DNA from: Proteiniphilum propionicum
GTDB taxonomy: Bacteria; Bacteroidota; Bacteroidia; Bacteroidales; Dysgonomonadaceae
Direction: 5' to 3'
DNA: 64,000 bases
Assembly: GCF_022267555.1 (NCBI RefSeq)
Contig: NZ_CP073586.1
Location: forward strand, 1,054,001 to 1,118,000
Below are positions 1 through 64,000 of this stretch, one piece after another; the stretch's first letter is position 1; the number at the start of each line of letters is the position of its first letter. Under the pieces are notes generated by a model. The model made no database searches. It was not told the DNA's origin and worked only from the letters and a program-made list of their open reading frames with translations. Position numbers and translations under genes: made by a program.

Positions 1-1
1 C

Positions 2-64
2 AATACCCTTGGGGAGTTATTCACCATCATGGATGATATCCCGGAGAAGTTTGGATTAGAATAA
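2..64 (+). CDS. 3' end of an unidentified gene (partial)
   Basis: An open frame enters from the left edge and ends at TAA (62-64), giving the last 20 residues, which finish in DIPEKFGLE. Too little is present to name a family. The stop codon is followed directly, with no spacer, by the first base of a 112-bp dispersed repeat (65-176). The frame could be chance, since only 63 bases are visible, but the abrupt junction with the repeat fits a real gene end. Confidence 0.35.
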   Translation, partial: NTLGELFTIMDDIPEKFGLE

Positions 65-176
65 TGAGTCCCCTCAGATAAGTCTTTTTTGCTGAAAATC
101 CCATAAAAAACGCCATCGATTTTCAGCGAGTTGCGACCTCCTGAAATCGGGTTTTGGGGTTTGCGGAACAGACTCA
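65..176 (-). repeat. Dispersed repeat family 1, copy 1 (112 bp)
   Basis: The element is bounded by TGAGTC (65-70) and GACTCA (171-176). Its reverse complement aligns along its length with copies at 5767-5877 and 29300-29410. The shared blocks are an AACCCCAAAACCCGATTT-like stretch near one end and AAAAAGACTTATC near the other. In the middle lies a perfect 10-bp stem, GCTGAAAATC (91-100) with GATTTTCAGC (118-127). There is no coding potential. It looks like a small non-autonomous mobile element or a structured intergenic repeat. Confidence 0.75.
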
Positions 177-192
177 ATAATATAAGTAGAAA

Positions 193-228
193 GGAAGAGG
201 GTGTCAAAAAGTTTTGACACCCTCTTCC
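193..228. terminator. Strong bidirectional hairpin
   Basis: A perfect 17-bp inverted repeat (193-209 with 212-228) has a loop of two bases. It lies 22 bases beyond the stop codon of the minus-strand S41 protease and probably ends that transcript. It may also serve the plus-strand gene that enters from the left. The T-tract is weak on both sides. Confidence 0.7.
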
Positions 229-249
229 AGGTATTTCAACCAGAATGGG

Positions 250-1959
250 TTATTTCTTTATAGTGCTTTTGATAATATCTCCACGGACGTCATCGTACAT
301 TTCGAAACTGAGCTTGTTCTGTCTTAATTTGATTGAAGCCTTTTCATCTATCTGTGAAGAACGGAATTGAGTATTGATGACAGATGTTGCACGTGTGAAT
401 AGAGTCTGTCCTGTAATAAGCGACAACGCTTTCCCAAGAAGTGGGTCGTTCGTATTTCCAAAATCCACTAAATAAAGATCTTTGAATTCATCCACTTCAT
501 AATTGGGAAGGAATCCTGATGTAAAGTCAGATTGTCCCAGACTATTGGCATATCTTACAATAATGGGTTGCATGCCCCATTTGTTTTTAGAATCATTTTC
601 CTCGTATATACTTATTGATCCAACGTTCTTCCCATATGTGGTTTCTCCAATAAGAACCACATCCATGTATGGTTTTAATCCGTTAATGATGAACTCACTT
701 GCTGAGGCAGTCCAGCCGCTTGTAAGAACATAAAGACGTGGCAGGTTCAAAGATGGTATTGGAATTTTTGTGCCTTCAATCATATCAATAAAATAATCTT
801 TATTGTAATTGGCACCATATTCCTTAAGAAGTGAATTATGTACTATTGAATTATATTGTGAGGTTGTGAGCACATTACTGGTAGATCTGTCTTTCACTAA
901 AGCACTTGCCAGCGCAATGGCCGAAGATACTGCTCCCCCGCTGTTATAACGAAGATCGAGCACCATCTCGTCAATACCTTGCGATTGCAGGTTTTGTAAT
1001 CTGTTCATCAGAAGTTTATCATAGTCGTTGCTTTTATCACCTTTGTCACGGGCAAAGAAATTGTAAACCAGATAGCCGATTTTTTGATCCCCGATAGTAT
1101 ATACGCTGTCCCTATATACCGGATTTTCCGCAAAGTTTCTATGCATAAGGATGTTCACATCGCCACTATTTGTTAATATATATTCCGGATAACCTTCATC
1201 TTCTGGGCCCACTGAACTATCAAGTTTCCAGTCCGCCATTGTCAGCTTCTTGCTGCCTGTGCCGCCAAAGAGGTCACGATAATTGCCAGGAGTGATATTC
1301 TGGTCGTTTATCTTCGTCACAAAGCGGCCCCTGTCAATCTTTTTTGCTTCGGCGTCAGTACCATGCTTGGGATAAAGAACTAATGCATAATAATGTGTTT
1401 TTGCCTGATCTGCCCAGACAAAAATATATTCAAATCCAATCTCGTCTGAACTCACACCACTAAGGTTTCCCAACAACTCCTTGTAATCTTCCTGAATCCA
1501 TGAAAAGCGATCTCCATAAGGATTTGAAGTAGCATTGTATTTGTAAAGGATGGAGTTAAAGAAATCTTTAGGATAAAGGATGTAATTGGGATTTTTGGAT
1601 AGTTTGTCGTTCCACAAATAATAAACCGACATATTTTCGTAGATCCATTTATTTACATATTTATAATTTGAGATAACGTCGGATGTTGTAATAATGGCTT
1701 CCCCTGACGTATCTGCATTAAGTGTGTAAACAACTGTTCCATCGTCTAATGTGGCGCTTGCACTTGGAGGGGATACTGAGTTGTCGATCACAGCACTTAC
1801 GCTCTTTTTGTACCCGCTGTTGTACTCTAAAGTGAAAGACTTGGTTGTTGCATTGTATGTTGCTGTCTCAAGATCTCCTTTATTGGTTGAAGGATCTTCT
1901 TTTTCGCATGATAAGTTAAATATAAGTACAAGATAGAGAAAAAACAATATTCTTTTCAT
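250..1959 (-). CDS. S41 family C-terminal processing peptidase, lipoprotein
   Basis: This is a 569-aa serine protease of the tail-specific/CtpA type, expected to act in the periplasm or on the outer membrane on unfolded or C-terminally exposed substrates. The N-terminus is a lipoprotein signal with lipobox FNLSC (Cys at about residue 18). A PDZ-like region follows at about 190-260. The S41 core includes LDLRYNSGG (about 345) and TSGWTASASEF (about 415), which carries the probable nucleophile Ser. The matching Lys lies in the GKNVGS segment further on. The ATG at 1959 is directly followed by the signal peptide. The gene stands alone, with a strong hairpin after it. The exact substrate cannot be told from sequence. 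Confidence 0.88.
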   Translation of the reverse strand: MKRILFFLYLVLIFNLSCEKEDPSTNKGDLETATYNATTKSFTLEYNSGYKKSVSAVIDNSVSPPSASATLDDGTVVYTLNADTSGEAIITTSDVISNYKYVNKWIYENMSVYYLWNDKLSKNPNYILYPKDFFNSILYKYNATSNPYGDRFSWIQEDYKELLGNLSGVSSDEIGFEYIFVWADQAKTHYYALVLYPKHGTDAEAKKIDRGRFVTKINDQNITPGNYRDLFGGTGSKKLTMADWKLDSSVGPEDEGYPEYILTNSGDVNILMHRNFAENPVYRDSVYTIGDQKIGYLVYNFFARDKGDKSNDYDKLLMNRLQNLQSQGIDEMVLDLRYNSGGAVSSAIALASALVKDRSTSNVLTTSQYNSIVHNSLLKEYGANYNKDYFIDMIEGTKIPIPSLNLPRLYVLTSGWTASASEFIINGLKPYMDVVLIGETTYGKNVGSISIYEENDSKNKWGMQPIIVRYANSLGQSDFTSGFLPNYEVDEFKDLYLVDFGNTNDPLLGKALSLITGQTLFTRATSVINTQFRSSQIDEKASIKLRQNKLSFEMYDDVRGDIIKSTIKK

Positions 1960-2121
1960 ATGATCCGTTGATTTCTAATGGATATAACTGTTTTCAATTG
2001 TGGAATATCAAGTGTAAATATTTGTAATTCAATGAGCGAGCTAATAATGAATTTATTATTAATTTTATTACGGTTATAAGACTGCGAAAGTAGTGAAGAT
2101 TTTAATGTGATTCCTTAAATT

Positions 2122-2739
2122 TTATAGATTTAACACCCCTTTACCTTGACGGATGATCTCTGGTTCGTCGGAAGTGCAATCCACCACCGTTGAGGCTTCT
2201 ATTCCCCCAAAGCCGCCGTCGATAACTATATCGGCTATATCTCCCCACTTTTCGTGGATCAGTTCGGGATTGGTGGTATATTCAATTTCTTCGTCTTCAT
2301 CTTTTACTGATGTGCTTAAAACCGGGTTCCCAAGTTGTGCGGCAATCTCGCGAATAATATTGTTGTCGGGTACCCGGATACCTACCGTTTTTTTGTTCTT
2401 ATATATTTTTGGCAGCGAAGAGGTAGTGGGTAAGATAAATGTAAAAGGCCCTGGGAGGTTGCGCTTCATAAGTTTGAAAGTAGGAGTGCTTACTTTGGCA
2501 TATTCGCTGATAGCGCTCATATCGTTACAGATAATTGATAGGTTGCTCTTCTGCGGATTTATCCCCTTTAAAGCACAAATCTTCTCAACAGCGCGTACAT
2601 TCAGTGCATCACAGCCAATACCGTATAGTGTATCGGTAGGATAGATCACGATACCGCCATCGTACAGAGTAGAAACTATTTTTTCTATCTCACGTGGATT
2701 AGGATTCTCATTATAAAGCTTTATCAACATAGCCTGCAA
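2122..2739 (-). CDS. Sua5/YciO/YrdC family protein (YciO-like)
   Basis: This 205-aa single-domain YrdC-fold protein belongs to the family that makes threonylcarbamoyl-AMP for the t6A37 modification of tRNA. The sequence shows the nucleotide/threonine pocket pattern YPTDTLYGIGCDA near residue 35 and PGPFTFILP with KTVGIRVPDN in the second half. It resembles E. coli YciO (LMK.N.PG..TFIL and KT.G.RVP) more than TsaC. A true TsaC role is therefore plausible but unproven, and another Sua5-type gene may exist elsewhere. The start could instead be Met4 (MLIKLY). It is separated from upstream fabI by a terminator. Confidence 0.85.
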   Translation of the reverse strand: MQAMLIKLYNENPNPREIEKIVSTLYDGGIVIYPTDTLYGIGCDALNVRAVEKICALKGINPQKSNLSIICNDMSAISEYAKVSTPTFKLMKRNLPGPFTFILPTTSSLPKIYKNKKTVGIRVPDNNIIREIAAQLGNPVLSTSVKDEDEEIEYTTNPELIHEKWGDIADIVIDGGFGGIEASTVVDCTSDEPEIIRQGKGVLNL

Positions 2740-2744
2740 ATGTA

Positions 2745-2776
2745 TAAAAAAAAAGCTTCAATCTTTCAATTGAAGC
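2745..2776 (-). terminator. Rho-independent terminator after fabI
   Basis: On the minus strand, stem GCTTCAAT/ATTGAAGC (2755-2762 with 2769-2776) is followed by eight or more T residues (A-run 2745-2754 on the plus strand). It lies 26 bases past the fabI stop and just before the YciO-like start, so the two genes are probably separate transcripts. Confidence 0.8.
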
Positions 2777-2801
2777 CAAATTGTTGAAAACAGGTCAATT
2801 A

Positions 2802-3659
2802 TTATCCGTAAATTACATTACCGTTTTCATCGCGGTTCTCATCCAGCCCGTTACTATACTGCTTCATAGCACGAAGGCTCATACCCATGCTGGAAAAGCC
2901 GCCATCGTTGTAGAGGTTCTGCATTGTGATTTTTCGCGTTAGGTCAGAGAACATCACTATGCAATAGTCAGCGGCATCATCGGCACTTGCATTCCCAAGA
3001 GGCGACATACGTTCGGCAAAATCCATAAGGTCTGTCATTCCTTTCACCCCGCTGCCTGCAGTTGTCATAGTGGGCGACTGTGAAATGGTGTTCACTCTAA
3101 CTCCCTTGTCGCGTCCGTAGATATATCCGAAACTGCGGGTAATGGATTCAAGAAGCGCTTTTGCATCGGCCATGTCGTTGTAGCCGTAAAATACACGTTG
3201 TGCGGCGACATATGTGAGTGCCAGCAAAGAGCCTCCACGCTCAACGGCATCTATCTTACGGGCTACCTGCAGCATTTTGTGAAAGGAGATGGCAGAGATA
3301 TCTATGGTTTTCATAAGCATGTCGTAGTCGAGATCGTCATAAGTCCTTTTTTTGCGAACGTTGGGCGACATACCTATTGAGTGGAGCACGAAATCGATCT
3401 TTCCACCCAGTATCTCCATCGATTTGGAAAATACCATTTCCAGATCTTCCACATTGGTGGCATCTGCCGGAAGAATTTCAGCGTTGAGCTTCTCTCCCAG
3501 TTTAGTTGTATCTCCCATTCGAACGGCAACGGGAGTGTTTGACAATGTGATGGTAGCACCCTCTTCAACGGCTCTCTCAGCCACCTTCCAGGCGATGGAC
3601 ATATCGTTCAACGCACCGAAAATAATACCTTTTTTCCCTTTTAGTAAATTGTGATTCAT
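2802..3659 (-). CDS. fabI: Enoyl-[acyl-carrier-protein] reductase, NADH (FabI)
   Basis: FabI catalyses the last reductive step of each fatty-acid elongation cycle in the cytoplasm (trans-2-enoyl-ACP to acyl-ACP). The 285-aa protein opens with the FabI-type cofactor motif GKKGIIFGALNDMSIAW, a variant of the SDR glycine loop. It has HSIGMSP in the middle and the Tyr-x6-Lys pair in YNDMADAK, followed by SQSPTMTTAGSGV in the substrate loop. The length is slightly above E. coli FabI (262 aa), as is common in Bacteroidota. A good promoter lies upstream (3735-3764) and a terminator follows, so it is probably monocistronic. Confidence 0.95.
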   Translation of the reverse strand: MNHNLLKGKKGIIFGALNDMSIAWKVAERAVEEGATITLSNTPVAVRMGDTTKLGEKLNAEILPADATNVEDLEMVFSKSMEILGGKIDFVLHSIGMSPNVRKKRTYDDLDYDMLMKTIDISAISFHKMLQVARKIDAVERGGSLLALTYVAAQRVFYGYNDMADAKALLESITRSFGYIYGRDKGVRVNTISQSPTMTTAGSGVKGMTDLMDFAERMSPLGNASADDAADYCIVMFSDLTRKITMQNLYNDGGFSSMGMSLRAMKQYSNGLDENRDENGNVIYG

Positions 3660-3734
3660 AATTATTTCAATTTTGATCTTCCCATAAAAAGATTTTATCG
3701 GAGTTTTGCTGTGATTCTAATCTGAAAAACTGCG

Positions 3735-3764
3735 CAAATTTACGGAAAATGTGCAATAAATAAA
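3735..3764 (-). promoter_or_regulatory. Probable fabI promoter (Bacteroidota type)
   Basis: Read on the minus strand, a -33-like TTTA (3761-3764) is followed by 18 bases and then a -7 box TAAATTTG (3735-3742). This is close to the Bacteroidota consensus TTTG-N19-21-TAnnTTTG. It lies about 75 bases upstream of the fabI ATG. Confidence 0.55.
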
Positions 3765-3832
3765 CACTCAACATAAAAATATGTTCTCACAGCCATGTTT
3801 GTTAGTTGAAAAGCCACGATGAAAAAAATAAA

Positions 3833-3866
3833 ACAAGGGTGATATCATATGATATTCACCCTTGTC
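3833..3866 (-). terminator. Terminator after the aquaporin gene
   Basis: A long inverted repeat (ACAAGGGTGA ... TCACCCTTGT) lies 23 bases beyond the aquaporin stop. On the minus strand it is followed by a T-rich run (TTTTATTTTTTT), as expected of an intrinsic terminator. Confidence 0.8.
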
Positions 3867-3888
3867 ATTTACCCGTTTAAATGCCAGG

Positions 3889-4575
3889 TCAGGCAGCCTT
3901 TACGGTGTTGTTCTCAACCGTTATACCTTTCCATACGAGAGCCGAAATTGCAGCTCCAAGCATTGGAGCTGCAATGAAAAGCCAGAGTTGTGCAAAAGCC
4001 ACTCCTCCTTCAAAAATTGCCGGACCGATACTGCGGGCAGGGTTCACGGATGTTCCAGTGATAGGGATACATACAATGTGTATCAGCACTAAAGCCAGTC
4101 CTATGGCTAAACCTGCGAATTTATTCAGTCCGTTTTTAGCGGTCACTCCCAATACTACCAGCACAAAAATGAAAGTGAACACCGTTTCAGCAACGAATGC
4201 TACAGCCATTTGTCCTTCCCCAAAACCGTTTGCTCCCGTTAAGGTAGTAGAGGAGCCGGAGTCTTTCGCGAGAAACCAAAGGATGGAAGATCCTAAAATA
4301 GCACCAGTGACCTGAAAAACCATATACATCGCGGCATCTTTGCCGCTCATTCTACCCGAGAGGAAAACTCCCAGCGTGATAGCAGGGTTGATATGACATC
4401 CCGAGATACTGCCGATGGTGTAGACCATTGCAACCACCGAAAGGCCGAATGCGAATGCAACACCAAGCGTACCCACAGATTCGAATGGTTGCGCTGCACC
4501 CGCAAAAACGGCTGCACCGCAGCCCATCAATACCAGTACCATAGTACCGACCATCTCTGCAAAATACTTCTTCAT
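3889..4575 (-). CDS. aqpZ: Aquaporin (MIP family, AqpZ-like)
   Basis: A 228-aa inner-membrane channel for water, with six predicted membrane spans and the two half-helix loops that form the pore. Both NPA boxes are present: HINPAITLG at about residue 61 and SVNPARSIGPA at about 175. The residue after the second NPA Arg and the overall length match AqpZ rather than the longer glycerol facilitator GlpF. No glycerol genes are nearby, which supports a water channel. It starts with MKKYFAEMVGT at 4575 and has its own terminator. Confidence 0.92.
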   Translation of the reverse strand: MKKYFAEMVGTMVLVLMGCGAAVFAGAAQPFESVGTLGVAFAFGLSVVAMVYTIGSISGCHINPAITLGVFLSGRMSGKDAAMYMVFQVTGAILGSSILWFLAKDSGSSTTLTGANGFGEGQMAVAFVAETVFTFIFVLVVLGVTAKNGLNKFAGLAIGLALVLIHIVCIPITGTSVNPARSIGPAIFEGGVAFAQLWLFIAAPMLGAAISALVWKGITVENNTVKAA

Positions 4576-4823
4576 GATTTTTAATATTTGTGTGAAACAT
4601 ATAGTACATTACAAAGGAAAAAAATATTTTTTAATTATCGCTGTTTCAGGCAAATAATTGGGGACAGATTCCACATTTTTTGACTCAATTGCGCCTGGTA
4701 ATGTATCGCGATAGCATATTTGATTTTTGCAGATATAGTGATTTTAATGTTTTTACCAATTTTTATGTGAATAGTTTGGAACATTTTGTCTATAAGTTGT
4801 TATAAAAGATAAGTAATAAAGAT

Positions 4824-5546
4824 ATGATCATCACATATATATTTCACAGTTGTTACCTGATTGAATTCGATCAGTTCTCTGTGCTATTCGATTTTTACAA
4901 AGATGTTCCACGCGAAGAAGGGAAAAGCTGGGTTAGAGATTATCTGCTCAGTAAAGAGCAGGATTTGTACGTTTTATGTTCACACTCTCATTCCGATCAT
5001 TTCAATCCTGAAATATTGACATGGAAAAAAAGGAAAAAGAATATCAGCTATGTCTTCTCATACGAGCTTTTGCAAAGTGGCAAGGCAGGACGCAGCGATG
5101 CTCACTACCTCAGAAAGGAGGGAGTGTTTAATGACCATAGGCTCAGGGTAAAAGCTTTTGGATCTACAGATGCTGGCTGCTCGTTTTTGCTGTGGTATCG
5201 CGATCAGCTTTTTTTTCATGCCGGCGACCTGAATAACTGGCATTGGAATGAAGAGGTGAGCAAAGAGGAAGCACTTTCGTTTGAAAACCATTTTCTGTGT
5301 GAACTTGAGTTGTTATCAGAAAAAACCGATCGGTTGCATATTGCAATGTTTCCGGTTGATCCGCGCTTGGGGAAAGATTATATGCGCGGTGCAGAGCAGT
5401 TTGTATCGAGGATTGGAACCGATTATTTTCTGCCGATGCATTTTGGGGGCGACTACGATAAAGTAAACCTTTTCGAAAAAATTGCATCCGGATACGGCTG
5501 TAAATATCTGCCATTATCGCACCGGGGACAATCTTATACTCTATAA
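4824..5546 (+). CDS. Metallo-beta-lactamase fold hydrolase
   Basis: A 240-aa cytoplasmic protein of the MBL-fold superfamily, probably a Zn-dependent hydrolase of unknown substrate. The metal motif HSHSDH lies at about residues 55-60. A second ligand region is FFHAGDLNNWHW near 132, and PMHFGGDY near 202 supplies a late His. These features recall the UlaG/RomA-like MBL group more than true beta-lactamases. It stands alone, divergent from the aquaporin. The substrate cannot be inferred. Confidence 0.8.
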   Translation: MIITYIFHSCYLIEFDQFSVLFDFYKDVPREEGKSWVRDYLLSKEQDLYVLCSHSHSDHFNPEILTWKKRKKNISYVFSYELLQSGKAGRSDAHYLRKEGVFNDHRLRVKAFGSTDAGCSFLLWYRDQLFFHAGDLNNWHWNEEVSKEEALSFENHFLCELELLSEKTDRLHIAMFPVDPRLGKDYMRGAEQFVSRIGTDYFLPMHFGGDYDKVNLFEKIASGYGCKYLPLSHRGQSYTL

Positions 5547-5766
5547 TTGAAATTCCTTTTGTCTGTCTGCAACCCGCAAATATGCTGTGGCAATCGAACA
5601 CTTTTTAACTGGAATCTCTGCCACGTTAGAGAATCTTATCGTAAACAGGGGACAATCGTACTCTCAAAAATAGGGACTGGTAGTAATAAATTATTATGTA
5701 ATCAGTTAAAGCGGTAAAATATATAATATTTTGATCATATGTGTTTTGTAATCCTTAATAATTTTG

Positions 5767-5877
5767 TGAGTCTGCTTCGGAAACCCCAAAACCCGATTTC
5801 AGTGGTTTCAACTTGCTGAAAATAGATGTGTATTTTGGAAAATTTTCAGCGGAAAAGACTTATCTTGTTCAATCTAA
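5767..5877 (+). repeat. Dispersed repeat family 1, copy 2
   Basis: It begins TGAGTC (5767-5772), carries the AACCCCAAAACCCGATTT block, has a central stem GCTGAAAAT (5815-5823) with ATTTTCAGC (5842-5850), and ends in the AAAAGACTTATC block. The outer GACTCA end is decayed. It fills the last third of the 343-base gap between the MBL-fold gene and the VOC gene. It stops 12 bases before the VOC start codon and so forms the 5' leader or promoter region of that gene. The remaining part of the gap (5547-5766) shows nothing recognisable. Confidence 0.72.
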
Positions 5878-5889
5878 AAAAACAATAAT

Positions 5890-6270
5890 ATGGAAATAAA
5901 AGCAAGGTTCGATCATTATAATATCAACGTATTCGATCTACAAAAAAGTATCGATTTTTATGGCAGGGCTCTGGGAATGAAAGAAGTCCGAAGAAAGGAA
6001 GCGTCAGACGGATCATTTATTCTGGTCTATCTTGGAGACGGGGCTACGGGCTTCACGCTGGAACTGACATGGCTAAGAGACTGGGACAGGCCCTATAATA
6101 TGGGCGATAATGAACAGCATCTGTGTGTCCGCGTGGAAGGTGATTATGATGAGATAAGAGCTTTTCACAATGAGATGGGATGTGTCTGTTACGAAAATAA
6201 AGAAATGGGACTTTATTTCATTATCGATCCCGATGGATATTGGATAGAAGTATTACCTTTGAAGAAATAA
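5890..6270 (+). CDS. VOC family (glyoxalase-like) protein
   Basis: A 126-aa protein of the vicinal-oxygen-chelate fold, related to lactoylglutathione lyase (glyoxalase I). It has the two beta-alpha-beta-beta-beta modules: FDHYNINVFDLQKSIDFYGRA at the N-terminus and HLCVRV...IIDPDGYWIEV at the C-terminus. The metal-ligand positions are His near residue 8, Glu in the FTLELTW strand, His in EQHLCV and Glu in YWIEVLP. Length and motifs fit glyoxalase I, but other VOC activities are possible. It ends 8 bases before ispG and is probably co-transcribed with it. Confidence 0.82.
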   Translation: MEIKARFDHYNINVFDLQKSIDFYGRALGMKEVRRKEASDGSFILVYLGDGATGFTLELTWLRDWDRPYNMGDNEQHLCVRVEGDYDEIRAFHNEMGCVCYENKEMGLYFIIDPDGYWIEVLPLKK

Positions 6271-6278
6271 ACAGTTAT

Positions 6279-8132
6279 ATGGACTTTTTCAATTACAAAC
6301 GGCGCCCTACAGTTGATGTACATATAGGAAACATTACTATGGGTGGTAACTACCCTGTTATTGTGCAGACGATGACCAATACAAATACTCTAGATACTGA
6401 AGCCAGTGTGGCACAGTGTGAGAGGATTGTAGCAGCCGGAGCAGACCTGATTCGTTTTACTACTCAGGGGGTGCGCGAAGCAAATAATCTTCGTGAGATT
6501 CACCGGCAGTTAAGAGAGAAAGGATATACTATACCTCTGTCGGCCGACATTCACTTTAATCCGCGGGCAGCCGAAGTGGCGGCTACCATAGCCGAAAAAG
6601 TACGTATTAATCCCGGTAACTACGTAGACAAGCAGAAAACATTTGCCGAGTTGGAATACACCGATGAAGAATACTCAGCGGAGTTGGAGAAAATCCGTGC
6701 AAAAGTGGCAACCTTTCTTCAGATATGTAAAGAACATGGCACAGCCGTGCGTATCGGGGTAAACCATGGATCGCTTTCCGACCGCATTATGACCCGCTAC
6801 GGGGATACGCCTGAAGGTATGGTGGAATCGTGTATGGAGTACCTTCGTATAGCCATGGAAGAAGGATTTACCGATATTGTGATTTCGATGAAAGCGTCCA
6901 ATACACTTCTGATGGCCAAGGCAGTACGCCTTTTGGTGGCGACCATGGATAAAGAAGGTATCCATTTCCCACTTCATCTGGGTGTTACAGAAGCCGGAAA
7001 CGGAGAAGACGGGCGTATGAAATCGGCAGTAGGTATTGGTGCTCTCCTAAGCGATGGCATGGGAGATACCATTCGTGTTTCACTGAGCGAAGATCCCGAG
7101 GCAGAGGTACCTGTAGCCCGAAAGCTGGTGGATTACGTGATGCAACGGCAAAATCATCCACCCATTGAGGGACGACAATTTCCTGGTTTCTCTCCATTTT
7201 CGACCGATAGGCGGGAAACTGAGGCTGTTTGGAATGTTGGAGGGGATTACGTACCTGTGGTGATTTCAGATAGGAGCAACACGCAAGATATGACGATAAA
7301 CTCCCACTTCATCCCCGATTATATTTATGTGGGGAAGCAGGTTCCAGAGAACTTTCCGAAAGGGATGAAGTCGATTGTGGATTTCGACTGTTGGGAAGAG
7401 ATAATTGATAATTATCCGCTGTTTACCGTTGGCAATATAAGTAACATTGGTAATTGCAGTGCCGGGGTTAAATTCCTGCGCATCTCCTACCCAGAGCTGA
7501 CAGCTGAGGTGCTTTCAGTATTAAAAAATAGTCCCGGAGTGGTTGTGGTCCTTACTACTGTTCATCCTAATGGGGTGGGGGAGCAAAGAGCCTTTTTCCA
7601 TGCTCTGCTGAATGGAGAGTGCCATGTACCGGTTATTCTTCAAAGGAGTTATTTTGAAGATGAGCCGGAGGATTTACAGATCAAAGGTGGGGCGGATTTT
7701 GGAACTGTTCTCCTGGATGGTTTCGGTAACGGTATCATGATGAGCAACCAAGGGAAGATCGATATCACTGATGTCGATGCTTATTCTTTCGGCATATTGC
7801 AGGCGGCACGTGTGCGAACGAGCAAAACGGAGTTTATCTCCTGCCCGGGTTGCGGAAGGACTTTGTTCGACCTGCAGGCAACAGTCGCCCTTGTACAGAA
7901 ACATTTCTCTCATCTGAAACATCTGAAGATAGGGGTGATGGGGTGCATAGTAAATGGTGTGGGTGAGATGGCTGATGCTGACTATGGATATGTTGGAGCC
8001 GAACATGGGAAAATTTCACTCTACCGAAAGAAACAGTTGGTGGAGAAAAATATTCCTCAGTCTGAGGCAGTAGAACATCTTATTCAGCTTATCAAAGATC
8101 ATGGGGACTGGATTGAACCCGAAAATAATTAA
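6279..8132 (+). CDS. ispG: 4-hydroxy-3-methylbut-2-enyl diphosphate synthase (IspG/GcpE), long form
   Basis: IspG is the penultimate enzyme of the MEP isoprenoid pathway. It reductively opens MEcPP to HMBPP with a [4Fe-4S] cluster. The protein is about 617 aa. The N-terminal TIM barrel begins RPTVDVHIGNITMGG, a large insert domain follows in the middle, and the C-terminal cluster domain carries CPGCGRTLFDLQ and GCIVNGVGEMADADYG. The extra middle domain is the known long form of Bacteroidota, Chlamydiae and plants. I chose ATG 6279 because the in-frame upstream extension starts at TTG inside the VOC gene. IspF of the same pathway is at 58280. Confidence 0.95.
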   Translation: MDFFNYKRRPTVDVHIGNITMGGNYPVIVQTMTNTNTLDTEASVAQCERIVAAGADLIRFTTQGVREANNLREIHRQLREKGYTIPLSADIHFNPRAAEVAATIAEKVRINPGNYVDKQKTFAELEYTDEEYSAELEKIRAKVATFLQICKEHGTAVRIGVNHGSLSDRIMTRYGDTPEGMVESCMEYLRIAMEEGFTDIVISMKASNTLLMAKAVRLLVATMDKEGIHFPLHLGVTEAGNGEDGRMKSAVGIGALLSDGMGDTIRVSLSEDPEAEVPVARKLVDYVMQRQNHPPIEGRQFPGFSPFSTDRRETEAVWNVGGDYVPVVISDRSNTQDMTINSHFIPDYIYVGKQVPENFPKGMKSIVDFDCWEEIIDNYPLFTVGNISNIGNCSAGVKFLRISYPELTAEVLSVLKNSPGVVVVLTTVHPNGVGEQRAFFHALLNGECHVPVILQRSYFEDEPEDLQIKGGADFGTVLLDGFGNGIMMSNQGKIDITDVDAYSFGILQAARVRTSKTEFISCPGCGRTLFDLQATVALVQKHFSHLKHLKIGVMGCIVNGVGEMADADYGYVGAEHGKISLYRKKQLVEKNIPQSEAVEHLIQLIKDHGDWIEPENN

Positions 8133-8380
8133 TTTAAGTTTTGCGCTCATTAATACAATTATATTCAGCGCTTGCTTGAGCTATACCATAACGAGCGAAT
8201 ATCTACGTTAGTGAACGAAGCGAGTTAATTATCAGATAGCCTGTGAGCTTTTTTGTTAGTTATATTGATGTTGTTTAAACAGTAAGGGGAATTAGCACTA
8301 TTTATTGATATTTCTTTTGGTAAATTCCGAAAAAAACTGTAATATTGCACCCGCTTTCGGTATATCTGAACCGAAACAGA

Positions 8381-8457
8381 GGTCCCATAGCTCAGTTGGT
8401 TAGAGCACCTGACTCATAATCAGGGAGTCACTGGTTCAAGCCCAGTTGGGACCACCA
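8381..8457 (+). tRNA. tRNA with CAT anticodon (tRNA-Met or lysidine tRNA-Ile)
   Basis: A complete 77-nt cloverleaf with encoded CCA. The acceptor stem is GGTCCCA/TGGGACC, the D-arm has AGCTCAGTTGGTTAGAGC, the anticodon stem CCTGA/TCAGG encloses loop CTCATAA, and the T-loop is TTCAAGC. The anticodon is CAT. It lacks the unpaired position 1 of an initiator, so it is an elongator Met or the Ile2 tRNA that needs lysidine. These cannot be told apart with confidence by eye. The 248 bases between ispG and this gene hold nothing recognisable. Confidence 0.93.
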
Positions 8458-8502
8458 AATAACAGGCAGTCAGAAAGATAAATCTGATTGCCTGTTATTT
8501 TT
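8458..8502. terminator. Terminator between tRNA and MFS gene
   Basis: Inverted repeat AATAACAGGCA..TCAG / CTGA.TGCCTGTTATT starts directly after the tRNA CCA end and is followed by TTTT. It lies between the tRNA (plus) and the end of the convergent MFS gene (minus) and can terminate both. Confidence 0.8.
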
Positions 8503-8512
8503 CAAACAAAAA

Positions 8513-9979
8513 TTACATATCAGTAATCAGTTCATACTTCGGTACCAATGCTTTCATAATGGTCCAGCCCAACAGATAGGCGATGGCACAGAAGATGAAG
8601 ATGATAAAGTAGCCTGATTCAATTCCTTCATAGCCAAGGAATTTCATGTTTGTGTTGGCTGCATGGTCGAACAGTACGCCGGAGCTCTTATTGATGAAGA
8701 AGGAGCCCACACCGCCGGCCATACCACCGATGCCGGTGATTGTACCTACGGCATGTTTCGGGAACATGTCACTCACGGTGGTGAAGATGTTAGCCGACCA
8801 GGACTGATGTGCAGCAGCGGCGATACCGATAATTATTACTGGCATCCATACAGAGATACTTCCCAGTGGTTGTGCCAGGAGAATCAGTAGCGGGAAGAAA
8901 GCAAAAAGCAACATTGCCCGCATACGTCCCTGGTAAGGGTCCATTTTTTTCTTATTCATAAAATAGGCAGGGAAATATCCGGCTGCAAAAACAGAGATCA
9001 TTGAGATCGCATATACAACGAAAACATGCGGTGCACTTTGAGTTGAGTTCAGATCGTATACTGAACTAAGATAAGCCGGGATCCAGAAAAGCAGGAACCA
9101 CCACACACCATCCGTCAGAAATTTACCGACGGCAAACGACCAGGTCTGTTTGTATTTGAATGCTTTTTTAAAAGATACTTTTCTCCCGGCATTTTCATCC
9201 GCAGGTATTGTTCCCTGTACCGCATCTGTGATATCATCTTGATTTATATAGGCTAGTTCAACGGAGTTCACTCTTTTGTTTTTTTCAGGCTTATGATAGA
9301 TAAACACCCAAAATCCCATCCATACAAAACCCAAGGCACCTATTACAATAAAAGCCATTTCCCACCCCCATGCCTTGGCGATGAAGGGGATTGTCAGCGG
9401 TGCCAATAAAGCTCCGATTTGAGCGCCAGAGTTGAAAATGCTGGTTGCGTATGCCCTATCTTTCTTTGGAAAATATTCTGCTGTTGCCTTGATGGCGGCA
9501 GGGAAGTTTCCAGCCTCTCCAATCGCGAGGATAAGCCGGGCAAAGACAAACAGTGTAACACTTACGTTTACAACCATAGATATATTTCCAACAGTACCAA
9601 TAGCCTGTCGTGCACCCTGAAAACTGAGAGTCCATTCTCCTGCCGTTATGCCTGCAGTTAAAAGTCCGCAGAAAGCGTGCAATATTGCTCCGAAAGACCA
9701 CACTCCAATAGCCCAGAGAAAACCTTTCTTGGTGTCCATCCAGTCCACAAATTTTCCAGCAAAGAGCATAGAGATGGCGTAAAAAATAGAGAATAACCCG
9801 GTAATGGTACCATAATCACTGTTCGTCCAGTGAAACTCCGGTGCTATAAAGTCGGCCCACGTCAGCGATAACACCTGCCGATCCATGTAATTGACCGTAG
9901 TTGCCAAAAACAGCATTAGGACAATCGTCCAGCGGTAATTGGTCATTTTTGCTTTTCCTTCTTCTTGTAGTTTACTCAT
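8513..9979 (-). CDS. MFS hexuronate transporter (ExuT-like)
   Basis: A 488-aa inner-membrane carrier with about 12 membrane spans, of the anion:cation symporter branch of the MFS that includes ExuT and glucarate carriers. Visible marks are NYMDRQVLS in TM1, GKFVDWMDTKKGF in loop 2-3 and RLILAIGEAGNFPAAIKATAEYFPKKDRA around TM4-5, the signature of this branch. It is the last gene of the kduI-kduD-DUF4861-kdgK-eda operon, 15 bases after eda. It therefore very likely imports the uronate or ketodeoxyuronate used there. The start could also be Met12 (MTNYRW). Confidence 0.88.
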   Translation of the reverse strand: MSKLQEEGKAKMTNYRWTIVLMLFLATTVNYMDRQVLSLTWADFIAPEFHWTNSDYGTITGLFSIFYAISMLFAGKFVDWMDTKKGFLWAIGVWSFGAILHAFCGLLTAGITAGEWTLSFQGARQAIGTVGNISMVVNVSVTLFVFARLILAIGEAGNFPAAIKATAEYFPKKDRAYATSIFNSGAQIGALLAPLTIPFIAKAWGWEMAFIVIGALGFVWMGFWVFIYHKPEKNKRVNSVELAYINQDDITDAVQGTIPADENAGRKVSFKKAFKYKQTWSFAVGKFLTDGVWWFLLFWIPAYLSSVYDLNSTQSAPHVFVVYAISMISVFAAGYFPAYFMNKKKMDPYQGRMRAMLLFAFFPLLILLAQPLGSISVWMPVIIIGIAAAAHQSWSANIFTTVSDMFPKHAVGTITGIGGMAGGVGSFFINKSSGVLFDHAANTNMKFLGYEGIESGYFIIFIFCAIAYLLGWTIMKALVPKYELITDM

Positions 9980-9994
9980 GATTTTCTATAATGA

Positions 9995-10669
9995 TTATTG
10001 TTTAGAATATTTTTTGACGATTGAGAGGCTCTGTTTGCACAGCTGGGTAATTTTTCCCCAATCTCCACTCTTTACTACCTCTTCAGGGAAAAGATTAGAT
10101 CCCATTCCAACACATGTAACGCCTGCTATGAACCATGCCGACAGATTTTCTTCAGTAGGTTCCACCCCGCCGGTGACCATGATCTTTGACCATGGCATCG
10201 GCCCCTTGATGTTTTTCACAAACGACGGCCCTCCCACATTCCCGCCGGGGAAAACCTTTACTATCTCAACCCCCAGCTCCTGTGCCAGCCCTATCTCGGA
10301 GGTTGTGGCGCAACCTGGGGAGTAGGCTATTTGCCTGCGGTTGCATATTTTGAATATGTCTGGATTCAACAGTGGCCCTACCACAAAGTTGGCTCCCAAC
10401 TGGATGTAGAGCGCAGCAGTAGGGGCATCCACGATGGAGCCGATACCCAGTATCATCTCCGGACATGCTGAGTTGGCCCACTTCACCAGTTCGGCGAATA
10501 CCTCGTGGGCAAAATCACCCCGGTTGGTGAACTCGAAGGCGCGGATTCCCCCTTCGTAGCATGCTTTCACCACTTTTTTTGCCACTTCCGCATCGGCATG
10601 GTAAAATACCGGCACGATGCCGGTATTTTCCATGGCCTGATATACCTGTAGTCTTGAAAATTTTGCCAT
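9995..10669 (-). CDS. eda: KDPG aldolase (2-dehydro-3-deoxyphosphogluconate aldolase)
   Basis: Eda cleaves 2-keto-3-deoxy-6-phosphogluconate to pyruvate and glyceraldehyde 3-phosphate, the last step of the KDG branch. The 224-aa class I aldolase has the catalytic Glu in FEFTNRG (about residue 41) and the Schiff-base Lys in [11 protein letters not shown] (about 137). The phosphate loop MVTGGVEP lies near 165. The length is typical of the family. It lies 132 bases after kdgK and 15 before the MFS carrier, so all are probably one operon. Confidence 0.93.
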
Positions 10670-10801
10670 AAATAAGTTGTCAGTTTTCGGAGGACAGCAA
10701 TCGGCTTACCGTTGATAACACTCAACATTCAGCTTTCAGCTCCGGATTCTTATTTCTAACTTTATAATCTTGTTTTCTGAATCGTTCCAATCAGTAAATC
10801 C

Positions 10802-11839
10802 TCATCGTACCACTCTGCCTGATCCGTCACCTTTCATCAGCGTTTCTACTTCCGGCACGGTCACCAGATTGAAGTCGCCGTAAACGGTGTGCTTGAGGCA
10901 GGAAGCAGCTACGGCAAAGTCGAGCGCTTTCTGGTCATCGCCTTTGTAGGTGAGGAGTCCGTAGATCAGGCCACCCATGAAAGAGTCTCCGCCACCAACT
11001 CTGTCCACGATATGAGTGATATCGTATCTTCTTGACTGATAGAGCTTGTCGGAATAGAGACATCCGCCCCACGTATTGTGATTGGCATTGATGGATCCGC
11101 GTAGTGTGATGATCACCTTCTTTGCCCGGGGAAATTGTTGCATCAGCTGCTTGCATACCGACTCAAATTCGGCTGCATCCACTTCACCTCCGGTATGCTC
11201 CACCCGGAATCCTTTGGGCTTGATGCCGAACACTTTTTCTGCATCTTCCTCATTGCCCAGTATGATATCACACCCTTCCACCAGTTCGGGCATAATGTCC
11301 GCTGCCATCTTCCCATACTTCCAGAGATTTTTCCGGTAGTTAAGGTCGCACGAAACTGTCACTCCCAGCTCATTTGCTGTTTTTATTGCTTCCAGGCAAA
11401 CATCAGCGGCTCCCTGTGACAATGCAGGAGTGATTCCTGTCCAGTGAAACCAGGTCGCATCTTTCAGTATCTCTTTCCAGTTGAACATCCCTTTTTGAAC
11501 TTCCGCAATTGATGAGTATGCCCTGTCGTAAACTACTTTAGACGGCCGGGCTACAGCTCCAGTTTCCAGGAAGTAGATCCCCACACGTTCACCTCCACGC
11601 TGAATATTCCGGGTCCCTACATTGTATTTTCTGAGATCGGAAATGCACCATTCAGCTATCTCGTTTTCCGGCAACCGGGTTACAAACTCCACTGGAATAC
11701 CATAATTTGCAAGTGAAACTGCCACGTTTGCTTCCCCTCCGCCAAAGGTGGCAGAAAGACTGCCGGACTGGATAAATCTTTTATAGCCAGGTGTGGCAAG
11801 GCGCAGCATGATCTCGCCAAAAGTCACTATTTTCTGCAT
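10802..11839 (-). CDS. kdgK: 2-keto-3-deoxygluconate kinase (PfkB family)
   Basis: A 345-aa ribokinase/PfkB-fold sugar kinase that phosphorylates KDG to KDPG. Evidence: MQKIVTFGEIMLRLATPG at the start, the substrate-side motif GGGEANVAVSLANYG at about 33, CDLNYRKNLWK in the middle and the catalytic anion-hole motif DRVGGGDSFMGGL near 281. The neighbours KduI, KduD and Eda fix the pathway, so KDG kinase is the best call. A second PfkB kinase at 23383 belongs to the other uronate operon. The gene begins 4 bases after the DUF4861 stop. Confidence 0.92.
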   Translation of the reverse strand: MQKIVTFGEIMLRLATPGYKRFIQSGSLSATFGGGEANVAVSLANYGIPVEFVTRLPENEIAEWCISDLRKYNVGTRNIQRGGERVGIYFLETGAVARPSKVVYDRAYSSIAEVQKGMFNWKEILKDATWFHWTGITPALSQGAADVCLEAIKTANELGVTVSCDLNYRKNLWKYGKMAADIMPELVEGCDIILGNEEDAEKVFGIKPKGFRVEHTGGEVDAAEFESVCKQLMQQFPRAKKVIITLRGSINANHNTWGGCLYSDKLYQSRRYDITHIVDRVGGGDSFMGGLIYGLLTYKGDDQKALDFAVAASCLKHTVYGDFNLVTVPEVETLMKGDGSGRVVR

Positions 11840-11843
11840 CTTA

Positions 11844-13007
11844 TTAATCTATTTTAATTATTAAAGGTTGATCTATTTTCTGCTTCTCTTGTTTCACATA
11901 TTTTGTCCATTCATCAAAACTGTTGAACCCGGCCTTACTCCATCCTCCACCTGCATAGTAAGTATAAGGTGTTCCGGGCTGATAGCTGTTGAGCCCCAGA
12001 AAGTGCCCGTTTGAAACCTTTATGATGCCGAACCCCTCCGGGTGAATGGCTGCGGTATAAATGGTGCCGTTTGTTTCATTTCCAGGAGTTTCGTAAGCAA
12101 TGATTCCGGTGTTGTCGCCAAAGGTTATGATTGGGGCATTTGCTTCGGTATTTTTATCAGGCATTACGATACCGGTTGCGATTGTCAGTTTTGTAGTGTC
12201 TGTCTCGAAGATATTGGTTACCCTGTTGAAAAGGCTGTAGGCATCAAGCGAGATAATACGCGTTTCCCGTACCTCCCGACCTCCGGCAGTGTAGGGAGCG
12301 TAGGTAAGTTTGAAACTTATACGTAATGGTCCTTTGTCGAGAATCACGGCGGTCACGAAGTTGTCTCCCATACAGAGAGTATCGTCATAAACAGGAGCTG
12401 TCATTCCTAATCCAAGCGTTCTGCCCACCTTGTAAAAATCCAACCCTTCGCCGTGGTCTTCGTGATAAGAAGCTATGCCTGACAAATCGTTTCGATACCA
12501 TTTGTCAATGATTAACGAATCGGTTCTCTTTGCCCAGAAATCCATACCGTTACTGATCTCGCCGGATGCTTTCAGGGCAGGGCCATACACTCTGAAAGCT
12601 GTACGGTTGTTCTCCCATGCAAAATCGTCCTTCCTTTCAGGTACCAGCCTGCCATAAACAAGTGGTTCAAAAGATTCGGGCTTACCGACAGAAATGTGAT
12701 ACAAGGCTGTCCGCCCGGCTTTCAGTGAAACCGGGAATATGACCGATTCTACTTCTTTGGTCCCATTTGTTATAAGCTGGCAAGGGGTTTGTTTACCTGC
12801 ATCGTTAGTAACGATGATTGTTTGATCCGGCAATAAAGAGAGTTTTTGCCGCACATCTGCCCATGCTACTTCCACCATTTCATTGTCCCTGTCGAAAGAA
12901 CCCGGATTACTGATGTTCATGAGCAGCCCTTTTTTCCCGGCACTACAACCGAGAAGGGTCAGGATCGACAAATAGAGTAATATATTCCTTGTTCCCATAC
13001 CTTTCAA
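11844..13007 (-). CDS. DUF4861 lipoprotein in the uronate operon
   Basis: A 387-aa exported lipoprotein (signal ends TLLGCSAG, Cys about residue 21). The body is predicted to be all-beta, with conserved stretches FRVYGPALKASGEISNGMD, DKWYRN and HEDHGEGLDFYKVGRTLG. I recognise it as the DUF4861 type, which has no certain function but is often seen with GH88/GH105 and Kdu genes in polyuronate loci. The stop is 4 bases before kdgK. Its position inside the operon suggests a surface or periplasmic role on unsaturated uronides, for example as a lyase, a hydrolase or a binding protein. That is inference. Alternative start: Met4. Confidence 0.75.
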   Translation of the reverse strand: MKGMGTRNILLYLSILTLLGCSAGKKGLLMNISNPGSFDRDNEMVEVAWADVRQKLSLLPDQTIIVTNDAGKQTPCQLITNGTKEVESVIFPVSLKAGRTALYHISVGKPESFEPLVYGRLVPERKDDFAWENNRTAFRVYGPALKASGEISNGMDFWAKRTDSLIIDKWYRNDLSGIASYHEDHGEGLDFYKVGRTLGLGMTAPVYDDTLCMGDNFVTAVILDKGPLRISFKLTYAPYTAGGREVRETRIISLDAYSLFNRVTNIFETDTTKLTIATGIVMPDKNTEANAPIITFGDNTGIIAYETPGNETNGTIYTAAIHPEGFGIIKVSNGHFLGLNSYQPGTPYTYYAGGGWSKAGFNSFDEWTKYVKQEKQKIDQPLIIKID

Positions 13008-13018
13008 TTATTTAAGCA

Positions 13019-13047
13019 TTCCAACCCCGGCATTGCAAGGGTTGGAA
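13019..13047. other. Intercistronic hairpin between kduD and DUF4861 gene
   Basis: Perfect 9-bp stem TTCCAACCC (13019-13027) with GGGTTGGAA (13039-13047), in the 72-base gap of an otherwise tight operon. No T-run follows on the minus strand, so it is more likely an mRNA processing or stability element than a full terminator. Confidence 0.45.
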
Positions 13048-13079
13048 CATTGTCTTTGCTTTTTTTTTATTATTCCGTT

Positions 13080-13874
13080 CTATGGTTGTTTGCCGATATA
13101 AGCTAAAATACCGCCGTCTACATAGAGGATATGCCCGTTTACAAAATTTGATGCGTCAGAAGCCAGAAAAACAGCTGGTCCCATAAGATCTTCCGGTGTT
13201 CCCCAACGGGCTGCCGGTGTTTTGGCAATGATAAACGAGTCGAAAGGGTGACGTGACCCGTCGGGCTGCCTTTCTCTTAAAGGAGCAGTTTGAGGGGTTG
13301 CAATATATCCCGGTCCAATCCCGTTGCATTGTATGTTGTGTTCTCCGTATTCTGAACAGATATTTTTCGTTAACATCTTTAACCCTCCTTTCGCTGCTGC
13401 GTATGCAGAAACGGTTTCGCGTCCCAATTCACTCATCATAGAACAGATATTAATAATTTTACCATGCCCTTTTTCGATCATGTGAGGAATAACTGCCTTC
13501 GAAACAATAAAAGGCCCGTTCAGATCAATATCAATAACCTGACGAAATTCCGCGGCTGTCATCTCATGCATGGGGATACGTTTGATGATACCCGCATTAT
13601 TCACAAGTATATCTATTACACCTATCTCTTCCGTCACCTGGGTAATAAATTTGTTTACCGCATCCTCATCGGTTACATCACATACATAACCGTGTGCTTT
13701 TATACCTTTCTCCTTGTAAGAGGCGAGGCCTTTATCTACCAGGTCCTGATTAATGTCATTGAACACAATTTTGGCTCCTGCTTCCGCGAAAGCCGTTGCC
13801 ATGGCAAAGCCAATTCCATAAGAAGCCCCGGTTACCAGGGCTATCTTTCCTTTTAATGAAAAATTAACCATCAT
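13080..13874 (-). CDS. kduD: SDR dehydrogenase, KduD-like (2-dehydro-3-deoxy-D-gluconate 5-dehydrogenase)
   Basis: KduD reduces 2,5-diketo-3-deoxygluconate, the product of KduI, to KDG with NAD(P)H in the cytoplasm. The 264-aa classical SDR shows the cofactor loop TGASYGIG (about 16), NNAGI (about 92), catalytic Ser in ICSMMSE and YAAAKGG (about 160). The C-terminus ends in VDGGILAYIG. Gluconate 5-dehydrogenases are close relatives, but placement 7 bases after kduI argues for KduD. Confidence 0.88.
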   Translation of the reverse strand: MMVNFSLKGKIALVTGASYGIGFAMATAFAEAGAKIVFNDINQDLVDKGLASYKEKGIKAHGYVCDVTDEDAVNKFITQVTEEIGVIDILVNNAGIIKRIPMHEMTAAEFRQVIDIDLNGPFIVSKAVIPHMIEKGHGKIINICSMMSELGRETVSAYAAAKGGLKMLTKNICSEYGEHNIQCNGIGPGYIATPQTAPLRERQPDGSRHPFDSFIIAKTPAARWGTPEDLMGPAVFLASDASNFVNGHILYVDGGILAYIGKQP

Positions 13875-13881
13875 ATGTTTT

Positions 13882-14724
13882 TTATTTTAGTTCCACAATT
13901 TTTGAGAAATCCTGATCGCCGTAGTCGAGATTTTCTCCTGCCATACCCCAAATAAAAGTGTAGTTGCTTGTAGCAGCGGCAGAGTGTATCGACCACTCGG
14001 GAGAGAGTACGGCCTGATCGCCTTTCATCCAGATGTGACGCGTTTCGGATGGTTCTCCCATGAAGTGGCATACAGCCTGGTCTTCCGGTACTTCAAAATA
14101 AAAATATGCCTCCATCCTGCGGGAGTGTACATGAGCAGGCATAGTGTTCCAGACACTTCCCGGAGCGAGCTCTGTCATCCCCATCTGCAGCTGACATGTC
14201 GGGAGCACCTGGTTTACAATCATTTTATTGATATTCCGATGGTTTGAGCCTTCGAGGGAGCCCATTTCTGCAACCTCCGCATCGGCCTTGGTCACTTTTT
14301 TATCGGGATAATTACGATGAGCGGTGGCCGAGTTGAAATAAAACTTCGCGGGTTTTTTGGCGTCGTCGCTTTCAAAATAAACTTCCCTGTCTCCTGAACC
14401 CAGATACAGCGCTTCTTTGTAATCGAGCTCAAAAACATCATTTCCTACCTTAACTTTACCCTTACCTCCTACATTATAGATACCTATTTCACGGCTGTGT
14501 AGGTACACAGCCTGTTTCAAAGGTTCTATCGCCTCAAGGTGCAAAGACTCGTTCACCGGCATCGCGCCTCCGACAATCATGCGGTCATACATGGAATATA
14601 CCATGTTTACCTCATCTGCACTGAACACTTTTTCTATTAAAAAATCCTTGCGCAAACGTTGTGTATCATAAGATTTTACATCCTCGGGATGCGCTGCATA
14701 ACGCAATTGATAATTTGTTTTCAT
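13882..14724 (-). CDS. kduI: 5-dehydro-4-deoxy-D-glucuronate isomerase (KduI)
   Basis: KduI isomerises 4-deoxy-5-ketouronate, which forms spontaneously from the unsaturated uronate released by GH88/GH105, to 2,5-diketo-3-deoxygluconate. The 280-aa cupin-fold enzyme has the metal site HVHSRRMEAYFYF at about residue 196 (two His and Glu) and a later His in SIHSAAATSNY. The length matches E. coli KduI (278 aa). It is the first gene of the minus-strand operon, 262 bases downstream of the GH88 gene. That gap has no clear consensus promoter. Confidence 0.95.
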   Translation of the reverse strand: MKTNYQLRYAAHPEDVKSYDTQRLRKDFLIEKVFSADEVNMVYSMYDRMIVGGAMPVNESLHLEAIEPLKQAVYLHSREIGIYNVGGKGKVKVGNDVFELDYKEALYLGSGDREVYFESDDAKKPAKFYFNSATAHRNYPDKKVTKADAEVAEMGSLEGSNHRNINKMIVNQVLPTCQLQMGMTELAPGSVWNTMPAHVHSRRMEAYFYFEVPEDQAVCHFMGEPSETRHIWMKGDQAVLSPEWSIHSAAATSNYTFIWGMAGENLDYGDQDFSKIVELK

Positions 14725-14986
14725 AATTCTTATTGAGTTTTTATATTTGAGCCTGTTCTGACAACACGGAATTCCTTTTTAAGTAGCTGTAGTTTAATGG
14801 ATATCATATTTTACGATAAAATTTATTTTTCGATATGGAGCTATGTTTTGTTGTCTAAAATAGATGAAAATATTATTATTTACCAACAAATTCACTGATT
14901 CACTGATTACAGGATATCTTAATATATTTGTAGCGAAGGCCAAAAATTAAAAAAGCCTGTTTGATAATGAACGATATAAATGTTTG

Positions 14987-16201
14987 TTAGTTTTCAGACT
15001 GTTTTTCCAGATCTCTCTTTCGTTTTAAAGCTTCAAGAAAATAATAATCAGCATAATTCAGAGGAACGTCAACTTCTGAATTATGCGGCAGGCTACCTAC
15101 AGAGTGCATCAGTAGAAAATTTCCGTTCCGACCTGCTTCTGCACGGTAAGATGGACTTGCAAGGGATGTTAATATTTTGTCAGCCCAAGTTTTGTAATTT
15201 TTCTGATTGGAATAGGCAGACAGTTCATAAAGCGCTGATGCTAGAATAGCTCCTGCAGATGCATCTCTAAAAGTATCAGGTATATCTGGGGCGTCAAAAT
15301 CCCAATAAGGGACTCCGTCATCAGGATAATTCGGATGTTCGGCGATAAAATTTAGTGCTTTTTCTGCCTGATGCAGGTATTTTTCATTTTTTGTTTCACG
15401 GTAACACATTACAAATCCGTATATACCCCATGCCTGTCCGCGAGACCATGAACTATTGTCAGAATATCCCTGGTGTGTATTTCTGTGTCTTACACTACCG
15501 TCACTCATATCATAATCAATAACATGCCATGTGCTGTAATCGGAACGGTAATGGTTTTTTAATGTCTTTTCAACGTGTGAGACAGCTATATTATGAAATG
15601 TTGAGTCACCGGAAAGTTTCGTAGCTTCAAAAAGCAGTTCCAAATTCATCATATTATCAATAATTACTGGACACTCCCAATCTTTGGATTTATTTGCACT
15701 CCATGATTGAATAATACCTGCATCGGGGATAAAACGGGTCGAAAGCGACTTTGCGGCATTGACGATTACACTTTTATATGCTTCGTTCCCGGTTAAACGA
15801 AGTCCGTTTCCGTAGCTGCAGAAAATCATAAATCCCACATCATGGTTTCCAGTAAAGTATTGAATGGTATCTAGTGATTCTGTATACTTTTTAGCAAGTG
15901 CTTTCCATTTTTCATCGCCCTCCAATTCATAAAGATACCACAAGCTCCCGGGGAAAAAGCCTGAAGTCCACTCTTGTGTGGGAATATATTTCATTTTTCC
16001 CTTAATAAAAGATTTTGGATTCATCAATTTTGTTGAATCTTCAATTTTATCGATCATTAATCGATATTGTTGTGATGCATATGAAACATTTTCCTTAACG
16101 AAGGCTATATTATTAATTCCATTCGTTTGCTGCTTGCTTGAACATGAGAAAGCAGATATGACTGAAAAAGACAGGAAAAACAGGGATAAAAGATTTTTCA
16201 T
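14987..16201 (-). CDS. GH88 unsaturated glucuronyl hydrolase, lipoprotein
   Basis: A 404-aa enzyme that removes 4,5-unsaturated uronic acid from the non-reducing end of oligosaccharides made by polysaccharide lyases (glycosaminoglycan, pectin, ulvan or similar). It starts with a lipoprotein signal (ISAFSC, Cys20), so it is exported. The (alpha/alpha)6 barrel contains HDVGFMIF with Asp121 and IDNMMNLELL with Asp182. These match the two key Asp of GH88 (Asp88 and Asp149 in the Bacillus enzyme). SRGQAWGIYGF and DDGVPYWDFDAP line the site. It feeds KduI. No lyase or SusC/D pair is in the window. Confidence 0.92.
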   Translation of the reverse strand: MKNLLSLFFLSFSVISAFSCSSKQQTNGINNIAFVKENVSYASQQYRLMIDKIEDSTKLMNPKSFIKGKMKYIPTQEWTSGFFPGSLWYLYELEGDEKWKALAKKYTESLDTIQYFTGNHDVGFMIFCSYGNGLRLTGNEAYKSVIVNAAKSLSTRFIPDAGIIQSWSANKSKDWECPVIIDNMMNLELLFEATKLSGDSTFHNIAVSHVEKTLKNHYRSDYSTWHVIDYDMSDGSVRHRNTHQGYSDNSSWSRGQAWGIYGFVMCYRETKNEKYLHQAEKALNFIAEHPNYPDDGVPYWDFDAPDIPDTFRDASAGAILASALYELSAYSNQKNYKTWADKILTSLASPSYRAEAGRNGNFLLMHSVGSLPHNSEVDVPLNYADYYFLEALKRKRDLEKQSEN

Positions 16202-16480
16202 TTTAATGGTTTTTATAAATTTGAGTAGTTTCTTACAAAACCTATATTCTCTTAATTTAATTTCAGTATGTATTGCTATTCTTTCTAAAGGTCATATATT
16301 TAGATGTATACACTTTGAATGGATGTATTCAAAAGACAAACACTTAATTTATATTAGAAGAATATTCTTCAAACTTTCGGAATTCTCATCAAACTTTCAA
16401 TTACAACCACTTGGTTATTAACTACAAATATACGTATTCAACAGACACTTTAATTATTTGATTTTATAGTCAACATTACG

Positions 16481-16610
16481 GTGAAAAAAGTATCGAAATG
16501 ACATGTAATCCACTAATTAACAAAAAATAGACCTATTCAAAACCCGACAGTACTTTTTGCTGATTGAAGGTGCCCAAAAAATAATTACCGAAGTATTGAA
16601 GGTGTTAAAC
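16481..16610 (+). repeat. Dispersed repeat family 2, copy A
   Basis: This stretch aligns with 37252-37379 at roughly 70 percent identity by eye. Shared landmarks are GAAAAAAGTAT, CATGTAATCCA, ACAAAAAATAG.CCTA and AGTACTTT.TGCTGATTG. The right half can be read as a short open frame, KTRQYFLLIEGAQKIITEVL and onward to a stop, possibly the tail of a decayed transposase. It occupies the 432-base gap between the GH88 gene and the LacI gene. The rest of that gap (16202-16480) is AT-rich with nothing recognisable. Confidence 0.6.
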
Positions 16611-16633
16611 GAAAACCTCTCGCTCAGCTGATT

Positions 16634-17704
16634 CTAATAAACAATATTATTGAATTTCTTGTAATAATCGATTGTCTCCTTTGTAAGTATGTCCAGTTGA
16701 ACATAGTTCTCCTTATTAACCGGTTTTTTGAAGGTCAAATATTCAAGTAATGTTTTCATCGCGCAAAAACCCTGATACTCCGGCTCTTGTCCAATTAAAA
16801 AATCTATCTGACCTTTTTTTAATGCTTCAATATTTGGAGAGGTAAGGTCCATGCAAATCATTTTAACCCTATTGATGTTATTTCTTAAAAGATAATCGGA
16901 GACGATGCTGCCACGTGAATTCATCACCACAATGCCTGGAACATTATCATGCTTGCTGAAAAAACGGGCCAGATAGATCTCGTTTTTTTCAGGCTCAGAA
17001 ACAGAAAAGGGAATATTTAATATATTGTGGAAGCAATTGTTTTTTGCAAGAAAATCTGTAAACCCTTTTTTCCTCTGAATGGTAGAGTTTGCACTTTTAT
17101 CACCGGTCCTGACTGCCTGTAGAATTCCAATATTAGTATTGTTAGGAATTATGGAAGTGATAAGCTTTGCCATAAGGCATCCAATCATATAATGGTCTGA
17201 AGTGAAAAAGGCAATAGGAGAAGTATTGTCAATTGTTGAATCCACAAAGACATATGGTATCTCTTTTGCATCCATTTTTTTACACAATGTTGCTGTCTCT
17301 TCGTTGAAGGTTGGCCCAACTATAAGAGCATCCATATCCATTTCTGAAATCTCTTTGAAAACTTTTTTGCAGGAGTAGATATCATACTGATTGTAAGTTA
17401 GTATGAGAGACTCCATCTTTATGTTTTCATACTCTTCAATCGCATGCCTGATACCATTGTGAATACTCTCCCAATATTCACCGTGAGATGCTTCAGGGGT
17501 AGCGACCACAATTTTGTATCTCCTCTTTAAGGAGAGAGCGGAAACGTGAATGTTGGGCTTGTAATTTACTTTTTCCAGAACTTTTTCAACAGCCAAGCGT
17601 GCCGGTTCCGATACATTACCGCGGTTGTGCAGTACCCTGTCTACAGTCCCGGCCGAAACCCCGGCCATTTCCGCTATGTCCTTAATCCTTATTTTTTTGC
17701 GCAT
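16634..17704 (-). CDS. LacI family transcriptional regulator
   Basis: A 356-aa DNA-binding regulator. The N-terminal LacI helix-turn-helix is IKDIAEMAGVSAGTVDRVLH (residues 6-25) with hinge VNYKPNIHVSALS. The rest is a periplasmic-binding-protein-type sensor. SAGTVDRVLH rather than STVSRVLN places it in the branch that senses rare sugars with a PBP-4-like domain. It lies between the two divergent uronate operons. Its own promoter carries a palindrome that recurs before uxaC and the Gfo/Idh gene, so it is the likely regulator of all three. A uronate or KDG-like inducer is inferred. Confidence 0.9.
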   Translation of the reverse strand: MRKKIRIKDIAEMAGVSAGTVDRVLHNRGNVSEPARLAVEKVLEKVNYKPNIHVSALSLKRRYKIVVATPEASHGEYWESIHNGIRHAIEEYENIKMESLILTYNQYDIYSCKKVFKEISEMDMDALIVGPTFNEETATLCKKMDAKEIPYVFVDSTIDNTSPIAFFTSDHYMIGCLMAKLITSIIPNNTNIGILQAVRTGDKSANSTIQRKKGFTDFLAKNNCFHNILNIPFSVSEPEKNEIYLARFFSKHDNVPGIVVMNSRGSIVSDYLLRNNINRVKMICMDLTSPNIEALKKGQIDFLIGQEPEYQGFCAMKTLLEYLTFKKPVNKENYVQLDILTKETIDYYKKFNNIVY

Positions 17705-17764
17705 CAGAAATATTTATGAGTTTTAAAAGGAGAAATCGTTTTGAAATTACTTAATTTTTGCCTC

Positions 17765-17809
17765 TTTGTGTACGTGCACAAATATAGTGGATAATTTTCT
17801 TTTTTCAAA
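17765..17809 (-). promoter_or_regulatory. LacI gene promoter with overlapping operator
   Basis: On the minus strand there is a full consensus promoter: -33 TTTG (17806-17809), spacer of exactly 19, -7 TATATTTG (17779-17786). The 18-bp near-palindrome TTTGTGTACGTGCACAAA (17765-17782) overlaps the -7 box and the start point, as expected for autorepression. The same motif occurs at 19648 and 27572. Confidence 0.75.
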
Positions 17810-17839
17810 AAGAAATATGTACTTTTTTGAATTTTGTTT

Positions 17840-18480
17840 GTGCGCTACGAATACCATATATCTTTAGGGTGTAAGTCCCGAACAAGCCTTCCAGCAGGAA
17901 TTGTTAGTCAAAGACAAGGGTGTTTACCGTGAGGTAGAATCTGAAGGAAGCCGGCGACAAAATCGTGATTGAACGAACAGAAACACAATACAAGGCTTTT
18001 CTTGTGGGTGAGTGAGCACTGGATTGCGAAGCCCGATAGTTGGACGTGAACAAGGGTAGTAAATTGTATCAATTACGACGAAAGTTATATGAGTTTACCG
18101 TAGGAGGTCTGTGTAAGACAGGTGGAGACTATTCCGAGCGAACAGGTACTGCAAAGCCGTTATACAGAAGTCTGCAGAAGCCATAGTAGCGAAGAAGTTC
18201 TTTTAATGAGAATGGAGCGAAGGGCTGAAACTTTAGAGCTGATAAGTTTTTTTAGAATAGTAAAAGCCAATTACAAAGGACAGAAAATAATCGAGAACTC
18301 AGAAGCAGCTTGCAAGCCAAGCAGAATGCAGTTTAATCGGGGACCTTTTCGCTACAGACATCCCCGTATGGTATGAAAAGAGCGGGTAGGTAAGTCCTGC
18401 TTGGCTTTCTATATGCAAAGAAGAACGTCGTCAGACGACAAATTTGATGGAACGCATAGCGGACTAATAATAGGATTATA
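17840..18480 (+). mobile_element. Group II intron remnant (5' ribozyme part, no reverse transcriptase)
   Basis: It starts with GTGCGCTACG and soon has AGGGTGTAAGTCCC, the normal 5' opening of bacterial group II introns. Domain-I-like blocks follow, such as GTGAGGTAGAATCTGAAGG at about 17930, and later the GAATGGAGCGAAGGGC block at about 18210. A 500-600 residue maturase/RT gene should lie in domain IV but is missing. Instead an 11-bp stem (18314-18324 with 18397-18407) encloses a short insert. I could not find a convincing 34-nt domain V, so the intron is probably dead. The 3' limit is approximate. Confidence 0.7.
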
Positions 18481-18500
18481 GAAAAAACATTTTTGTCTAT

Positions 18501-18533
18501 ATTAAAGCTGTCTCCAAAGAAGGCAGCTTTAAT
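18501..18533. terminator. Hairpin at the IS insertion point
   Basis: Perfect 10-bp stem ATTAAAGCTG (18501-18510) with CAGCTTTAAT (18524-18533). The left end of the IS begins at the last base of this stem. It looks like a terminator that served as the insertion target. The T-tract, if there was one, is now interrupted. Confidence 0.5.
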
Positions 18534-19530
18534 TAGGGTCTGCTGAATAATCGATATTTGTACTGAAAATCAGCAAATTAATCGACATAATATTTGCATA
18601 ACTGCAATAAGTTGAGTTTTTTTACTTCGTAATCCTTGCATTTTATGATACGATACAAGAGCTCCAGACAGCTTTCAATTTCAGAGTTCAAGATGCCCTT
18701 TGAGGCAAAATTGGATGAGAATAACCGGTGGGTTGTTCTTTCAAAAATAGTTCCCTGGGAAGATTTCGCCCGGCTTTATTACAAGAACTTCAAAAGTAAC
18801 CGGGGTGCACCCACTAAGGATACCAGGCTTATGCTTGGAGTGATCATCATCAAACACATCATGAAAACGGACGACCGTGGAGTGATCGAGATGATCCGGG
18901 AGAATCCCTACATGCAGTATTTTCTTGGGCTCGAAGCCTTCACCTATGAACAGGTGATGACACCCTCGCTGCTGGTCTCCATCAGAAAGCGAATCGACCT
19001 TGATGTCTTTGAATCATTGACGGATGATTTGATAAGAAAAGGATTGGAGCTAAAAGCCGGGGCAAAAACGGAGTTCGGAGCCAAGATCAACATCAGCCTG
19101 TTGGATGACTATGCCAGGGTGGACAAGATATATCTTACCCGGGAGAACAGGCGGTTTTTGAAAGAGAAAGCAATCAGTTACACCGGTGAGCCACTGGGCC
19201 GAAAGCTGGTAAAAGAGATCAGGAGCAGATACCGGAAACGTAAAGAGCGAGGGGAAGCGGCAGAACGCAACCAGGTTGAAGGGAATTTTGGGCAGGGCAA
19301 GCGTGGATATGGTTTAAATGATATCCGCACCAGACTGTCCTCTACATCAAACAGTTGGATAGGGGCTATCATTTTTTTGATGAACCTGATCCGGCACATG
19401 AGGAATATTCCCTTGCCTTATTTTGTCTCGTTACTATTGAAGTTGATGAAAGTGAGAAATATAAACATTTATCCATTCAGACCACAATTGAATTTTTGTG
19501 CCTGATTGGGAATTAATAAGCAGACCCTAA
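18533..19530 (+). mobile_element. IS1182-like insertion sequence, internally deleted
   Basis: It is bounded by matching ends: TTAGGGTCTGCT at 18533-18544 and its inverse AGCAGACCCTAA at 19519-19530. The length of 998 bp is much shorter than a normal IS1182-type element (about 1.6-1.9 kb). The cause is a large in-frame loss inside the transposase gene. No certain target duplication is visible. The ends are intact, so it could still be moved by a full-length relative. Confidence 0.75.
18645..19505 (+). pseudogene. IS1182-like transposase lacking its DDE core
   Basis: A 286-aa open frame. Residues about 15-140 match the DUF772-type N-terminal domain of IS1182/IS5-group transposases (PTKDTRLMLGVIIIKHIMK, YMQYFLGLEAF). 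From about 148 the text jumps to the late part: EFGAKINISLLDDYARVDKIY, then TRENRRFLKE, AERNQVEGNFGQGKRGYGL and the C-terminus. The roughly 200 residues with the catalytic Asp residues are gone, yet the frame stays open. It may make a DNA-binding protein without catalysis. ATG 18645 is preferred over the TTG three codons earlier. Confidence 0.75.
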
Positions 19531-19612
19531 CTACGGATAATCAGATAATCTATTTTGTTTTTTCGTGAAGATATTTATTTGCAAGCGATGATGTAATTTT
19601 TAAAAATATTTG

Positions 19613-19665
19613 TAACTTTGGGAAATTGTGAATTGTTGATAACGTTAGCTGTGTACGTAAACAAT
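19613..19665 (+). promoter_or_regulatory. uxaC promoter -7 box with downstream operator
   Basis: A -7 box TAACTTTG (19613-19620) has no good TTTG at normal spacing. About 28 bases further on is GCTGTGTACGTAAACAAT (19648-19665), which agrees with the LacI-promoter palindrome at 14 of 18 positions. A repressor bound here would block the transcript shortly after initiation. The uxaC ATG is at 19707. Confidence 0.6.
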
Positions 19666-19706
19666 TTCTCCCATGATAGAGAAATATCACTTAAAATATA
19701 TATTTT

Positions 19707-21107
19707 ATGAAAAGTTTTATACATGAGGATTTTTTGCTACAGACTGATGCTGCCAGGCAACTGTATCATGATCATGCAAAAAAACAACCCATTATCGACT
19801 ATCATTGTCATCTGAATCCTGAATACATTGCAAAGGATCACGTTTTCGACAATCTGGGGCAGATATGGCTTGAAGGAGATCATTACAAGTGGCGTGCCAT
19901 GCGCACCAACGGGGTTGAGGAAAGGTACTGTACAGGAAAGGATACCTCCGACTGGGAAAAGTTTGAAAAATGGTCCGAAACGGTTCCTTACACTATGCGA
20001 AATCCATTGTATCACTGGACTCATCTGGAGTTGAAGAGAGCTTTCGGAGTGGATGAACTGTTGAGTCCCGATACGGCAAAGGAGATATATGATATATGTT
20101 CCGGGAAACTTCGTACACCGGAGTTCTCAGCTAGGGGGTTAATGAAAAAGTTTCACGTTGAGGTGGTATGCACCACCGACGATCCGACAGACACCCTTGA
20201 GCATCATCTAGCATTGAAAAAAGAGGGTTTTGAGATCAAGGTGCTTCCGACATGGCGCCCCGATAAAGCTATGGCGGTAGAGAATCCTGAGGAATACCGT
20301 GCCTATGTTGAAAAGTTGTCGGAGGTATCGGGTGTAGCAATCAACAAGTTTAAAGATTTTATTGAAGCGCTCCGGAAGAGGCATGATTTTTTTGCAGGTG
20401 TGGGTTGTAAACTTTCCGATCACGGGATAGAGGAGTTCTATGCTGAACCATACACACAGGCTGTAATTGACCAAATCTTCAATAAAGTGTATGGAGGAAA
20501 GGAGCTGACAAAAGAGGAAATTCTCCAATTCAAATCGGCAATGTTATTCGAGGGTGCTGTAATGGATTGGGAGAAAGGATGGACTCAACAATTCCACTAT
20601 GGTGCTATTCGTAACAATAATACAAGGTTATTCAGACAGCTTGGCCCGGATACAGGATTTGACTCAATTGGTGATTTCACAGTTGCAAAGGCAATGAGCC
20701 GCTTTTTAGATCAGCTGGACAAAGACAACAGGCTGGCCAAAACCATTATTTACAACCTTAATCCAAAAGACAACGACTTGGTAGCAACCATGATAGGTAA
20801 TTTTCAGGATGGATCGGTTGCAGGGAAAATACAATTCGGTTCCGGCTGGTGGTTCCTTGATCAAAAAACAGGCATGGAGGCACAAATGAACTCTTTGTCT
20901 AACCTTGGCCTGTTAAGCCGGTTCGTGGGTATGCTTACCGATTCGCGCAGCTTCCTTTCCTATCCGCGGCACGAGTATTTCCGTCGTATCTTGTGTAACC
21001 TAATTGGCAATGACGTAGAGAATGGGTTGTTGCCTGCTTCGGAAATGAATTTTCTCGGGAAAATGGTGGAAGACATATCCTACAGGAATGCGAAGAATTT
21101 TTTGTAA
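19707..21107 (+). CDS. uxaC: Uronate isomerase (UxaC)
   Basis: UxaC isomerises D-galacturonate to D-tagaturonate and D-glucuronate to D-fructuronate in the cytoplasm. The 466-aa TIM-barrel enzyme has the metal-binding DYHCHLNP near residue 30, VVCTTDDPTDTLEHH at about 155, RPDKAMAVENPEEY at about 183, and LTDSRSFLSYPRHEYFRRIL near the C-terminus. The length is that of the family (470 aa in E. coli). It is the first gene of the plus-strand uronate operon, 18 bases before uxaE, and is preceded by a LacI-type operator. Confidence 0.96.
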   Translation: MKSFIHEDFLLQTDAARQLYHDHAKKQPIIDYHCHLNPEYIAKDHVFDNLGQIWLEGDHYKWRAMRTNGVEERYCTGKDTSDWEKFEKWSETVPYTMRNPLYHWTHLELKRAFGVDELLSPDTAKEIYDICSGKLRTPEFSARGLMKKFHVEVVCTTDDPTDTLEHHLALKKEGFEIKVLPTWRPDKAMAVENPEEYRAYVEKLSEVSGVAINKFKDFIEALRKRHDFFAGVGCKLSDHGIEEFYAEPYTQAVIDQIFNKVYGGKELTKEEILQFKSAMLFEGAVMDWEKGWTQQFHYGAIRNNNTRLFRQLGPDTGFDSIGDFTVAKAMSRFLDQLDKDNRLAKTIIYNLNPKDNDLVATMIGNFQDGSVAGKIQFGSGWWFLDQKTGMEAQMNSLSNLGLLSRFVGMLTDSRSFLSYPRHEYFRRILCNLIGNDVENGLLPASEMNFLGKMVEDISYRNAKNFL

Positions 21108-21125
21108 TTTTCAAATACAGATATA

Positions 21126-22373
21126 ATGAAACTAGGAAAATACAGTATTGGCGTGGGTGATCGTTTCGCTCATCAGGGAAAAGCTCAGTTGAAAGCTATC
21201 ATGAGGGCAAACGAGAAGGGGTTGAATATTAGCCCTGTATGGAATAAGTCAAACAGAGAACATATCTATGTGGGAACAGAACCCGCCGACACACGCAACG
21301 AAGCCGATGAGGCTGTGAAAGCGCTGGGTTTTACAGGCACTTACTTTGTGGATGCAGATCATATTAACCTGAATACAGTAGCCAAATATGTGGCTGTGTC
21401 CGATTTTTTCACGCTCGATGTCGCATCATTTATCGGCAAAGGAAGCAGCAAGGAGGAGGTAGACTCTTTTGTTACTTCATGTGAAAAATACCTGGGTCAG
21501 CTGCAAATTCCCGGGATGGATGAGCCGCTGCATGTAACCAAAGAATTGTTGCACGAAATTGCAGGCAAGTTCCTGGCAGCAACACAGCATGCATCCGATA
21601 TTTATGCCTATTTGAAAAAAGAGAAGGGCGAAGGCAATTTTATTACCGAGGTATCCATGGATGAGGTTGAGTCTCCCCAAACACCCATCGAGATGCTTTT
21701 CATCTTGAAAATGCTGGCCGATAAAGGTGTTCCTGCACAGACGATTGCTCCCAAATTTACCGGCCGGTTTAATAAAGGCGTGGATTATGTTGGCAATCTG
21801 GATCAGTTTGCCAAAGAGTTTGAAGAGGATGTGCTTGTGATTGATTTTTCTGTGAAGGAGTTTGGGCTGCCCGAAGAACTGAAGCTGAGTGTTCATTCGG
21901 GAAGCGATAAGTTTTCTATCTATCCGATTATGGCGGAGGTTATCCGGAAATACGACAAAGGGTTGCACCTCAAAACAGCAGGAACAACCTGGCTGGAGGA
22001 GGTAATCGGTTTGGCTGTAGCAGGCGGTGAAGGCCTGGAATTGGCAAAGAAGATTTATGAGAACTCCTACAACCGGAAAGAAGAGCTGTGCGCTCCTTAT
22101 GCCGATGTGATCGATATCGATGGTTCTAAGCTCCCTTCCGTGGAAGAGGTGAATGGATGGTCAAGCGAAAAGTTTGCAAATACACTTCGTCATATTCCCG
22201 GACATGCCGATTATAATTCCAATTTCCGTCAGTTAATTCACGTAGCCTATAAAGTAGCAGCAGAAATGGGCAGTGAATATACAGAGTTACTTATAAAGTA
22301 CGCAGATATAATTGGTTCATGTGTGGAAGATAATATTTACGAAAGGCATTTGAAAAGATTGTTTGCAATTTAG
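21126..22373 (+). CDS. uxaE: Tagaturonate 3-epimerase (UxaE family)
   Basis: A 415-aa enzyme of the UxaE type, first described in Thermotoga, which converts D-tagaturonate to D-fructuronate so that the galacturonate and glucuronate routes merge. Typical stretches are GKYSIGVGDRFAHQGKAQL at the start, GTYFVDADHINLNTV at about 80, PKFTGRFNKGVDYVGN near 220, VHSGSDKFSIYP near 258 and HIPGHADYNSNFRQL near 358. Its His, Asp and Glu residues would hold the divalent metal. Its place right after uxaC supports the role. No UxaB or UxaA is present, as expected when UxaE is used. Confidence 0.88.
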   Translation: MKLGKYSIGVGDRFAHQGKAQLKAIMRANEKGLNISPVWNKSNREHIYVGTEPADTRNEADEAVKALGFTGTYFVDADHINLNTVAKYVAVSDFFTLDVASFIGKGSSKEEVDSFVTSCEKYLGQLQIPGMDEPLHVTKELLHEIAGKFLAATQHASDIYAYLKKEKGEGNFITEVSMDEVESPQTPIEMLFILKMLADKGVPAQTIAPKFTGRFNKGVDYVGNLDQFAKEFEEDVLVIDFSVKEFGLPEELKLSVHSGSDKFSIYPIMAEVIRKYDKGLHLKTAGTTWLEEVIGLAVAGGEGLELAKKIYENSYNRKEELCAPYADVIDIDGSKLPSVEEVNGWSSEKFANTLRHIPGHADYNSNFRQLIHVAYKVAAEMGSEYTELLIKYADIIGSCVEDNIYERHLKRLFAI

Positions 22374-22537
22374 CAAAGAGTGATGTGTATGGTCAGTGTT
22401 AAAGAAGATTCTAACTAATTGCCCTAATTTTTAATTTGTCGCTTTTGGAAGAGATTATTACGTGAAATACGATTTTAAAGTTAGCATATCGAGCTATATT
22501 TGCCTGCAACATAAAATAAATAATAAAGTAAAAACTT

Positions 22538-23350
22538 ATGTATAAATTATTTGACATCAGAAACAAAGTTATTGTCATTACAGGAGGAACCGGCGTGCTG
22601 GGAACGTCGATGGTGGAATATCTGGCGGAACACGGCGCAAAGGTCGCTGTTTTGGCACGAAACAAGCAAAAAGGTGATAAACTGGTGAAGAAAGTAAAAG
22701 CGGATGGGGGAGATGTAATATTCCTCCAGACAGACGTAACTGATGAGGCCGTTCTAAAGCAGAATGCCAAAGAGATTGCTGAAAAATACGGAAAAATTGA
22801 TGTGTTGATCAATGGTGCAGGTGGAAATATGCCTGGTGCAACCATTGGCCCCAACAACTCCATCTTTGATCTGAAGACTGATGATTTCCGGAAAGTTGTT
22901 GAACTGAATCTGATGGGAACGGTTGTTCCCACGCTGGCTTTTGCAGAGTACATGGTGAAAGAGAAAAAAGGAAATATCGTGAATATCTCCTCCGCATCGG
23001 CCTTGCGACCCTTGACCCGTGTAGCAGGATATGGAGCTGCCAAAGCAGCTGTAACCAATTTCACCAAGTACATGGCTGGAGAATTGGCGATTAAATTCGG
23101 GGAAGATTTTAGGGTGAATGCCCTTTGTCCCGGATTTTTCATAACAGAGCAAAACAGAGCACTGCTCACAAATCCCGATGGTTCTTATTCTGATCGGGGA
23201 AATACTATAATCGCACATACTCCTTTCCGTCGTTTCGGTGTTCCGGAAGATCTTTTGGGGACACTGCACTATCTGGTAAGCGATGCTTCCAAATTTGTCA
23301 CAGGTACGGTGGCAATTGTAGATGGAGGTTTTGATGCTTTCAGTATTTAA
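22538..23350 (+). CDS. SDR-type D-mannonate oxidoreductase (fructuronate reductase)
   Basis: A 270-aa classical SDR: cofactor loop TGGTGVLG (about 15), NGAGGN (about 91), catalytic Ser in NISSASAL and YGAAKAA (about 165), C-terminus VDGGFDAFSI. Members with this GGTGVLG start and the GAGGN(M)PGAT segment reduce D-fructuronate to D-mannonate in uronate loci (the SDR kind of UxuB, as in Bacillus YjmF). Its place after uxaE agrees. It starts 165 bases after uxaE, and the spacer holds no obvious promoter. Long reverse-strand frames overlapping it are shadows. Confidence 0.85.
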   Translation: MYKLFDIRNKVIVITGGTGVLGTSMVEYLAEHGAKVAVLARNKQKGDKLVKKVKADGGDVIFLQTDVTDEAVLKQNAKEIAEKYGKIDVLINGAGGNMPGATIGPNNSIFDLKTDDFRKVVELNLMGTVVPTLAFAEYMVKEKKGNIVNISSASALRPLTRVAGYGAAKAAVTNFTKYMAGELAIKFGEDFRVNALCPGFFITEQNRALLTNPDGSYSDRGNTIIAHTPFRRFGVPEDLLGTLHYLVSDASKFVTGTVAIVDGGFDAFSI

Positions 23351-23382
23351 TAGGAGTGCAATCAGTTATCAGTAAATAAAAT

Positions 23383-24462
23383 ATGTCACTCAAACTAAGA
23401 AAAGAATTCAAATATTCACTGGTGGTACCCACCAGTATGGGAGTTCGTATTACACCGATGAATGCGCAGCCGGTGCAAAGTACCAACCTGTTTCAGATGC
23501 AGGCAACAAGCGCTGAAACCAACGTTGCTAGCATTTCTTCTTACCTGGGACTGCCGGTAAAGGTGCTTACTGCTTTTGTAAAAGATAGTCCCATAGCGGC
23601 TTTTATTAAAGCCGATCTCAGAGCACGGAATATGGACTATGAAGGGCCTGAGGTGCCCCAGGGCGGCCCGTGGGGATACCGCCACCAGTTCAATATTGCA
23701 GACAGCGGGTTCGGGCTGCGTGGGCCGCGAGTACAAAACGACAGGGCAGGTGAGGTGGGGAGAACGCTGAATGTGAAAGATTTCGACCTAGAACGAATTT
23801 TCGGCGTGGAGGGAGTCCAGATTGTACATCTCTCCGGACTGATTGCTGCGCTGTCTCCCGAAACAAGTAATTTTTGCCTGGAGATTGCACGCTATGCAAA
23901 AAAACATGGCACGTTGATCTCTTTTGATCTCAATCACAGAGCTTCTTTCTGGAAAGGCCGTGAAAAGGAACTTCACGAGGCGTTCACCGAAATAGCCTCC
24001 CTCTCCGATATTCTTATCGGTAATGAAGAGGATTTTCAGCTTTGTCTTGGAATTGAGGGCCCCAAAGCAGGAGGAGAAAATATTGAAGATACTATGGACG
24101 CTTTCAAAGGGATGATTATGAATGCAAAACGTGCTTTCCCTAATGTTACTGTGTTTGCCAATACATTACGGGAAGTGATCAGTGCCAATGAACATCTCTG
24201 GGGGGCTATTGTTTATGAAAACGGGAATTGGCACGAAGCTCCTTTGAGAAAGATCAATGTGATGGATCGTATAGGAGGAGGCGATGGCTTTGTAGGGGGA
24301 TTGCTCTACAGCATTTTAAAAAAAATGGAGCCTGATAAATGGGTGCAGTTTGCCTGGGCGAGCGGCGCTTTGGCAACAACTTTCCTGACTGATTATGCAC
24401 AACCGGCCGATGAAGAGGTGATCTGGAGCATCTGGAAAGGAAATGCAAGAGTAAAAAGATAA
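23383..24462 (+). CDS. PfkB family kinase of the uronate operon (KDG kinase or aldonate kinase)
   Basis: A 359-aa PfkB-fold kinase. AETNVASISSYLGLP stands for the substrate-side GG.NxA motif (about 44), FDLNHRASFWKGREKEL is at about 185, and the catalytic motif DRIGGGDGFVGGLLY is at about 290. By family it would be annotated as 2-keto-3-deoxygluconate kinase. However, the operon has no mannonate dehydratase to make KDG, while gnd and a LarA-type epimerase follow. Phosphorylation of D-gluconate (or D-mannonate) is therefore a real alternative. It differs from kdgK at 10802 in both motifs (GGGDG versus GGGDS). Confidence 0.82.
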   Translation: MSLKLRKEFKYSLVVPTSMGVRITPMNAQPVQSTNLFQMQATSAETNVASISSYLGLPVKVLTAFVKDSPIAAFIKADLRARNMDYEGPEVPQGGPWGYRHQFNIADSGFGLRGPRVQNDRAGEVGRTLNVKDFDLERIFGVEGVQIVHLSGLIAALSPETSNFCLEIARYAKKHGTLISFDLNHRASFWKGREKELHEAFTEIASLSDILIGNEEDFQLCLGIEGPKAGGENIEDTMDAFKGMIMNAKRAFPNVTVFANTLREVISANEHLWGAIVYENGNWHEAPLRKINVMDRIGGGDGFVGGLLYSILKKMEPDKWVQFAWASGALATTFLTDYAQPADEEVIWSIWKGNARVKR

Positions 24463-24541
24463 TTGTAAACAATAAACGGATAATCAGAAATCGGATTATT
24501 ATCTTAAGGTTTGGATTTCTGGTCTTAATAATCTATAAGAA

Positions 24542-25996
24542 ATGAAAAAGAAAGCAGATATAGGGTTGATCGGATTAGCTGTGATGGGCGAAAATCTGGT
24601 ATTGAATATGGAAAGTAAGGGTTATACCGTAGCCGTTTACAACCGTACAGTGACTAAAGTGGATGGCTTCCTTGAGGGAAGAGGGAAAGGGAAGAACTTT
24701 ATTGGTGCTCACTCCCTGGAAGAGTTTGTGGCTTCCATTGAAAGACCACGTAAGGTAATGATGCTTGTAAAAGCTGGTAAGCCTGTGGATGATTTTATTG
24801 AGCTATTGATTCCATTACTTGAGCCGGGAGATATTATTATTGATGGCGGTAACAGCCATTTCCCCGATACGATGCGCAGGACAAAACAGGTGGAAAGCAA
24901 AGGATTGCTCTATGTGGGTACTGGTGTTTCCGGTGGTGAAGAGGGAGCATTGAAAGGCCCGTCGATGATGCCGGGGGGATCACCCGAAGCGTGGCCACAC
25001 GTGAAAGAGATCTTTCAGTCGGTGGCAGCCAAGGTGGACGGAGGCGTTCCCTGCTGCGACTGGGTAGGAGAGAACGGTGCGGGGCACTTCGTGAAGATGG
25101 TGCACAACGGCATTGAGTACGGCGATATGCAGATCATCAACGAAGCGTATCATCTGATGAAAGATTTGCTGGGTATGGACGCTTTTGAGCAGCACGAGGT
25201 GTTTAAAAAATGGAACAAAGGTGTCCTGGATTCCTATCTGATTGAAATTACCACGGATATTCTCGACTTTAAAGACGAAGATGGCTCCCCATTGGTGGAG
25301 AAAATTCTCGATACAGCCGGCCAGAAAGGTACCGGAAAATGGACCGCCGTCACCGCGCTCGACCTGGGTATTCCTCTCACGCTTATAGGTGAATCGGTAT
25401 TCTCTCGATGTCTCTCAGCCCAAAAGAATCTGAGGGTAAAAGCATCTAAAACCATCTCCGGTAAAAAACCGGAGTTCAGGGGTGATAAACAGCAGTTTAT
25501 TGATGATCTGGAGCAAGCATTGTATGGTGCCAAGATCATCTCATACGCGCAGGGTTACGACCTGATGATGGAAGCTGCCAGAGAGTATGGCTGGAATCTT
25601 AATTACGGAGGTATTGCCCTGATGTGGAGAGGCGGATGTATTATCCGTTCACGCTTTTTAGGTGATATTAAAAAGGCATTTGATAACAATCCCCGATTAG
25701 AGAATCTACTGCTCGACCCCTTCTTCAAAGAGGCAGTACAGTCGGCACAGGAGAGCTGGCGAAGGGTTTGTGCTACTGCTCTTCTGAATGGTATCCCCGT
25801 ACCGGCGCTTACCTCTGCTTTGAACTATTTCGACGGGTTTCGCAGCGAGCGCCTTCCGGCGAATCTTCTGCAGGCACAGCGTGACTATTTCGGTGCTCAC
25901 CAATATGAGCGTGTGGATAAGCCACGGGGTGAATTCTTTCATACCGACTGGACCGGGTATGGAGGAAGTACGGCTTCTACAACTTATGATGTTTAA
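24542..25996 (+). CDS. gnd: 6-phosphogluconate dehydrogenase, decarboxylating
   Basis: Gnd oxidises 6-phosphogluconate to ribulose 5-phosphate and CO2 with NADP+ (or NAD+). The 484-aa enzyme has the Rossmann motif GLIGLAVMGENLVLNM at the N-terminus, DGGNSHFPDTMRR (about 102), GVSGGEEGALKGPSMMPGG (about 130) and KMVHNGIEYGDMQ (about 184) with the catalytic Lys and Glu. It ends in HTDWTGYGGS. It would usually be found with zwf and pgl. Here it sits in a uronate operon instead, between a PfkB kinase and a LarA-family protein, which suggests that 6-phosphogluconate is made from aldonate. Confidence 0.96.
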   Translation: MKKKADIGLIGLAVMGENLVLNMESKGYTVAVYNRTVTKVDGFLEGRGKGKNFIGAHSLEEFVASIERPRKVMMLVKAGKPVDDFIELLIPLLEPGDIIIDGGNSHFPDTMRRTKQVESKGLLYVGTGVSGGEEGALKGPSMMPGGSPEAWPHVKEIFQSVAAKVDGGVPCCDWVGENGAGHFVKMVHNGIEYGDMQIINEAYHLMKDLLGMDAFEQHEVFKKWNKGVLDSYLIEITTDILDFKDEDGSPLVEKILDTAGQKGTGKWTAVTALDLGIPLTLIGESVFSRCLSAQKNLRVKASKTISGKKPEFRGDKQQFIDDLEQALYGAKIISYAQGYDLMMEAAREYGWNLNYGGIALMWRGGCIIRSRFLGDIKKAFDNNPRLENLLLDPFFKEAVQSAQESWRRVCATALLNGIPVPALTSALNYFDGFRSERLPANLLQAQRDYFGAHQYERVDKPRGEFFHTDWTGYGGSTASTTYDV

Positions 25997-26071
25997 TGTT
26001 GATAAGGGGTTGTGATGATTCGATGATACGACTTGAATTTTCGACATCCCCTGTCTCAAATCCGATATAGG

Positions 26072-27358
26072 ATGATTTATTACGAAAATGGTTCTTCTCA
26101 GGCCAACTTATCGAAGGAAGATCTGAAGCAAGGACTTTACGAAGCATTGAAAAGATTGGGAGAACGGAAGAAAATTCTGGCCGTTCCGCCCGATTATACC
26201 CGCTTGCCCAGCAGGGCAGGAGAGCTGACGGAGATGACATGGGAGTACTATGGTGATAAACTGACCGATATCCTTCCTGCATTGGGTACACATACGCCCA
26301 TGACAGCACACCAGATCAGCCACATGTTCGGCGAAACACCGGAAACACTTTTTCGGGATCACGACTGGCGCAACGACGTGCTCACCATGGGTGAGGTACC
26401 GGCAGAATACATCCGGGAGGTATCGGAAGGAAAGGTCGATTTCTCCTGGCCGGCGCAGGTTAATAAACTGCTAGTGGAGGGGGGCTTCGATCTGATCTTA
26501 TCCATCGGGCAGGTGGTTCCCCACGAAGTGGTGGGGATGGCTAACTATAATAAGAATATCCTTGTCGGTACCGGAGGTAGTGAAGGGATTAACAAGAGTC
26601 ACTATATTGGTGCGGTGTACGGCATGGAGCGAATGATGGGAAGAGCCGATACTCCGGTGCGAAAGGTGTTCAATTATGCCACGGAAAAGTTTCTGAAGCA
26701 GTTGCCTATCGTCTATGTGCTGACAGTGGTTGGAGTAAATGAAAAAGGAGAACAACAGACTTACGGCCTTTTCGTCGGTGATAACTTGGATGTGTTTAAC
26801 CGGGCGGCGAAGTTGTCGCTTGAGGTTAACTTTGTGATGGTAGAAAAACCTCTGCAGAAGGTGGTAGTATGGCTCGATCCCACTGAATTTAAAAGTACAT
26901 GGCTGGGCAATAAGTCTGTTTACCGTACACGAATGGCTATTGCCGATGGAGGTGAGCTGATTGTACTGGCACCCGCCCTGAAAGAGTTCGGTGAGGACAA
27001 AAAGATAGACAGCCTGATCCGTAAATACGGCTATTTCGGTACTCCCTACACATTGAAAGCAGTGTCGGAGAATCAAGACCTGAGAGACAACCTTGGGGCG
27101 GCTGCCCATCTTATTCACGGGTCGTCCGAAGGCAGGTTTTCCATCACTTATTGTCCCGGGAAAGCACCGGAAAACCTTTCAAGGCAAGAGATTGAAAGTG
27201 TAGGATTCAAATGGGAAGATATTGACAAGGCTATGGGAAAATATACCCCTCATAGCCTTAATGAGGGATTTAACACCCTGCCGGATGGAGAAGAAATCTA
27301 CTACATCTCCAGCCCTGCCCTGGGACTGTGGGCGCACAGAGACCGGTTTGAATATTAA
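26072..27358 (+). CDS. LarA-family nickel-pincer racemase/epimerase, possible D-gluconate/D-mannonate 2-epimerase
   Basis: A protein of about 428 aa of the LarA superfamily (DUF2088 N-terminal domain). LarA enzymes racemise or epimerise alpha-hydroxy acids with a nickel pincer nucleotide. The residues expected from LarA are all visible: PPDYTR (Arg), ALGTHTP (His), VVPHEVVG (His), NYNKNILVG (pincer-bearing Lys) and INKSHYIGA (Ni-binding His). Family members include a D-gluconate 2-epimerase, and mannonate is the 2-epimer of gluconate. With gnd and mannonate oxidoreductase in the same operon, this substrate is the best guess. LarB, LarC and LarE are not in the window. ATG 26072 is preferred to an upstream TTG. 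Confidence 0.82.
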   Translation: MIYYENGSSQANLSKEDLKQGLYEALKRLGERKKILAVPPDYTRLPSRAGELTEMTWEYYGDKLTDILPALGTHTPMTAHQISHMFGETPETLFRDHDWRNDVLTMGEVPAEYIREVSEGKVDFSWPAQVNKLLVEGGFDLILSIGQVVPHEVVGMANYNKNILVGTGGSEGINKSHYIGAVYGMERMMGRADTPVRKVFNYATEKFLKQLPIVYVLTVVGVNEKGEQQTYGLFVGDNLDVFNRAAKLSLEVNFVMVEKPLQKVVVWLDPTEFKSTWLGNKSVYRTRMAIADGGELIVLAPALKEFGEDKKIDSLIRKYGYFGTPYTLKAVSENQDLRDNLGAAAHLIHGSSEGRFSITYCPGKAPENLSRQEIESVGFKWEDIDKAMGKYTPHSLNEGFNTLPDGEEIYYISSPALGLWAHRDRFEY

Positions 27359-27571
27359 TAGTATACGTATATATGCAATGGACCGTAATTTTTAGAGGCC
27401 TGTTCGTAACTTCCTGATTATATGAGTTTAAGTTGCCCTTAAAAACAGATAGTATAGTTAGCTGATTATATGGTTGTTTAGTAAAATTCAGAAGGACCAT
27501 TTATGCGTGCAATGCAGATTTAATGTTTTTTAAGTTTATTTTTTTTGTATCATTAAATATATGCTGCTACA

Positions 27572-27601
27572 TTTGTGGACGTGCACAATCTTATATCTTT
27601 A
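27572..27601 (+). promoter_or_regulatory. Promoter and LacI-type operator of the Gfo/Idh gene
   Basis: TTTG (27572-27575), an 18-base spacer and TATCTTTA (27594-27601) form a plausible promoter. The palindrome TTTGTGGACGTGCACAAT (27572-27589) covers its -33 box and matches the LacI-gene operator at 16 of 18 positions. Apart from this, the 365-base gap 27359-27723 shows only AT-rich leader. Confidence 0.68.
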
Positions 27602-27723
27602 TTAATAACGATTCATAGTAAAAATGGATAATTGTGATAATGAGTATAGGATTCAGTATGCTCTTTTGTTTGTTACTGCTTACTTTTACGCCGTAAATAG
27701 GAAATTATTCATACAAATATATC

Positions 27724-29145
27724 ATGACAACAAGAAGAGAATTTATTAAAAATGCGGCTTTGGCATCTGCAGGGCTGGCCATGGGCGGCATATCAACAAA
27801 AATGAATGCAGCAAGCTACAACAGGGTTGTCGGCGCCAATAAAAAAGTAAACCTGGCTCATATAGGCATCGGCAACAGGGGTTGGGAGATCATCAACGAT
27901 TTTGATAAAACGGGCCTGGCCAACGTGGTGGCATTGTGCGATGTGGATCTGGGCGGGGAACATACCCAAAAAGCGCTGGCTAAATTCCCGAACGCAAAAA
28001 GGTTCAAAGACTTCAGGGAGATGTTTGACAAGATGGGAAATGAGATAGAGGCAGTGGCTATTGCTACACCAGACTTCGCCCACTTCCCGGCAGTAATGTT
28101 GTCTATGGCCGAAGGGAAACACGTTTATGTGGAGAAACCGCTGAGCCGCACTTTCCTTGAGTCGGAGCTGATAATGAAAGCAGCTAAGAAGTATCCAGGG
28201 GTGGTTACCCAGATGGGTAATCAGGGACACTCTGAAGCCAATTATTTTCAGTTCAAAGCATGGAAAGAAGCCGGTATCATTAAAGATGTGACAGCTGTCA
28301 CCGCTCATATGAATAACCCCCGCCGTTGGCACGGTTGGGATACGGGCATTAAAAAGTTCCCCGTGGCTGAACCGATACCTGAGACGCTGGATTGGGATAC
28401 CTGGCTGATGGCTCGTAATTACCATGACTACAACAAGGATTTTCACTATGGTCAGTGGCGTTGCTGGTACGATTTTGGTATGGGAGCCCTGGGCGACTGG
28501 GGAGCACATATTATTGATACTGTTCATGATTTCCTAGAACTGGGATTGCCTGAAGAGGTAACACCTTTAAAACTTTCTGGACATAACGACTACTTCTTTC
28601 CGATGTCGAGCACGATCGAGTTCAAGTTCCCGAAACGGGGCAATATGCCACCGGTAGTCATTACCTGGTATGATGGTGTGGATAATATCCCTTCTGTACC
28701 GGAAGGGTATGGTGTCTCGGAAATAGATCCAAATATTCCGTCAGTAGCAGGAGGAAAGATTCAGCCGGCCAAACTGAACCCCGGAAAAGAGATATATAGT
28801 AAAGAGTTGACTTTCAAAGGGGGGTCTCATGGGAGCACATTGAGCATCATCCCGGAAGAGAAAGCCAGGGCAATGGAGAAAAGATTGCCTGAAGTCCCGA
28901 AAAGCTCCTCCAACCACTTTGCCAACTTTCTTTTGGCCTGCCAGGGCAAGGAAAAAACACGTTCTCCATTTGAGATATCGGCTCCATTGAGTCAGGTGTT
29001 CTGTCTGGGGGTAGCAGCACAACGGTTGAACCGGAAAATTGTATTTGACAGGGAGACGAAGCGTGTGACCAACGATGCTTTTGCCGATGCTTTCCTTACG
29101 GGAGAACCGCCCAGGAAAGGATGGGAAGATTTTTATATTGTTTGA
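27724..29145 (+). CDS. TAT-exported Gfo/Idh/MocA family oxidoreductase
   Basis: A 473-aa NAD(P)-dependent sugar oxidoreductase with a twin-arginine signal: TTRREFIKNAALASAGLAMGG (residues 2-22). Export by TAT implies that it folds in the cytoplasm with its cofactor bound and acts in the periplasm. The Rossmann loop is GIGNRGWE (about 48), followed by the EKPLSR motif typical of the family (about 137) and a WHGWDTG stretch. Such exported members act on glycosides at C3 or elsewhere through a bound cofactor. The DUF1080 genes that follow support a 3-keto-glycoside role. Its promoter carries the LacI-type operator. Confidence 0.88.
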   Translation: MTTRREFIKNAALASAGLAMGGISTKMNAASYNRVVGANKKVNLAHIGIGNRGWEIINDFDKTGLANVVALCDVDLGGEHTQKALAKFPNAKRFKDFREMFDKMGNEIEAVAIATPDFAHFPAVMLSMAEGKHVYVEKPLSRTFLESELIMKAAKKYPGVVTQMGNQGHSEANYFQFKAWKEAGIIKDVTAVTAHMNNPRRWHGWDTGIKKFPVAEPIPETLDWDTWLMARNYHDYNKDFHYGQWRCWYDFGMGALGDWGAHIIDTVHDFLELGLPEEVTPLKLSGHNDYFFPMSSTIEFKFPKRGNMPPVVITWYDGVDNIPSVPEGYGVSEIDPNIPSVAGGKIQPAKLNPGKEIYSKELTFKGGSHGSTLSIIPEEKARAMEKRLPEVPKSSSNHFANFLLACQGKEKTRSPFEISAPLSQVFCLGVAAQRLNRKIVFDRETKRVTNDAFADAFLTGEPPRKGWEDFYIV

Positions 29146-29299
29146 TATTTAACTTGAAAGTAGTAGGGGTTGAAATGTTTATTTATAATGCATTGGATGT
29201 CAATATCTTTTTAGCCCACTTGTAATGAAAGAGACTTCTCGAAGGGTACTTATCACGTGCAATGTAAAATATGATGGTTTAAATTTCAAAAGCCAATGA

Positions 29300-29410
29300 T
29301 GAGTCCTCTCCGAAAACCTCAAAACCCAATTTTATTGGTTTGCAACATATTGAAAATCAATGTTCATCTTGTGAAATTTTCAAGAAAAAAGACTTATCGG
29401 AAGAGACTCA
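29300..29410 (+). repeat. Dispersed repeat family 1, copy 3 (111 bp)
   Basis: Both ends are intact: TGAGTC (29300-29305) and GACTCA (29405-29410). The inner stem is TTGAAAAT (29350-29357) with ATTTTCAA (29376-29383). Compared with copy 2, a C-G pair has become T-A on both arms, a compensatory change. It ends 29 bases before the start codon of the double DUF1080 gene, similar to copy 2 before the VOC gene. Confidence 0.78.
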
Positions 29411-29439
29411 ATGATTAATCAGTAAAAAAAGAGATACAG

Positions 29440-30795
29440 ATGAGAAATATATTTCTAACATTTATAGCGGTAGTATTAGCTATCTCCGCTTCGGCACAGG
29501 AGCCGAAATGGGAGAATCTGTTCAACGGACGCAACCTGAGGGGATGGGAAAAATTGAACGGAACAGCAGAGTATAAAGTACAGGACAATATTATTGTTGG
29601 TATTTCCAGAATGAACACCCCAAACACCTTTCTGGCGACAAAAAAGACCTACAGCGATTTTATACTGGAATTCGATTTTAAAGTGGATGACGGGCTTAAT
29701 TCGGGAGTTCAGTTCAGGAGCAACAGCTTGAAAGAGTATAAAGACGGTAGGGTACACGGGTATCAGTTTGAGATCGACCCTTCCGGTAGGGCTTGGACTG
29801 GTGGCATCTATGATGAAGCCCGCCGGGGATGGCTATATCCGATGAACTACAACCCGAAAGGGCAGAATGCTTTTAAAAACGGAGAGTGGAATCGCGCCCG
29901 TGTTGAAGCGATAGGTAACTCTATTCGCACCTGGGTGAACGGTATCCCTTGCGCCGACTTGTTGGATGATGTAACCCGCTCGGGTTTTATTGCCCTTCAG
30001 GTTCATGCCATTGGAAGTGCTGGACAGGAAGGAAAAACAGTTTCTTGGCGCAACATACGTATCATGACCGAGGATCTCGAACGGTTCAAGTCACCTGAAA
30101 GCAAAGATATCTGCCAGCTTAATATAATAGCTAACACTATCTCGGAGAGGGAAGCCGGGGAAGGGTGGAAGCTGCTGTGGAATGGAAAAACTACCGAAGG
30201 GTGGCGGGGTGCCAAGTTGGATCATTTTCCTGAAAAGGGATGGTCAATTGAAAACGGTATTCTGAAGGTGCATAAGAGTGACGGCGGTGAGTCAACAAAC
30301 GGAGGTGATATCGTGACTACCCGCCCTTATAAGAACTTCATGCTGAAGGTGGATTTCAAAATTACCGAAGGAGCTAACAGCGGCATTAAATATTTTGTGG
30401 ATACCAATCTTAATAAAGGGCAGGGTTCAGCTATTGGCTGCGAATTCCAGATACTGGACGATAAAAAGCACCCCGATGCAAAACTGGGAGTAGAAGGGAA
30501 CAGGACCCTTGGCTCGCTCTACGACCTGATTGCGGCACCCATGGACAAACCTTTCCGCAGCGGTTTCTTCAATACGGCCATGGTAATAGTGGATGGGAAC
30601 CATGTAGAGCACTGGCTTAATGGGGTGAAGATTATTGAGTATGAGAGAAATAATCAGATGTGGAATGCGCTGGTGAACTATAGCAAATACAAAGACTGGC
30701 CAAATTTTGGTAATGCGGAAGAGGGACTGCTTCTTCTACAGGATCACGGAGACGAGGTGTGGTTCCAGAATATCAAAATTAAGGAGTTGGAGTAG
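29440..30795 (+). CDS. Secreted protein with two DUF1080 (3-keto-disaccharide hydrolase-like) domains
   Basis: A 451-aa exported protein (signal [10 protein letters not shown], cleaved at about residue 19). It contains two concanavalin-like DUF1080 domains, about 22-215 and 230-450. Each opens with [12 protein letters not shown] or [12 protein letters not shown] and has an F.LEFDFKV/F.LKVDFKI strand and an SGVQFRS/SGIKYFV motif. DUF1080 proteins are associated with hydrolysis or hydration of 3-keto-glycosides. Its neighbour is a TAT-exported oxidoreductase that could make such substrates. The tandem arrangement is less common than a single domain. A family 1 repeat forms its leader and a hairpin follows at 30895. 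Confidence 0.87.
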
Positions 30796-30894
30796 ATGTA
30801 ATAGTTTCTTGAACGTTCTATAGGCAAAAGTAAGGTTCTCCTGCATATTGCCGGAGCTTCAGGGAAAATAATATTTTTTTGAGAATTATTCCAG

Positions 30895-30940
30895 ACGAAC
30901 ATGAGGGTGAAACTGCAAATTGATGCACCCTCACGTTCGT
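30895..30940. terminator. Bidirectional terminator
   Basis: A 15-bp inverted repeat (30895-30909 with 30926-30940) has one G-T wobble and a 16-base loop. It lies between the convergent double-DUF1080 gene and the flavodoxin gene. Confidence 0.7.
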
Positions 30941-30978
30941 TTAGACTTACAATTTTCTGTTTTTAAAGGAAGTCCTTT

Positions 30979-31479
30979 TTATATAAACTCTTTCTTAATT
31001 ATCTCTACCCACTTAACCAAACGATCTTCGGTCATATCATATTCATTGTCTTCATCGATGGGCAATCCCACCCACATTCCATCGATCACGGCGGTGGAGT
31101 CATCGTATGTATATCCTTCATCCGCGACCTGCCCTACAATTTCAACTTTATCCTTGATCTCATCATAAATTATTTTCATTGATTCGACAAAACTGTTAGA
31201 GAAAGAGGCGCTATCACCTAATGCGAAGATGGCAGTTTTTTTGCCGGAAAAATCCATTTTGGCAAAAGAGGGAAGAAAACTGTCCCAGTCATCCTGCAGA
31301 TCACCAACTCCTGTTGTTGATGTACCAAGTATGAGGTAGGGGTAATCTTTTATTTCTTCGAGAGAAACAGTTCCAACATTGTATAAATCGGCATTGCCGT
31401 TTAACAGATCCTGCACCTGCTTTGCAATTGACTCTGTATTTCCGCCTGATGAGCCGTAAAGGATAGCAATTTTGTTCAT
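30979..31479 (-). CDS. fldA: Flavodoxin
   Basis: A 166-aa FMN-binding electron carrier of the long-chain type. The phosphate loop is YGSSGGNTESIAKQV at residues 9-23. The loops near the flavin ring are LGTSTTGVGDLQDDW (about 52) and FALGDSASFSNSF (about 90). Flavodoxin can donate electrons to IspG and to radical-SAM enzymes such as the sulfatase maturase, both relevant here. It is monocistronic, convergent with the DUF1080 gene. Confidence 0.94.
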   Translation of the reverse strand: MNKIAILYGSSGGNTESIAKQVQDLLNGNADLYNVGTVSLEEIKDYPYLILGTSTTGVGDLQDDWDSFLPSFAKMDFSGKKTAIFALGDSASFSNSFVESMKIIYDEIKDKVEIVGQVADEGYTYDDSTAVIDGMWVGLPIDEDNEYDMTEDRLVKWVEIIKKEFI

Positions 31480-31756
31480 AATTAATTTAATATCTTTTGT
31501 TTGTTCAGTTAATATATAGGTAAATACTTATTTAAACGCCTGACAATCACGATGAAAGATCATCCATTTTAGTCGCAGGCCTTTTTGTTGATAGTTAATG
31601 GATAAAATGGTGCTTTCTGACTTGTTTTACTGAATAATTATTAACTGATTAACAGTTCAAGAAGGAAATTGTTTGCCGCGTGAAAGCCAAATAAGATCAT
31701 ATGGCATCTTTTCTTTTGTAGAAAGATGAAAATATGCTATTTTTGCAGTCTTATAC

Positions 31757-31828
31757 GGCGCGGTAGTTCAATGGATAGAATAGAAGTTTCCTAAACTTTA
31801 GATCCGGGTTCGATTCCCGGCCGTGCTA
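31757..31828 (+). tRNA. tRNA-Arg (anticodon CCT)
   Basis: A 72-nt cloverleaf: acceptor GGCGCGG with CCGTGCT (two G-T pairs), anticodon arm GAAGT-TTCCTAA-ACTTT giving anticodon CCT, T-arm CCGGG-TTCGATT-CCCGG. CCA is not encoded, unlike the tRNA at 8381. CCT reads AGG. Confidence 0.93.
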
Positions 31829-31837
31829 CTTTGAATT

Positions 31838-31877
31838 AAGCTGCAATCGATGATTGGTTCATTGGTTGCAGCTTTTT
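31838..31877 (+). terminator. Terminator after tRNA-Arg
   Basis: Stem AAGCTGCAA (31838-31846) with TTGCAGCTT (31866-31874), followed by a T-run, starts nine bases after the tRNA. Confidence 0.75.
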
Positions 31878-32200
31878 GATTTTTCAGGCAAACTTATCTT
31901 CATTGCTGAAAGGCTGATCCCTCTGTGACAGTTGAGCTAATGTCTGAATGAGCTGTGTGAAAATAATAACATCGAAATTACCACTTGGTTAAAATATTGT
32001 TTCTCGGATAGGTAGCGGTGCTTATCTTGCAAGTCAACAGATATGCCAAAGTGAAACTGTACAAAGGAGAGATAGCTGCCAAGCACTACACACTGAAAAA
32101 CTGTATTTCTTAATGCGATGTATGACATATGTATATACAAGAGAAATGATTATCTTTGTTTTTACGTATAAAGCAGAAACAATTTTAATATATTGGAATC
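31878..32200 (+). other. Intergenic region before DUF1080 lipoprotein gene
   Basis: No convincing gene is present in these 323 bases. A possible -7 box TATCTTTG lies at about 32151-32158, roughly 45 bases before the ATG at 32201. No good -33 partner is seen. A reverse-strand frame of 67 codons has no family features. Confidence 0.4.
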
Positions 32201-33004
32201 ATGAAATTAAACTACATCATAACTCTAATAGGAGTTATTACGATTACATCTGTTTTGATCTCTTGTAATCAAAAGAAAGAAAAAGAAACTGGCAGCGAAT
32301 GGATTCAGCTTTTTAACGGAGAAGATTTATCAGGCTGGACTCCCAAAATTACCGGGTATGTGGTGGGTGAGAACTGGGGCAACACCTTCCGTGTGGAAGA
32401 TGGAATGATTAAGGTGCGTTATGATCAGTATGACTCTTTGAGAAACAGGTTTGGGCATCTTTTCTACAAAGACGAATTTTCGCATTATATGCTTCGGGTG
32501 GAATACAGAATATTGGGAGAGCAAGCTCCCGGAGCGCCGGGGTGGGCTTATAAAAACAGCGGAATTATGATACATGGGCAAACACCGGAGTCGATGGAAA
32601 TAGACCAGGATTTTCCAACCTCAATTGAAGTTCAACTTCTTGGTAGCGACTCGCTTGTACAACGTACCAATCTTAATGTATGTACACCAGGCACAAATAT
32701 TGTGATGGAGAACAAATTGATACTTGATCACTGCATAAATTCCACTTCCGGTTATTTTTACGGTGAAGAATGGATTACGGTTGAGGTGGAGGTGAGGGGT
32801 AACGAGGTTATCAGACATATTGTAAATGGCGATACAGTACTTGAATACAACCAGCCTCAGCTGGATGAAAGAGATGCAACCTATGTCAGGCTGTTTGAGC
32901 TTAACGGTGGTGATAAAATGCTGAGCAAGGGTACCATATCGTTACAAAGCGAAGGGCATCCTATTGATTTCAGGAAAGTAGAAATAATGGTGATGGAAGA
33001 GTAG
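32201..33004 (+). CDS. DUF1080 (3-keto-disaccharide hydrolase-like) lipoprotein
   Basis: A 267-aa lipoprotein (lipobox VLISC, Cys at about residue 22) with a single DUF1080 domain. It starts W.QLFNGEDLSGWTPK, then has YRILGEQAPGAPGWAYKNSGIMIH and IVNGDTVLEY. This subtype, with an inserted NSGIMIHG motif and no partner in the same frame, differs from the double-domain gene at 29440. It is expected on the periplasmic or cell-surface side, where it could act on 3-keto-glycosides or bind sugar. A terminator follows at 33106. Confidence 0.85.
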   Translation: MKLNYIITLIGVITITSVLISCNQKKEKETGSEWIQLFNGEDLSGWTPKITGYVVGENWGNTFRVEDGMIKVRYDQYDSLRNRFGHLFYKDEFSHYMLRVEYRILGEQAPGAPGWAYKNSGIMIHGQTPESMEIDQDFPTSIEVQLLGSDSLVQRTNLNVCTPGTNIVMENKLILDHCINSTSGYFYGEEWITVEVEVRGNEVIRHIVNGDTVLEYNQPQLDERDATYVRLFELNGGDKMLSKGTISLQSEGHPIDFRKVEIMVMEE

Positions 33005-33105
33005 GCAAGTAAAGCAACCAGCTTATCCTTGTTTTTCAGTACAAAAAATAACCAAGATAGACTGTCGGAAATGCACTGCTGAAAGTCGATATTTTGCTGA
33101 TAGAT

Positions 33106-33141
33106 AAAAAAATCCCGCTCTGAGACAAGGCGGGATTTTTT
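33106..33141. terminator. Bidirectional terminator
   Basis: Stem AAAAAATCCCGC (33106-33117) with GCGGGATTTTTT (33130-33141) lies between the convergent DUF1080 gene and pckA, with A/T runs on both sides. Confidence 0.85.
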
Positions 33142-33156
33142 ATGATGATAATTCAT

Positions 33157-34767
33157 TTACAATTTTGGCCCGGCTGGAACTAGAGCCTTACCTGCTTCGT
33201 TACCTGTAAACTTATTGAAGTTTTTAATGAAGCGCCCTGCAAGGTCCATGGCTTTGGTGTCCCATTTTGATGCATCAGCATATGTGTCGCGGGGATCTAG
33301 GATAGCAGTATCTACACCTGGCAACTTGGTCGGTACCTTAAAGTCAAAATAGGGGATCTGTTTAGTGGGAGCTTTATCGATGGATCCGTCAAGGATAGCA
33401 TCAATGATTCCGCGTGTATCTTTGATTGAGATTCGTTTCCCGTTTCCGTTCCATCCGGTGTTTACCAGATAAGCTTTTGCTCCTGATTTTTCCATTCTTT
33501 TCACCAACTCTTCGGCATATTTTGTAGGGTGAAGTGAAAGAAATGCTGCACCAAAGCAGGCCGAGAAGGTGGGAGTGGGTTCCGTAATGCCACGCTCGGT
33601 ACCGGCTAGCTTAGCTGTAAATCCTGACAGGAAATAGTATTTTGTCTGCTCAGGTGTAAGGATCGAAACTGGAGGCAACACTCCAAAAGCGTCGGCAGAT
33701 AGAAAAATCACCTGATGTGCTGCAGGCCCCTTTGATTTTGGCTTTACGATATTGTCGATGTGATAGATTGGATATGAAACACGGGTATTCTCAGTCACCG
33801 AGTTGTCGGTGTAATCGATCTTCCCGTTTTCATCCACGGTAACATTCTCCAGAAGTGCGTCACGCTTGATAGCTTTATAGATATCCGGTTCGCTCTCTTC
33901 ACACAGGTTAATAACTTTGGCGTAGCAACCACCTTCGAAGTTAAAAACGCCCTCATCATCCCATCCATGTTCGTCGTCACCGATGAGAAGACGTTTTGGA
34001 TCGGTTGAAAGAGTAGTTTTTCCAGTTCCAGAAAGGCCGAAAAAGACAGCAGTGTTTTTGCCTTCGCTATCTGTATTGGCAGAGCAATGCATAGAAGCAA
34101 TACCTTTCAACGGGAGCAGGTAGTTCATATAAGAGAACATCCCCTTTTTCATTTCACCGCCATACCATGTACCACCTATAAGCTGCATCTTTTCTGTAAG
34201 ATTGAATACTGTATATGTTTTGGAATTCAATCCCAGCTCTTTCCAGTTTTCGCCTGCGTCGGTTTTAGAAGCATTCATCACAACAAAATCGGGTTCGCCA
34301 TAATTTGCCAACTCCTCAGCTGTGGGGCGTATAAACATATTCTTTACAAAATGGGCCTGCCATGCAACCTCCATGATAAAGCGGATTTTCAAACGTGAAT
34401 TTTCGTTTGTTCCACAAAAGGTATCCATTACGAAAAGTCTTTTGCCTGAAAGCTGCTTCGTGGTAATTTTCTTCAACTCCTGCCATGTTGCAGGTGTGAT
34501 GGGTTTATTGTCGTTTTTATATTCGTCTGATGTCCACCAAATAGTCTCTTTTGATACCTCATCCATGACAAAGAATTTGTCCTTGGGTGAACGGCCTGTG
34601 TATACACCGGTCATCACGTTTACAGCTCCTGACTCTGTGACCTGACCTTTCTCAAAACCTTCTAACTCAGGTTTTGTCTCCTCAATAAAAAGCTCCTCGT
34701 ATGACGGGTTGTGAATAATTTCTTTCACATTAGAAATGCCATACTTGCTCAAATCTAAATTTGCCAT
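33157..34767 (-). CDS. pckA: Phosphoenolpyruvate carboxykinase (ATP)
   Basis: PckA interconverts oxaloacetate + ATP and PEP + CO2 + ADP. In Bacteroidota it usually runs towards oxaloacetate in succinate fermentation. The 536-aa protein has the P-loop [16 protein letters not shown] (about 245), the metal/substrate loop [19 protein letters not shown] just after it, [10 protein letters not shown] (about 56) and the late GGIT-like region [13 protein letters not shown]. The length is standard. It is transcribed divergently from upp with a 474-base shared upstream region. Confidence 0.97.
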
Positions 34768-35013
34768 TTGAATAAAATTTGGGTTTAATATTTATAGAAT
34801 GAATAAAACTTATTTGTTTTACAACCTAAAACGGTGCACAAAAGTAATCAAATTACTTTAATCGGAAAAACAATTAAAGAAATTTTTCTTTAATTGCCTG
34901 TTTTTTTCTCCAAATATCTCCATTTCAACAAAAAAATGCTCCGAATGTTTAAAAAAAACCGGTGGAAATAAAAATTTTTCCGCTTCCGCATCTATTCCAA
35001 ATTACAGGTGATT

Positions 35014-35101
35014 CTTTTGGCAGATGATGTTTTGTGCCCTGTTTCGTACCTGTTAGCCAAAAGAGTGGGGCGTTAAAGGCAAAACATCTTGATATCATCT
35101 G
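35014..35101. other. Structured region with competing inverted repeats, pckA-upp gap
   Basis: CTTTTGGC (35014-35021) can pair perfectly with GCCAAAAG (35056-35063). The adjoining CAGATGATGTTTTGTGCC (35021-35038) can instead pair with the inverse arm in 35078-35101 (GGCAAAACATC and ATCATCTG). The two folds exclude one another in part. It lies upstream of the probable upp promoter and so is not in the upp leader. It could be an operator region or a small RNA. The rest of the 474-base gap is AT-rich. A TACTTTTG -7-like box for pckA lies near 34850 on the minus strand. Confidence 0.45.
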
Positions 35102-35173
35102 TTTGCCTATTTACCTATAGTGCGGAAAGAAGCGAAAGTTCAGTAAAATTAATAGTCAAATAAATGAGTAATA

Positions 35174-35205
35174 TTCGTTCAAAACAGGGAAAAACATTAC
35201 CTTTG
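35174..35205 (+). promoter_or_regulatory. Probable upp promoter
   Basis: TTCG (35174-35177), a spacer of 20 and TACCTTTG (35198-35205) agree with the Bacteroidota TTTG-N19-21-TAnnTTTG pattern except for one base. It lies 37 bases before the upp ATG. Confidence 0.6.
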
Positions 35206-35241
35206 TTTTCCGAAAATAACAGACAAAACTTTTAATTAAAA

Positions 35242-35901
35242 ATGAAAGTATATAACTTTTCGGAAGAAAACTCTTTACTTAACTCTTTTGTCCGTGAAAT
35301 AAGGGATATAACCATCCAGAACGACAGGCTTAGGTTTCGAAGGAATATTGAAAGAATAGGAGAGATTATGGCTTATGAAATAAGCAAAAATCTTACTTAT
35401 AAAAAAATTAAAGTGACTACGCCGCTGGATGTTGCGGAAGTGAATGTGCCTGATGAGGAGATTGTGATAGGGACAATATTGAGGGCAGGCCTTCCTTTTC
35501 ATTACGGTATTCTGAACTATTTTGACGGGGCGGAGAACGCGTTTGTTTCCGCATACAGAAAATACAAAGAGACCGGGCATCAATCTTTTGATATTCATAT
35601 TGAATATATCGCTTCGCCATGGATTGACGGGAAAACACTTATTCTTGCAGACCCAATGCTGGCGACAGGGAGCAGTATGGAGTTGACCTACCGTGCCCTG
35701 TTAACAAGGGGAACTCCTTCACACATCCATATTGTCACTATCATTGCCAGCAGGCAGGCAATAGAATATTGTTTGAATATTTTTCCCGAAGAAAAGACAA
35801 CTATATGGGTTGCAGCCATTGACCCCGATCTTGACGAGTCCTCCTACATTGTTCCGGGAATTGGAGATGCGGGCGATCTCGCATACGGAGAGAAAATTTA
35901 A
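35242..35901 (+). CDS. upp: Uracil phosphoribosyltransferase
   Basis: A 219-aa cytoplasmic pyrimidine-salvage enzyme that makes UMP from uracil and PRPP. The PRPP loop is LILADPMLATGSSM (about 132-145). ILRAGLPFHYG (about 80) and the uracil-binding IGDAGDLAYG at the C-terminus are conserved. It is slightly longer than E. coli Upp (208 aa), as in other Bacteroidota. It is probably monocistronic, and a decayed family 1 repeat follows. Confidence 0.93.
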   Translation: MKVYNFSEENSLLNSFVREIRDITIQNDRLRFRRNIERIGEIMAYEISKNLTYKKIKVTTPLDVAEVNVPDEEIVIGTILRAGLPFHYGILNYFDGAENAFVSAYRKYKETGHQSFDIHIEYIASPWIDGKTLILADPMLATGSSMELTYRALLTRGTPSHIHIVTIIASRQAIEYCLNIFPEEKTTIWVAAIDPDLDESSYIVPGIGDAGDLAYGEKI

Positions 35902-35919
35902 TCATTAGTCTACTTGAAA

Positions 35920-36005
35920 GAGTCTCAAATTAGAAGATTTGACATCATAATCACTTGTGAATCAAAAATCATTTTTTCATAAAACGACTTATTAAAGTGG
36001 ACTCA
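35920..36005 (+). repeat. Dispersed repeat family 1, decayed copy 4
   Basis: It starts GAGTCTC near 35920 and ends AAAACGACTTATTAAAGTGGACTCA at 35981-36005, against AAAAAGACTTATCGGAAGAGACTCA in copy 3. The middle is shortened and poorly matched, and the conserved AACCCC block is not recognisable. Its final TCA (36003-36005) is the stop codon of the minus-strand glycosyltransferase. Confidence 0.4.
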
Positions 36006-36992
36006 ATTATAGAATTTTTTTTCAAACGCTTTGAATTCTCCTTTTTTCAGGATAAGCCGTTTCCATATTGCCGAAAGAAAGCCGGCACCGTAGCCGGTCA
36101 GCTGTATCCATGAAGCTGCAATGCTCAAGAGCGCGACCTTAACTGATCTGTTCTTCAACAGTGAATCGATAAACAGCAGCATGGAGTAAGCAGCAGGAAT
36201 AAGCAGGAGATGAGGTAAGAGGGGTGACAGAATGAAGATTGCCGCCATCCCTGTTACAAAAAGAGCAGGGAATGAGTGCACTGGCTTCAGTGATCCCGGA
36301 TGTGCCAGATGCAAGTTAATACGAGCTATCCCCGAATTGTAGACCTGTTTGAAGAATTGTTTGAATGTAGATCTCCTTTTGTGATATACATATGCATCAG
36401 GAATGAGCGCTGTTTTAAATCCGTTTTTCAGTAGTCGCAGGCTAAAATCTATATCTTCCCCGAATCGCATTTTCCCATATCCCCCGATGGCATTGAACGC
36501 TTCACGTGATACACCCAGATTGAAACTTCTGGGATGGAACTTGTCAATTGATCTTTTCCTGCCTCTGATTCCGCCTGTTGTAAAAAATGAGGTCATAGAG
36601 TAGTTGACCGCTTTCTGTATCGCGGAGAATGCCGGTAGTGCAGCATCTGGGCCTCCATAGGCATCAGTGTATTGCTTATTAAGAAACTGTGATACTATCT
36701 CTATATAGTTTTCAGGAATAATACAGTCGGAATCGAAAAATATCAGATAATCGTTATTAGCTTTCCGGGCACCTGCATTTCTGGTTAGCCCGGGACCTGA
36801 ATTCATCTTTTCAAAGTAGATGAGGGGTAGCTTGTTATGGTATTTTTCTACAACTGTGTCTCCTTTTTTGTCAGAACCATCCTCTACAACAATCACTTCA
36901 AACTGTTTATTAGTTTGTTTGCAGAGGCTTGCTAGCAGCTCGTCCAGCTCATCGGGGCGGTTATATAGAGGGATAATGATAGAAAAATGCAT
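36003..36992 (-). CDS. Family 2 glycosyltransferase with C-terminal membrane segments
   Basis: A protein of about 330 aa. The GT-A domain starts MHFSIIIPLYNRPDELDELL and has the nucleotide-sugar site VVEDGSD (about 40), the metal DxD motif FFDSDC (about 90) and the ED pair in GEDIDFSLRLL (about 190). Two hydrophobic segments follow residue 235, so it sits at the inner membrane facing the cytoplasm. It probably builds cell-envelope glycan, and the acceptor is unknown. The frame is open up to 37160, but the family's normal start favours the ATG at 36992. The ATG at 37013 is an alternative. Confidence 0.85.
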   Translation of the reverse strand: MHFSIIIPLYNRPDELDELLASLCKQTNKQFEVIVVEDGSDKKGDTVVEKYHNKLPLIYFEKMNSGPGLTRNAGARKANNDYLIFFDSDCIIPENYIEIVSQFLNKQYTDAYGGPDAALPAFSAIQKAVNYSMTSFFTTGGIRGRKRSIDKFHPRSFNLGVSREAFNAIGGYGKMRFGEDIDFSLRLLKNGFKTALIPDAYVYHKRRSTFKQFFKQVYNSGIARINLHLAHPGSLKPVHSFPALFVTGMAAIFILSPLLPHLLLIPAAYSMLLFIDSLLKNRSVKVALLSIAASWIQLTGYGAGFLSAIWKRLILKKGEFKAFEKKFYN

Positions 36993-37251
36993 TACCAGAT
37001 ATTTTTTAAGCATTGCAAAACTAACTATTTTATTTTGGTTTCCCATTCTGTTTGAAGAGTAATCTTTAATTCTTCTCTGCAAAGCATTATTTGTTGCAAG
37101 AGGATTAAAATAGATTATGATGGTTAATGCATATAATAGACTCAACTTTTGCATATCCACAGATTACAGGGAGACCCGTCTGTTGGCCCCAATTGGGAAA
37201 ATTATTTTTCAACTAAGCGGTTTTTGTATATTAAGTAAGTCCGGCAACCCG

Positions 37252-37379
37252 GTAAAAAAGTATTGAAACGCCATGTAATCCATTAAATAGCAACAAAATA
37301 GGCCTAACCAAAACTCAGAAGTACTTTCTGCTGATTGTCAGGTGTTTAAAAAAAATGTCTAAGTATTGTCAGTTAAACA
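37252..37379 (+). repeat. Dispersed repeat family 2, copy B
   Basis: Matches 16481-16610 at roughly 70 percent by eye: GTAAAAAAGTATTGAAA, CATGTAATCCATTAA, ATAGGCCTAA and AGTACTTTCTGCTGATTG. The reading frame seen in copy A (KTRQYFLL) appears here as KTQKYFLL before diverging. It lies in the 408-base gap between the GT2 gene and the DUF4369-type gene. Confidence 0.58.
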
Positions 37380-37459
37380 TTCAAAAATTCTGATTTCTGA
37401 CATTTTTATAAAAGCTCATCTATAGTAAAAAGAAAAACAATTAAATAAATGTGAAAATG

Positions 37460-37491
37460 TTTGAATATTTAGAAAATATAGAATACCTTTG
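37460..37491 (+). promoter_or_regulatory. Consensus promoter for the DUF4369-type lipoprotein gene
   Basis: TTTG (37460-37463), a 20-base spacer and TACCTTTG (37484-37491) form a full match to the Bacteroidota sigma consensus, 78 bases before the ATG at 37569. Confidence 0.7.
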
Positions 37492-37568
37492 TCCTTTCTT
37501 AATAAAATCAAAATGTTCAAGTCATAGAAAGTCAAAAGAAAGAAATCCGGAATAAAGTTGGTTGGCAT

Positions 37569-38696
37569 ATGGTAAAGTGTTGTAAAATGGTTGTCTATCT
37601 TCTTCTTCTTTTGTTGATTGCAGGTTCGTGTAAGAATTTTGAGGGAACACAAATTAAAGGAGAGATATCGAATCTGGAATACCCTTATATTCTGGTATCT
37701 CACTTGTCGGCTGACACATTTGCCATTGACACAATATCAGTCGATCGCAGAGGAAAATTTAACTATATATGCAATATCGATACTCTTACCACCTTCTCAT
37801 TCTATCTTAACAATTACGAGAGCGCTGCAGTAGTTTTTGCAGATGACGGGCAGAAATTAACTGTCAAGGGCGATGCTCATTTTCCTGATCTTATAAGGGT
37901 GAATGGAAACGATATCAACGATGATCTGACTTTTTTCAAATCAAAAAACCAGGATTTGCTGAAACAACGCACTCAACTAATGCTTAACATGCAACTCAGA
38001 GAGGTGTTGGATACTATACGTAATAGCACATTGACAGGCAATGATGAAATAGCCCAGTTGAATCTCCTTAACCATGAGCTGACACTGAATGCCGAGGATT
38101 TTATTAAAGAGCATCCAGCGAAAATGTCGAGCCTGATCCTTATAAATGAGTTTTTCACGGGAAGTGAAAATCCCAAGGCACTTGAGCGTGTGCTGGGATA
38201 TATGCAGGGAGATATAATGAGGACCCGTGCAGCAGTTAGGCTTAAATCATATTCACAAAAGATAAACAGATCTGCCGAAGGGGTCATAGCTCCCTATTTT
38301 CAGTTGACCGACAATGGCGGCAAAACTATCCATCCATACGATTTCTCAGGTAAGTATCTGCTTTTGTCCTTTATTTCAACTGCCGGGATAGAATCGCGTG
38401 AGACGGTGTCATTACTTAAAAAAGCATACTCGGGAATGAACAGAGATAGTGTGGAATTTGTTTCTGTTTACATTGATTCGGACATCTATCCGATTGAATA
38501 TGTAGAAAATGATTCAATCCCTTGGAAAGTGGTACCTGAAAAGAGAGGCTGGGGATCAGACATAGTAGATGCATATAATGTGCAGTATATACCCTATAAT
38601 ATTCTTATTGCACCCGATGGCACCATAAAAGCCAGGAATATACCCGCCCAGGGAGTTTCTGTTGCCATAAATAACAGTTCTAAGGAAAGCATGTAG
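37569..38696 (+). CDS. DUF4369/thioredoxin-fold lipoprotein without CxxC
   Basis: A 375-aa lipoprotein (lipobox LLIAGSC, Cys about residue 21). Residues about 28-120 look like the DUF4369 beta domain (IKGEISNL.YPYILVSHL). The C-terminal part (about 238-370) has the AhpC/TlpA thioredoxin fold, starting IAPYFQLTDNGGKTIHPYDFSGKYLLL. Where an active site CxxC should be, the sequence reads STAGIES, so it has no redox cysteines. Similar proteins are common in Bacteroidota, and their role is unsettled. Met7 is an alternative start. It stands alone, with a weak hairpin near 38732-38758. Confidence 0.8.
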   Translation: MVKCCKMVVYLLLLLLIAGSCKNFEGTQIKGEISNLEYPYILVSHLSADTFAIDTISVDRRGKFNYICNIDTLTTFSFYLNNYESAAVVFADDGQKLTVKGDAHFPDLIRVNGNDINDDLTFFKSKNQDLLKQRTQLMLNMQLREVLDTIRNSTLTGNDEIAQLNLLNHELTLNAEDFIKEHPAKMSSLILINEFFTGSENPKALERVLGYMQGDIMRTRAAVRLKSYSQKINRSAEGVIAPYFQLTDNGGKTIHPYDFSGKYLLLSFISTAGIESRETVSLLKKAYSGMNRDSVEFVSVYIDSDIYPIEYVENDSIPWKVVPEKRGWGSDIVDAYNVQYIPYNILIAPDGTIKARNIPAQGVSVAINNSSKESM

Positions 38697-38796
38697 CCTG
38701 ATTATAACAGTGCTATATGTTCTTCTGATTACTAGGGCTCTTTAATAAGAGGAGCTTTTTTCGTATAAAATTAAGTGTTAATATAAACCGAAACAG

Positions 38797-40335
38797 ATGC
38801 TGGTCAAAGTATTTGGAGCGGCAGTGCAGGGCATTGATGCCACGCTCATTACTATTGAGGTAAACTGTTCAAGAGGCATACGTTTTCTCTTGGTAGGGTT
38901 GCCTGATGCTTCCGTTAAGGAGAGCCATGAACGTATTGTTTCCGCCCTCGAGGTGAATGGATTGAAGTTCCCTCGTAAACAGATAGTTATAAACATGTCT
39001 CCTGCCGACATCCGTAAAGAGGGATCGGCGTATGACCTGCCATTAGCTGTGGGCATACTTGCCGCTTCGGGAACCCTGAGACCTGAAATGTTAAATAACT
39101 ATCTGATGATGGGGGAGTTGTCGCTTGACGGTAGCATCCTCCCCATAAGGGGAGCTCTCTCTATCGCGCTCATGGCCAAGGAGAGCGGTTTTAAAGGATT
39201 CATACTTCCCGAGGATAACGCAAAAGAAGCTGCTGTTGTGAAAGGATTGGATGTCTACGGAGTTAAAAACATCCGTGATGTGGCCGACTTTTTTAATGGT
39301 GAAAAGGAGCTTGTTCGCACCGAAGTGGATATCAAGAGTGAGTTTTTGAATAACCGGTCATCTTTCGAGTTCGATTTTTCTGATGTGAAAGGGCAGGAGA
39401 ATGTGAAGCGTGCACTGGAGGTAGCTGCTGCCGGTGGGCACAACGTCTTAATGGTAGGTCCTCCCGGTTCAGGTAAATCGATGATGGCAAAACGTATTCC
39501 TTCCATATTGCCGCCTTTCTCATTTGATGAGGCTCTGGAGACAACCAGGATACATAGCGTTGCCGGGAAAACCGCACTGAACAGGCCGCTTATGACAGAA
39601 CGGCCGTTTAGATCACCCCATCATACAATCAGTGATGTGGCAATGGTTGGGGGCGGTACTTATCCCCAACCTGGTGAGATAAGCCTGGCACACAATGGAG
39701 TACTATTCCTGGATGAGCTGCCGGAATTTAACCGGAGTGTACTTGAGGTGATGAGGCAACCGCTTGAAGATCGTAAAATCACTATCTCCAGGGCTAAATT
39801 CACAGTCAACTATCCGGCCGGTTTCATGCTTGTTTCAGCTATGAACCCATGTCCATGTGGTTTTTACAATCATCCCGGCAAGGAGTGTGTATGCCCACCC
39901 GGATCGATACAGAGATATCTGAATAAAATTTCGGGCCCTTTACTCGATAGGATAGATATTCAGATAGAGATTGTTCCCGTTCCTTTTGAAAAAATTTCAG
40001 GCGATGCTCCGGCCGAGCATAGTACTGATATATGTAAGAGGGTGATGAGGTCACGAGATATACAGATTAGCAGGTTCAGAAATATGGATGGAATTTATTG
40101 CAATGCTCAAATGACAGGGAAGATGTTGCGTAAATATGCCTCTCCCGACAGTGCAGGCTTAAGGCTATTGAAGATGGCTATGGAGAGGCTCAACCTTTCA
40201 GCCCGTGCTTACAGCCGCATCCTGAAGGTTTCACGAACCATTGCCGACCTGGAAGAAAGCGAGCATATAAAACCGGCCCATCTGGCAGAAGCCATTAGCT
40301 ACCGGAACCTCGACAGAGATAATTGGGGAGAGTAA
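38797..40335 (+). CDS. YifB/ComM family Mg-chelatase-like AAA+ ATPase
   Basis: A 512-aa protein with an N-terminal Lon-substrate-like (ChlI) domain (about 1-170) and a Mg-chelatase AAA+ core. Walker A is GPPGSGKSMMAKRIP (about 220) and Walker B is VLFLDELPEF (about 304). A Cys-rich insert NPCPCGFYNHPGKECVCPP lies near 350. ComM in naturally competent bacteria is a branch-migration helicase that helps integrate donor DNA, and YifB-type proteins elsewhere have no fixed role. The length matches the family. The stop touches the convergent M15 gene with no spacer. Confidence 0.93.
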   Translation: MLVKVFGAAVQGIDATLITIEVNCSRGIRFLLVGLPDASVKESHERIVSALEVNGLKFPRKQIVINMSPADIRKEGSAYDLPLAVGILAASGTLRPEMLNNYLMMGELSLDGSILPIRGALSIALMAKESGFKGFILPEDNAKEAAVVKGLDVYGVKNIRDVADFFNGEKELVRTEVDIKSEFLNNRSSFEFDFSDVKGQENVKRALEVAAAGGHNVLMVGPPGSGKSMMAKRIPSILPPFSFDEALETTRIHSVAGKTALNRPLMTERPFRSPHHTISDVAMVGGGTYPQPGEISLAHNGVLFLDELPEFNRSVLEVMRQPLEDRKITISRAKFTVNYPAGFMLVSAMNPCPCGFYNHPGKECVCPPGSIQRYLNKISGPLLDRIDIQIEIVPVPFEKISGDAPAEHSTDICKRVMRSRDIQISRFRNMDGIYCNAQMTGKMLRKYASPDSAGLRLLKMAMERLNLSARAYSRILKVSRTIADLEESEHIKPAHLAEAISYRNLDRDNWGE

Positions 40336-41016
40336 TCATCTCTTCTCAAAATGGTGGTCGTCATAGAATTTTGTGAAAGTGTGGCCCCAGCGAAAACCTA
40401 GCTTGGCAAACTCTTTTACAACAGGATGACCGGGATGTAGTGTCCCATTGACCGTGGTATCCTGCACAGCCCCTTGTGGCTGGTTGGGAAGATTGGGATC
40501 TTTCCAGCGTAACGGGTTGAAACGTGGGTTAATGTCGATAGCCATTCCGCTCGCATGTTTTGAATATGAGATATCCCGGTAGCAGAAGCTGTATGTGTTG
40601 TTGTCGTCCATAGACAGGCTGTCGTTCCAGTTGTATTTAACGATAGGGATGGCCTTTTCAATTACAAATCCTTCGTTGAGCATATACTCGAAAAGGTGAC
40701 GGAGGTCGGCTGCAATTATGCGGTTTGAGAGAATCTGCCCGCGATGAATCTTCCCGTCTGTTGAGAGATAGGTAACGTCTGACAGCTCCAGCTGATCGAT
40801 TATTTTTTGCGGAGCGTTTGAGCCGGCAACCGCCTCTTCAATGCTATAACTTGAATCTACTATTGTATCTACTGCTGACTCTCTCTTTTCAATATGACAC
40901 ACAGATTCGCAAGACCGGGGAAGAGGTTGCAACTTTTTTTTGTTTTCGGTACATGCTGATAATAAAATCAACAACAACGATAAATTAATTGGGAAAAAAT
41001 AGAATGAGATTTTCAT
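40336..41016 (-). CDS. M15 family metallopeptidase, lipoprotein
   Basis: A 226-aa exported Zn peptidase of the D-alanyl-D-alanine carboxypeptidase/endolysin type, probably trimming cell-wall peptides. The lipobox is LILLSAC. The zinc residues are in SKHASGMAIDIN (His and Asp) and the C-terminal WGHTFTKFYDDHHFE (His). The frame remains open up to 41085, but ATG 41016 sits right before the signal peptide and is preferred. The stop codon abuts the yifB stop. Confidence 0.88.
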   Translation of the reverse strand: MKISFYFFPINLSLLLILLSACTENKKKLQPLPRSCESVCHIEKRESAVDTIVDSSYSIEEAVAGSNAPQKIIDQLELSDVTYLSTDGKIHRGQILSNRIIAADLRHLFEYMLNEGFVIEKAIPIVKYNWNDSLSMDDNNTYSFCYRDISYSKHASGMAIDINPRFNPLRWKDPNLPNQPQGAVQDTTVNGTLHPGHPVVKEFAKLGFRWGHTFTKFYDDHHFEKR

Positions 41017-41229
41017 CAACAGATTGAGTCTTTCATTATGCTCTGTCAAGGAGTAATAGTCTGGAAAATATTTATTTAATATCAATATAACAAGTCAACT
41101 ATATCGTTAATTTCAAAATATGCATTAAGCGCAGGTTATCAGTCGATTATGAGTAATTAATAGGGGAAAGTGCCATAATTCTGAAAGAGGATAAAGCTGT
41201 AAAATCACGAATTTAAGCCAGTTGAAACA

Positions 41230-43155
41230 CTAGCTCAATTCAAGTCCGAACTCATCAGAAAGTTTTTGGAGTGAGGGGTTTTGCGATACCATCTCATCAA
41301 ATATCTCACGGGAGGTGAGTGCTTTTTTAATTGCATTTCCTTCTGCAATTTTAATTGTCATTGAGATCTCTCCGTTTTGCAGTTTTTCTCTCAGAAAGGA
41401 AAGGATAGAGTAGCTATTGTCGTTGAGATACTGTTTATTAAGTTCAGTATTTACTTCCACCTCAAATACGGTGTCGCTCAGCATCTTTGGAAGATAGAGA
41501 GACATCGTATTTTTTAGAAGTTTCTCCTCGTCGAGATTTTTTGCATACTCTTCCCATGCTGTAACAAGTTCTTCCTCCGAGAATAGGTTTGAACCGACTT
41601 GAATAATTTCAGCCTCTTCTTCATTAGGCTCTTCATTTTTTCTATTTGTCAGGGAAGCGAGTGATATTCCCATTCCTGAGAGAGAAACAGTTTTCTTTTT
41701 AAGTGATGAAGGTATCTCCTGCTGTTTCTGAATGCTATTTTTTGTTTGTTTAGTTTTATCCCCTGGCAACTTCCGCTTTTGAATATGGGCCTCATCTTTG
41801 TTTGCCTCTTTTTCTGCTGACGCTCTTTTGTTTTCTTCAGCACTTTCAGCATCAACCTTTCCAACAGCTGCTTTATCTCCGCCACTTTCAGCATCAACCT
41901 TCCCTGCATAGGCAGTTTTACCTCCGGAGCTTTCAGTATCAACCCTTGCGGTGTTAGCCGATTTGCTTTTAACGCTTTCAATATTAGCTTTTTCTGCAGG
42001 CTCCCTGCGAGACTCTATCGGTTTGATAACTGTTTTTTCTTCTTTTTTGTTATTTGTAGGGGTCTCAGTCAGCTGGCACAGCCTTATCAGAGTCAATTCC
42101 AGCAGAAGTCGTTTGTTCTTGCTTAACCGGTAGTTGAGATCACAGTCGTTTGCTATTTCAATGGCCTGGTACAGAAAATTGTTACTGCATCGTTTTGCCA
42201 TATCTATATATCTTTCGCGAATAGACGCCCCCACCTGAAAAAGCTGGACCGTATCTTTGTCCTTGCATACAAGTAAATCCCGGAAATGTGATGCAATGCC
42301 GCTGATAATATATTGTCCCTCGAAGCCACTGTTGAGGATGTCATTAAGTATAAGCAGGCAATTTACCACACTACCCTCAAGGATGGCGTCTGACAACCTG
42401 AAATAGTACTCATAATCCAAAACATTGAGGTTTTCAATGACCGCCTTGTAGGTGATGTTTCCTCCGGTGTAGCTCACCGTCTGATCGAATATGGATAGAG
42501 CATCGCGCATTCCACCGTCTGCTTTCTGAGCAATAATATTAAGTGCTTCAGGCTCCGAGTCAACTCCTTCCTGCTTTGCCACATATTGCAGATGTTCAAC
42601 AATATCGGATATATTGATACGATTGAAATCGTAAACCTGGCACCGAGAAAGGATTGTGGGAATAATCTTATGCTTTTCGGTTGTGGCAAGTATAAAAATT
42701 GCGTGAGAAGGAGGTTCTTCAAGAGTTTTCAAAAATGAGTTGAATGCCGATTGTGAAAGCATGTGCACCTCGTCTATAATATATACCTTATACTTCCCTA
42801 TCTGTGGGGGTATGCGCACCTGGTCTATCAGTGTACGGATGTCTTCAACCCCGTTGTTGGAAGCGGCATCCAGTTCATGAATATTGTATGAGCGCTGTTC
42901 GTTAAAAGCCACACACGACTCGCAATTGTTGCATGCTTCATGTTCATAAGTGGGGTTCAGGCAGTTTATGGTTTTAGCGAAAATGCGCGCACATGTGGTT
43001 TTTCCAACACCACGAGGCCCGCTGAAAAGATAAGCATGTGCCAGCTTATTCCCGGCAATGGCATTTTTTAGCGTTGTTGTAAGCGCCTCTTGCCCCACCA
43101 CTGAACGAAAGGTTGAGGGCCTGTATTTTCTTGCAGAAACAATGAAAGTATCCAT
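41230..43155 (-). CDS. dnaX: DNA polymerase III subunit gamma/tau
   Basis: The clamp-loader ATPase of the replisome, 641 aa. Domain I has Walker A GPRGVGKTTCARIF (about 45), the four-Cys zinc module CLNP...CNNCESC, Walker B IIDEVHML and the sensor LSRCQVYDF. Domain III ends near 365. A Lys/Glu/Ala/Ser-rich linker (about 385-490) has three imperfect repeats of a KVDAESGGDK-like unit, and a tau-like C-terminus follows. ATG 43155 (MDTFIVSARKYRP) is the family start, and the upstream in-frame extension is unlikely. No frameshift signal was sought in detail. Confidence 0.95.
   Translation of the reverse strand: MDTFIVSARKYRPSTFRSVVGQEALTTTLKNAIAGNKLAHAYLFSGPRGVGKTTCARIFAKTINCLNPTYEHEACNNCESCVAFNEQRSYNIHELDAASNNGVEDIRTLIDQVRIPPQIGKYKVYIIDEVHMLSQSAFNSFLKTLEEPPSHAIFILATTEKHKIIPTILSRCQVYDFNRINISDIVEHLQYVAKQEGVDSEPEALNIIAQKADGGMRDALSIFDQTVSYTGGNITYKAVIENLNVLDYEYYFRLSDAILEGSVVNCLLILNDILNSGFEGQYIISGIASHFRDLLVCKDKDTVQLFQVGASIRERYIDMAKRCSNNFLYQAIEIANDCDLNYRLSKNKRLLLELTLIRLCQLTETPTNNKKEEKTVIKPIESRREPAEKANIESVKSKSANTARVDTESSGGKTAYAGKVDAESGGDKAAVGKVDAESAEENKRASAEKEANKDEAHIQKRKLPGDKTKQTKNSIQKQQEIPSSLKKKTVSLSGMGISLASLTNRKNEEPNEEEAEIIQVGSNLFSEEELVTAWEEYAKNLDEEKLLKNTMSLYLPKMLSDTVFEVEVNTELNKQYLNDNSYSILSFLREKLQNGEISMTIKIAEGNAIKKALTSREIFDEMVSQNPSLQKLSDEFGLELS
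41840..41960 (-). repeat. Imperfect tandem repeat inside dnaX linker
   Basis: Three spaced copies of a CTTTCAGCATCAACC-like block (plus strand) recur every 50-57 bases and encode RVDTESSGGK, KVDAESGGDK and KVDAESAEEN. They lie in the disordered linker between the clamp-loader core and the tau-like tail. Such repeats can change number by slippage. Confidence 0.6.
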
Positions 43156-43278
43156 ATATGAATCCCACCTAAAAATACAAATGTACAAAAATTATCTGTT
43201 TTTTACCTGCCAAAAGCAATCATGAATTTCATCTACCGGTTTTTTTATATCTTTACAGCCGAAACCATCAAATTGTAG

Positions 43279-44250
43279 ATGATGAGATACTTTTCTTCAA
43301 TTATAACAGTTGTTGCAATGATAATGGCCATCTCCTGTACATCAAGCAAGAACGCACAATCTGATGCCAGGGATGAAATTTATGAGGGAGACAGGATAAT
43401 TGTGCCCGATACTTTTGTATTGCCTAAAATACCGGGAACATTGACAAATCCTGATGAAAGGGCAAAATATCTGGTAAGCCATTATTGGGAGAGGTTCGAT
43501 TTTGCCGATAACACTCTTATTCAACGTCCGGAAATTACTGAGCAGGCTTTTGTTGATTATATCAACCTTCTCGATTATGTTACAAAGGAGGTGGCCGATG
43601 CTTCCTTTGTCTATACATTGAGTAAAGCACAAGCTGACACCGCTATGTACAGGCATTTCGTTTCGTTGTTTGAAAAATACTTTTACGAGCCCAACTCTCC
43701 TTTCCGCAACGACGAGTATTATCTAAAGGTGTTACAGGAGACAGCCGGTTCACCCCTTTTAACGGATGAAATTAAATCGCGATACCGGTTTCAGCTTGAT
43801 ATGGCTATGAAGAACCGTATAGGGCAGAAAGCCAATAACATAAACTTTACAACTGTTTCGGGTCAAACCCTAAGGTTGTATGACCTCAGAAGTGAATACA
43901 CCCTGCTTATGTTTACCAATCCCGGATGCCATGCCTGCGAAGCAGTGACAAGCCGGTTGAATATGTCGAAAGCATTGAACGATGCTCTTGCCCTGAACAA
44001 CCAGTTGCGTACAATGCTAACCATACTTACCGTTTATCCTGAGAATGATCCGGACAGATGGTGTGATCATCTGACGGAATTGCCCGGAGGGTGGATACAT
44101 GGCTATGATAAGGGCATGGAGATAAACAGGGAGAGATTATACGACATAAAGGCTTATCCAACTCTATATTTGCTGGACAGGAATAAAAGAGTGATTTTAA
44201 AAGATACCTCAATAGAAGCAATAGAAACCTTCTTCTCTGTAAAAATGTGA
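43279..44250 (+). CDS. DUF5106/thioredoxin-fold lipoprotein with CHAC site
   Basis: A 323-aa lipoprotein (lipobox AISC, Cys about residue 20). The N-terminal half is helical and of the DUF5106 type (PGTLTNPDERAKYLVSHYWERFDF). The C-terminal half is a thioredoxin fold with MFTNPGCHACEAV (about 215), giving a CHAC redox pair, and the cis-Pro loop AYPTLYLLD near 295. It could reduce or isomerise disulfides in the periplasm. It is the only one of the three thioredoxin-fold envelope proteins here that keeps both cysteines. Confidence 0.85.
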   Translation: MMRYFSSIITVVAMIMAISCTSSKNAQSDARDEIYEGDRIIVPDTFVLPKIPGTLTNPDERAKYLVSHYWERFDFADNTLIQRPEITEQAFVDYINLLDYVTKEVADASFVYTLSKAQADTAMYRHFVSLFEKYFYEPNSPFRNDEYYLKVLQETAGSPLLTDEIKSRYRFQLDMAMKNRIGQKANNINFTTVSGQTLRLYDLRSEYTLLMFTNPGCHACEAVTSRLNMSKALNDALALNNQLRTMLTILTVYPENDPDRWCDHLTELPGGWIHGYDKGMEINRERLYDIKAYPTLYLLDRNKRVILKDTSIEAIETFFSVKM

Positions 44251-44453
44251 TTTGTAGATGAATAGGTTTCATTAAAAATTAATATTAACATTTAAACATA
44301 AAGTTTTTGTCTAAATAATTTCAAGTAAGGAAAAAGTAGCTTACATTTGCATGCTTAAAACGAGACTTTTAGCGAAAAGTCTTTGAAAACAAGGGATATA
44401 GCATACTGCGTGAAGCAACGGCTCTATCCAAGTATAAACCAAATTTTTATTTT

Positions 44454-44945
44454 ATGAAGTACGTGAACTTTTGCCTTATTGCATTGACTTCAATTGCACT
44501 ATCGGCTGGTTCTGTGAAAAATGGAGTGCCTTCCACTGGTTTTTATCCGGGAGAAGCAATGCCTGACATTGTTTTGACGGATCTGGGAGGAGAATATCGG
44601 AACTTGCACGATTACTCAGGCCGAAAAGTTGTGGTAAATTTCTGGGCTACTTATGATGCCCAATCCAGAGCGAGAAATGTTCAACTGTATAATTATTTAA
44701 GAATGAATAATTTAGATGTTGAATTTCTTTCAATCGCCTTTGACAAAAACAGGAATGTGGTGCAAAGGACAATGGCTTTGGATAAATTGGAGAATATACC
44801 TCAGTTTTGTGAGGTAAAAGGAACCGATTCAGAGGTATATAAAGATTTTAAACTGGACAAGGGTTTCCGCAGTTACTTAATTGATGAGAATGGAGTTATT
44901 ACAGCGATCAATCTCACTCCTGATGATTTAAAAAACATTCTTTAA
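44454..44945 (+). CDS. Small exported thioredoxin-like (TlpA/AhpC fold) protein without CxxC
   Basis: A 163-aa protein with a signal peptide (IALTSIALSAGS). The thioredoxin fold shows GEAMPDIVLTDLGGEYRNLHDYSG and VVNFWATYDAQSRARNVQL. The active-site position reads YDAQS, so the CxxC pair is absent. A single Cys lies in PQFCEVKG. The length equals one TlpA domain. A possible -7 box TACATTTG lies near 44342. It ends just before a strong terminator. Confidence 0.8.
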   Translation: MKYVNFCLIALTSIALSAGSVKNGVPSTGFYPGEAMPDIVLTDLGGEYRNLHDYSGRKVVVNFWATYDAQSRARNVQLYNYLRMNNLDVEFLSIAFDKNRNVVQRTMALDKLENIPQFCEVKGTDSEVYKDFKLDKGFRSYLIDENGVITAINLTPDDLKNIL

Positions 44946-44956
44946 GTTATAATTGA

Positions 44957-44998
44957 AAAAAAGAGCGGACGTCATTTTTTTTCGACGTCCGCTCTTTT
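44957..44998. terminator. Strong bidirectional terminator
   Basis: Perfect stem AAAAGAGCGGACGTC / GACGTCCGCTCTTTT with a T-rich loop lies between the convergent thioredoxin-like gene and gpmA. Confidence 0.9.
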
Positions 44999-45021
44999 AA
45001 TTATTTTGTGGGAATAATTGG

Positions 45022-45768
45022 TCATTTCGCTTTTCCCTGATTAGCTACGGCATCCATCAGTTTTTTTATCTCTTCAGGATCTCCCAGGAAATAGTCTCTT
45101 TGCAGATTCATATCATCATCGAATTCAAAAACATATGGGACTGCAGTAGGTAAGTTGAGGCTTACTATATCTTCGTCCGATATATTTTTCAGGTGTTTGA
45201 TAATACCCCGCAAGCTGTTCCCGTGTGCAGCAACAATCACCTGGTTCAGGTTTTTCATTTCCGGAACTATTGTGTTGTTCCAGTAGGGCAAAATTCTTTC
45301 CACAGTGTGTATCAAAGCTTCTGTAAGTGGAAGATCTTTTTCGTCAACATCTTTGTAACGGGGGTCTTGAAACGGAGAACGTTCATCGCCTTTATCAAGA
45401 GGAGTGGGTGGTACATCGTAGCTCCTTCGCCAGATAAGCACCTGTTCATCACCATATTTTTCGGCTGTCTCAGCTTTGTTTAAACCCTGCAGCATGCCGT
45501 AGTGTTTTTCATTCAAACGCCATGTTTTTTCAACCGGAATCCAATCCAGATCCATTTCATCAAGAATTACATTCAATGTTTTTACAGCTCTTTTCAGGTA
45601 GGATGTATAGGCTTTTTCGAACCTGAAACCCTCTTTCTTCAGATATTTACCCGCTTTATGTGCCTCTTCCACACCTTTCTCCGATAGATCAACGTCTGTC
45701 CATCCGGTAAAACGGTTCTCTTTGTTCCAAACACTTTCGCCGTGGCGAATTAAGACTACTTGTTTCAT
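45022..45768 (-). CDS. gpmA: 2,3-bisphosphoglycerate-dependent phosphoglycerate mutase
   Basis: A glycolytic enzyme that interconverts 3- and 2-phosphoglycerate. The 248-aa protein starts [20 protein letters not shown] with the phospho-accepting His in RHGES. The second His is in [17 protein letters not shown] (about 183), and [19 protein letters not shown] and [10 protein letters not shown] are typical of the dPGM form. The length matches the family. The 290 bases from here to the IS transposase remnant are AT-rich and hold nothing recognisable. Confidence 0.96.
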
Positions 45769-46058
45769 ACGTTTTTTTTACTATTAAATTTTTATTTATT
45801 GTTCTACTTAAAAATCTCATTTAAAATTCCCAACTCAAATTAATAGTTTTCAAAGCGGAATTTCTCTTTTTTTCGAGAGATACCGTTTTATTTTCTTTTC
45901 ATCTTCACTGTTTCTTGCACGTTTAACGTGTTGATTTACTTTTTATGGTGGCATTTTTATATATATTAACATTATCACTCTTCCAAGGCATGGCAATTCC
46001 TTGTCATAAACCCTTTTACGACACGAAAGATGGCGATGGACGATTAAGTGAAAATCCG

Positions 46059-47388
46059 TCATCCGGTCATCGTTGTCGTTATTCGCTGCTCAAAATCACG
46101 CCACCCCGCTTTTCGGTAATACTCCTTAGGCATTTTTACCGTGACCTGCCTGCCGGATTTCACCACTTTACCCGGCACTCGGATAAACCATTCTCGGAAG
46201 GTAGAGTGCTCTTGGCGCCAAACCCAAAAGTCGCCCCGGTATCGCATGAGCACCGATAAACTGTAGGCAAATGACGAAAGTTGCCAAAGAATATCGTTTA
46301 CCCAAAAATCATGCGTGATGGTTTTTCCCGCACAAAGCGAGTTTTTGGTTTGCTCGATCCAATTCTCACTCTCTGATCGGGATCCATAAAGGGTATGGAG
46401 CTGCAAGGCATCCAATCCTTTCAGGTTCGAGCAATAGCAAAAGTACTCATACTCGGGTACAAATTGTTTTTTCGCCAAAATAATCGACTTCAACCATTTG
46501 CTTTATGATGCGCACGGCATAAAACATGCGGGGATTCCTCCAACCGCTACATTGATGTATAAACCGGCAGGTCGCCGTCCGTGGGTCAACCGGTTGCCAT
46601 GTCTGCCCGGCAAGCAAATCTTTCAGGTTTTTCAGCTTTACTTTCACCAAATATTCATGTTTGCCCTCTTCCAGCAAATCAAACAATCCACCATTGAAAA
46701 AGCCGCTGTCTGCCCTGAAAAAAACCTTCTCCACCTTTTGGGGAAGAGCGGCCAAGGTTTCTTTGACAAATTCACAAACGCCGTTTGAGGTGTAGCTTGA
46801 ACCCGGGCGGAGCCACGAATTGACAAGCAGTTTCATCTCCGTGACGAAACATAAGATGGGGTGATAGCTTTTCGCGCCCTTTTTATGCGAGTTGTAACCC
46901 ACTTCAGCTCCTTGTTGGTTGCCGTAAACGGTAAATGTGCTTGAGTCGCAATCAAGCGTCACGCGTTTTAACCCGCAACGGGAAACTTGCAAGCCGGTAA
47001 AATCCAATAACAACTCGTGAAGCGAACGGGCGCCCCTTTCACCCAAACCTGTCAAATGGCGGCGTATGGTGTCCTCGTCAATGTTCTTGGGTAACTTCAA
47101 CAAGCGGGAAACCAAGGCGTCAAAGGTGAAATTTTCAATCCGCTTCAAACGGTGAACACCGCACAACGAAGCCAACAGGACACTTGAGAGTATTTGGGCT
47201 GTACTGAAACGGCTTGCATTGTGCCGGGTGGTTGGGAAAAGATGTTCCAACCGACGATAAATGCCGCAATGGTTGATAAAATCAGAGGTTACGCTTAACC
47301 CTGAATATGACGTTAATTGTTCTGAACTGAACTCTTTCTTTACTGAACTGGCAGTAAATGAGATTTTTTTACTATTTTTGTATTGCAT
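46059..47388 (-). pseudogene. IS1380-type transposase, frameshifted
   Basis: Two overlapping minus-strand frames (47388-46447 and 46493-46059) together give one DDE transposase of about 440 aa of the IS1380 type. Visible parts are VTLDCDSSTFTVYGNQQGAEVGYN (first Asp), KVFFRADSGFFNGG (second Asp) and, in the second frame, HDFWVNDILWQLSSFAYSL. The break is at GGCGAAAAAACAATT near 46475. Six A residues stand where five would keep VDYFGEK joined to QFVPEYEY. It is thus a one-base insertion in a homopolymer, either a real loss or a read error. I could not place the IS ends. Confidence 0.8.
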
Positions 47389-47504
47389 GTGTCGGGTGAG
47401 TGTTATTTTTTATTTAACACCTTAAAGATAAATACTTTATCTGACACATGCAACTTTTATTTGAGACTTTTAGGTTCTATTAGTTACTTCTACTGCAAAA
47501 CTAA

Positions 47505-47545
47505 ATAAAATCGGCCTAATTTCGGCTATTTGAATCCGATTTTAT
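47505..47545 (-). terminator. Hairpin after the MATE gene
   Basis: Perfect 10-bp stem ATAAAATCGG (47505-47514) with CCGATTTTAT (47536-47545), directly downstream of the MATE stop codon on the minus strand. It may be a terminator, or part of the end of the neighbouring IS. Confidence 0.5.
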
Positions 47546-47549
47546 CAAA

Positions 47550-48938
47550 TCATTTCTTCTGTACAGAATTACCGATGTTGTCTTTTTCTTCTTTTTCCAT
47601 ATTTTTGAGATGGCGAATTTGTATTACCAGGAGATAGAGCGACAGCAATGCTGCCAGTGTATCTGATACGGGTATCGCTATCCATAAGCCGTCAAGATTA
47701 AGGTAGCGAGGGAAGATGATAATTCCCGGCACAAGAAAGATCAACTGCCGGCTTAGACTCTGTATTATAGATTTAGCAGCATAGCCAAGGCTCTGGAAAA
47801 AGCTTGATGCTACAATTTGAAAGCCCACAAGCGGCAGTGCGGCTATCGATATCCTTATGCCTCTTTCAGTAATTGAAAGCAGTTCGGTATCGGTGGTGAA
47901 AGCAGCAGCAAAAATTCCAGGGAAAAACTGACCGCAAACAAAGCCCAGTATTGTTATTACTGTAGCAACTTTAAGTGAATAGCTGAGAGTTTCCAGTACT
48001 CTCCTGAAATTACGTGCACCGTAATTATAACCGATTATGGGCTGTGTACCCTGGTTAAGGCCAAGGATAATCATCAGGAAGATCATAAGCACGGTGTTGA
48101 TGATACCGTAAGCACCTACAGCCAAATCGCCACCGTAACGCAAAAGCGACTGGTTCATAAGAACTGCCACAGCCGACCCTGCTACTTGCATGCTGAATGG
48201 GGATAGCCCAATTGAGATTATGGAAAGGATTATTTTTTTGTTAAGACGAATATATCTCCACCGCAGGCGTATTAAACTGTTTCTCCGGGTAAAGTGATGC
48301 ATAACAAACAGCATTCCGATGAACATTGAGATTACGGTAGCCCATGCTACACCTTTTATTCCCAAATCGAACACGTATAGAAACAGAGGAGTAAGGATAA
48401 GATTGATAACGGCCCCTATGAGCATAGTGAACATTGCCTTTTTAGGGTATCCTGAAGCACGCATCATGGCGTTAAAGTTGTAGCAAAGGCTTACAAATAC
48501 ATTCCCGGTAAGCACAATTTGCAGGTAATCACGCGCATATGGCAGGGTGAGCTCGCTAGCGCCGAACGCCATCAGTATAGGATCCAGAAAGATTATGAAC
48601 AGTGAAATAAAAATGGCATTGAGGATAATTGTAAGCAGGAGCGAGTTGCCTAGGATCTGTTCAGAGGTAAGTTTATCTTTTTTCCCCAGGCTTATTGAAA
48701 TGCGGGCTGCTGCTCCCGATCCCACAAGCATACCAATTGAGGAGGTAAGAGTCATAACCGGAAAGGTGATGGCAAGGCCTGAAATTGCCAATGCACCCAC
48801 CCCCTGGCCGATAAAAATACGGCCAATCACATTGTACAACGCGTTTACCGTTGTCCCAACAATGCCCGGGAGCGCGTAATCCCAAACAAGTTTGCTTATC
48901 TTCTTTGTTTGAAATTCCAGTTCTCTGTTTGTTCGCAA
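47550..48938 (-). CDS. MATE family efflux transporter
   Basis: A 462-aa inner-membrane protein with about 12 membrane spans, exporting drugs or metabolites in exchange for Na+ or H+. The two related halves are visible: VGTTVNALYNVIGRIFIGQGVGALAISGLAITFPV at the start (residues about 26-60), and GLNQGTQPIIGYNYGAR near 295 in the second half, the usual MATE motif. The length is standard. The substrate cannot be inferred. It is monocistronic. The 239 bases upstream hold only a weak long-range hairpin. Confidence 0.92.
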   Translation of the reverse strand: MRTNRELEFQTKKISKLVWDYALPGIVGTTVNALYNVIGRIFIGQGVGALAISGLAITFPVMTLTSSIGMLVGSGAAARISISLGKKDKLTSEQILGNSLLLTIILNAIFISLFIIFLDPILMAFGASELTLPYARDYLQIVLTGNVFVSLCYNFNAMMRASGYPKKAMFTMLIGAVINLILTPLFLYVFDLGIKGVAWATVISMFIGMLFVMHHFTRRNSLIRLRWRYIRLNKKIILSIISIGLSPFSMQVAGSAVAVLMNQSLLRYGGDLAVGAYGIINTVLMIFLMIILGLNQGTQPIIGYNYGARNFRRVLETLSYSLKVATVITILGFVCGQFFPGIFAAAFTTDTELLSITERGIRISIAALPLVGFQIVASSFFQSLGYAAKSIIQSLSRQLIFLVPGIIIFPRYLNLDGLWIAIPVSDTLAALLSLYLLVIQIRHLKNMEKEEKDNIGNSVQKK

Positions 48939-49177
48939 AATCTATGTATAGTAATAACCCTTTTCAATATCAGCCATTTAATCATCATCCATCAGTACAT
49001 ATAGCAAGAGCAGAATCTTTCGTTCAAATGACAGTTGAAAATGTTGGAGATATTAAATCAATTGCTGCAAAAATAATCAAAATTCCCCACATTTTCAGCA
49101 CTTTTCCAACTTGTTAAGAAAATAGGGTTGACATTTTGGATAATTAATTTTATTTTTGAATTTTAAACCTGATAGCT

Positions 49178-50458
49178 ATGTCCAATAAAGAACAACTGCT
49201 TCACTATGTGTGGAAATTCCGGCTCTTCCCTTCTGGTTCTCTCGAAACAACAGATGGCAGAAAAGTTGAAGTTATTGACCCGGGTACAGATAATAAAGAT
49301 GCAGGTCCAGATTTTTTTAATGCCAAAATAAAGATAGGGGAGAGGTTATGGGCAGGTAATGTGGAGATACACAGTTCATCAGATGAGTGGGTGAAACATG
49401 GTCATCAATCTGACAAAGCTTACAATTCGGTTATTTTGCATCTGGCGGAAAAGGTTAACAGAGAGGTGGTAAATGAAAGGGGGCTGAAGATTCCGCAATG
49501 TGAATTGCAGATTCCGGAAAAAGTACGCCGGAGTTCCGAATATCTTATTTTTAGCGACAGTCCGTTGCCATGTAAAAATTTTCTCCCGTCGCTGCCGCTA
49601 AAGCTTATTGATTCCTATCTGGAAGAATTAGCTTTTGAGCGTTTGGAGCGTAAGGCCAACGATGTTTTTATGCATCTGAAACGTTTCAATAACTCCTGGG
49701 ATGAGATGTTTTATGTTATGCTTTCACGTAATTTTGGTTCGGGGTTGAATTCAGATATGTTTGAGCGCCTGGCACTCTCAATACCATATAAAATTATTCA
49801 AAAGCACAGTGATAATCTTTTTCAGGTAGAGGCTCTTTTTTTCGGGCAAGCGGGAATGCTGGATGGGGAAACCATACTCGACAATTATTATGAGCAATTG
49901 CGTAATGAATACCTGTTCCTGAAGTCCAAATACCGATTGCAGAGCTTGGATGGATTTTTATTCAGAAGATTGAAAATACGTCCCCGTTCGTTTCCTCAAG
50001 TACGCATAGCTCAGCTGGCTGCCCTTTTGCAAAGATGCGGGAGATTGTTCCCGGTTGTTATTGACACAGAAGATAATAGCCGGCTGAGGCCACTGTTTTA
50101 TGCAGAACCTTCCTCATACTGGCATACGCATTATTCTTTTGGAAAGATATCAGCCAAAGCTGCTAAACCCCTTGGAGAAACATCACTGAATAATATTATT
50201 ATTAATGTGGTATCACCTGTCTTGGCAGCATATGGAGTAAAAACAGGCGATGAGATTTATTGTAAAAGGGCTGTTGATATTCTGAAATATTTAAAACCCG
50301 AGAGAAACGTAATTGTAAATACATTTGTGGAAACGGGTTTCAAACCACGCCATGCTTTCGATACTCAGGCTCTTATACAGTTACGGAGAGAGAATTGTGA
50401 TAAACGTAAATGTTTCTCTTGCAGATTTGGGCATGCTATCCTCTCGTCGGGCAGTTAA
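49178..50458 (+). CDS. DUF2851 family protein
   Basis: A 426-aa cytoplasmic protein of a family of unknown function found almost only in Bacteroidota. The N-terminal part has the conserved DPGTDNKDAGPDFFNAKIKI and WAGNVEIHSSSDEWVKHGH stretches, whose Asp/Glu/Lys-like pattern resembles restriction-like nuclease cores (an inference, not shown). The C-terminus has four Cys in ENCDKRKCFSCRFGHAIL and related residues, possibly binding a metal or Fe-S cluster. It ends directly before the next gene and may share its transcript. No function is assigned. Confidence 0.82.
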   Translation: MSNKEQLLHYVWKFRLFPSGSLETTDGRKVEVIDPGTDNKDAGPDFFNAKIKIGERLWAGNVEIHSSSDEWVKHGHQSDKAYNSVILHLAEKVNREVVNERGLKIPQCELQIPEKVRRSSEYLIFSDSPLPCKNFLPSLPLKLIDSYLEELAFERLERKANDVFMHLKRFNNSWDEMFYVMLSRNFGSGLNSDMFERLALSIPYKIIQKHSDNLFQVEALFFGQAGMLDGETILDNYYEQLRNEYLFLKSKYRLQSLDGFLFRRLKIRPRSFPQVRIAQLAALLQRCGRLFPVVIDTEDNSRLRPLFYAEPSSYWHTHYSFGKISAKAAKPLGETSLNNIIINVVSPVLAAYGVKTGDEIYCKRAVDILKYLKPERNVIVNTFVETGFKPRHAFDTQALIQLRRENCDKRKCFSCRFGHAILSSGS

Positions 50459-50581
50459 TTGGCACTTGTGAGGGAGTATTTGCTGTTTTCTCATAATGGT
50501 ATATTTCAAATAAATTTGACTTCTGCTAGTTACTTGACGAAAACGTTGTATTTTTGTATGGTAAAATGTCTAAAGCCTAAA

Positions 50582-52543
50582 ATGTTGAATAAAATTCTTT
50601 CATTATTTTCATTCCTGTTTCTGTCGTTGTTTGCCATTGTTATAATTCAATCTTGCGCCAACATTGCATCACCTACAGGAGGCGCCTACGATGTGGATCC
50701 CCCGGTGGTGAGAAGGGCAACACCCGGATTTAATGCACTCAATGCCTCTCCCGGTAGGATTGAGATAGAATTTGACGAAAATATTAAAATCGAGAAGCCC
50801 AACGAGAAAGTAATAATTACACCTCCCCAGCAAAATATGCCGGTAATCCGCTCTGTTGGCAGAAAGGCTATTGTAGAGCTTAACGATGAGCTGTTGCCAA
50901 ACACTACCTATACAATAGACTTTACAGATGCAATTGTAGACAATAATGAAGGTAACCCAATCGAAAATTTTGTCTATTCCTTTTCAACTGGTGACCAGCT
51001 GGATACTTTGTCTGTCTCGGGAAAAGTAGTCACGGCTCAGGATCTTGAGCCTGTCCCCGGTATATATGTGGGCATCCATTCAAACCTTGATGATACCGCA
51101 TTTACAAAAGTACCTTTCCAGCGAATCTCCCGTACCGACTCACGAGGAAATTTCACTGTAAGGGGGATATCTCCCGGCGAATATAAAGTTTACGCCCTTA
51201 ATGATTTGAACAGGGACTACAAATATGACAATCCACAGGAAGCAATAGCCTTCCTTGATTCAATAATTATTCCTTCAGCAATAAGGGCTGAACGGCAAGA
51301 TACTGTCTTTGTTGACAGCATAACAATTGATACTATCCGAACGGTTCAATATACGCGCTTTCTGCCTGACGACTTGTTGCTACGCACTTTTCTGTCAGAT
51401 TTTCAACGTCAATATCTTCAAAAACATGAACGGCCCGAACAGAACCGACTTACTCTCTTTTTTGCTGCACCGACAGACAGGCCCACTTTTTCTTTGTTAA
51501 ACCCAGGGGTAGATGGTGACGATTGGTATGTAGCTGAACGTAGCTCAAGAAACGACACTCTGATTCTTTGGATTACTGATTCACTTATCTATAAACAGGA
51601 TTCCATAAGTATGAAAATCAATTACATAAGGACCGATTCGCTTAACAAGGATTATATAGCAACAGATACTCTCAATTTTAATATACGTAAATCAATACGT
51701 GGAAAACGTCAGGAAAGCAAAGGGGCAGAAGAAGAGCAGGCACTGAAGTTTCTGGGGATAAACAGCAACGTTCAATCTTCTTTCGAGTTATATAACCCAA
51801 TCAGGATTGAGTTTGCACAGCCAATAGTAGCATTGGATTCATCTGACGTAAAACTGGAGAGAGCTGTTGACTCTTTGTTTGAAGTTGTTCCATACAGGAT
51901 GGAGCATGATTCGCTCAATCCGCGTAAATTTACACTACGTCCTTCATGGATGCCCGGAGAAAGTTACCGCTTGACTATTGACTCTGCGGCTATTTTTAGT
52001 CATTACGGGATATGGAACGACAAGTATGAACAATTATTTACTGTTAAACCGCTTGATCAGTACGGTAATCTCGAAATATCAATTACCGGGTTGCCTGATG
52101 GTGAAAATGCTTTCGTGGAGTTGCTAGATAATTCGGATAAACCTTTTCGAAAAAGTATTGTCAAAGAGGGTAAGGCTAGATTTCAAGATTTACTTCCCGG
52201 CGAGATATATGCACGTATTGTTATAGACAGTAATGGCGATGGGGTTTGGACAACAGGTAATTATGACGATAAACGCCAGCCTGAAGAGCTGTTTTACTAT
52301 CCGGACAAATTTCAGATCCGGGCATTTTCAGACCATAGTGAAGAGTGGAATATTCTTTCTACACCTGTGGTTAGTCAAAAACCGATTGAGATTACAAAGA
52401 ATAAACCGGAAGAGAAGAAAAAAAGGAGGGATCCTAACCAGGAAAGGGAGAGACAACAGCATAGCCGGCAGAGTTCGCCGTTCTCAGGAATGGGTGGTTT
52501 AGGGGGGCCTTCTGCAATACAGCAATCGGGAAGCATGAGGTAG
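50582..52543 (+). CDS. Ig-like (Big_5) domain lipoprotein
   Basis: A surface or periplasmic lipoprotein of about 654 aa (lipobox VIIQSC). After the signal come PTGGAYDVDPPVV and a Big_5-type Ig domain (about 40-145: NASPGRIEIEFDENIKI, NTTYTIDFTDAIVDNNEGN). A carboxypeptidase-regulatory-like domain follows (FTVRGISPGEYKVYALND), and a second Ig-like part lies towards the C-terminus. The tail is Lys/Arg/Gln-rich and low in complexity. It is common in Bacteroidota but of unknown role. ATG 50582 is chosen for the signal peptide; ATG 50558 is possible. It is followed by the DUF3108 gene. Confidence 0.82.
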   Translation: MLNKILSLFSFLFLSLFAIVIIQSCANIASPTGGAYDVDPPVVRRATPGFNALNASPGRIEIEFDENIKIEKPNEKVIITPPQQNMPVIRSVGRKAIVELNDELLPNTTYTIDFTDAIVDNNEGNPIENFVYSFSTGDQLDTLSVSGKVVTAQDLEPVPGIYVGIHSNLDDTAFTKVPFQRISRTDSRGNFTVRGISPGEYKVYALNDLNRDYKYDNPQEAIAFLDSIIIPSAIRAERQDTVFVDSITIDTIRTVQYTRFLPDDLLLRTFLSDFQRQYLQKHERPEQNRLTLFFAAPTDRPTFSLLNPGVDGDDWYVAERSSRNDTLILWITDSLIYKQDSISMKINYIRTDSLNKDYIATDTLNFNIRKSIRGKRQESKGAEEEQALKFLGINSNVQSSFELYNPIRIEFAQPIVALDSSDVKLERAVDSLFEVVPYRMEHDSLNPRKFTLRPSWMPGESYRLTIDSAAIFSHYGIWNDKYEQLFTVKPLDQYGNLEISITGLPDGENAFVELLDNSDKPFRKSIVKEGKARFQDLLPGEIYARIVIDSNGDGVWTTGNYDDKRQPEELFYYPDKFQIRAFSDHSEEWNILSTPVVSQKPIEITKNKPEEKKKRRDPNQERERQQHSRQSSPFSGMGGLGGPSAIQQSGSMR

Positions 52544-52576
52544 CCATTGAAAAATCAGAATCAACAACAAAATAAT

Positions 52577-53386
52577 ATGATAATGAGTAAAAGTAACACA
52601 ACTATTGTTCTGATCCTGTTTTTAATTGTCGGTTTTTTGCAAATGAATGCACAATGCAACATGACAAATAGCACTTTTGCGAGCGGGGAAGACATACGTT
52701 ATGACCTATACTTCAATTATGGCATCCTGAAAGCACGTGCCGGCAGGGGATCGCTGCAGGTTACTGAAGCGAATTACCGTGGACAAAACACCTATAAGAC
52801 AGTAATGATGCTGAATTCATCTGGTTTGGCCGGCAGTTTTTACACCGTACACGATACACTGACATCATACATAGATATGAACCTTCGTCCTTTGTTGTTC
52901 ACAAAAGAGGCATTTGAGGGGAAAGATTATTCAGTAGAAAGACAATCTTTTACATATGATGGTGACAAGATAACTATTCGTACTTTTCGAATATATAACG
53001 GGATAGAAAAATTCGATGAGGTTGTAACAACCGAAAAGTGTACCTATGATTACCTTTCCGCATTATTGTACGTACGCAATCTCGATTTTGCCGGCATGAA
53101 ACCCGGTGACAGGCATTATATCCAGTTTATTACGGGGAGAAGGCCGGTAAACATGTATGTTAACTACCTTGGGGAATCATCAATAATGGCAAACGACGGG
53201 AAAAGGTATGATGTTATAAATATCTCAATGACCGTTTATGATGATGCGTTTACAAACCAGAAAGATGCTTTGAGGGCTTCCCTTACCCGCGATAAAAACC
53301 GTATTCCGGTTGTCATAGATACTCAGCTGAAGATCGGTTCAGTGAAAGCTGTCCTTAAGAGTGCTTCCGGCTTGATGAACAGGTAA
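52577..53386 (+). CDS. DUF3108 domain exported protein
   Basis: A protein of about 269 aa with a signal peptide (LILFLIVGFLQMNAQ) and a DUF3108 beta-rich body: FASGEDIRYDLYFNYGILKARAG near the start, SLTRDKNRIPVVIDTQLKIGSVKAVL at the end. The family is thought to lie in the periplasm, with no defined function. It starts about 30 bases after the Ig-like lipoprotein gene and is probably co-transcribed. ATG 52577 is preferred over an upstream TTG; ATG 52583 is also possible. Confidence 0.82.
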   Translation: MIMSKSNTTIVLILFLIVGFLQMNAQCNMTNSTFASGEDIRYDLYFNYGILKARAGRGSLQVTEANYRGQNTYKTVMMLNSSGLAGSFYTVHDTLTSYIDMNLRPLLFTKEAFEGKDYSVERQSFTYDGDKITIRTFRIYNGIEKFDEVVTTEKCTYDYLSALLYVRNLDFAGMKPGDRHYIQFITGRRPVNMYVNYLGESSIMANDGKRYDVINISMTVYDDAFTNQKDALRASLTRDKNRIPVVIDTQLKIGSVKAVLKSASGLMNR

Positions 53387-53426
53387 CAGCTGCCAGTTTT
53401 TATATTAAATTAATATTTTTAACAAT

Positions 53427-53834
53427 ATGAATAAGCCGGTTATACTTTTCAGCACGATATTGTGCATTCTCTTTACCTCCCTGGCTGTAATTCAGGCACA
53501 GGAAAACGAAGAGCAATATGCTATCATCGCAGAGTACACCTTTGATGAGAAAAATGTTGATTCAGCCATTGATCTTTTGCTTGAATTACAGGCTTTAACA
53601 CTTGAAAATGAAGAGGGGTGTATTATTTACGATGTCCTTTTGAGCGAAGAAGACAGAAGGAAGATCTTTGTTTACGAATGTTATGAAAACGAAGCAGCAT
53701 TTAAGATACATACTAACAGCATATACTTCAAGACTATCGTATCAGCAAAATTAACCCCTCTTGTAAAAGACAGTAAAAAGACAAAGGTAATACCACTCAA
53801 CAATTCAGGCAATATAGGCAACGAGGAGATGTAA
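53427..53834 (+). CDS. Exported ABM-type (quinol monooxygenase-like) protein
   Basis: A 135-aa protein with a signal peptide (ILCILFTSLAVIQAQ) and one antibiotic-biosynthesis-monooxygenase/YgiN-like ferredoxin-fold domain: YAIIAEYTFDEKNVDSAIDLLLEL, then ENEEGCIIYDVLLSEED, FVYECYENEAAFKIHTNSIYF. The His in IHTNS sits where YgiN-type proteins have a conserved His. An exported form is less usual than the cytoplasmic one. It follows the DUF3108 gene by 40 bases and is convergent with the sulfatase. Confidence 0.78.
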   Translation: MNKPVILFSTILCILFTSLAVIQAQENEEQYAIIAEYTFDEKNVDSAIDLLLELQALTLENEEGCIIYDVLLSEEDRRKIFVYECYENEAAFKIHTNSIYFKTIVSAKLTPLVKDSKKTKVIPLNNSGNIGNEEM

Positions 53835-53884
53835 TGATCTCCCGCCTGCCATGCATATATACAATTGCATATCAATCACGGTCA

Positions 53885-55456
53885 TCACAGAGGGAACTTA
53901 TGACGTATCGGATCGTCATAAGACTCCTGTAGCCTTTTCAGTTCTGCCCGCAGATCCCGGGTGATATCTTCATAACCTTTCTTTCCATAAAGATTATTCA
54001 TTTCCGCCGGATCGGCATGCAGGTCAAATAACTCCCACTCATCAATATTGTCATAAAAGTGAATGAGTTTGTAACGTTCTGTTTTTACTCCGTAATGGCG
54101 CTTTACCGCATGTTCACCAGGAAATTCGTAGTAATGGTAGTAGAGCGACTTTCGCCATCCCCGCGGTGCTTTACTGTTTTTAAGCAGAGGCAGAAGTGAG
54201 GCCCCCTGTATGTCTGATGGAACTTCAACTCCTGCCAGCTCCAGCATTGTGGGTGCAAAATCTATATTTTGTACCAGCGCATCAATAATACCTCGTTTTT
54301 TGAATCGGGAAGGAAGCTGCATAACAAGAGGAGTGCTGAACGACTCTTCATACATAAACCGTTTGTCAAACCAACCATGCTCTCCCATATAAAATCCCTG
54401 GTCGGAAGTGTAGAAAATTACCGTGTTCTCGAGCATGTTGTTCTCCTCAAGATAGTCTAATACTCGTCCAATGTTTTCATCAAGCGACTTAATAGTCTTT
54501 GCATAATCGCGCATATAGCGTTGGTATTTCCACTCTGCCAGTTCTTTTCCAGTTAGCCCGGCAGCATAGAACTCATCTATTATTGGCTGGTAGTGGTTGT
54601 CCCAGGCAACTTTTTGTGCTGAATCCAGTCGAGCATACTCACCGTGTTCATAGGCATTGGATAGACGGGTTTTTACTCCTGGCTTCAGCATCTTCAGGTC
54701 ATTAACAATATCCATGTCGTGATCGCTTGCAATGCTCATCTCCTGCTGCTGTGCCGCGACGCGCCCTTCGTAGTTGTCGTAAAAGTTTGACGGGAGCTCA
54801 AATGTTTTATCTTCATACAGTTTTAAGTGTGTTGTATCGGCCATCCAGTTACGGTGCGCTACCTTGTGGTGGAGGAACAGTACGAAAGGCTTATCTTTGT
54901 CGCGCTCATTATCCAGCCAGTTGAGGCTTAAATCGGTAATTATGTTTGTGACGTAACCGTTATAGCGCTTCCTCCCTTCAGGAGTGATGAAGTCGGGATT
55001 GTAGTAGCTCCCCTGGCCGGGGAGTATTTCCCAGTGATCGAAGTTGGTAGGCTGACTGTCCAGATGCCATTTCCCGATCATGGCTGTCTGATATCCGGCT
55101 TGTTTAAGCAGCTGTTGCACAGTCTGCTGGTCCCCGTCGAAAGATGATATATTATCTATTTTTCCGTTCTTGTGACTGTGCTTCCCTGTTAACAGGCATG
55201 CCCGGCTTGGTGCGGAGATGGAGTTAGCTACATACGCGTTTGTAAACCTGACTCCATTTTCGGCGATCCTATCCAGATTTGGGGTCTCAACATGACGGCT
55301 ATCATAGCAGCTCATCATCTGACGGGTGTGGTCGTCGGTCATGATATATACTATGTTTAATGGCTTGGACAGGTTCTCATTTTTGCTTACACTACAGGAT
55401 GCAAGCACGGCAGCTCCCGCGAGAGGATAAATAAGTTTTGTATAAGACGGATCCAT
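53885..55456 (-). CDS. Ser-type sulfatase lipoprotein (N-acetylglucosamine-6-sulfatase-like)
   Basis: A 523-aa alkaline-phosphatase-fold sulfatase with a lipobox (AVLASC, Cys21). The formylglycine site is SAPSR with Ser81, so it needs the radical-SAM enzyme anSME for activation. Metal residues lie in IMTDDHTR and YTSDQGFYMGEHGWFDKRF. The GQGSYYNPDFITPEG and FDNYEGRVAAQQQEM stretches recall Bacteroides S1_11 enzymes that remove 6-O-sulfate from GlcNAc in glycosaminoglycans. This agrees with GH88 elsewhere in the window. No anSME is near, and the gene is monocistronic. Confidence 0.88.
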   Translation of the reverse strand: MDPSYTKLIYPLAGAAVLASCSVSKNENLSKPLNIVYIMTDDHTRQMMSCYDSRHVETPNLDRIAENGVRFTNAYVANSISAPSRACLLTGKHSHKNGKIDNISSFDGDQQTVQQLLKQAGYQTAMIGKWHLDSQPTNFDHWEILPGQGSYYNPDFITPEGRKRYNGYVTNIITDLSLNWLDNERDKDKPFVLFLHHKVAHRNWMADTTHLKLYEDKTFELPSNFYDNYEGRVAAQQQEMSIASDHDMDIVNDLKMLKPGVKTRLSNAYEHGEYARLDSAQKVAWDNHYQPIIDEFYAAGLTGKELAEWKYQRYMRDYAKTIKSLDENIGRVLDYLEENNMLENTVIFYTSDQGFYMGEHGWFDKRFMYEESFSTPLVMQLPSRFKKRGIIDALVQNIDFAPTMLELAGVEVPSDIQGASLLPLLKNSKAPRGWRKSLYYHYYEFPGEHAVKRHYGVKTERYKLIHFYDNIDEWELFDLHADPAEMNNLYGKKGYEDITRDLRAELKRLQESYDDPIRHKFPL

Positions 55457-55837
55457 CTGAATTTATAAGTTTTAAAAATTATACGACTTTAATAACGGGA
55501 TAAAAAAATGCATTGCACAAATGTATAGTAAATTGCGCAACTATTAAAGAAATTTATCTTTAAATATAGATTAAAATTTTAAAAATTCTCCGAAAAGAGC
55601 TTATCTTTGTGTACTATTTCGTTAAGCAATACGAACAGAAGATAAGTCTAATTGCATTATTTCGTTGTTTGTAATTTTAAAATAAGCGATAAACAGAAGA
55701 TGATTTTATTCGAATTATGCCATATCAGGAAATTAGAGAGTAAAATATTTTGATCTGAATGAAATAGTATGAAGTACTTAAAAATAGTGATAAAATTTGA
55801 ATAACCCTACTTTGGTGAATCATTAAAGATTAAGAAA
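55457..55837. other. Intergenic region between sulfatase and rex
   Basis: This AT-rich stretch of 381 bases holds no gene. A possible -7 box TATCTTTG on the plus strand lies at 55602-55609 without a clear -33 partner. No Rex-type operator (TTGTGAA-N4-TTCACAA) was found. Confidence 0.4.
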
Positions 55838-56473
55838 ATGTCAGGCCAGATATACACCCCGAAAATACCCGAACCGGCACTCAGGCGCCTCCCCTGGTAC
55901 TTGTCGTACGTTAAATTACTTAAAAGCCAGGGAGAAACAATTGTATCTTCTACGCAAATTGCGAAAAAGATAGGTGTTTCAGCATCTCAGATTGCCAAGG
56001 ATCTCTCCTATGTGGATATAAGCGGAAAGACGAGGGTTGGTTATGATGTTGACGTGCTTATAAATGTATTGGAGACATTCCTGGGTTTTAACAACACTCA
56101 CAAAGCAGTTGTATTTGGTGTTGGAAGCCTGGGAGCCGCATTGTTGTCGGATTCCGGCTTGGAGCAATATGGTTTGAAGATTATTGCCGGATTTGATGTG
56201 AAAGAGTCGATAGTAAACAAGAAGATACATAATATTCAAGTATTTTATTCTGGTGAATTTTTTGAAAGGAACAAAGAAATTGGGGCAGAGATAGGGATAC
56301 TGACCGTACCTCCAGGTGCTGCCCAGGAGGTGTCTGAATACATGATTCGCGGTGGAATAAAGGGTATATGGAATTTCACTCCGTTCAGGATTCGCGTCCC
56401 GGAGGAAGTTGTTCTTCAGAATACTTCGTTGTATGCTCATCTGGCAGTCATGTTTAATCGCCTGAATTCATGA
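55838..56473 (+). CDS. rex: Redox-sensing transcriptional repressor Rex
   Basis: A 211-aa NADH/NAD+-responsive repressor of fermentation and respiration genes. The N-terminal winged helix is IPEPALRRLPWYLSYVKLLK to TQIAKKIGVSASQIAKDLSYV (about 7-60). The Rossmann domain has VFGVGSLGAALL (about 88-99). The C-terminal helix LAVMFNRLN swaps domains in the dimer. The length is typical. Its stop overlaps the FAH gene start by four bases (ATGA), so the two are translationally coupled. Confidence 0.95.
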   Translation: MSGQIYTPKIPEPALRRLPWYLSYVKLLKSQGETIVSSTQIAKKIGVSASQIAKDLSYVDISGKTRVGYDVDVLINVLETFLGFNNTHKAVVFGVGSLGAALLSDSGLEQYGLKIIAGFDVKESIVNKKIHNIQVFYSGEFFERNKEIGAEIGILTVPPGAAQEVSEYMIRGGIKGIWNFTPFRIRVPEEVVLQNTSLYAHLAVMFNRLNS

Positions 56474-57084
56474 AAATTTTTGCTGTTGGCCTTAACTACG
56501 CTTCACACAATAAAGAGATGGAGCGTACGTTTGTTAGTAAGGAGCCTGTTATTTTCATGAAGCCTGATACAGCCCTGCTGAAAGACGGGAAACCGTTTTT
56601 TCTTCCTGGCTTCTCTGATGAGATTCATTACGAAACGGAACTGGTAGTGAAAATTGACAGATTGGGAAAAAATATTGGCGAACGATTTGCACACCGTTAT
56701 TACGATGAGATAACGGTAGGTATTGATTTTACAGCTCGTGACCTGCAAAGGAAGCAGAAAGAGCTTGGGTTGCCGTGGGAGATAGCAAAAAGCTTCGATT
56801 GTTCGGCTGTTATTGGTGAGTTCATCTCTAAAAGTGAGGTTGCCGACTTGGGTAACGTGCATTTCCATCTTGATATCAACAGCAAGACTGTTCAACAGGG
56901 GAATACAAACGAGATGATATACTCGGTGGACAAGATAATTTCATATATTAGCCGGTTCTTTACTCTGAAAATAGGGGACCTGGTTTTTACCGGTACCCCG
57001 GCAGGTATAGGGCCGGTGAGCGTTAACGATCATCTGCAGGGTTATATTGAGGACAGAAAGCTGCTGGATTTCAGTGTGAAATGA
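56470..57084 (+). CDS. Fumarylacetoacetate hydrolase family protein
   Basis: A 204-aa cytoplasmic enzyme of the FAH fold (YcgM/FAHD1-like, acylpyruvate hydrolase or oxaloacetate decarboxylase). The catalytic and metal residues are in HYETELVVKID (two Glu) and VGIDFTARDLQRKQKELGLPWEIAKSFD (Asp, Lys); GDLVFTGTPAGIGPV near the end is the family signature. The exact substrate is unknown. It overlaps rex by 4 bases and is 30 bases before porV. Confidence 0.88.
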   Translation: MKIFAVGLNYASHNKEMERTFVSKEPVIFMKPDTALLKDGKPFFLPGFSDEIHYETELVVKIDRLGKNIGERFAHRYYDEITVGIDFTARDLQRKQKELGLPWEIAKSFDCSAVIGEFISKSEVADLGNVHFHLDINSKTVQQGNTNEMIYSVDKIISYISRFFTLKIGDLVFTGTPAGIGPVSVNDHLQGYIEDRKLLDFSVK

Positions 57085-57114
57085 CTCTCTTTTATCTTTA
57101 ATTTGCAATACATC

Positions 57115-58275
57115 ATGAATAATGTAACTTGTGCTTTGCTGCTTTGCAGTATGTTGTTTTGTCAGAGCCTCCGTTTGTATTCGCAGGATTACAACCCTAT
57201 TCCTGTTGCAATGCCCTCTTTACAGATAGCTCCCGATGCAAGAGGCGGAGGAATGGGAGATATTGGTGCGGCAACGATGCCCGACGTATACTCCCAACAT
57301 TGGAACGCGGCTAAATATCCTTTCATCTCAGGCAGTGGAGGGGTTGCTTTTTCTTACACTCCCTGGTTGAGTAAGCTTGTTAGCGATATTAATTTGCTCT
57401 ATGCTTCCGGATACAGGAAATTTGGGAATGACAACCTGAATGCTGTCAGCGCTTCGTTTCGTTATTTCTCACTTGGCAGTATAGATATTCCGGATCTGAA
57501 TGGAGATTTCTGGCAAAGTGTCTCGCCACACGAGTTTGCTATTGATGTGGCTTATTCAAGAAAACTCACGGAGACTTTTTCTGGTGCGGTGACACTCAGA
57601 TATATCCGCGCCGACTACTCGACAGGAGATGATGAGACAACTCCCGGAAAGGCTTTTGCTGCAGATATATCAGGTTACAACGAATCTTATATTTATCTGG
57701 GGCGTTCAGAAACATTGCTAGGATTTGGGTTCAACATTTCAAATATAGGCTCAAAAATCTCATATGATGGTGGTACCACATCAATGTTTCTCCCTGCAAA
57801 TCTCAGGATGGGTGTATCCTTGGGATATCCTATTGACCCGAAGAATACTTTATCGCTCAGTTTTGATGTCAATAAACTGCTTGTGCCTACTCCAAAGTTG
57901 CCTGAGGACGGTGAGACGCCCGATGAGGTACAGAAACGAATTGACGACTATAACAATATCTCTTCCATAGGTGGTGTTTTTAAATCGTTTGCTGATGCAC
58001 CAGGTGGTTTCAAAGAGGAGTTGCAGGAGGTCACGTTGTCTCTGGGAGCGGAATATGTATACGACAATCAGTTCTTTGTCCGTGCCGGTTATTACAATGA
58101 AAACGAATATAAGGGCAGCCGCCGGTTCTTTGCATTTGGCGGAGGTTTCAAAAAAAACGCTTTCCAGGTTGATGCTGCCTATCTCGTATCAACTGCACAG
58201 ACGAACCCGTTGGACCAGACTTTACGCATATCACTTGGTTTTGATATCGAAGGTATAATGAATTTAATGAGGTAA
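57115..58275 (+). CDS. porV: Type IX secretion outer-membrane protein PorV (LptO)
   Basis: A protein of about 386 aa with a signal peptide and a FadL-like beta-barrel. PorV carries folded cargo from the SprA translocon to the PorU attachment complex. The family start is clear: AMPSLQIAPDARGGGMGDIGAAT after the signal, then QHWNAAKYPF and the C-terminal strand LDQTLRISLGFDIEG. It shows that the organism probably has a type IX system. PorU, often a neighbour, is not here. ATG 57115 is preferred to the TTG at 57103. Four bases separate it from ispF. Confidence 0.9.
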   Translation: MNNVTCALLLCSMLFCQSLRLYSQDYNPIPVAMPSLQIAPDARGGGMGDIGAATMPDVYSQHWNAAKYPFISGSGGVAFSYTPWLSKLVSDINLLYASGYRKFGNDNLNAVSASFRYFSLGSIDIPDLNGDFWQSVSPHEFAIDVAYSRKLTETFSGAVTLRYIRADYSTGDDETTPGKAFAADISGYNESYIYLGRSETLLGFGFNISNIGSKISYDGGTTSMFLPANLRMGVSLGYPIDPKNTLSLSFDVNKLLVPTPKLPEDGETPDEVQKRIDDYNNISSIGGVFKSFADAPGGFKEELQEVTLSLGAEYVYDNQFFVRAGYYNENEYKGSRRFFAFGGGFKKNAFQVDAAYLVSTAQTNPLDQTLRISLGFDIEGIMNLMR

Positions 58276-58279
58276 AAAC

Positions 58280-58759
58280 ATGAATATACGAATAGGATTC
58301 GGTTATGATATGCATCGCCTTCAAGAAGGAAGAGAGTTGTGGATAGGTGGTGTGAAAATAGCCTACAGAATGGGATTGGAGGGACATTCAGACGCAGACG
58401 TTCTTATTCATGCCATATGTGATGCATTGCTTGGTGCTGCTAATCTACGTGATATTGGCTATCATTTCCCGGACACATCTCCCGAATTCAAAGATGCCGG
58501 CAGCGCCATACTGTTGAAAAAGTGCTCCGGGTTGCTTGAGAAGCACGGATATTATGTGGGCAATATCGACGCCACTGTTTGTGCAGAGCAGCCTAAGCTC
58601 AATCCCTTTATTCCTTCTATGCAGCAAACGCTTGCCAATGTTATCGGGGTGGAAACAGATAGCATCTCCATTAAAGCCACTACCTCTGAGAAAATGGGTT
58701 TTGTGGGCCGGGAAGAGGGTATTACTGCTTATGCAGTGGCTTTAATTGAAAAAAAGTAG
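58280..58759 (+). CDS. ispF: 2-C-methyl-D-erythritol 2,4-cyclodiphosphate synthase
   Basis: A MEP-pathway enzyme that makes MEcPP, the substrate of IspG (6279). The 159-aa protein has zinc residues Asp and His in FGYDMHRL, His in GLEGHSDADVLIHAICDALLG, DIGYHFPDT, and the end motif KATTSEKMGFVGREEGI. Length and motifs are standard. It is probably co-transcribed with porV and with the next gene, whose ATG follows by 7 bases. Confidence 0.97.
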   Translation: MNIRIGFGYDMHRLQEGRELWIGGVKIAYRMGLEGHSDADVLIHAICDALLGAANLRDIGYHFPDTSPEFKDAGSAILLKKCSGLLEKHGYYVGNIDATVCAEQPKLNPFIPSMQQTLANVIGVETDSISIKATTSEKMGFVGREEGITAYAVALIEKK

Positions 58760-58766
58760 TGGGCAG

Positions 58767-59408
58767 ATGCCTTTTCTCAGGTGCTTGAAACGGATAAAAC
58801 AGCGGAGAGGACATGGTGTACACTCACCCTTCGCTTATGGGCTGATCACTAATGTAATCTGTTCACCTCATTTATACTATGCATTTGCCGATATTGAGAA
58901 GGAGATATCGGAGAAAGGGCTCAACAGCGGTTTCGTCTCCGGAATCAATCATCTCTCTTTTCGGATGGTTAACCATTTTAATGCTAAAAATATCCTGGAA
59001 ATTAATTCGGGCAAGGGAGTGAATACCCTTTTCCTTACAGCCCCTGCACGCGATATTCGCTGTACCTGCGTTGAGAAGAGGGCTGATGAGATTGTTGTTG
59101 CAAAGCGCCTTTATGGGGAGTTAAACCCGAAGGTTGACTTAGTTACAACCCTACCTGCTGGCGGGAAACAGTGTTACGATGCGATTTTCATCAACCTGGA
59201 GAAAGAGAGTACGCCAGCCATAGAGACACTCTTGTCGTTGAGTCATCAACGTACATTTTGGGTGCTTTATCCGATTAAAAGCAGTTGGAGCAAACAATTT
59301 TGGAGAAATATCGTTAATGATGATAGATTGACAGCGACGTTTGAACTGAAAGGTTCCGGAGTGGCTTTCTTAAGTACAGCTTATAACAAGGTAAACTATT
59401 TTGTGTAA
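58767..59408 (+). CDS. Conserved protein with methyltransferase-like fold
   Basis: A protein of about 213 aa. It starts MPFLRCLKRIKQRRGHGVHSPFAYGLI, a motif known from Bacteroidota hypothetical proteins. A Rossmann-like part then follows: NILEINSGKGVNTLFLTAPARD resembles the SAM-binding glycine loop (E.NSGKG.N), with CVEKRADEIVVAK as the acidic strand. It may be a class I methyltransferase or a degenerate relative, and no substrate is known. ATG 58767 is preferred to a TTG that overlaps ispF. Confidence 0.7.
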   Translation: MPFLRCLKRIKQRRGHGVHSPFAYGLITNVICSPHLYYAFADIEKEISEKGLNSGFVSGINHLSFRMVNHFNAKNILEINSGKGVNTLFLTAPARDIRCTCVEKRADEIVVAKRLYGELNPKVDLVTTLPAGGKQCYDAIFINLEKESTPAIETLLSLSHQRTFWVLYPIKSSWSKQFWRNIVNDDRLTATFELKGSGVAFLSTAYNKVNYFV

Positions 59409-59535
59409 CAGAATCATGAATTCCGGTTGCGGAATTTAAATTTTTTATATCTGACTCTGGAGCAATAGCTTTGGATTTCGGGCCATCCGTTGAATGTCAT
59501 GGTTTAGGAGGTTTTACCTCTTGAAAAAGAATTAT

Positions 59536-60096
59536 ATGAAAAAAAGTTTGGTATATACAAAGACCGGCGACAAGGGTGCCACTTCGCTGGTGGGAGGCAC
59601 CCGGGTTAGCAAGACGCATATTCGTCTTGAGTCCTATGGAACACTGGATGAACTGAATAGTCATATCGGATGGCTTAGCTGCGAGATAAAGGACAAGGAA
59701 CATCGCGACTTTCTTCTGTTTCTTCAGCACAAGCTGTTTGACATAGGCTCATATCTGGCTACTGAGACTGAAAGCAAACCACCAGATGAGAGTGTAATTA
59801 TTAAGGCGAAAGATATTACACGTATTGAGGAGCAGATTGATAAAATAGATAATACTCTTCCAAAGCTTAACCGTTTTGTTCTGCCGGGTGGTAATGAGCC
59901 TGCAGCAAGAGCGCATATTTGCCGCACCATAGCACGCCGGGCCGAACGTAATGCCTACAGTGTGGCCGAAGAATACCCTGTTACAGCTGAGGTATTGATT
60001 TTTCTGAACAGGCTTTCCGACTACTTCTTCGTACTCGCAAGAAGCGAATGCAGCAGGACATCTGAAGAATTATACTGGGAGAAGGGAGATATATAA
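59536..60096 (+). CDS. PduO-type cob(I)yrinic acid a,c-diamide adenosyltransferase
   Basis: A 186-aa enzyme that moves the adenosyl group of ATP to cob(I)alamin to make coenzyme B12. The PduO family start YTKTGDKGATSLVGGTRVSK is the ATP-binding motif. SYGTLDELNSHIGW, PGGNEPAARAHICRTIARRAER and FLNRLSDYFFVLAR are all typical. ATG 59536 is the family start; an in-frame ATG at 59494 is unlikely. No cobalamin riboswitch was recognised upstream. The gene is followed by a DUF2795 gene. Confidence 0.93.
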   Translation: MKKSLVYTKTGDKGATSLVGGTRVSKTHIRLESYGTLDELNSHIGWLSCEIKDKEHRDFLLFLQHKLFDIGSYLATETESKPPDESVIIKAKDITRIEEQIDKIDNTLPKLNRFVLPGGNEPAARAHICRTIARRAERNAYSVAEEYPVTAEVLIFLNRLSDYFFVLARSECSRTSEELYWEKGDI

Positions 60097-60150
60097 AAAC
60101 TTTTTATACATTTGCGAAAAAAAAGAGTAATAACACTAAAGGATTTTTCA

Positions 60151-60372
60151 ATGTATTGGACATTAGAATTAGCATCAAAATTAGAGGATGCTCCTTGGCC
60201 CGCTACAAAGGATGAATTAATTGATTATGCTCAACGATCGGGCGCACCACTTGAAGTTATCGAAAATCTACAGGAGATTGAAGAAGATGGTGAGATATTT
60301 GAGTCGATAGAGGATATTTGGCCGGATTATCCCAGCAAGGAAGATTTCTTTTTCAATGAAGACGAATATTAA
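60151..60372 (+). CDS. DUF2795 small protein
   Basis: A 73-aa acidic protein with a DUF2795 domain: LASKLEDAPWPATKDELIDYAQRSGAPLEVIENLQ, followed by an acid-rich tail IEEDGEIFESIEDIWPDYPSKEDF. It is small, cytoplasmic and of unknown function. It lies 54 bases after the adenosyltransferase and has a strong terminator behind it. The ATG at 60151 is the normal start. Confidence 0.85.
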   Translation: MYWTLELASKLEDAPWPATKDELIDYAQRSGAPLEVIENLQEIEEDGEIFESIEDIWPDYPSKEDFFFNEDEY

Positions 60373-60396
60373 GTGGTTATAAAGAGAGAGCATCAT

Positions 60397-60436
60397 AAAA
60401 AAACATCCCCGTTAATTTAACGGGGATGTTTTTTTA
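60397..60436. terminator. Strong bidirectional terminator
   Basis: Perfect stem AAAAAACATCCCCGTT / AACGGGGATGTTTTTT with a five-base loop lies between the convergent DUF2795 gene and trxA. Confidence 0.92.
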
Positions 60437-60454
60437 AAAGATATATGTAAATAT

Positions 60455-60769
60455 CTAAAGCAGCTTATCTATTTTAGAAGTGAAGGTGTTTTTTGGGCCT
60501 GCACCAACCACTTTGTCAACAACCTCTCCTCCTTTGATAAAAAGGATGGTTGGTATATTGCGTATGCCGAATCTGGATGTTGCTTCATCGTTATTGTCAA
60601 CATCGAGTTTGCCTACAACCACTTTGTCTTTGTATTCTTCGCTGATTTGATCAATGATTGGTCCTACCATTTTGCAAGGGCCACACCATTCAGCCCAAAA
60701 GTCGATAATTACCAGCTTGTCTGTCTGCAACACTTTTTCCAGAGTTGCGTCTGTAATCTCAAGAGCCAT
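60455..60769 (-). CDS. trxA: Thioredoxin
   Basis: A 104-aa cytoplasmic disulfide reductase. The active site is FWAEWCGPCKMVGP (CGPC at about residues 31-34) and the cis-Pro loop is IRNIPTILF. The length and all core residues fit TrxA. It lies 28 bases after the dnaE stop and may be co-transcribed with it. Confidence 0.96.
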   Translation of the reverse strand: MALEITDATLEKVLQTDKLVIIDFWAEWCGPCKMVGPIIDQISEEYKDKVVVGKLDVDNNDEATSRFGIRNIPTILFIKGGEVVDKVVGAGPKNTFTSKIDKLL

Positions 60770-60797
60770 ATATGCCTTCTTTAGTTATTTAGTTAAT

Positions 60798-63700
60798 TTA
60801 GTTTATTTTAAAGTCGATAGTCAAATTATTCTTCAGATAATCGATGAAATTCTTGTTTACCCCGATTCTTGCTGGGCGTGAAAACAACTCTATATTCATA
60901 TGAGACTCTTTCCCGATTATCTGGAAATATAACAACGAATTTCCCGAATTGTTTTTAACTAAAGCTGATAATTCCGCCACCGTAGTGTCATCTAACTCTG
61001 AAAGCGGGATTTGTAACGTAATCTTTGAAATAAGTTTGTCCTTAACCTCAGACAAAAGAGATATAGATGATATTTTTACCTCAAGTTCATCCTGACGGAA
61101 GCGTTTTGGCTGTACTCTCCCTTCAATATAAACTGAGAGCCCGTTGCGCGCGTACCTGCCGAAATTTACGCTGTCTTCACTGAAGAGTGCAATTTCGTAA
61201 CTCCCCGAATAATCTTCAATCTTGAAAATAGTGTAAGGTGAACCTCTTCTGGTTTGTCCTTCACGCACGGCGGTTACCATTCCTCCGAAGGTTATATCCT
61301 TCCCGTTCAGAGAGTCAAGATCCTGCAATTTCAACGTATCGGCATTGCATACATGCTTCAGTATAAACTCATAATCGTCAAGAGGGTGAGCAGATAGATA
61401 AATGCCGATAAGCTCTCTCTCCTTGTTAAGCCTCTCCATGTCAGACCAGCTTGCTGCCTGGGGAATTTCGGGGTGTGCGATCTGGAATGATGAGTCATCT
61501 CCGAACAGTGAATTTATCGATTCCATCTTATCAAGCTGATACTTATTCCCGTAACGGATAAGAGTGTCCATAAACTCCTCGCCCTTGCTGTTTACAGCGA
61601 GAAACTGCTCTCTGGTTATCCCCTGAAGTGAGTCAAAAGCTCCTGAAAGAGCCAAAGCTTCAATGGTTTTTTTGTTGCAAGAGGAGAGGTTGACACGCTC
61701 CACAAAATCGAATATATCTTTGAAAGGGCCGTTCTTTGTCCGCTCATCAATGATATCGACAACAGCTCCCTGCCCCACACTCTTTATGGCAGCAAGGCCA
61801 AAGCGTATATCGCCCTCTTTGTTTACGGAAAATTTAAGGAACGACTCATTTACGTCGGGGCAGAGGACATTTATGTCCATAGCTTTACATTCGTCCATAA
61901 ACTTGGTGATCTCCGTAATATTGTTCAGGTTGTTGGAGAGTACCGCAGCCATATATTCGGAAGTGTAGTTGGCTTTTAGCCACGCTGTTTGGTAGGCCAC
62001 CCAGGAGTAACATGTAGCGTGCGACTTGTTAAAGGCGTATGAGGCAAACTTCTCCCAGTCGTTCCATATTTTATTAAGGGTTTTTTCGGCATACCCGTTT
62101 TTCTTGCCTCCTGCAAGAAACTTCTCCTTCAGTGCTGTCATCTTATCTATAAGCTTCTTGCCCATAGCTTTGCGCAACTCATCAGACTGGCCTCTCGTGA
62201 ATCCTGCCAGCAGTCGTGAAAGAAGCATCACCTGCTCCTGGTAGACTGTTATCCCGTAGGTTTCGCTCAGGTATTTCTCCATGATGGGCAGGTCGTAGGT
62301 AATCTCCTGCCTGCCTTGCTTCCGTGCGATAAAAGTAGGGATGTAATCCATTGGTCCGGGTCGGTAGAGCGCGTTCATGGCAATGAGGTCTTCAAATTTG
62401 CTTGGTTGTAGCTCTTTCAGATACTTTTGCATCCCTGCCGACTCAAACTGAAATGTCCCGGTGGTTTGCCCATTGCAATAAAGTCTGTAAGTTGGGGCAT
62501 CGTCCATGTCGATGCTGTTTATATCGACTTTGATACCGCGATTCAGCTCTATGTTGGTAAGTGCATCTTTAATTATAGAGAGGGTCTTCAAACCGAGGAA
62601 GTCCATTTTTATCAGCCCTGTCTCCTCAATTACCGACCCTTCGTATTGCGTCACCAGGAGAGTCTCTTTTGTCTCTTTATCTTCGGCAGTACTTATGGGT
62701 ACAACATCAGATATGTCTGTTTGACCAATTATTACTCCACAGGCATGAACGCCTGTGTTTCTGACATTGCCCTCAAGCATCTCCGCATACCTGAGAGTAT
62801 CTCTCACCAGAGGGTCGCTGCTATTGGCAGCCTCCTTTAGTTCGGGCACATTTTCGATTGCTGTTTTCAGATTGATCTTTTTTACGTTCGGGATCCTGTC
62901 CGGCACCAGCTTTGCCAGCCTGTTCGATTCCGAAAGCGGTAGTTTGTGTACCCGCGCCACATCACGTATTGAGGATTTTGTGGCCATTGTCCCATATGTA
63001 ATAATGTGCGCAACCCTCTCATTACCATATTTTTCTGTCACCCAGCGAAGTACTTTCCCCCGACCTTCATCATCAAAATCGATATCTATATCGGGCATTG
63101 AGATACGGTCGGGATTGAGGAAACGTTCGAACAGAAGGTCGTATTTCAGAGGATCGATATCAGTAATCTGCAGGCAGTAGGCTACGGCCGACCCCGCGGC
63201 TGACCCTCGTCCCGGCCCTACGGCTACACCCATCTCCCTGGCAGCATTGATGAAATCCTGAACAATGAGAAAATATCCGGGAAATCCCATATTCTTGATA
63301 GTGTCCAGCTCGAATTTCAATCGTTCCACTATCTCTTCACTGAGATCTTTTCCATATCGCTTCTCTGCCCCCTTTTTTGTCAGGTGTGTCAGATATTCGG
63401 CTTCCAGCTTGATTCGGATTACTTTGTCATAGTCTCCCAATCGGTGGAAGGTCTTTTCTCCAAACTCCTCGATCAAGTCTTTTTCGGAATATTTCTGTTT
63501 GTACAGCTCCTCGGTCCCAAACTGCGGATTAATAGGGTAAAAAGGCATCAGCGGAGGGTGATCAATAGAATAGAACTCAACCTTGTCGGCAATCTCCAGA
63601 GTGTTGGTTAACGCTTCGGGGATATCTGAGAATATGCGGTTCATCTCTTCGGTCGTTTTCAGCCACTCCTGCTTGGTGTACCGCATCCTGTCAGGATCGT

Positions 63701-64000
63701 CAAAATCTTTTCCGGTACTCAGGCAAATTAGGCGGTCGTGTGCATCGGCATCCTCTTCGTTCACAAAGTGAACGTCGTTAGTGGCTATCAGCTTCACGTC
63801 ATATTTTCGCGCAATGCGAATCATTTCACTGTTTACCCTTTCCTGTTTTAGATAAGTTGTCCGGTCAGCATCGGGACGGTCTGTTTTGTGGCGTTGCAAC
63901 TCCAGGTAGTAATCGTCTCCAAAAACACTTTTATACCACTTCACCGCTTCTTCAGCTTCATTTATCCGGCCATCGTCAATTTTTCTTGATATCTCACCAC
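60798..64000 (-). CDS. dnaE: DNA polymerase III subunit alpha (DnaE), 5' end outside the window
   Basis: The replicative polymerase catalytic subunit. The frame stays open to the right edge (last visible residues GEISRKIDDGR), so the start lies outside. At least 1,067 residues are present. Parts in order: the PHP domain end (KLIATNDVHFVNEEDADAHD), the palm with GPGRGSAAGSAVAYC and the catalytic PDIDIDFDDEGRG, fingers KSHATCYSWVAYQTAWLK, and a C-terminal OB fold DITFGGMVTAVREGQTRRG. The domain order fits DnaE1 rather than PolC or DnaE2. Confidence 0.97.
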   Translation of the reverse strand, partial: GEISRKIDDGRINEAEEAVKWYKSVFGDDYYLELQRHKTDRPDADRTTYLKQERVNSEMIRIARKYDVKLIATNDVHFVNEEDADAHDRLICLSTGKDFDDPDRMRYTKQEWLKTTEEMNRIFSDIPEALTNTLEIADKVEFYSIDHPPLMPFYPINPQFGTEELYKQKYSEKDLIEEFGEKTFHRLGDYDKVIRIKLEAEYLTHLTKKGAEKRYGKDLSEEIVERLKFELDTIKNMGFPGYFLIVQDFINAAREMGVAVGPGRGSAAGSAVAYCLQITDIDPLKYDLLFERFLNPDRISMPDIDIDFDDEGRGKVLRWVTEKYGNERVAHIITYGTMATKSSIRDVARVHKLPLSESNRLAKLVPDRIPNVKKINLKTAIENVPELKEAANSSDPLVRDTLRYAEMLEGNVRNTGVHACGVIIGQTDISDVVPISTAEDKETKETLLVTQYEGSVIEETGLIKMDFLGLKTLSIIKDALTNIELNRGIKVDINSIDMDDAPTYRLYCNGQTTGTFQFESAGMQKYLKELQPSKFEDLIAMNALYRPGPMDYIPTFIARKQGRQEITYDLPIMEKYLSETYGITVYQEQVMLLSRLLAGFTRGQSDELRKAMGKKLIDKMTALKEKFLAGGKKNGYAEKTLNKIWNDWEKFASYAFNKSHATCYSWVAYQTAWLKANYTSEYMAAVLSNNLNNITEITKFMDECKAMDINVLCPDVNESFLKFSVNKEGDIRFGLAAIKSVGQGAVVDIIDERTKNGPFKDIFDFVERVNLSSCNKKTIEALALSGAFDSLQGITREQFLAVNSKGEEFMDTLIRYGNKYQLDKMESINSLFGDDSSFQIAHPEIPQAASWSDMERLNKERELIGIYLSAHPLDDYEFILKHVCNADTLKLQDLDSLNGKDITFGGMVTAVREGQTRRGSPYTIFKIEDYSGSYEIALFSEDSVNFGRYARNGLSVYIEGRVQPKRFRQDELEVKISSISLLSEVKDKLISKITLQIPLSELDDTTVAELSALVKNNSGNSLLYFQIIGKESHMNIELFSRPARIGVNKNFIDYLKNNLTIDFKIN

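Follow-up and report, generated by a model that had tools for sequence, protein, structure and literature searches.

A uronate operon of Proteiniphilum propionicum with a LarA-family gene and a candidate route from mannonate to the pentose phosphate pathway

Where does D-mannonate go in a bacterium whose uronate operon leads to it and whose genome yields no UxuA? The question is raised by a locus of Proteiniphilum propionicum (Dysgonomonadaceae) in the stretch of 64,000 nucleotides analyzed here, hereafter the window. The canonical UxuA-KdgK-Eda branch has UxaC, UxaE and mannonate in common with this locus and continues through UxuA. An earlier note on this DNA saw no uxuA in the operon or the window and suggested a genome-wide search; PF03786, the UxuA family, gave 0 matches in the window and in the complete genome (a single contig of 3.9 Mb, 99.99% complete), with 5 of 14 control genomes positive. 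On this search, which covered the PF03786 dehydratases, the genome falls outside the UxuA-dependent hexuronate pathway.

The operon comprises six intact genes on the same strand (19707-27358), as had been described from the first look, and each matched a family model:

19707..21107, plus strand: uxaC, uronate isomerase (PF02614, 681 bits; NF002794, 660 bits against a cut-off of 387)
21126..22373, plus strand: uxaE, tagaturonate/fructuronate epimerase (PF16257, 192 bits against 27.1)
22538..23350, plus strand: SDR D-mannonate oxidoreductase, in the role of a fructuronate reductase (NF006132, 'D-mannonate oxidoreductase')
23383..24462, plus strand: PfkB-family kinase, proposed gluconate (or mannonate) kinase (PF00294, 73 bits against 25.8)
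24542..25996, plus strand: gnd, 6-phosphogluconate dehydrogenase (TIGR00873)
26072..27358, plus strand: larA1, LarAH18 protein, proposed D-mannonate/D-gluconate 2-epimerase (NF052594; signature residues; fold nearest 4nar)

From uxaC to larA, the intergenic gaps are 18, 164, 32, 79 and 75 nt. The last value takes as LarA start the ATG at 26072, likelier than the listed TTG at 26033; it gives a protein of 428 aa, and its Met is invariant across 36 aligned relatives. The SDR scored above the cut-off of NF006132 (367 versus 281 bits), placing it among the fructuronate reductases/mannonate oxidoreductases, and Gnd above that of TIGR00873 (760 versus 426.7 bits), placing it among the 6-phosphogluconate dehydrogenases. 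None of the NCBIfam models searched matched UxaE. The operon gnd, which does not adjoin zwf, is the sole copy found in the complete genome, and the match to edd fell under its cut-off (246 versus 708 bits), which leaves Gnd as the probable way out for 6-phosphogluconate.

We propose, with a probability of roughly 0.6, that the operon serves uronate breakdown by a shunt from mannonate through gluconate and 6-phosphogluconate to ribulose 5-phosphate. Glucuronate and galacturonate would enter through UxaC, giving fructuronate and tagaturonate, which UxaE would interconvert, and the SDR would reduce fructuronate to D-mannonate. The LarAH18 enzyme would invert C2 of D-mannonate by nickel-pincer hydride transfer to yield D-gluconate, the PfkB kinase would phosphorylate this to 6-phosphogluconate, and Gnd would release ribulose 5-phosphate, CO2 and NADPH. 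The route would be redox-neutral as far as ribulose 5-phosphate, provided that the SDR uses NADPH. We infer every enzyme activity in this scheme, as well as the order of epimerase before kinase. The predicted shunt would be the only mannonate outlet found in this genome, within a dehydratase search that covered the UxuA family. The earlier note had traced the same route. It agrees with the GntE signature of LarA, the single gnd placed in the operon, the lack of uxuA and of an edd above cut-off, a PfkB unlike KdgK, and the clustering of the genes; it does not hold as a new idea, given a precedent in Thermotoga maritima, nor as a strict replacement of uxuA, nor in its assumption of a LarBCE-made cofactor.

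The window LarA belongs by score to NF052594, 'nickel-dependent putative hexonate epimerase' or LarAH group 18 (661 bits against a curated cut-off of 500), and a second LarAH18 copy in the same genome scored 571 bits. Signature residues of gluconate 2-epimerases have been published (PMC11770544), and the window LarA carries the GntE pattern E, V, A, H at positions 175, 176, 358 and 359 (LarA numbering). Across 111 non-identical LarAH18 sequences these residues occur in 111, 111, 109 and 111, respectively; the catalytic and NPN positions H108, H174, K184, H200 and K298 hold the same residue in all 111, and the R75 equivalent is kept in 110, with one gap. Identical copies had been removed from this alignment, as had loci whose larA was missed by the ORF caller (5 of 80 wider loci). 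Positions were mapped by eye from alignments, the placement of 358 and 359 leaning on the 4nar alignment and the published A, H pattern. The T. maritima structure 4nar is the best solved fold for the window LarA, at a sequence match of just 135 bits. PMC7583248 describes GntE activity on mannonate measured for LarA groups other than 18, with groups 19 and 20 turning mannonate into gluconate; group 18 has features in common with those two, and its substrate appears there as a hypothesis only. Our literature search found no assayed LarAH18 protein. To the group as described, with its hypothesized substrate, the present analysis adds the setting in an operon and the lack of cofactor genes.

The nearest fold to the operon PfkB is KdgK of T. 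maritima (2afb). A plain KdgK is disfavored by a conserved pocket of its own: the orthologs keep SAETNVAS, PWGYRHQ and GGGDGF, whereas KdgK has GGGEANVA and GGGDSF at those places. Scores against the KDG-kinase equivalogs were 26-170 bits, with cut-offs of 400-700, and the neighboring KdgK-like kinase also fell under them (49-491); as judged from the sequences, the pocket comparison is the better argument, and the operon PfkB appears to be a subfamily distinct from KdgK. We recognized no PfkB-family gluconate kinase among the papers that our literature search listed. The same data bear on a different assignment, in which LarA would epimerize a different acid arising from uronates (altronate, gulonate or an aldarate), PfkB would be a second KDG kinase and gnd would serve only to supply the NADPH of the SDR. 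The KdgK-like fold is compatible with it, as is the Km of the group 19 enzyme GntE1, so high that its authors suspect a different substrate (PMC7583248), but we consider this assignment improbable: a separate KdgK-like kinase lies next door and the operon PfkB pocket differs, the LarA residues match those of gluconate 2-epimerases, and if nothing supplied 6-phosphogluconate, it would be hard to explain why gnd lies near larA in 38 of 41 loci.

A mannonate-gluconate route has already been proposed for T. maritima (PMC7583248, PMC6978723). That route, which runs through GntE2 (LarAH20), and the shunt proposed here have in common the UxaC/UxaE upper part, a LarA-type C2 epimerase, a gluconate kinase and entry into the pentose phosphate pathway (PMC7583248, PMC6978723). 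They differ in LarA group (20 there, 18 here) and in kinase (GntK there, PfkB-type here), and gnd lies inside the operon here, unlike in the T. maritima route. T. maritima was moreover a positive control for both uxuA and LarC, whereas the window's genome had no PF03786 match and, by two models, no LarC. In the isomerase-phosphoketolase route of Lactobacillus suebicus, mannonate is likewise brought to 6-phosphogluconate and then to Gnd; there the kinase precedes the epimerase, extracts having shown a mannonate kinase and then a 6-phosphomannonate 2-epimerase, the genes were not identified, and the organism belongs to a different phylum (PMC6978723). PfkB could act in that order here too, phosphorylating D-mannonate, with LarA epimerizing 6-phosphomannonate to 6-phosphogluconate ahead of Gnd and the net pathway unchanged. 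The L. suebicus extracts do exactly this, LarA homologs have a high Km on free mannonate (120 and 17 mM; 9.4 and 3.8 mM), and pfkB directly precedes larA in many relatives; T. maritima and other GntE enzymes, however, act on free mannonate, and we hold a kinase-first order to be unlikely, if worth keeping in mind. Should the epimerase-first shunt prove correct, a route put forward for Thermotoga, and known in a different form from a lactobacillus, would extend to a common Bacteroidota operon, the uronate-to-pentose-phosphate shunt would acquire a new type of kinase, and LarAH18 would gain a concrete substrate to test.

LarAH18 was over its cut-off in 53 of 101 Dysgonomonadaceae genomes. SDR, pfkB, gnd and larA were present together in all 20 family loci taken, which are a subset of those 53 genomes; at least 4 of the 20 contigs are also among the 80 wider loci. 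Of the 80 wider loci, 41 had 6 kb on both sides and were kept, the other 39 falling short of 6 kb on one flank; in those 41, same-strand gnd lay within 6 kb of larA 38 times, an SDR 36 times and an ortholog of pfkB (identity 60% or higher) 26 times. The clustering of these four genes exceeds chance. A survey of relatives, suggested in the earlier note, thus supports the co-occurrence of larA with gnd and speaks against strict loss of uxuA upon gain of larA, which we rejected: among 50 LarAH18 genomes, PF03786 matched in 25 as well (20 over 300 bits, 5 weaker only), a count taken within LarAH18 genomes, on which we rest no claim of association. The shunt is therefore not a strict replacement of uxuA, which lay within 6 kb of larA in 8 of the 80 wider loci. 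At the level of the class, LarAH18 occurred in 1 of 395 genomes, the window's own, a survey that says little about the family because its genomes held one other family member. Among the full-flank loci, 15 of 41 had no pfkB ortholog and 3 of 41 no gnd.

The LarBCE-made cofactor was not borne out. In the window's own genome LarE (320 versus 150 bits) and LarB (278 versus 175 bits) are present, and LarC gave no match with either of two models, each positive in 6 of 14 controls; the full set of LarB, LarC and LarE was thus not found to be host-encoded. LarC was also not found in five other family genomes tested. TIGR00299 (LarC) does detect Marinilabiliaceae proteins that are shorter and divergent, at 83-90 bits; for a LarC hidden by divergence, the own genome was searched with the two models rather than with those proteins, and a first look gave no candidates. 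On the LarAH18 tree, which contained duplicate rows of two proteins (L176 and L177), LarC status changed 11-12 times; the changes were dispersed with some clustering (counts as low arose in 7 and 1 of 500 shuffles), a pattern hard to read because of MAG incompleteness.

To our knowledge, LarB is the first enzyme of the sole route to the nickel-pincer cofactor. The operon-type larA occurs in 51 family genomes, of which one, the window's own, has LarB over its cut-off; LarB was over the cut-off in all three with a second type, larA2, which lies beside larE-larB (the window's genome counts in both sets). In one relative (G483) the gene order SDR-pfkB-larA2-larE-larB-gnd joins the cofactor genes to the uronate operon. 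Absence of LarB as an assembly artefact was rejected: in 32 good family genomes with operon-type larA (completeness at least 90%, contamination at most 5%; counted by hand), LarB was over the cut-off in the window's own alone, and the single-contig genomes G484, G492, G493 and G496 have an operon-type larA and no LarB over the cut-off. The remaining weak LarB matches in the family (at most 60 bits against 175) look like PurE.

With LarC missing here and LarB missing in most family relatives, a working LarA holoenzyme is not assured. These gaps would suit a LarA that is a relic, deprived of its cofactor and without metabolic function, but the cofactor and catalytic residues are kept in the 111 LarAH18 sequences and larA holds its position in all 20 family loci taken, and we judge such a relic very improbable. 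A tentative reading, somewhat short of even odds, is that in most Dysgonomonadaceae the operon LarAH18 epimerase functions although the genome does not encode the established set for nickel-pincer synthesis. On this reading, neighboring microbes would supply the cofactor or a precursor, enzymes not yet described would make it, or the pocket would hold another cofactor; the genome of the window, with its larE and larB, would have to insert nickel in the absence of LarC. Many genomes, among them four single-contig ones besides the window's, keep a nickel-pincer enzyme with intact cofactor residues but no LarB, which makes cofactor salvage, alternative synthesis and an alternative cofactor directly testable.

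Next to the operon lies a KDG branch:

8513..14724, minus strand: whole branch, MFS transporter to KduI
9995-10669, minus strand: KDPG aldolase
10802-11839, minus strand: KdgK-like kinase
11844-13007, minus strand: BT3233-family protein
13080-13874, minus strand: SDR read as KduD
13882-14724, minus strand: KduI

Its KdgK and aldolase probably serve KduI-derived products. The SDR is read as KduD because kduI adjoins it; it passed the gluconate 5-dehydrogenase model NF005488 (520 against a cut-off of 369) and fell short of the KduD model (237 against 339), and could give gluconate another fate.

Candidate regulatory features lie around the operon:

16634..17704, minus strand: LacI-family regulator, probably of the uronate operon (PF00356/PF13407)
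17767..17780, unstranded: palindromic operator-like site TGTGTACGTGCACA, before lacI
19613..19620, plus strand: possible -7 element TAACTTTG, before uxaC, read from the sequence
19650..19663, unstranded: operator-like site TGTGTACGTAAACA, before uxaC
27544..27588, plus strand: promoter-like TTTG-N-TACATTTG ahead of the next gene pair, with an overlapping operator-like site

In several loci of the family, a divergent lacI relative adjoins the operon. TAACTTTG was read as a possible -7 element against the Bacteroidota promoter consensus. The strict two-box form of that pattern gave no site before uxaC in a scan of the window, and 9 sites in the window as a whole against 3.7 expected.

The uronate gene set described in the earlier note as running in one direction proved to be six intact + strand genes, uxaC-uxaE-SDR-pfkB-gnd-larA, separated by 18 to 164 nt. 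The window sits in one contig of 3,906,720 bases, in a genome that is 99.99% complete. The operon genes are:

19707-21107, + strand, uxaC
21126-22373, + strand, uxaE
22538-23350, + strand, SDR of the D-mannonate oxidoreductase family
23383-24462, + strand, PfkB kinase
24542-25996, + strand, gnd
ATG at 26072, + strand, start of larA1, the LarA-family gene

The ATG at 26072 is the better larA1 start, its methionine being invariant across 36 aligned relatives. LarA1 scores 661 bits (cut-off 500) with NF052594, the 'nickel-dependent putative hexonate epimerase' model, which corresponds to group 18 of the LarA superfamily (LarAH18); the accessible text of PMC7583248 treats the function of this group as hypothetical. 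The four substrate positions of gluconate 2-epimerases are typically E, V, A and H, according to the accessible part of PMC11770544, and 111 non-identical LarAH18 sequences have E in 111, V in 111, A in 109 and H in 111. The equivalents of H108, H174, K184, H200 and K298 keep the residue in all 111, and those of D72 and R75 show one gap each, positions being mapped by eye from alignments. An AlphaFold model of LarA1 (mean pLDDT 90) lies nearest to structure 4nar from T. maritima (TM 0.79), followed by lactate and malate racemases. The uronate route gives C2 the mannonate configuration, the one point at which gluconate differs; therefore, C2 inversion is the chemistry required.

We consider the operon best explained as a shunt in which LarA1 would invert C2 of mannonate to give gluconate, a kinase would convert gluconate to 6-phosphogluconate, and Gnd would carry the latter to ribulose 5-phosphate. 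Its main rival is a kinase-first order of the steps between mannonate and 6-phosphogluconate, because there is a precedent in L. suebicus (PMC6978723, accessible part) and because assayed LarA homologs, in the portions of the literature available, have a high Km for free mannonate. The modeled operon PfkB (mean pLDDT 83) has T. maritima KdgK as its closest structural match (TM 0.79, 27% identity). Its pocket is common to 40 orthologs, which retain the GGGD motif, and differs from that of 13 KdgK-like proteins from the same set of loci. The KdgK cut-offs do not discriminate here, since the neighbouring KdgK-like kinase falls below them as does the operon PfkB. The operon PfkB looks like a separate kinase subfamily, and we infer gluconate or mannonate as its substrate.

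The whole-genome search for uxuA proposed in the earlier note bore out its absence: PF03786 had no match in the complete genome, in a search that was positive in 5 of 14 control genomes. The neighbouring KDG branch contains KduI, a KdgK-like kinase, KDPG aldolase and a transporter. Its SDR (13080-13874) scores 520 bits (cut-off 369) with a gluconate 5-dehydrogenase model and 237 (cut-off 339) with a KduD model; we read it as KduD because kduI adjoins it, gluconate 5-dehydrogenase also being possible. We know of no way from mannonate into this branch without UxuA, and in this genome the branch would therefore be out of reach from mannonate by known ways. The window gnd is the sole gnd found in the genome; zwf lies at another place, where by eye a pgl-like gene comes next and gnd is missing. 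The single edd match (246 bits, far below the cut-off of 708) is probably IlvD.

The wider set comprised the best 80 of at least 574 LarAH18 loci from a profile scan of genome contigs. These 80 were mainly from Bacteroidota, with some from Planctomycetota, Ignavibacteria, Verrucomicrobia, Kiritimatiellae and Lentisphaerae, and the closest LarA1 matches among those listed were Proteiniphilum, Petrimonas and Fermentimonas contigs. Among the 41 loci with 6 kb on both sides, larA had within 6 kb a same-strand gnd in 38, an SDR in 36 and pfkB orthologs of no less than 60% identity in 26. Some loci lacking this pfkB had a more distant PfkB (about 34%). At four loci without a detected PfkB ortholog (L061, L062, L086 and L088), a PfkA/PPi-PFK-like gene lay near larA and gnd, two of them above the 60% identity limit; three of the four also had a HAD protein there. 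All of SDR, pfkB, gnd and larA1 were present in 20/20 stretches sampled from the 53 family (Dysgonomonadaceae) genomes with LarAH18 over cut-off, at least 4 contigs being shared with the 80. Of the two patterns that the earlier note proposed to survey, co-occurrence with gnd was frequent, and a strict loss of uxuA was not seen: in 50 LarAH18 genomes, drawn from the 80 loci, PF03786 matched in 25 (20 scoring above 300 bits and 5 giving only weaker hits). UxuA lay within 6 kb of larA in 5/41 full-flank loci and 8/80 overall; thus the LarAH18 route often runs alongside UxuA and is not its strict substitute. A same-strand pdxB (4-phosphoerythronate dehydrogenase) was near larA in 34/80 loci, often between larA and gnd, as exemplified by:

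L038:11297-12430, pdxB (447 bits, cut-off 434)

A palindrome-like motif, TGTGTACGTRMACAA, precedes lacI (17767), uxaC (19650) and the Gfo/Idh gene after the operon (27574). With up to 3 mismatches, the window holds 12 matches against 4.3 expected, a count reached in 0 of 100 shuffles; a palindromic site is counted once per strand, and not all of the 12 lie near these genes. In the window plus 21 loci, reduced to 19 distinct sequences by second copies (L184, L185, L190), a similar candidate site directly preceded uxaC, SDR or lacI in 13, window included, and none was found there in L178, L182, L187, L188, L189 or L191. Two elements lie between lacI and uxaC, and a gene pair follows the operon:

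17923-18225, group II intron RNA pieces
18533-19530, shortened IS5-like element with inverted ends (by eye), transposase below cut-off
27724-30795, genes for a Gfo/Idh dehydrogenase and a 3-keto-disaccharide hydrolase-family protein, a pair that has a promoter-like and operator-like site to itself

Both operator-like sites flanking these elements (17923-19530) remain. The Gfo gene comes after larA in 17/20 family loci.

The accessible part of PMC11796402 states that nickel-pincer synthesis needs LarB, LarE and LarC. The earlier note had presumed a LarBCE-made cofactor; this genome, where alone LarE was searched, has larE and larB, adjoining larA2, and LarC was not found by TIGR00299 or PF01969 (6/14 controls positive with each). 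LarC was detected in 22 of the 50 LarAH18 genomes, scoring over cut-off in 19 of these, and in 0 of the 5 placed in the window's family (L016, L018, L019, L032, L053). None of larE, larB or larC lay within 6 kb of larA in the 41 full-flank loci. Across 101 family genomes, LarAH18 was over cut-off in 53 and LarB in 3; of the 51 with the operon-type larA1 (at least 632 bits), only this genome had LarB. By hand count, LarB occurred in 1/32 larA1 genomes at ≥90% completeness and ≤5% contamination, and it was not found over cut-off in the single-contig larA1 genomes G484, G492, G493 and G496. The larA2 class (571-586 bits) forms its own branch in the LarAH18 tree and occurs in three genomes (this one, G483 and G527), each time adjoined by larE and larB. 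G483 carries this cassette in larA1's usual place (SDR-pfkB-larA2-larE-larB-gnd), an arrangement that links the pathway with pincer-cofactor enzymes and against which larA1 without cofactor genes is more striking. The orphan status of LarA1 is what would surprise a specialist, and titles and abstract openings, with subscription papers mostly outside the scope, held no recognisable description of the operon or of LarA without LarB.

The larA2 locus of this genome is:

L010:8344-19998 (C1:3042344-3053998), region with larA2-larE-larB

The cassette lies downstream of, and in the same direction as, genes for a TonB receptor, a DUF5074 protein (which we take to be BtuG-like), PKD-like and LRR-like surface proteins and a DUF6580 membrane protein. 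L177 also has a related TonB/DUF5074 pair flanking its cassette, and these genes may encode a cofactor-linked uptake system. Nearby (L010:3838-8287), a cobalamin riboswitch (8098-8287) lies upstream of a metE interrupted by transposase-like ORFs between its N-terminal and C-terminal parts (the latter by eye). LarC-like proteins in Marinilabiliaceae (L109:6070-6858, L110:5974-6771, L111:5872-6687) have 262-271 aa against about 390 aa elsewhere, the one in L111 adjoining larB and larE. The third of this genome's three LarA homologs (L011:9302-11917) is malate-racemase-like (311 bits, cut-off 500) and adjoins an Nramp-family transporter, in what by eye resembles a glycan-degradation locus.
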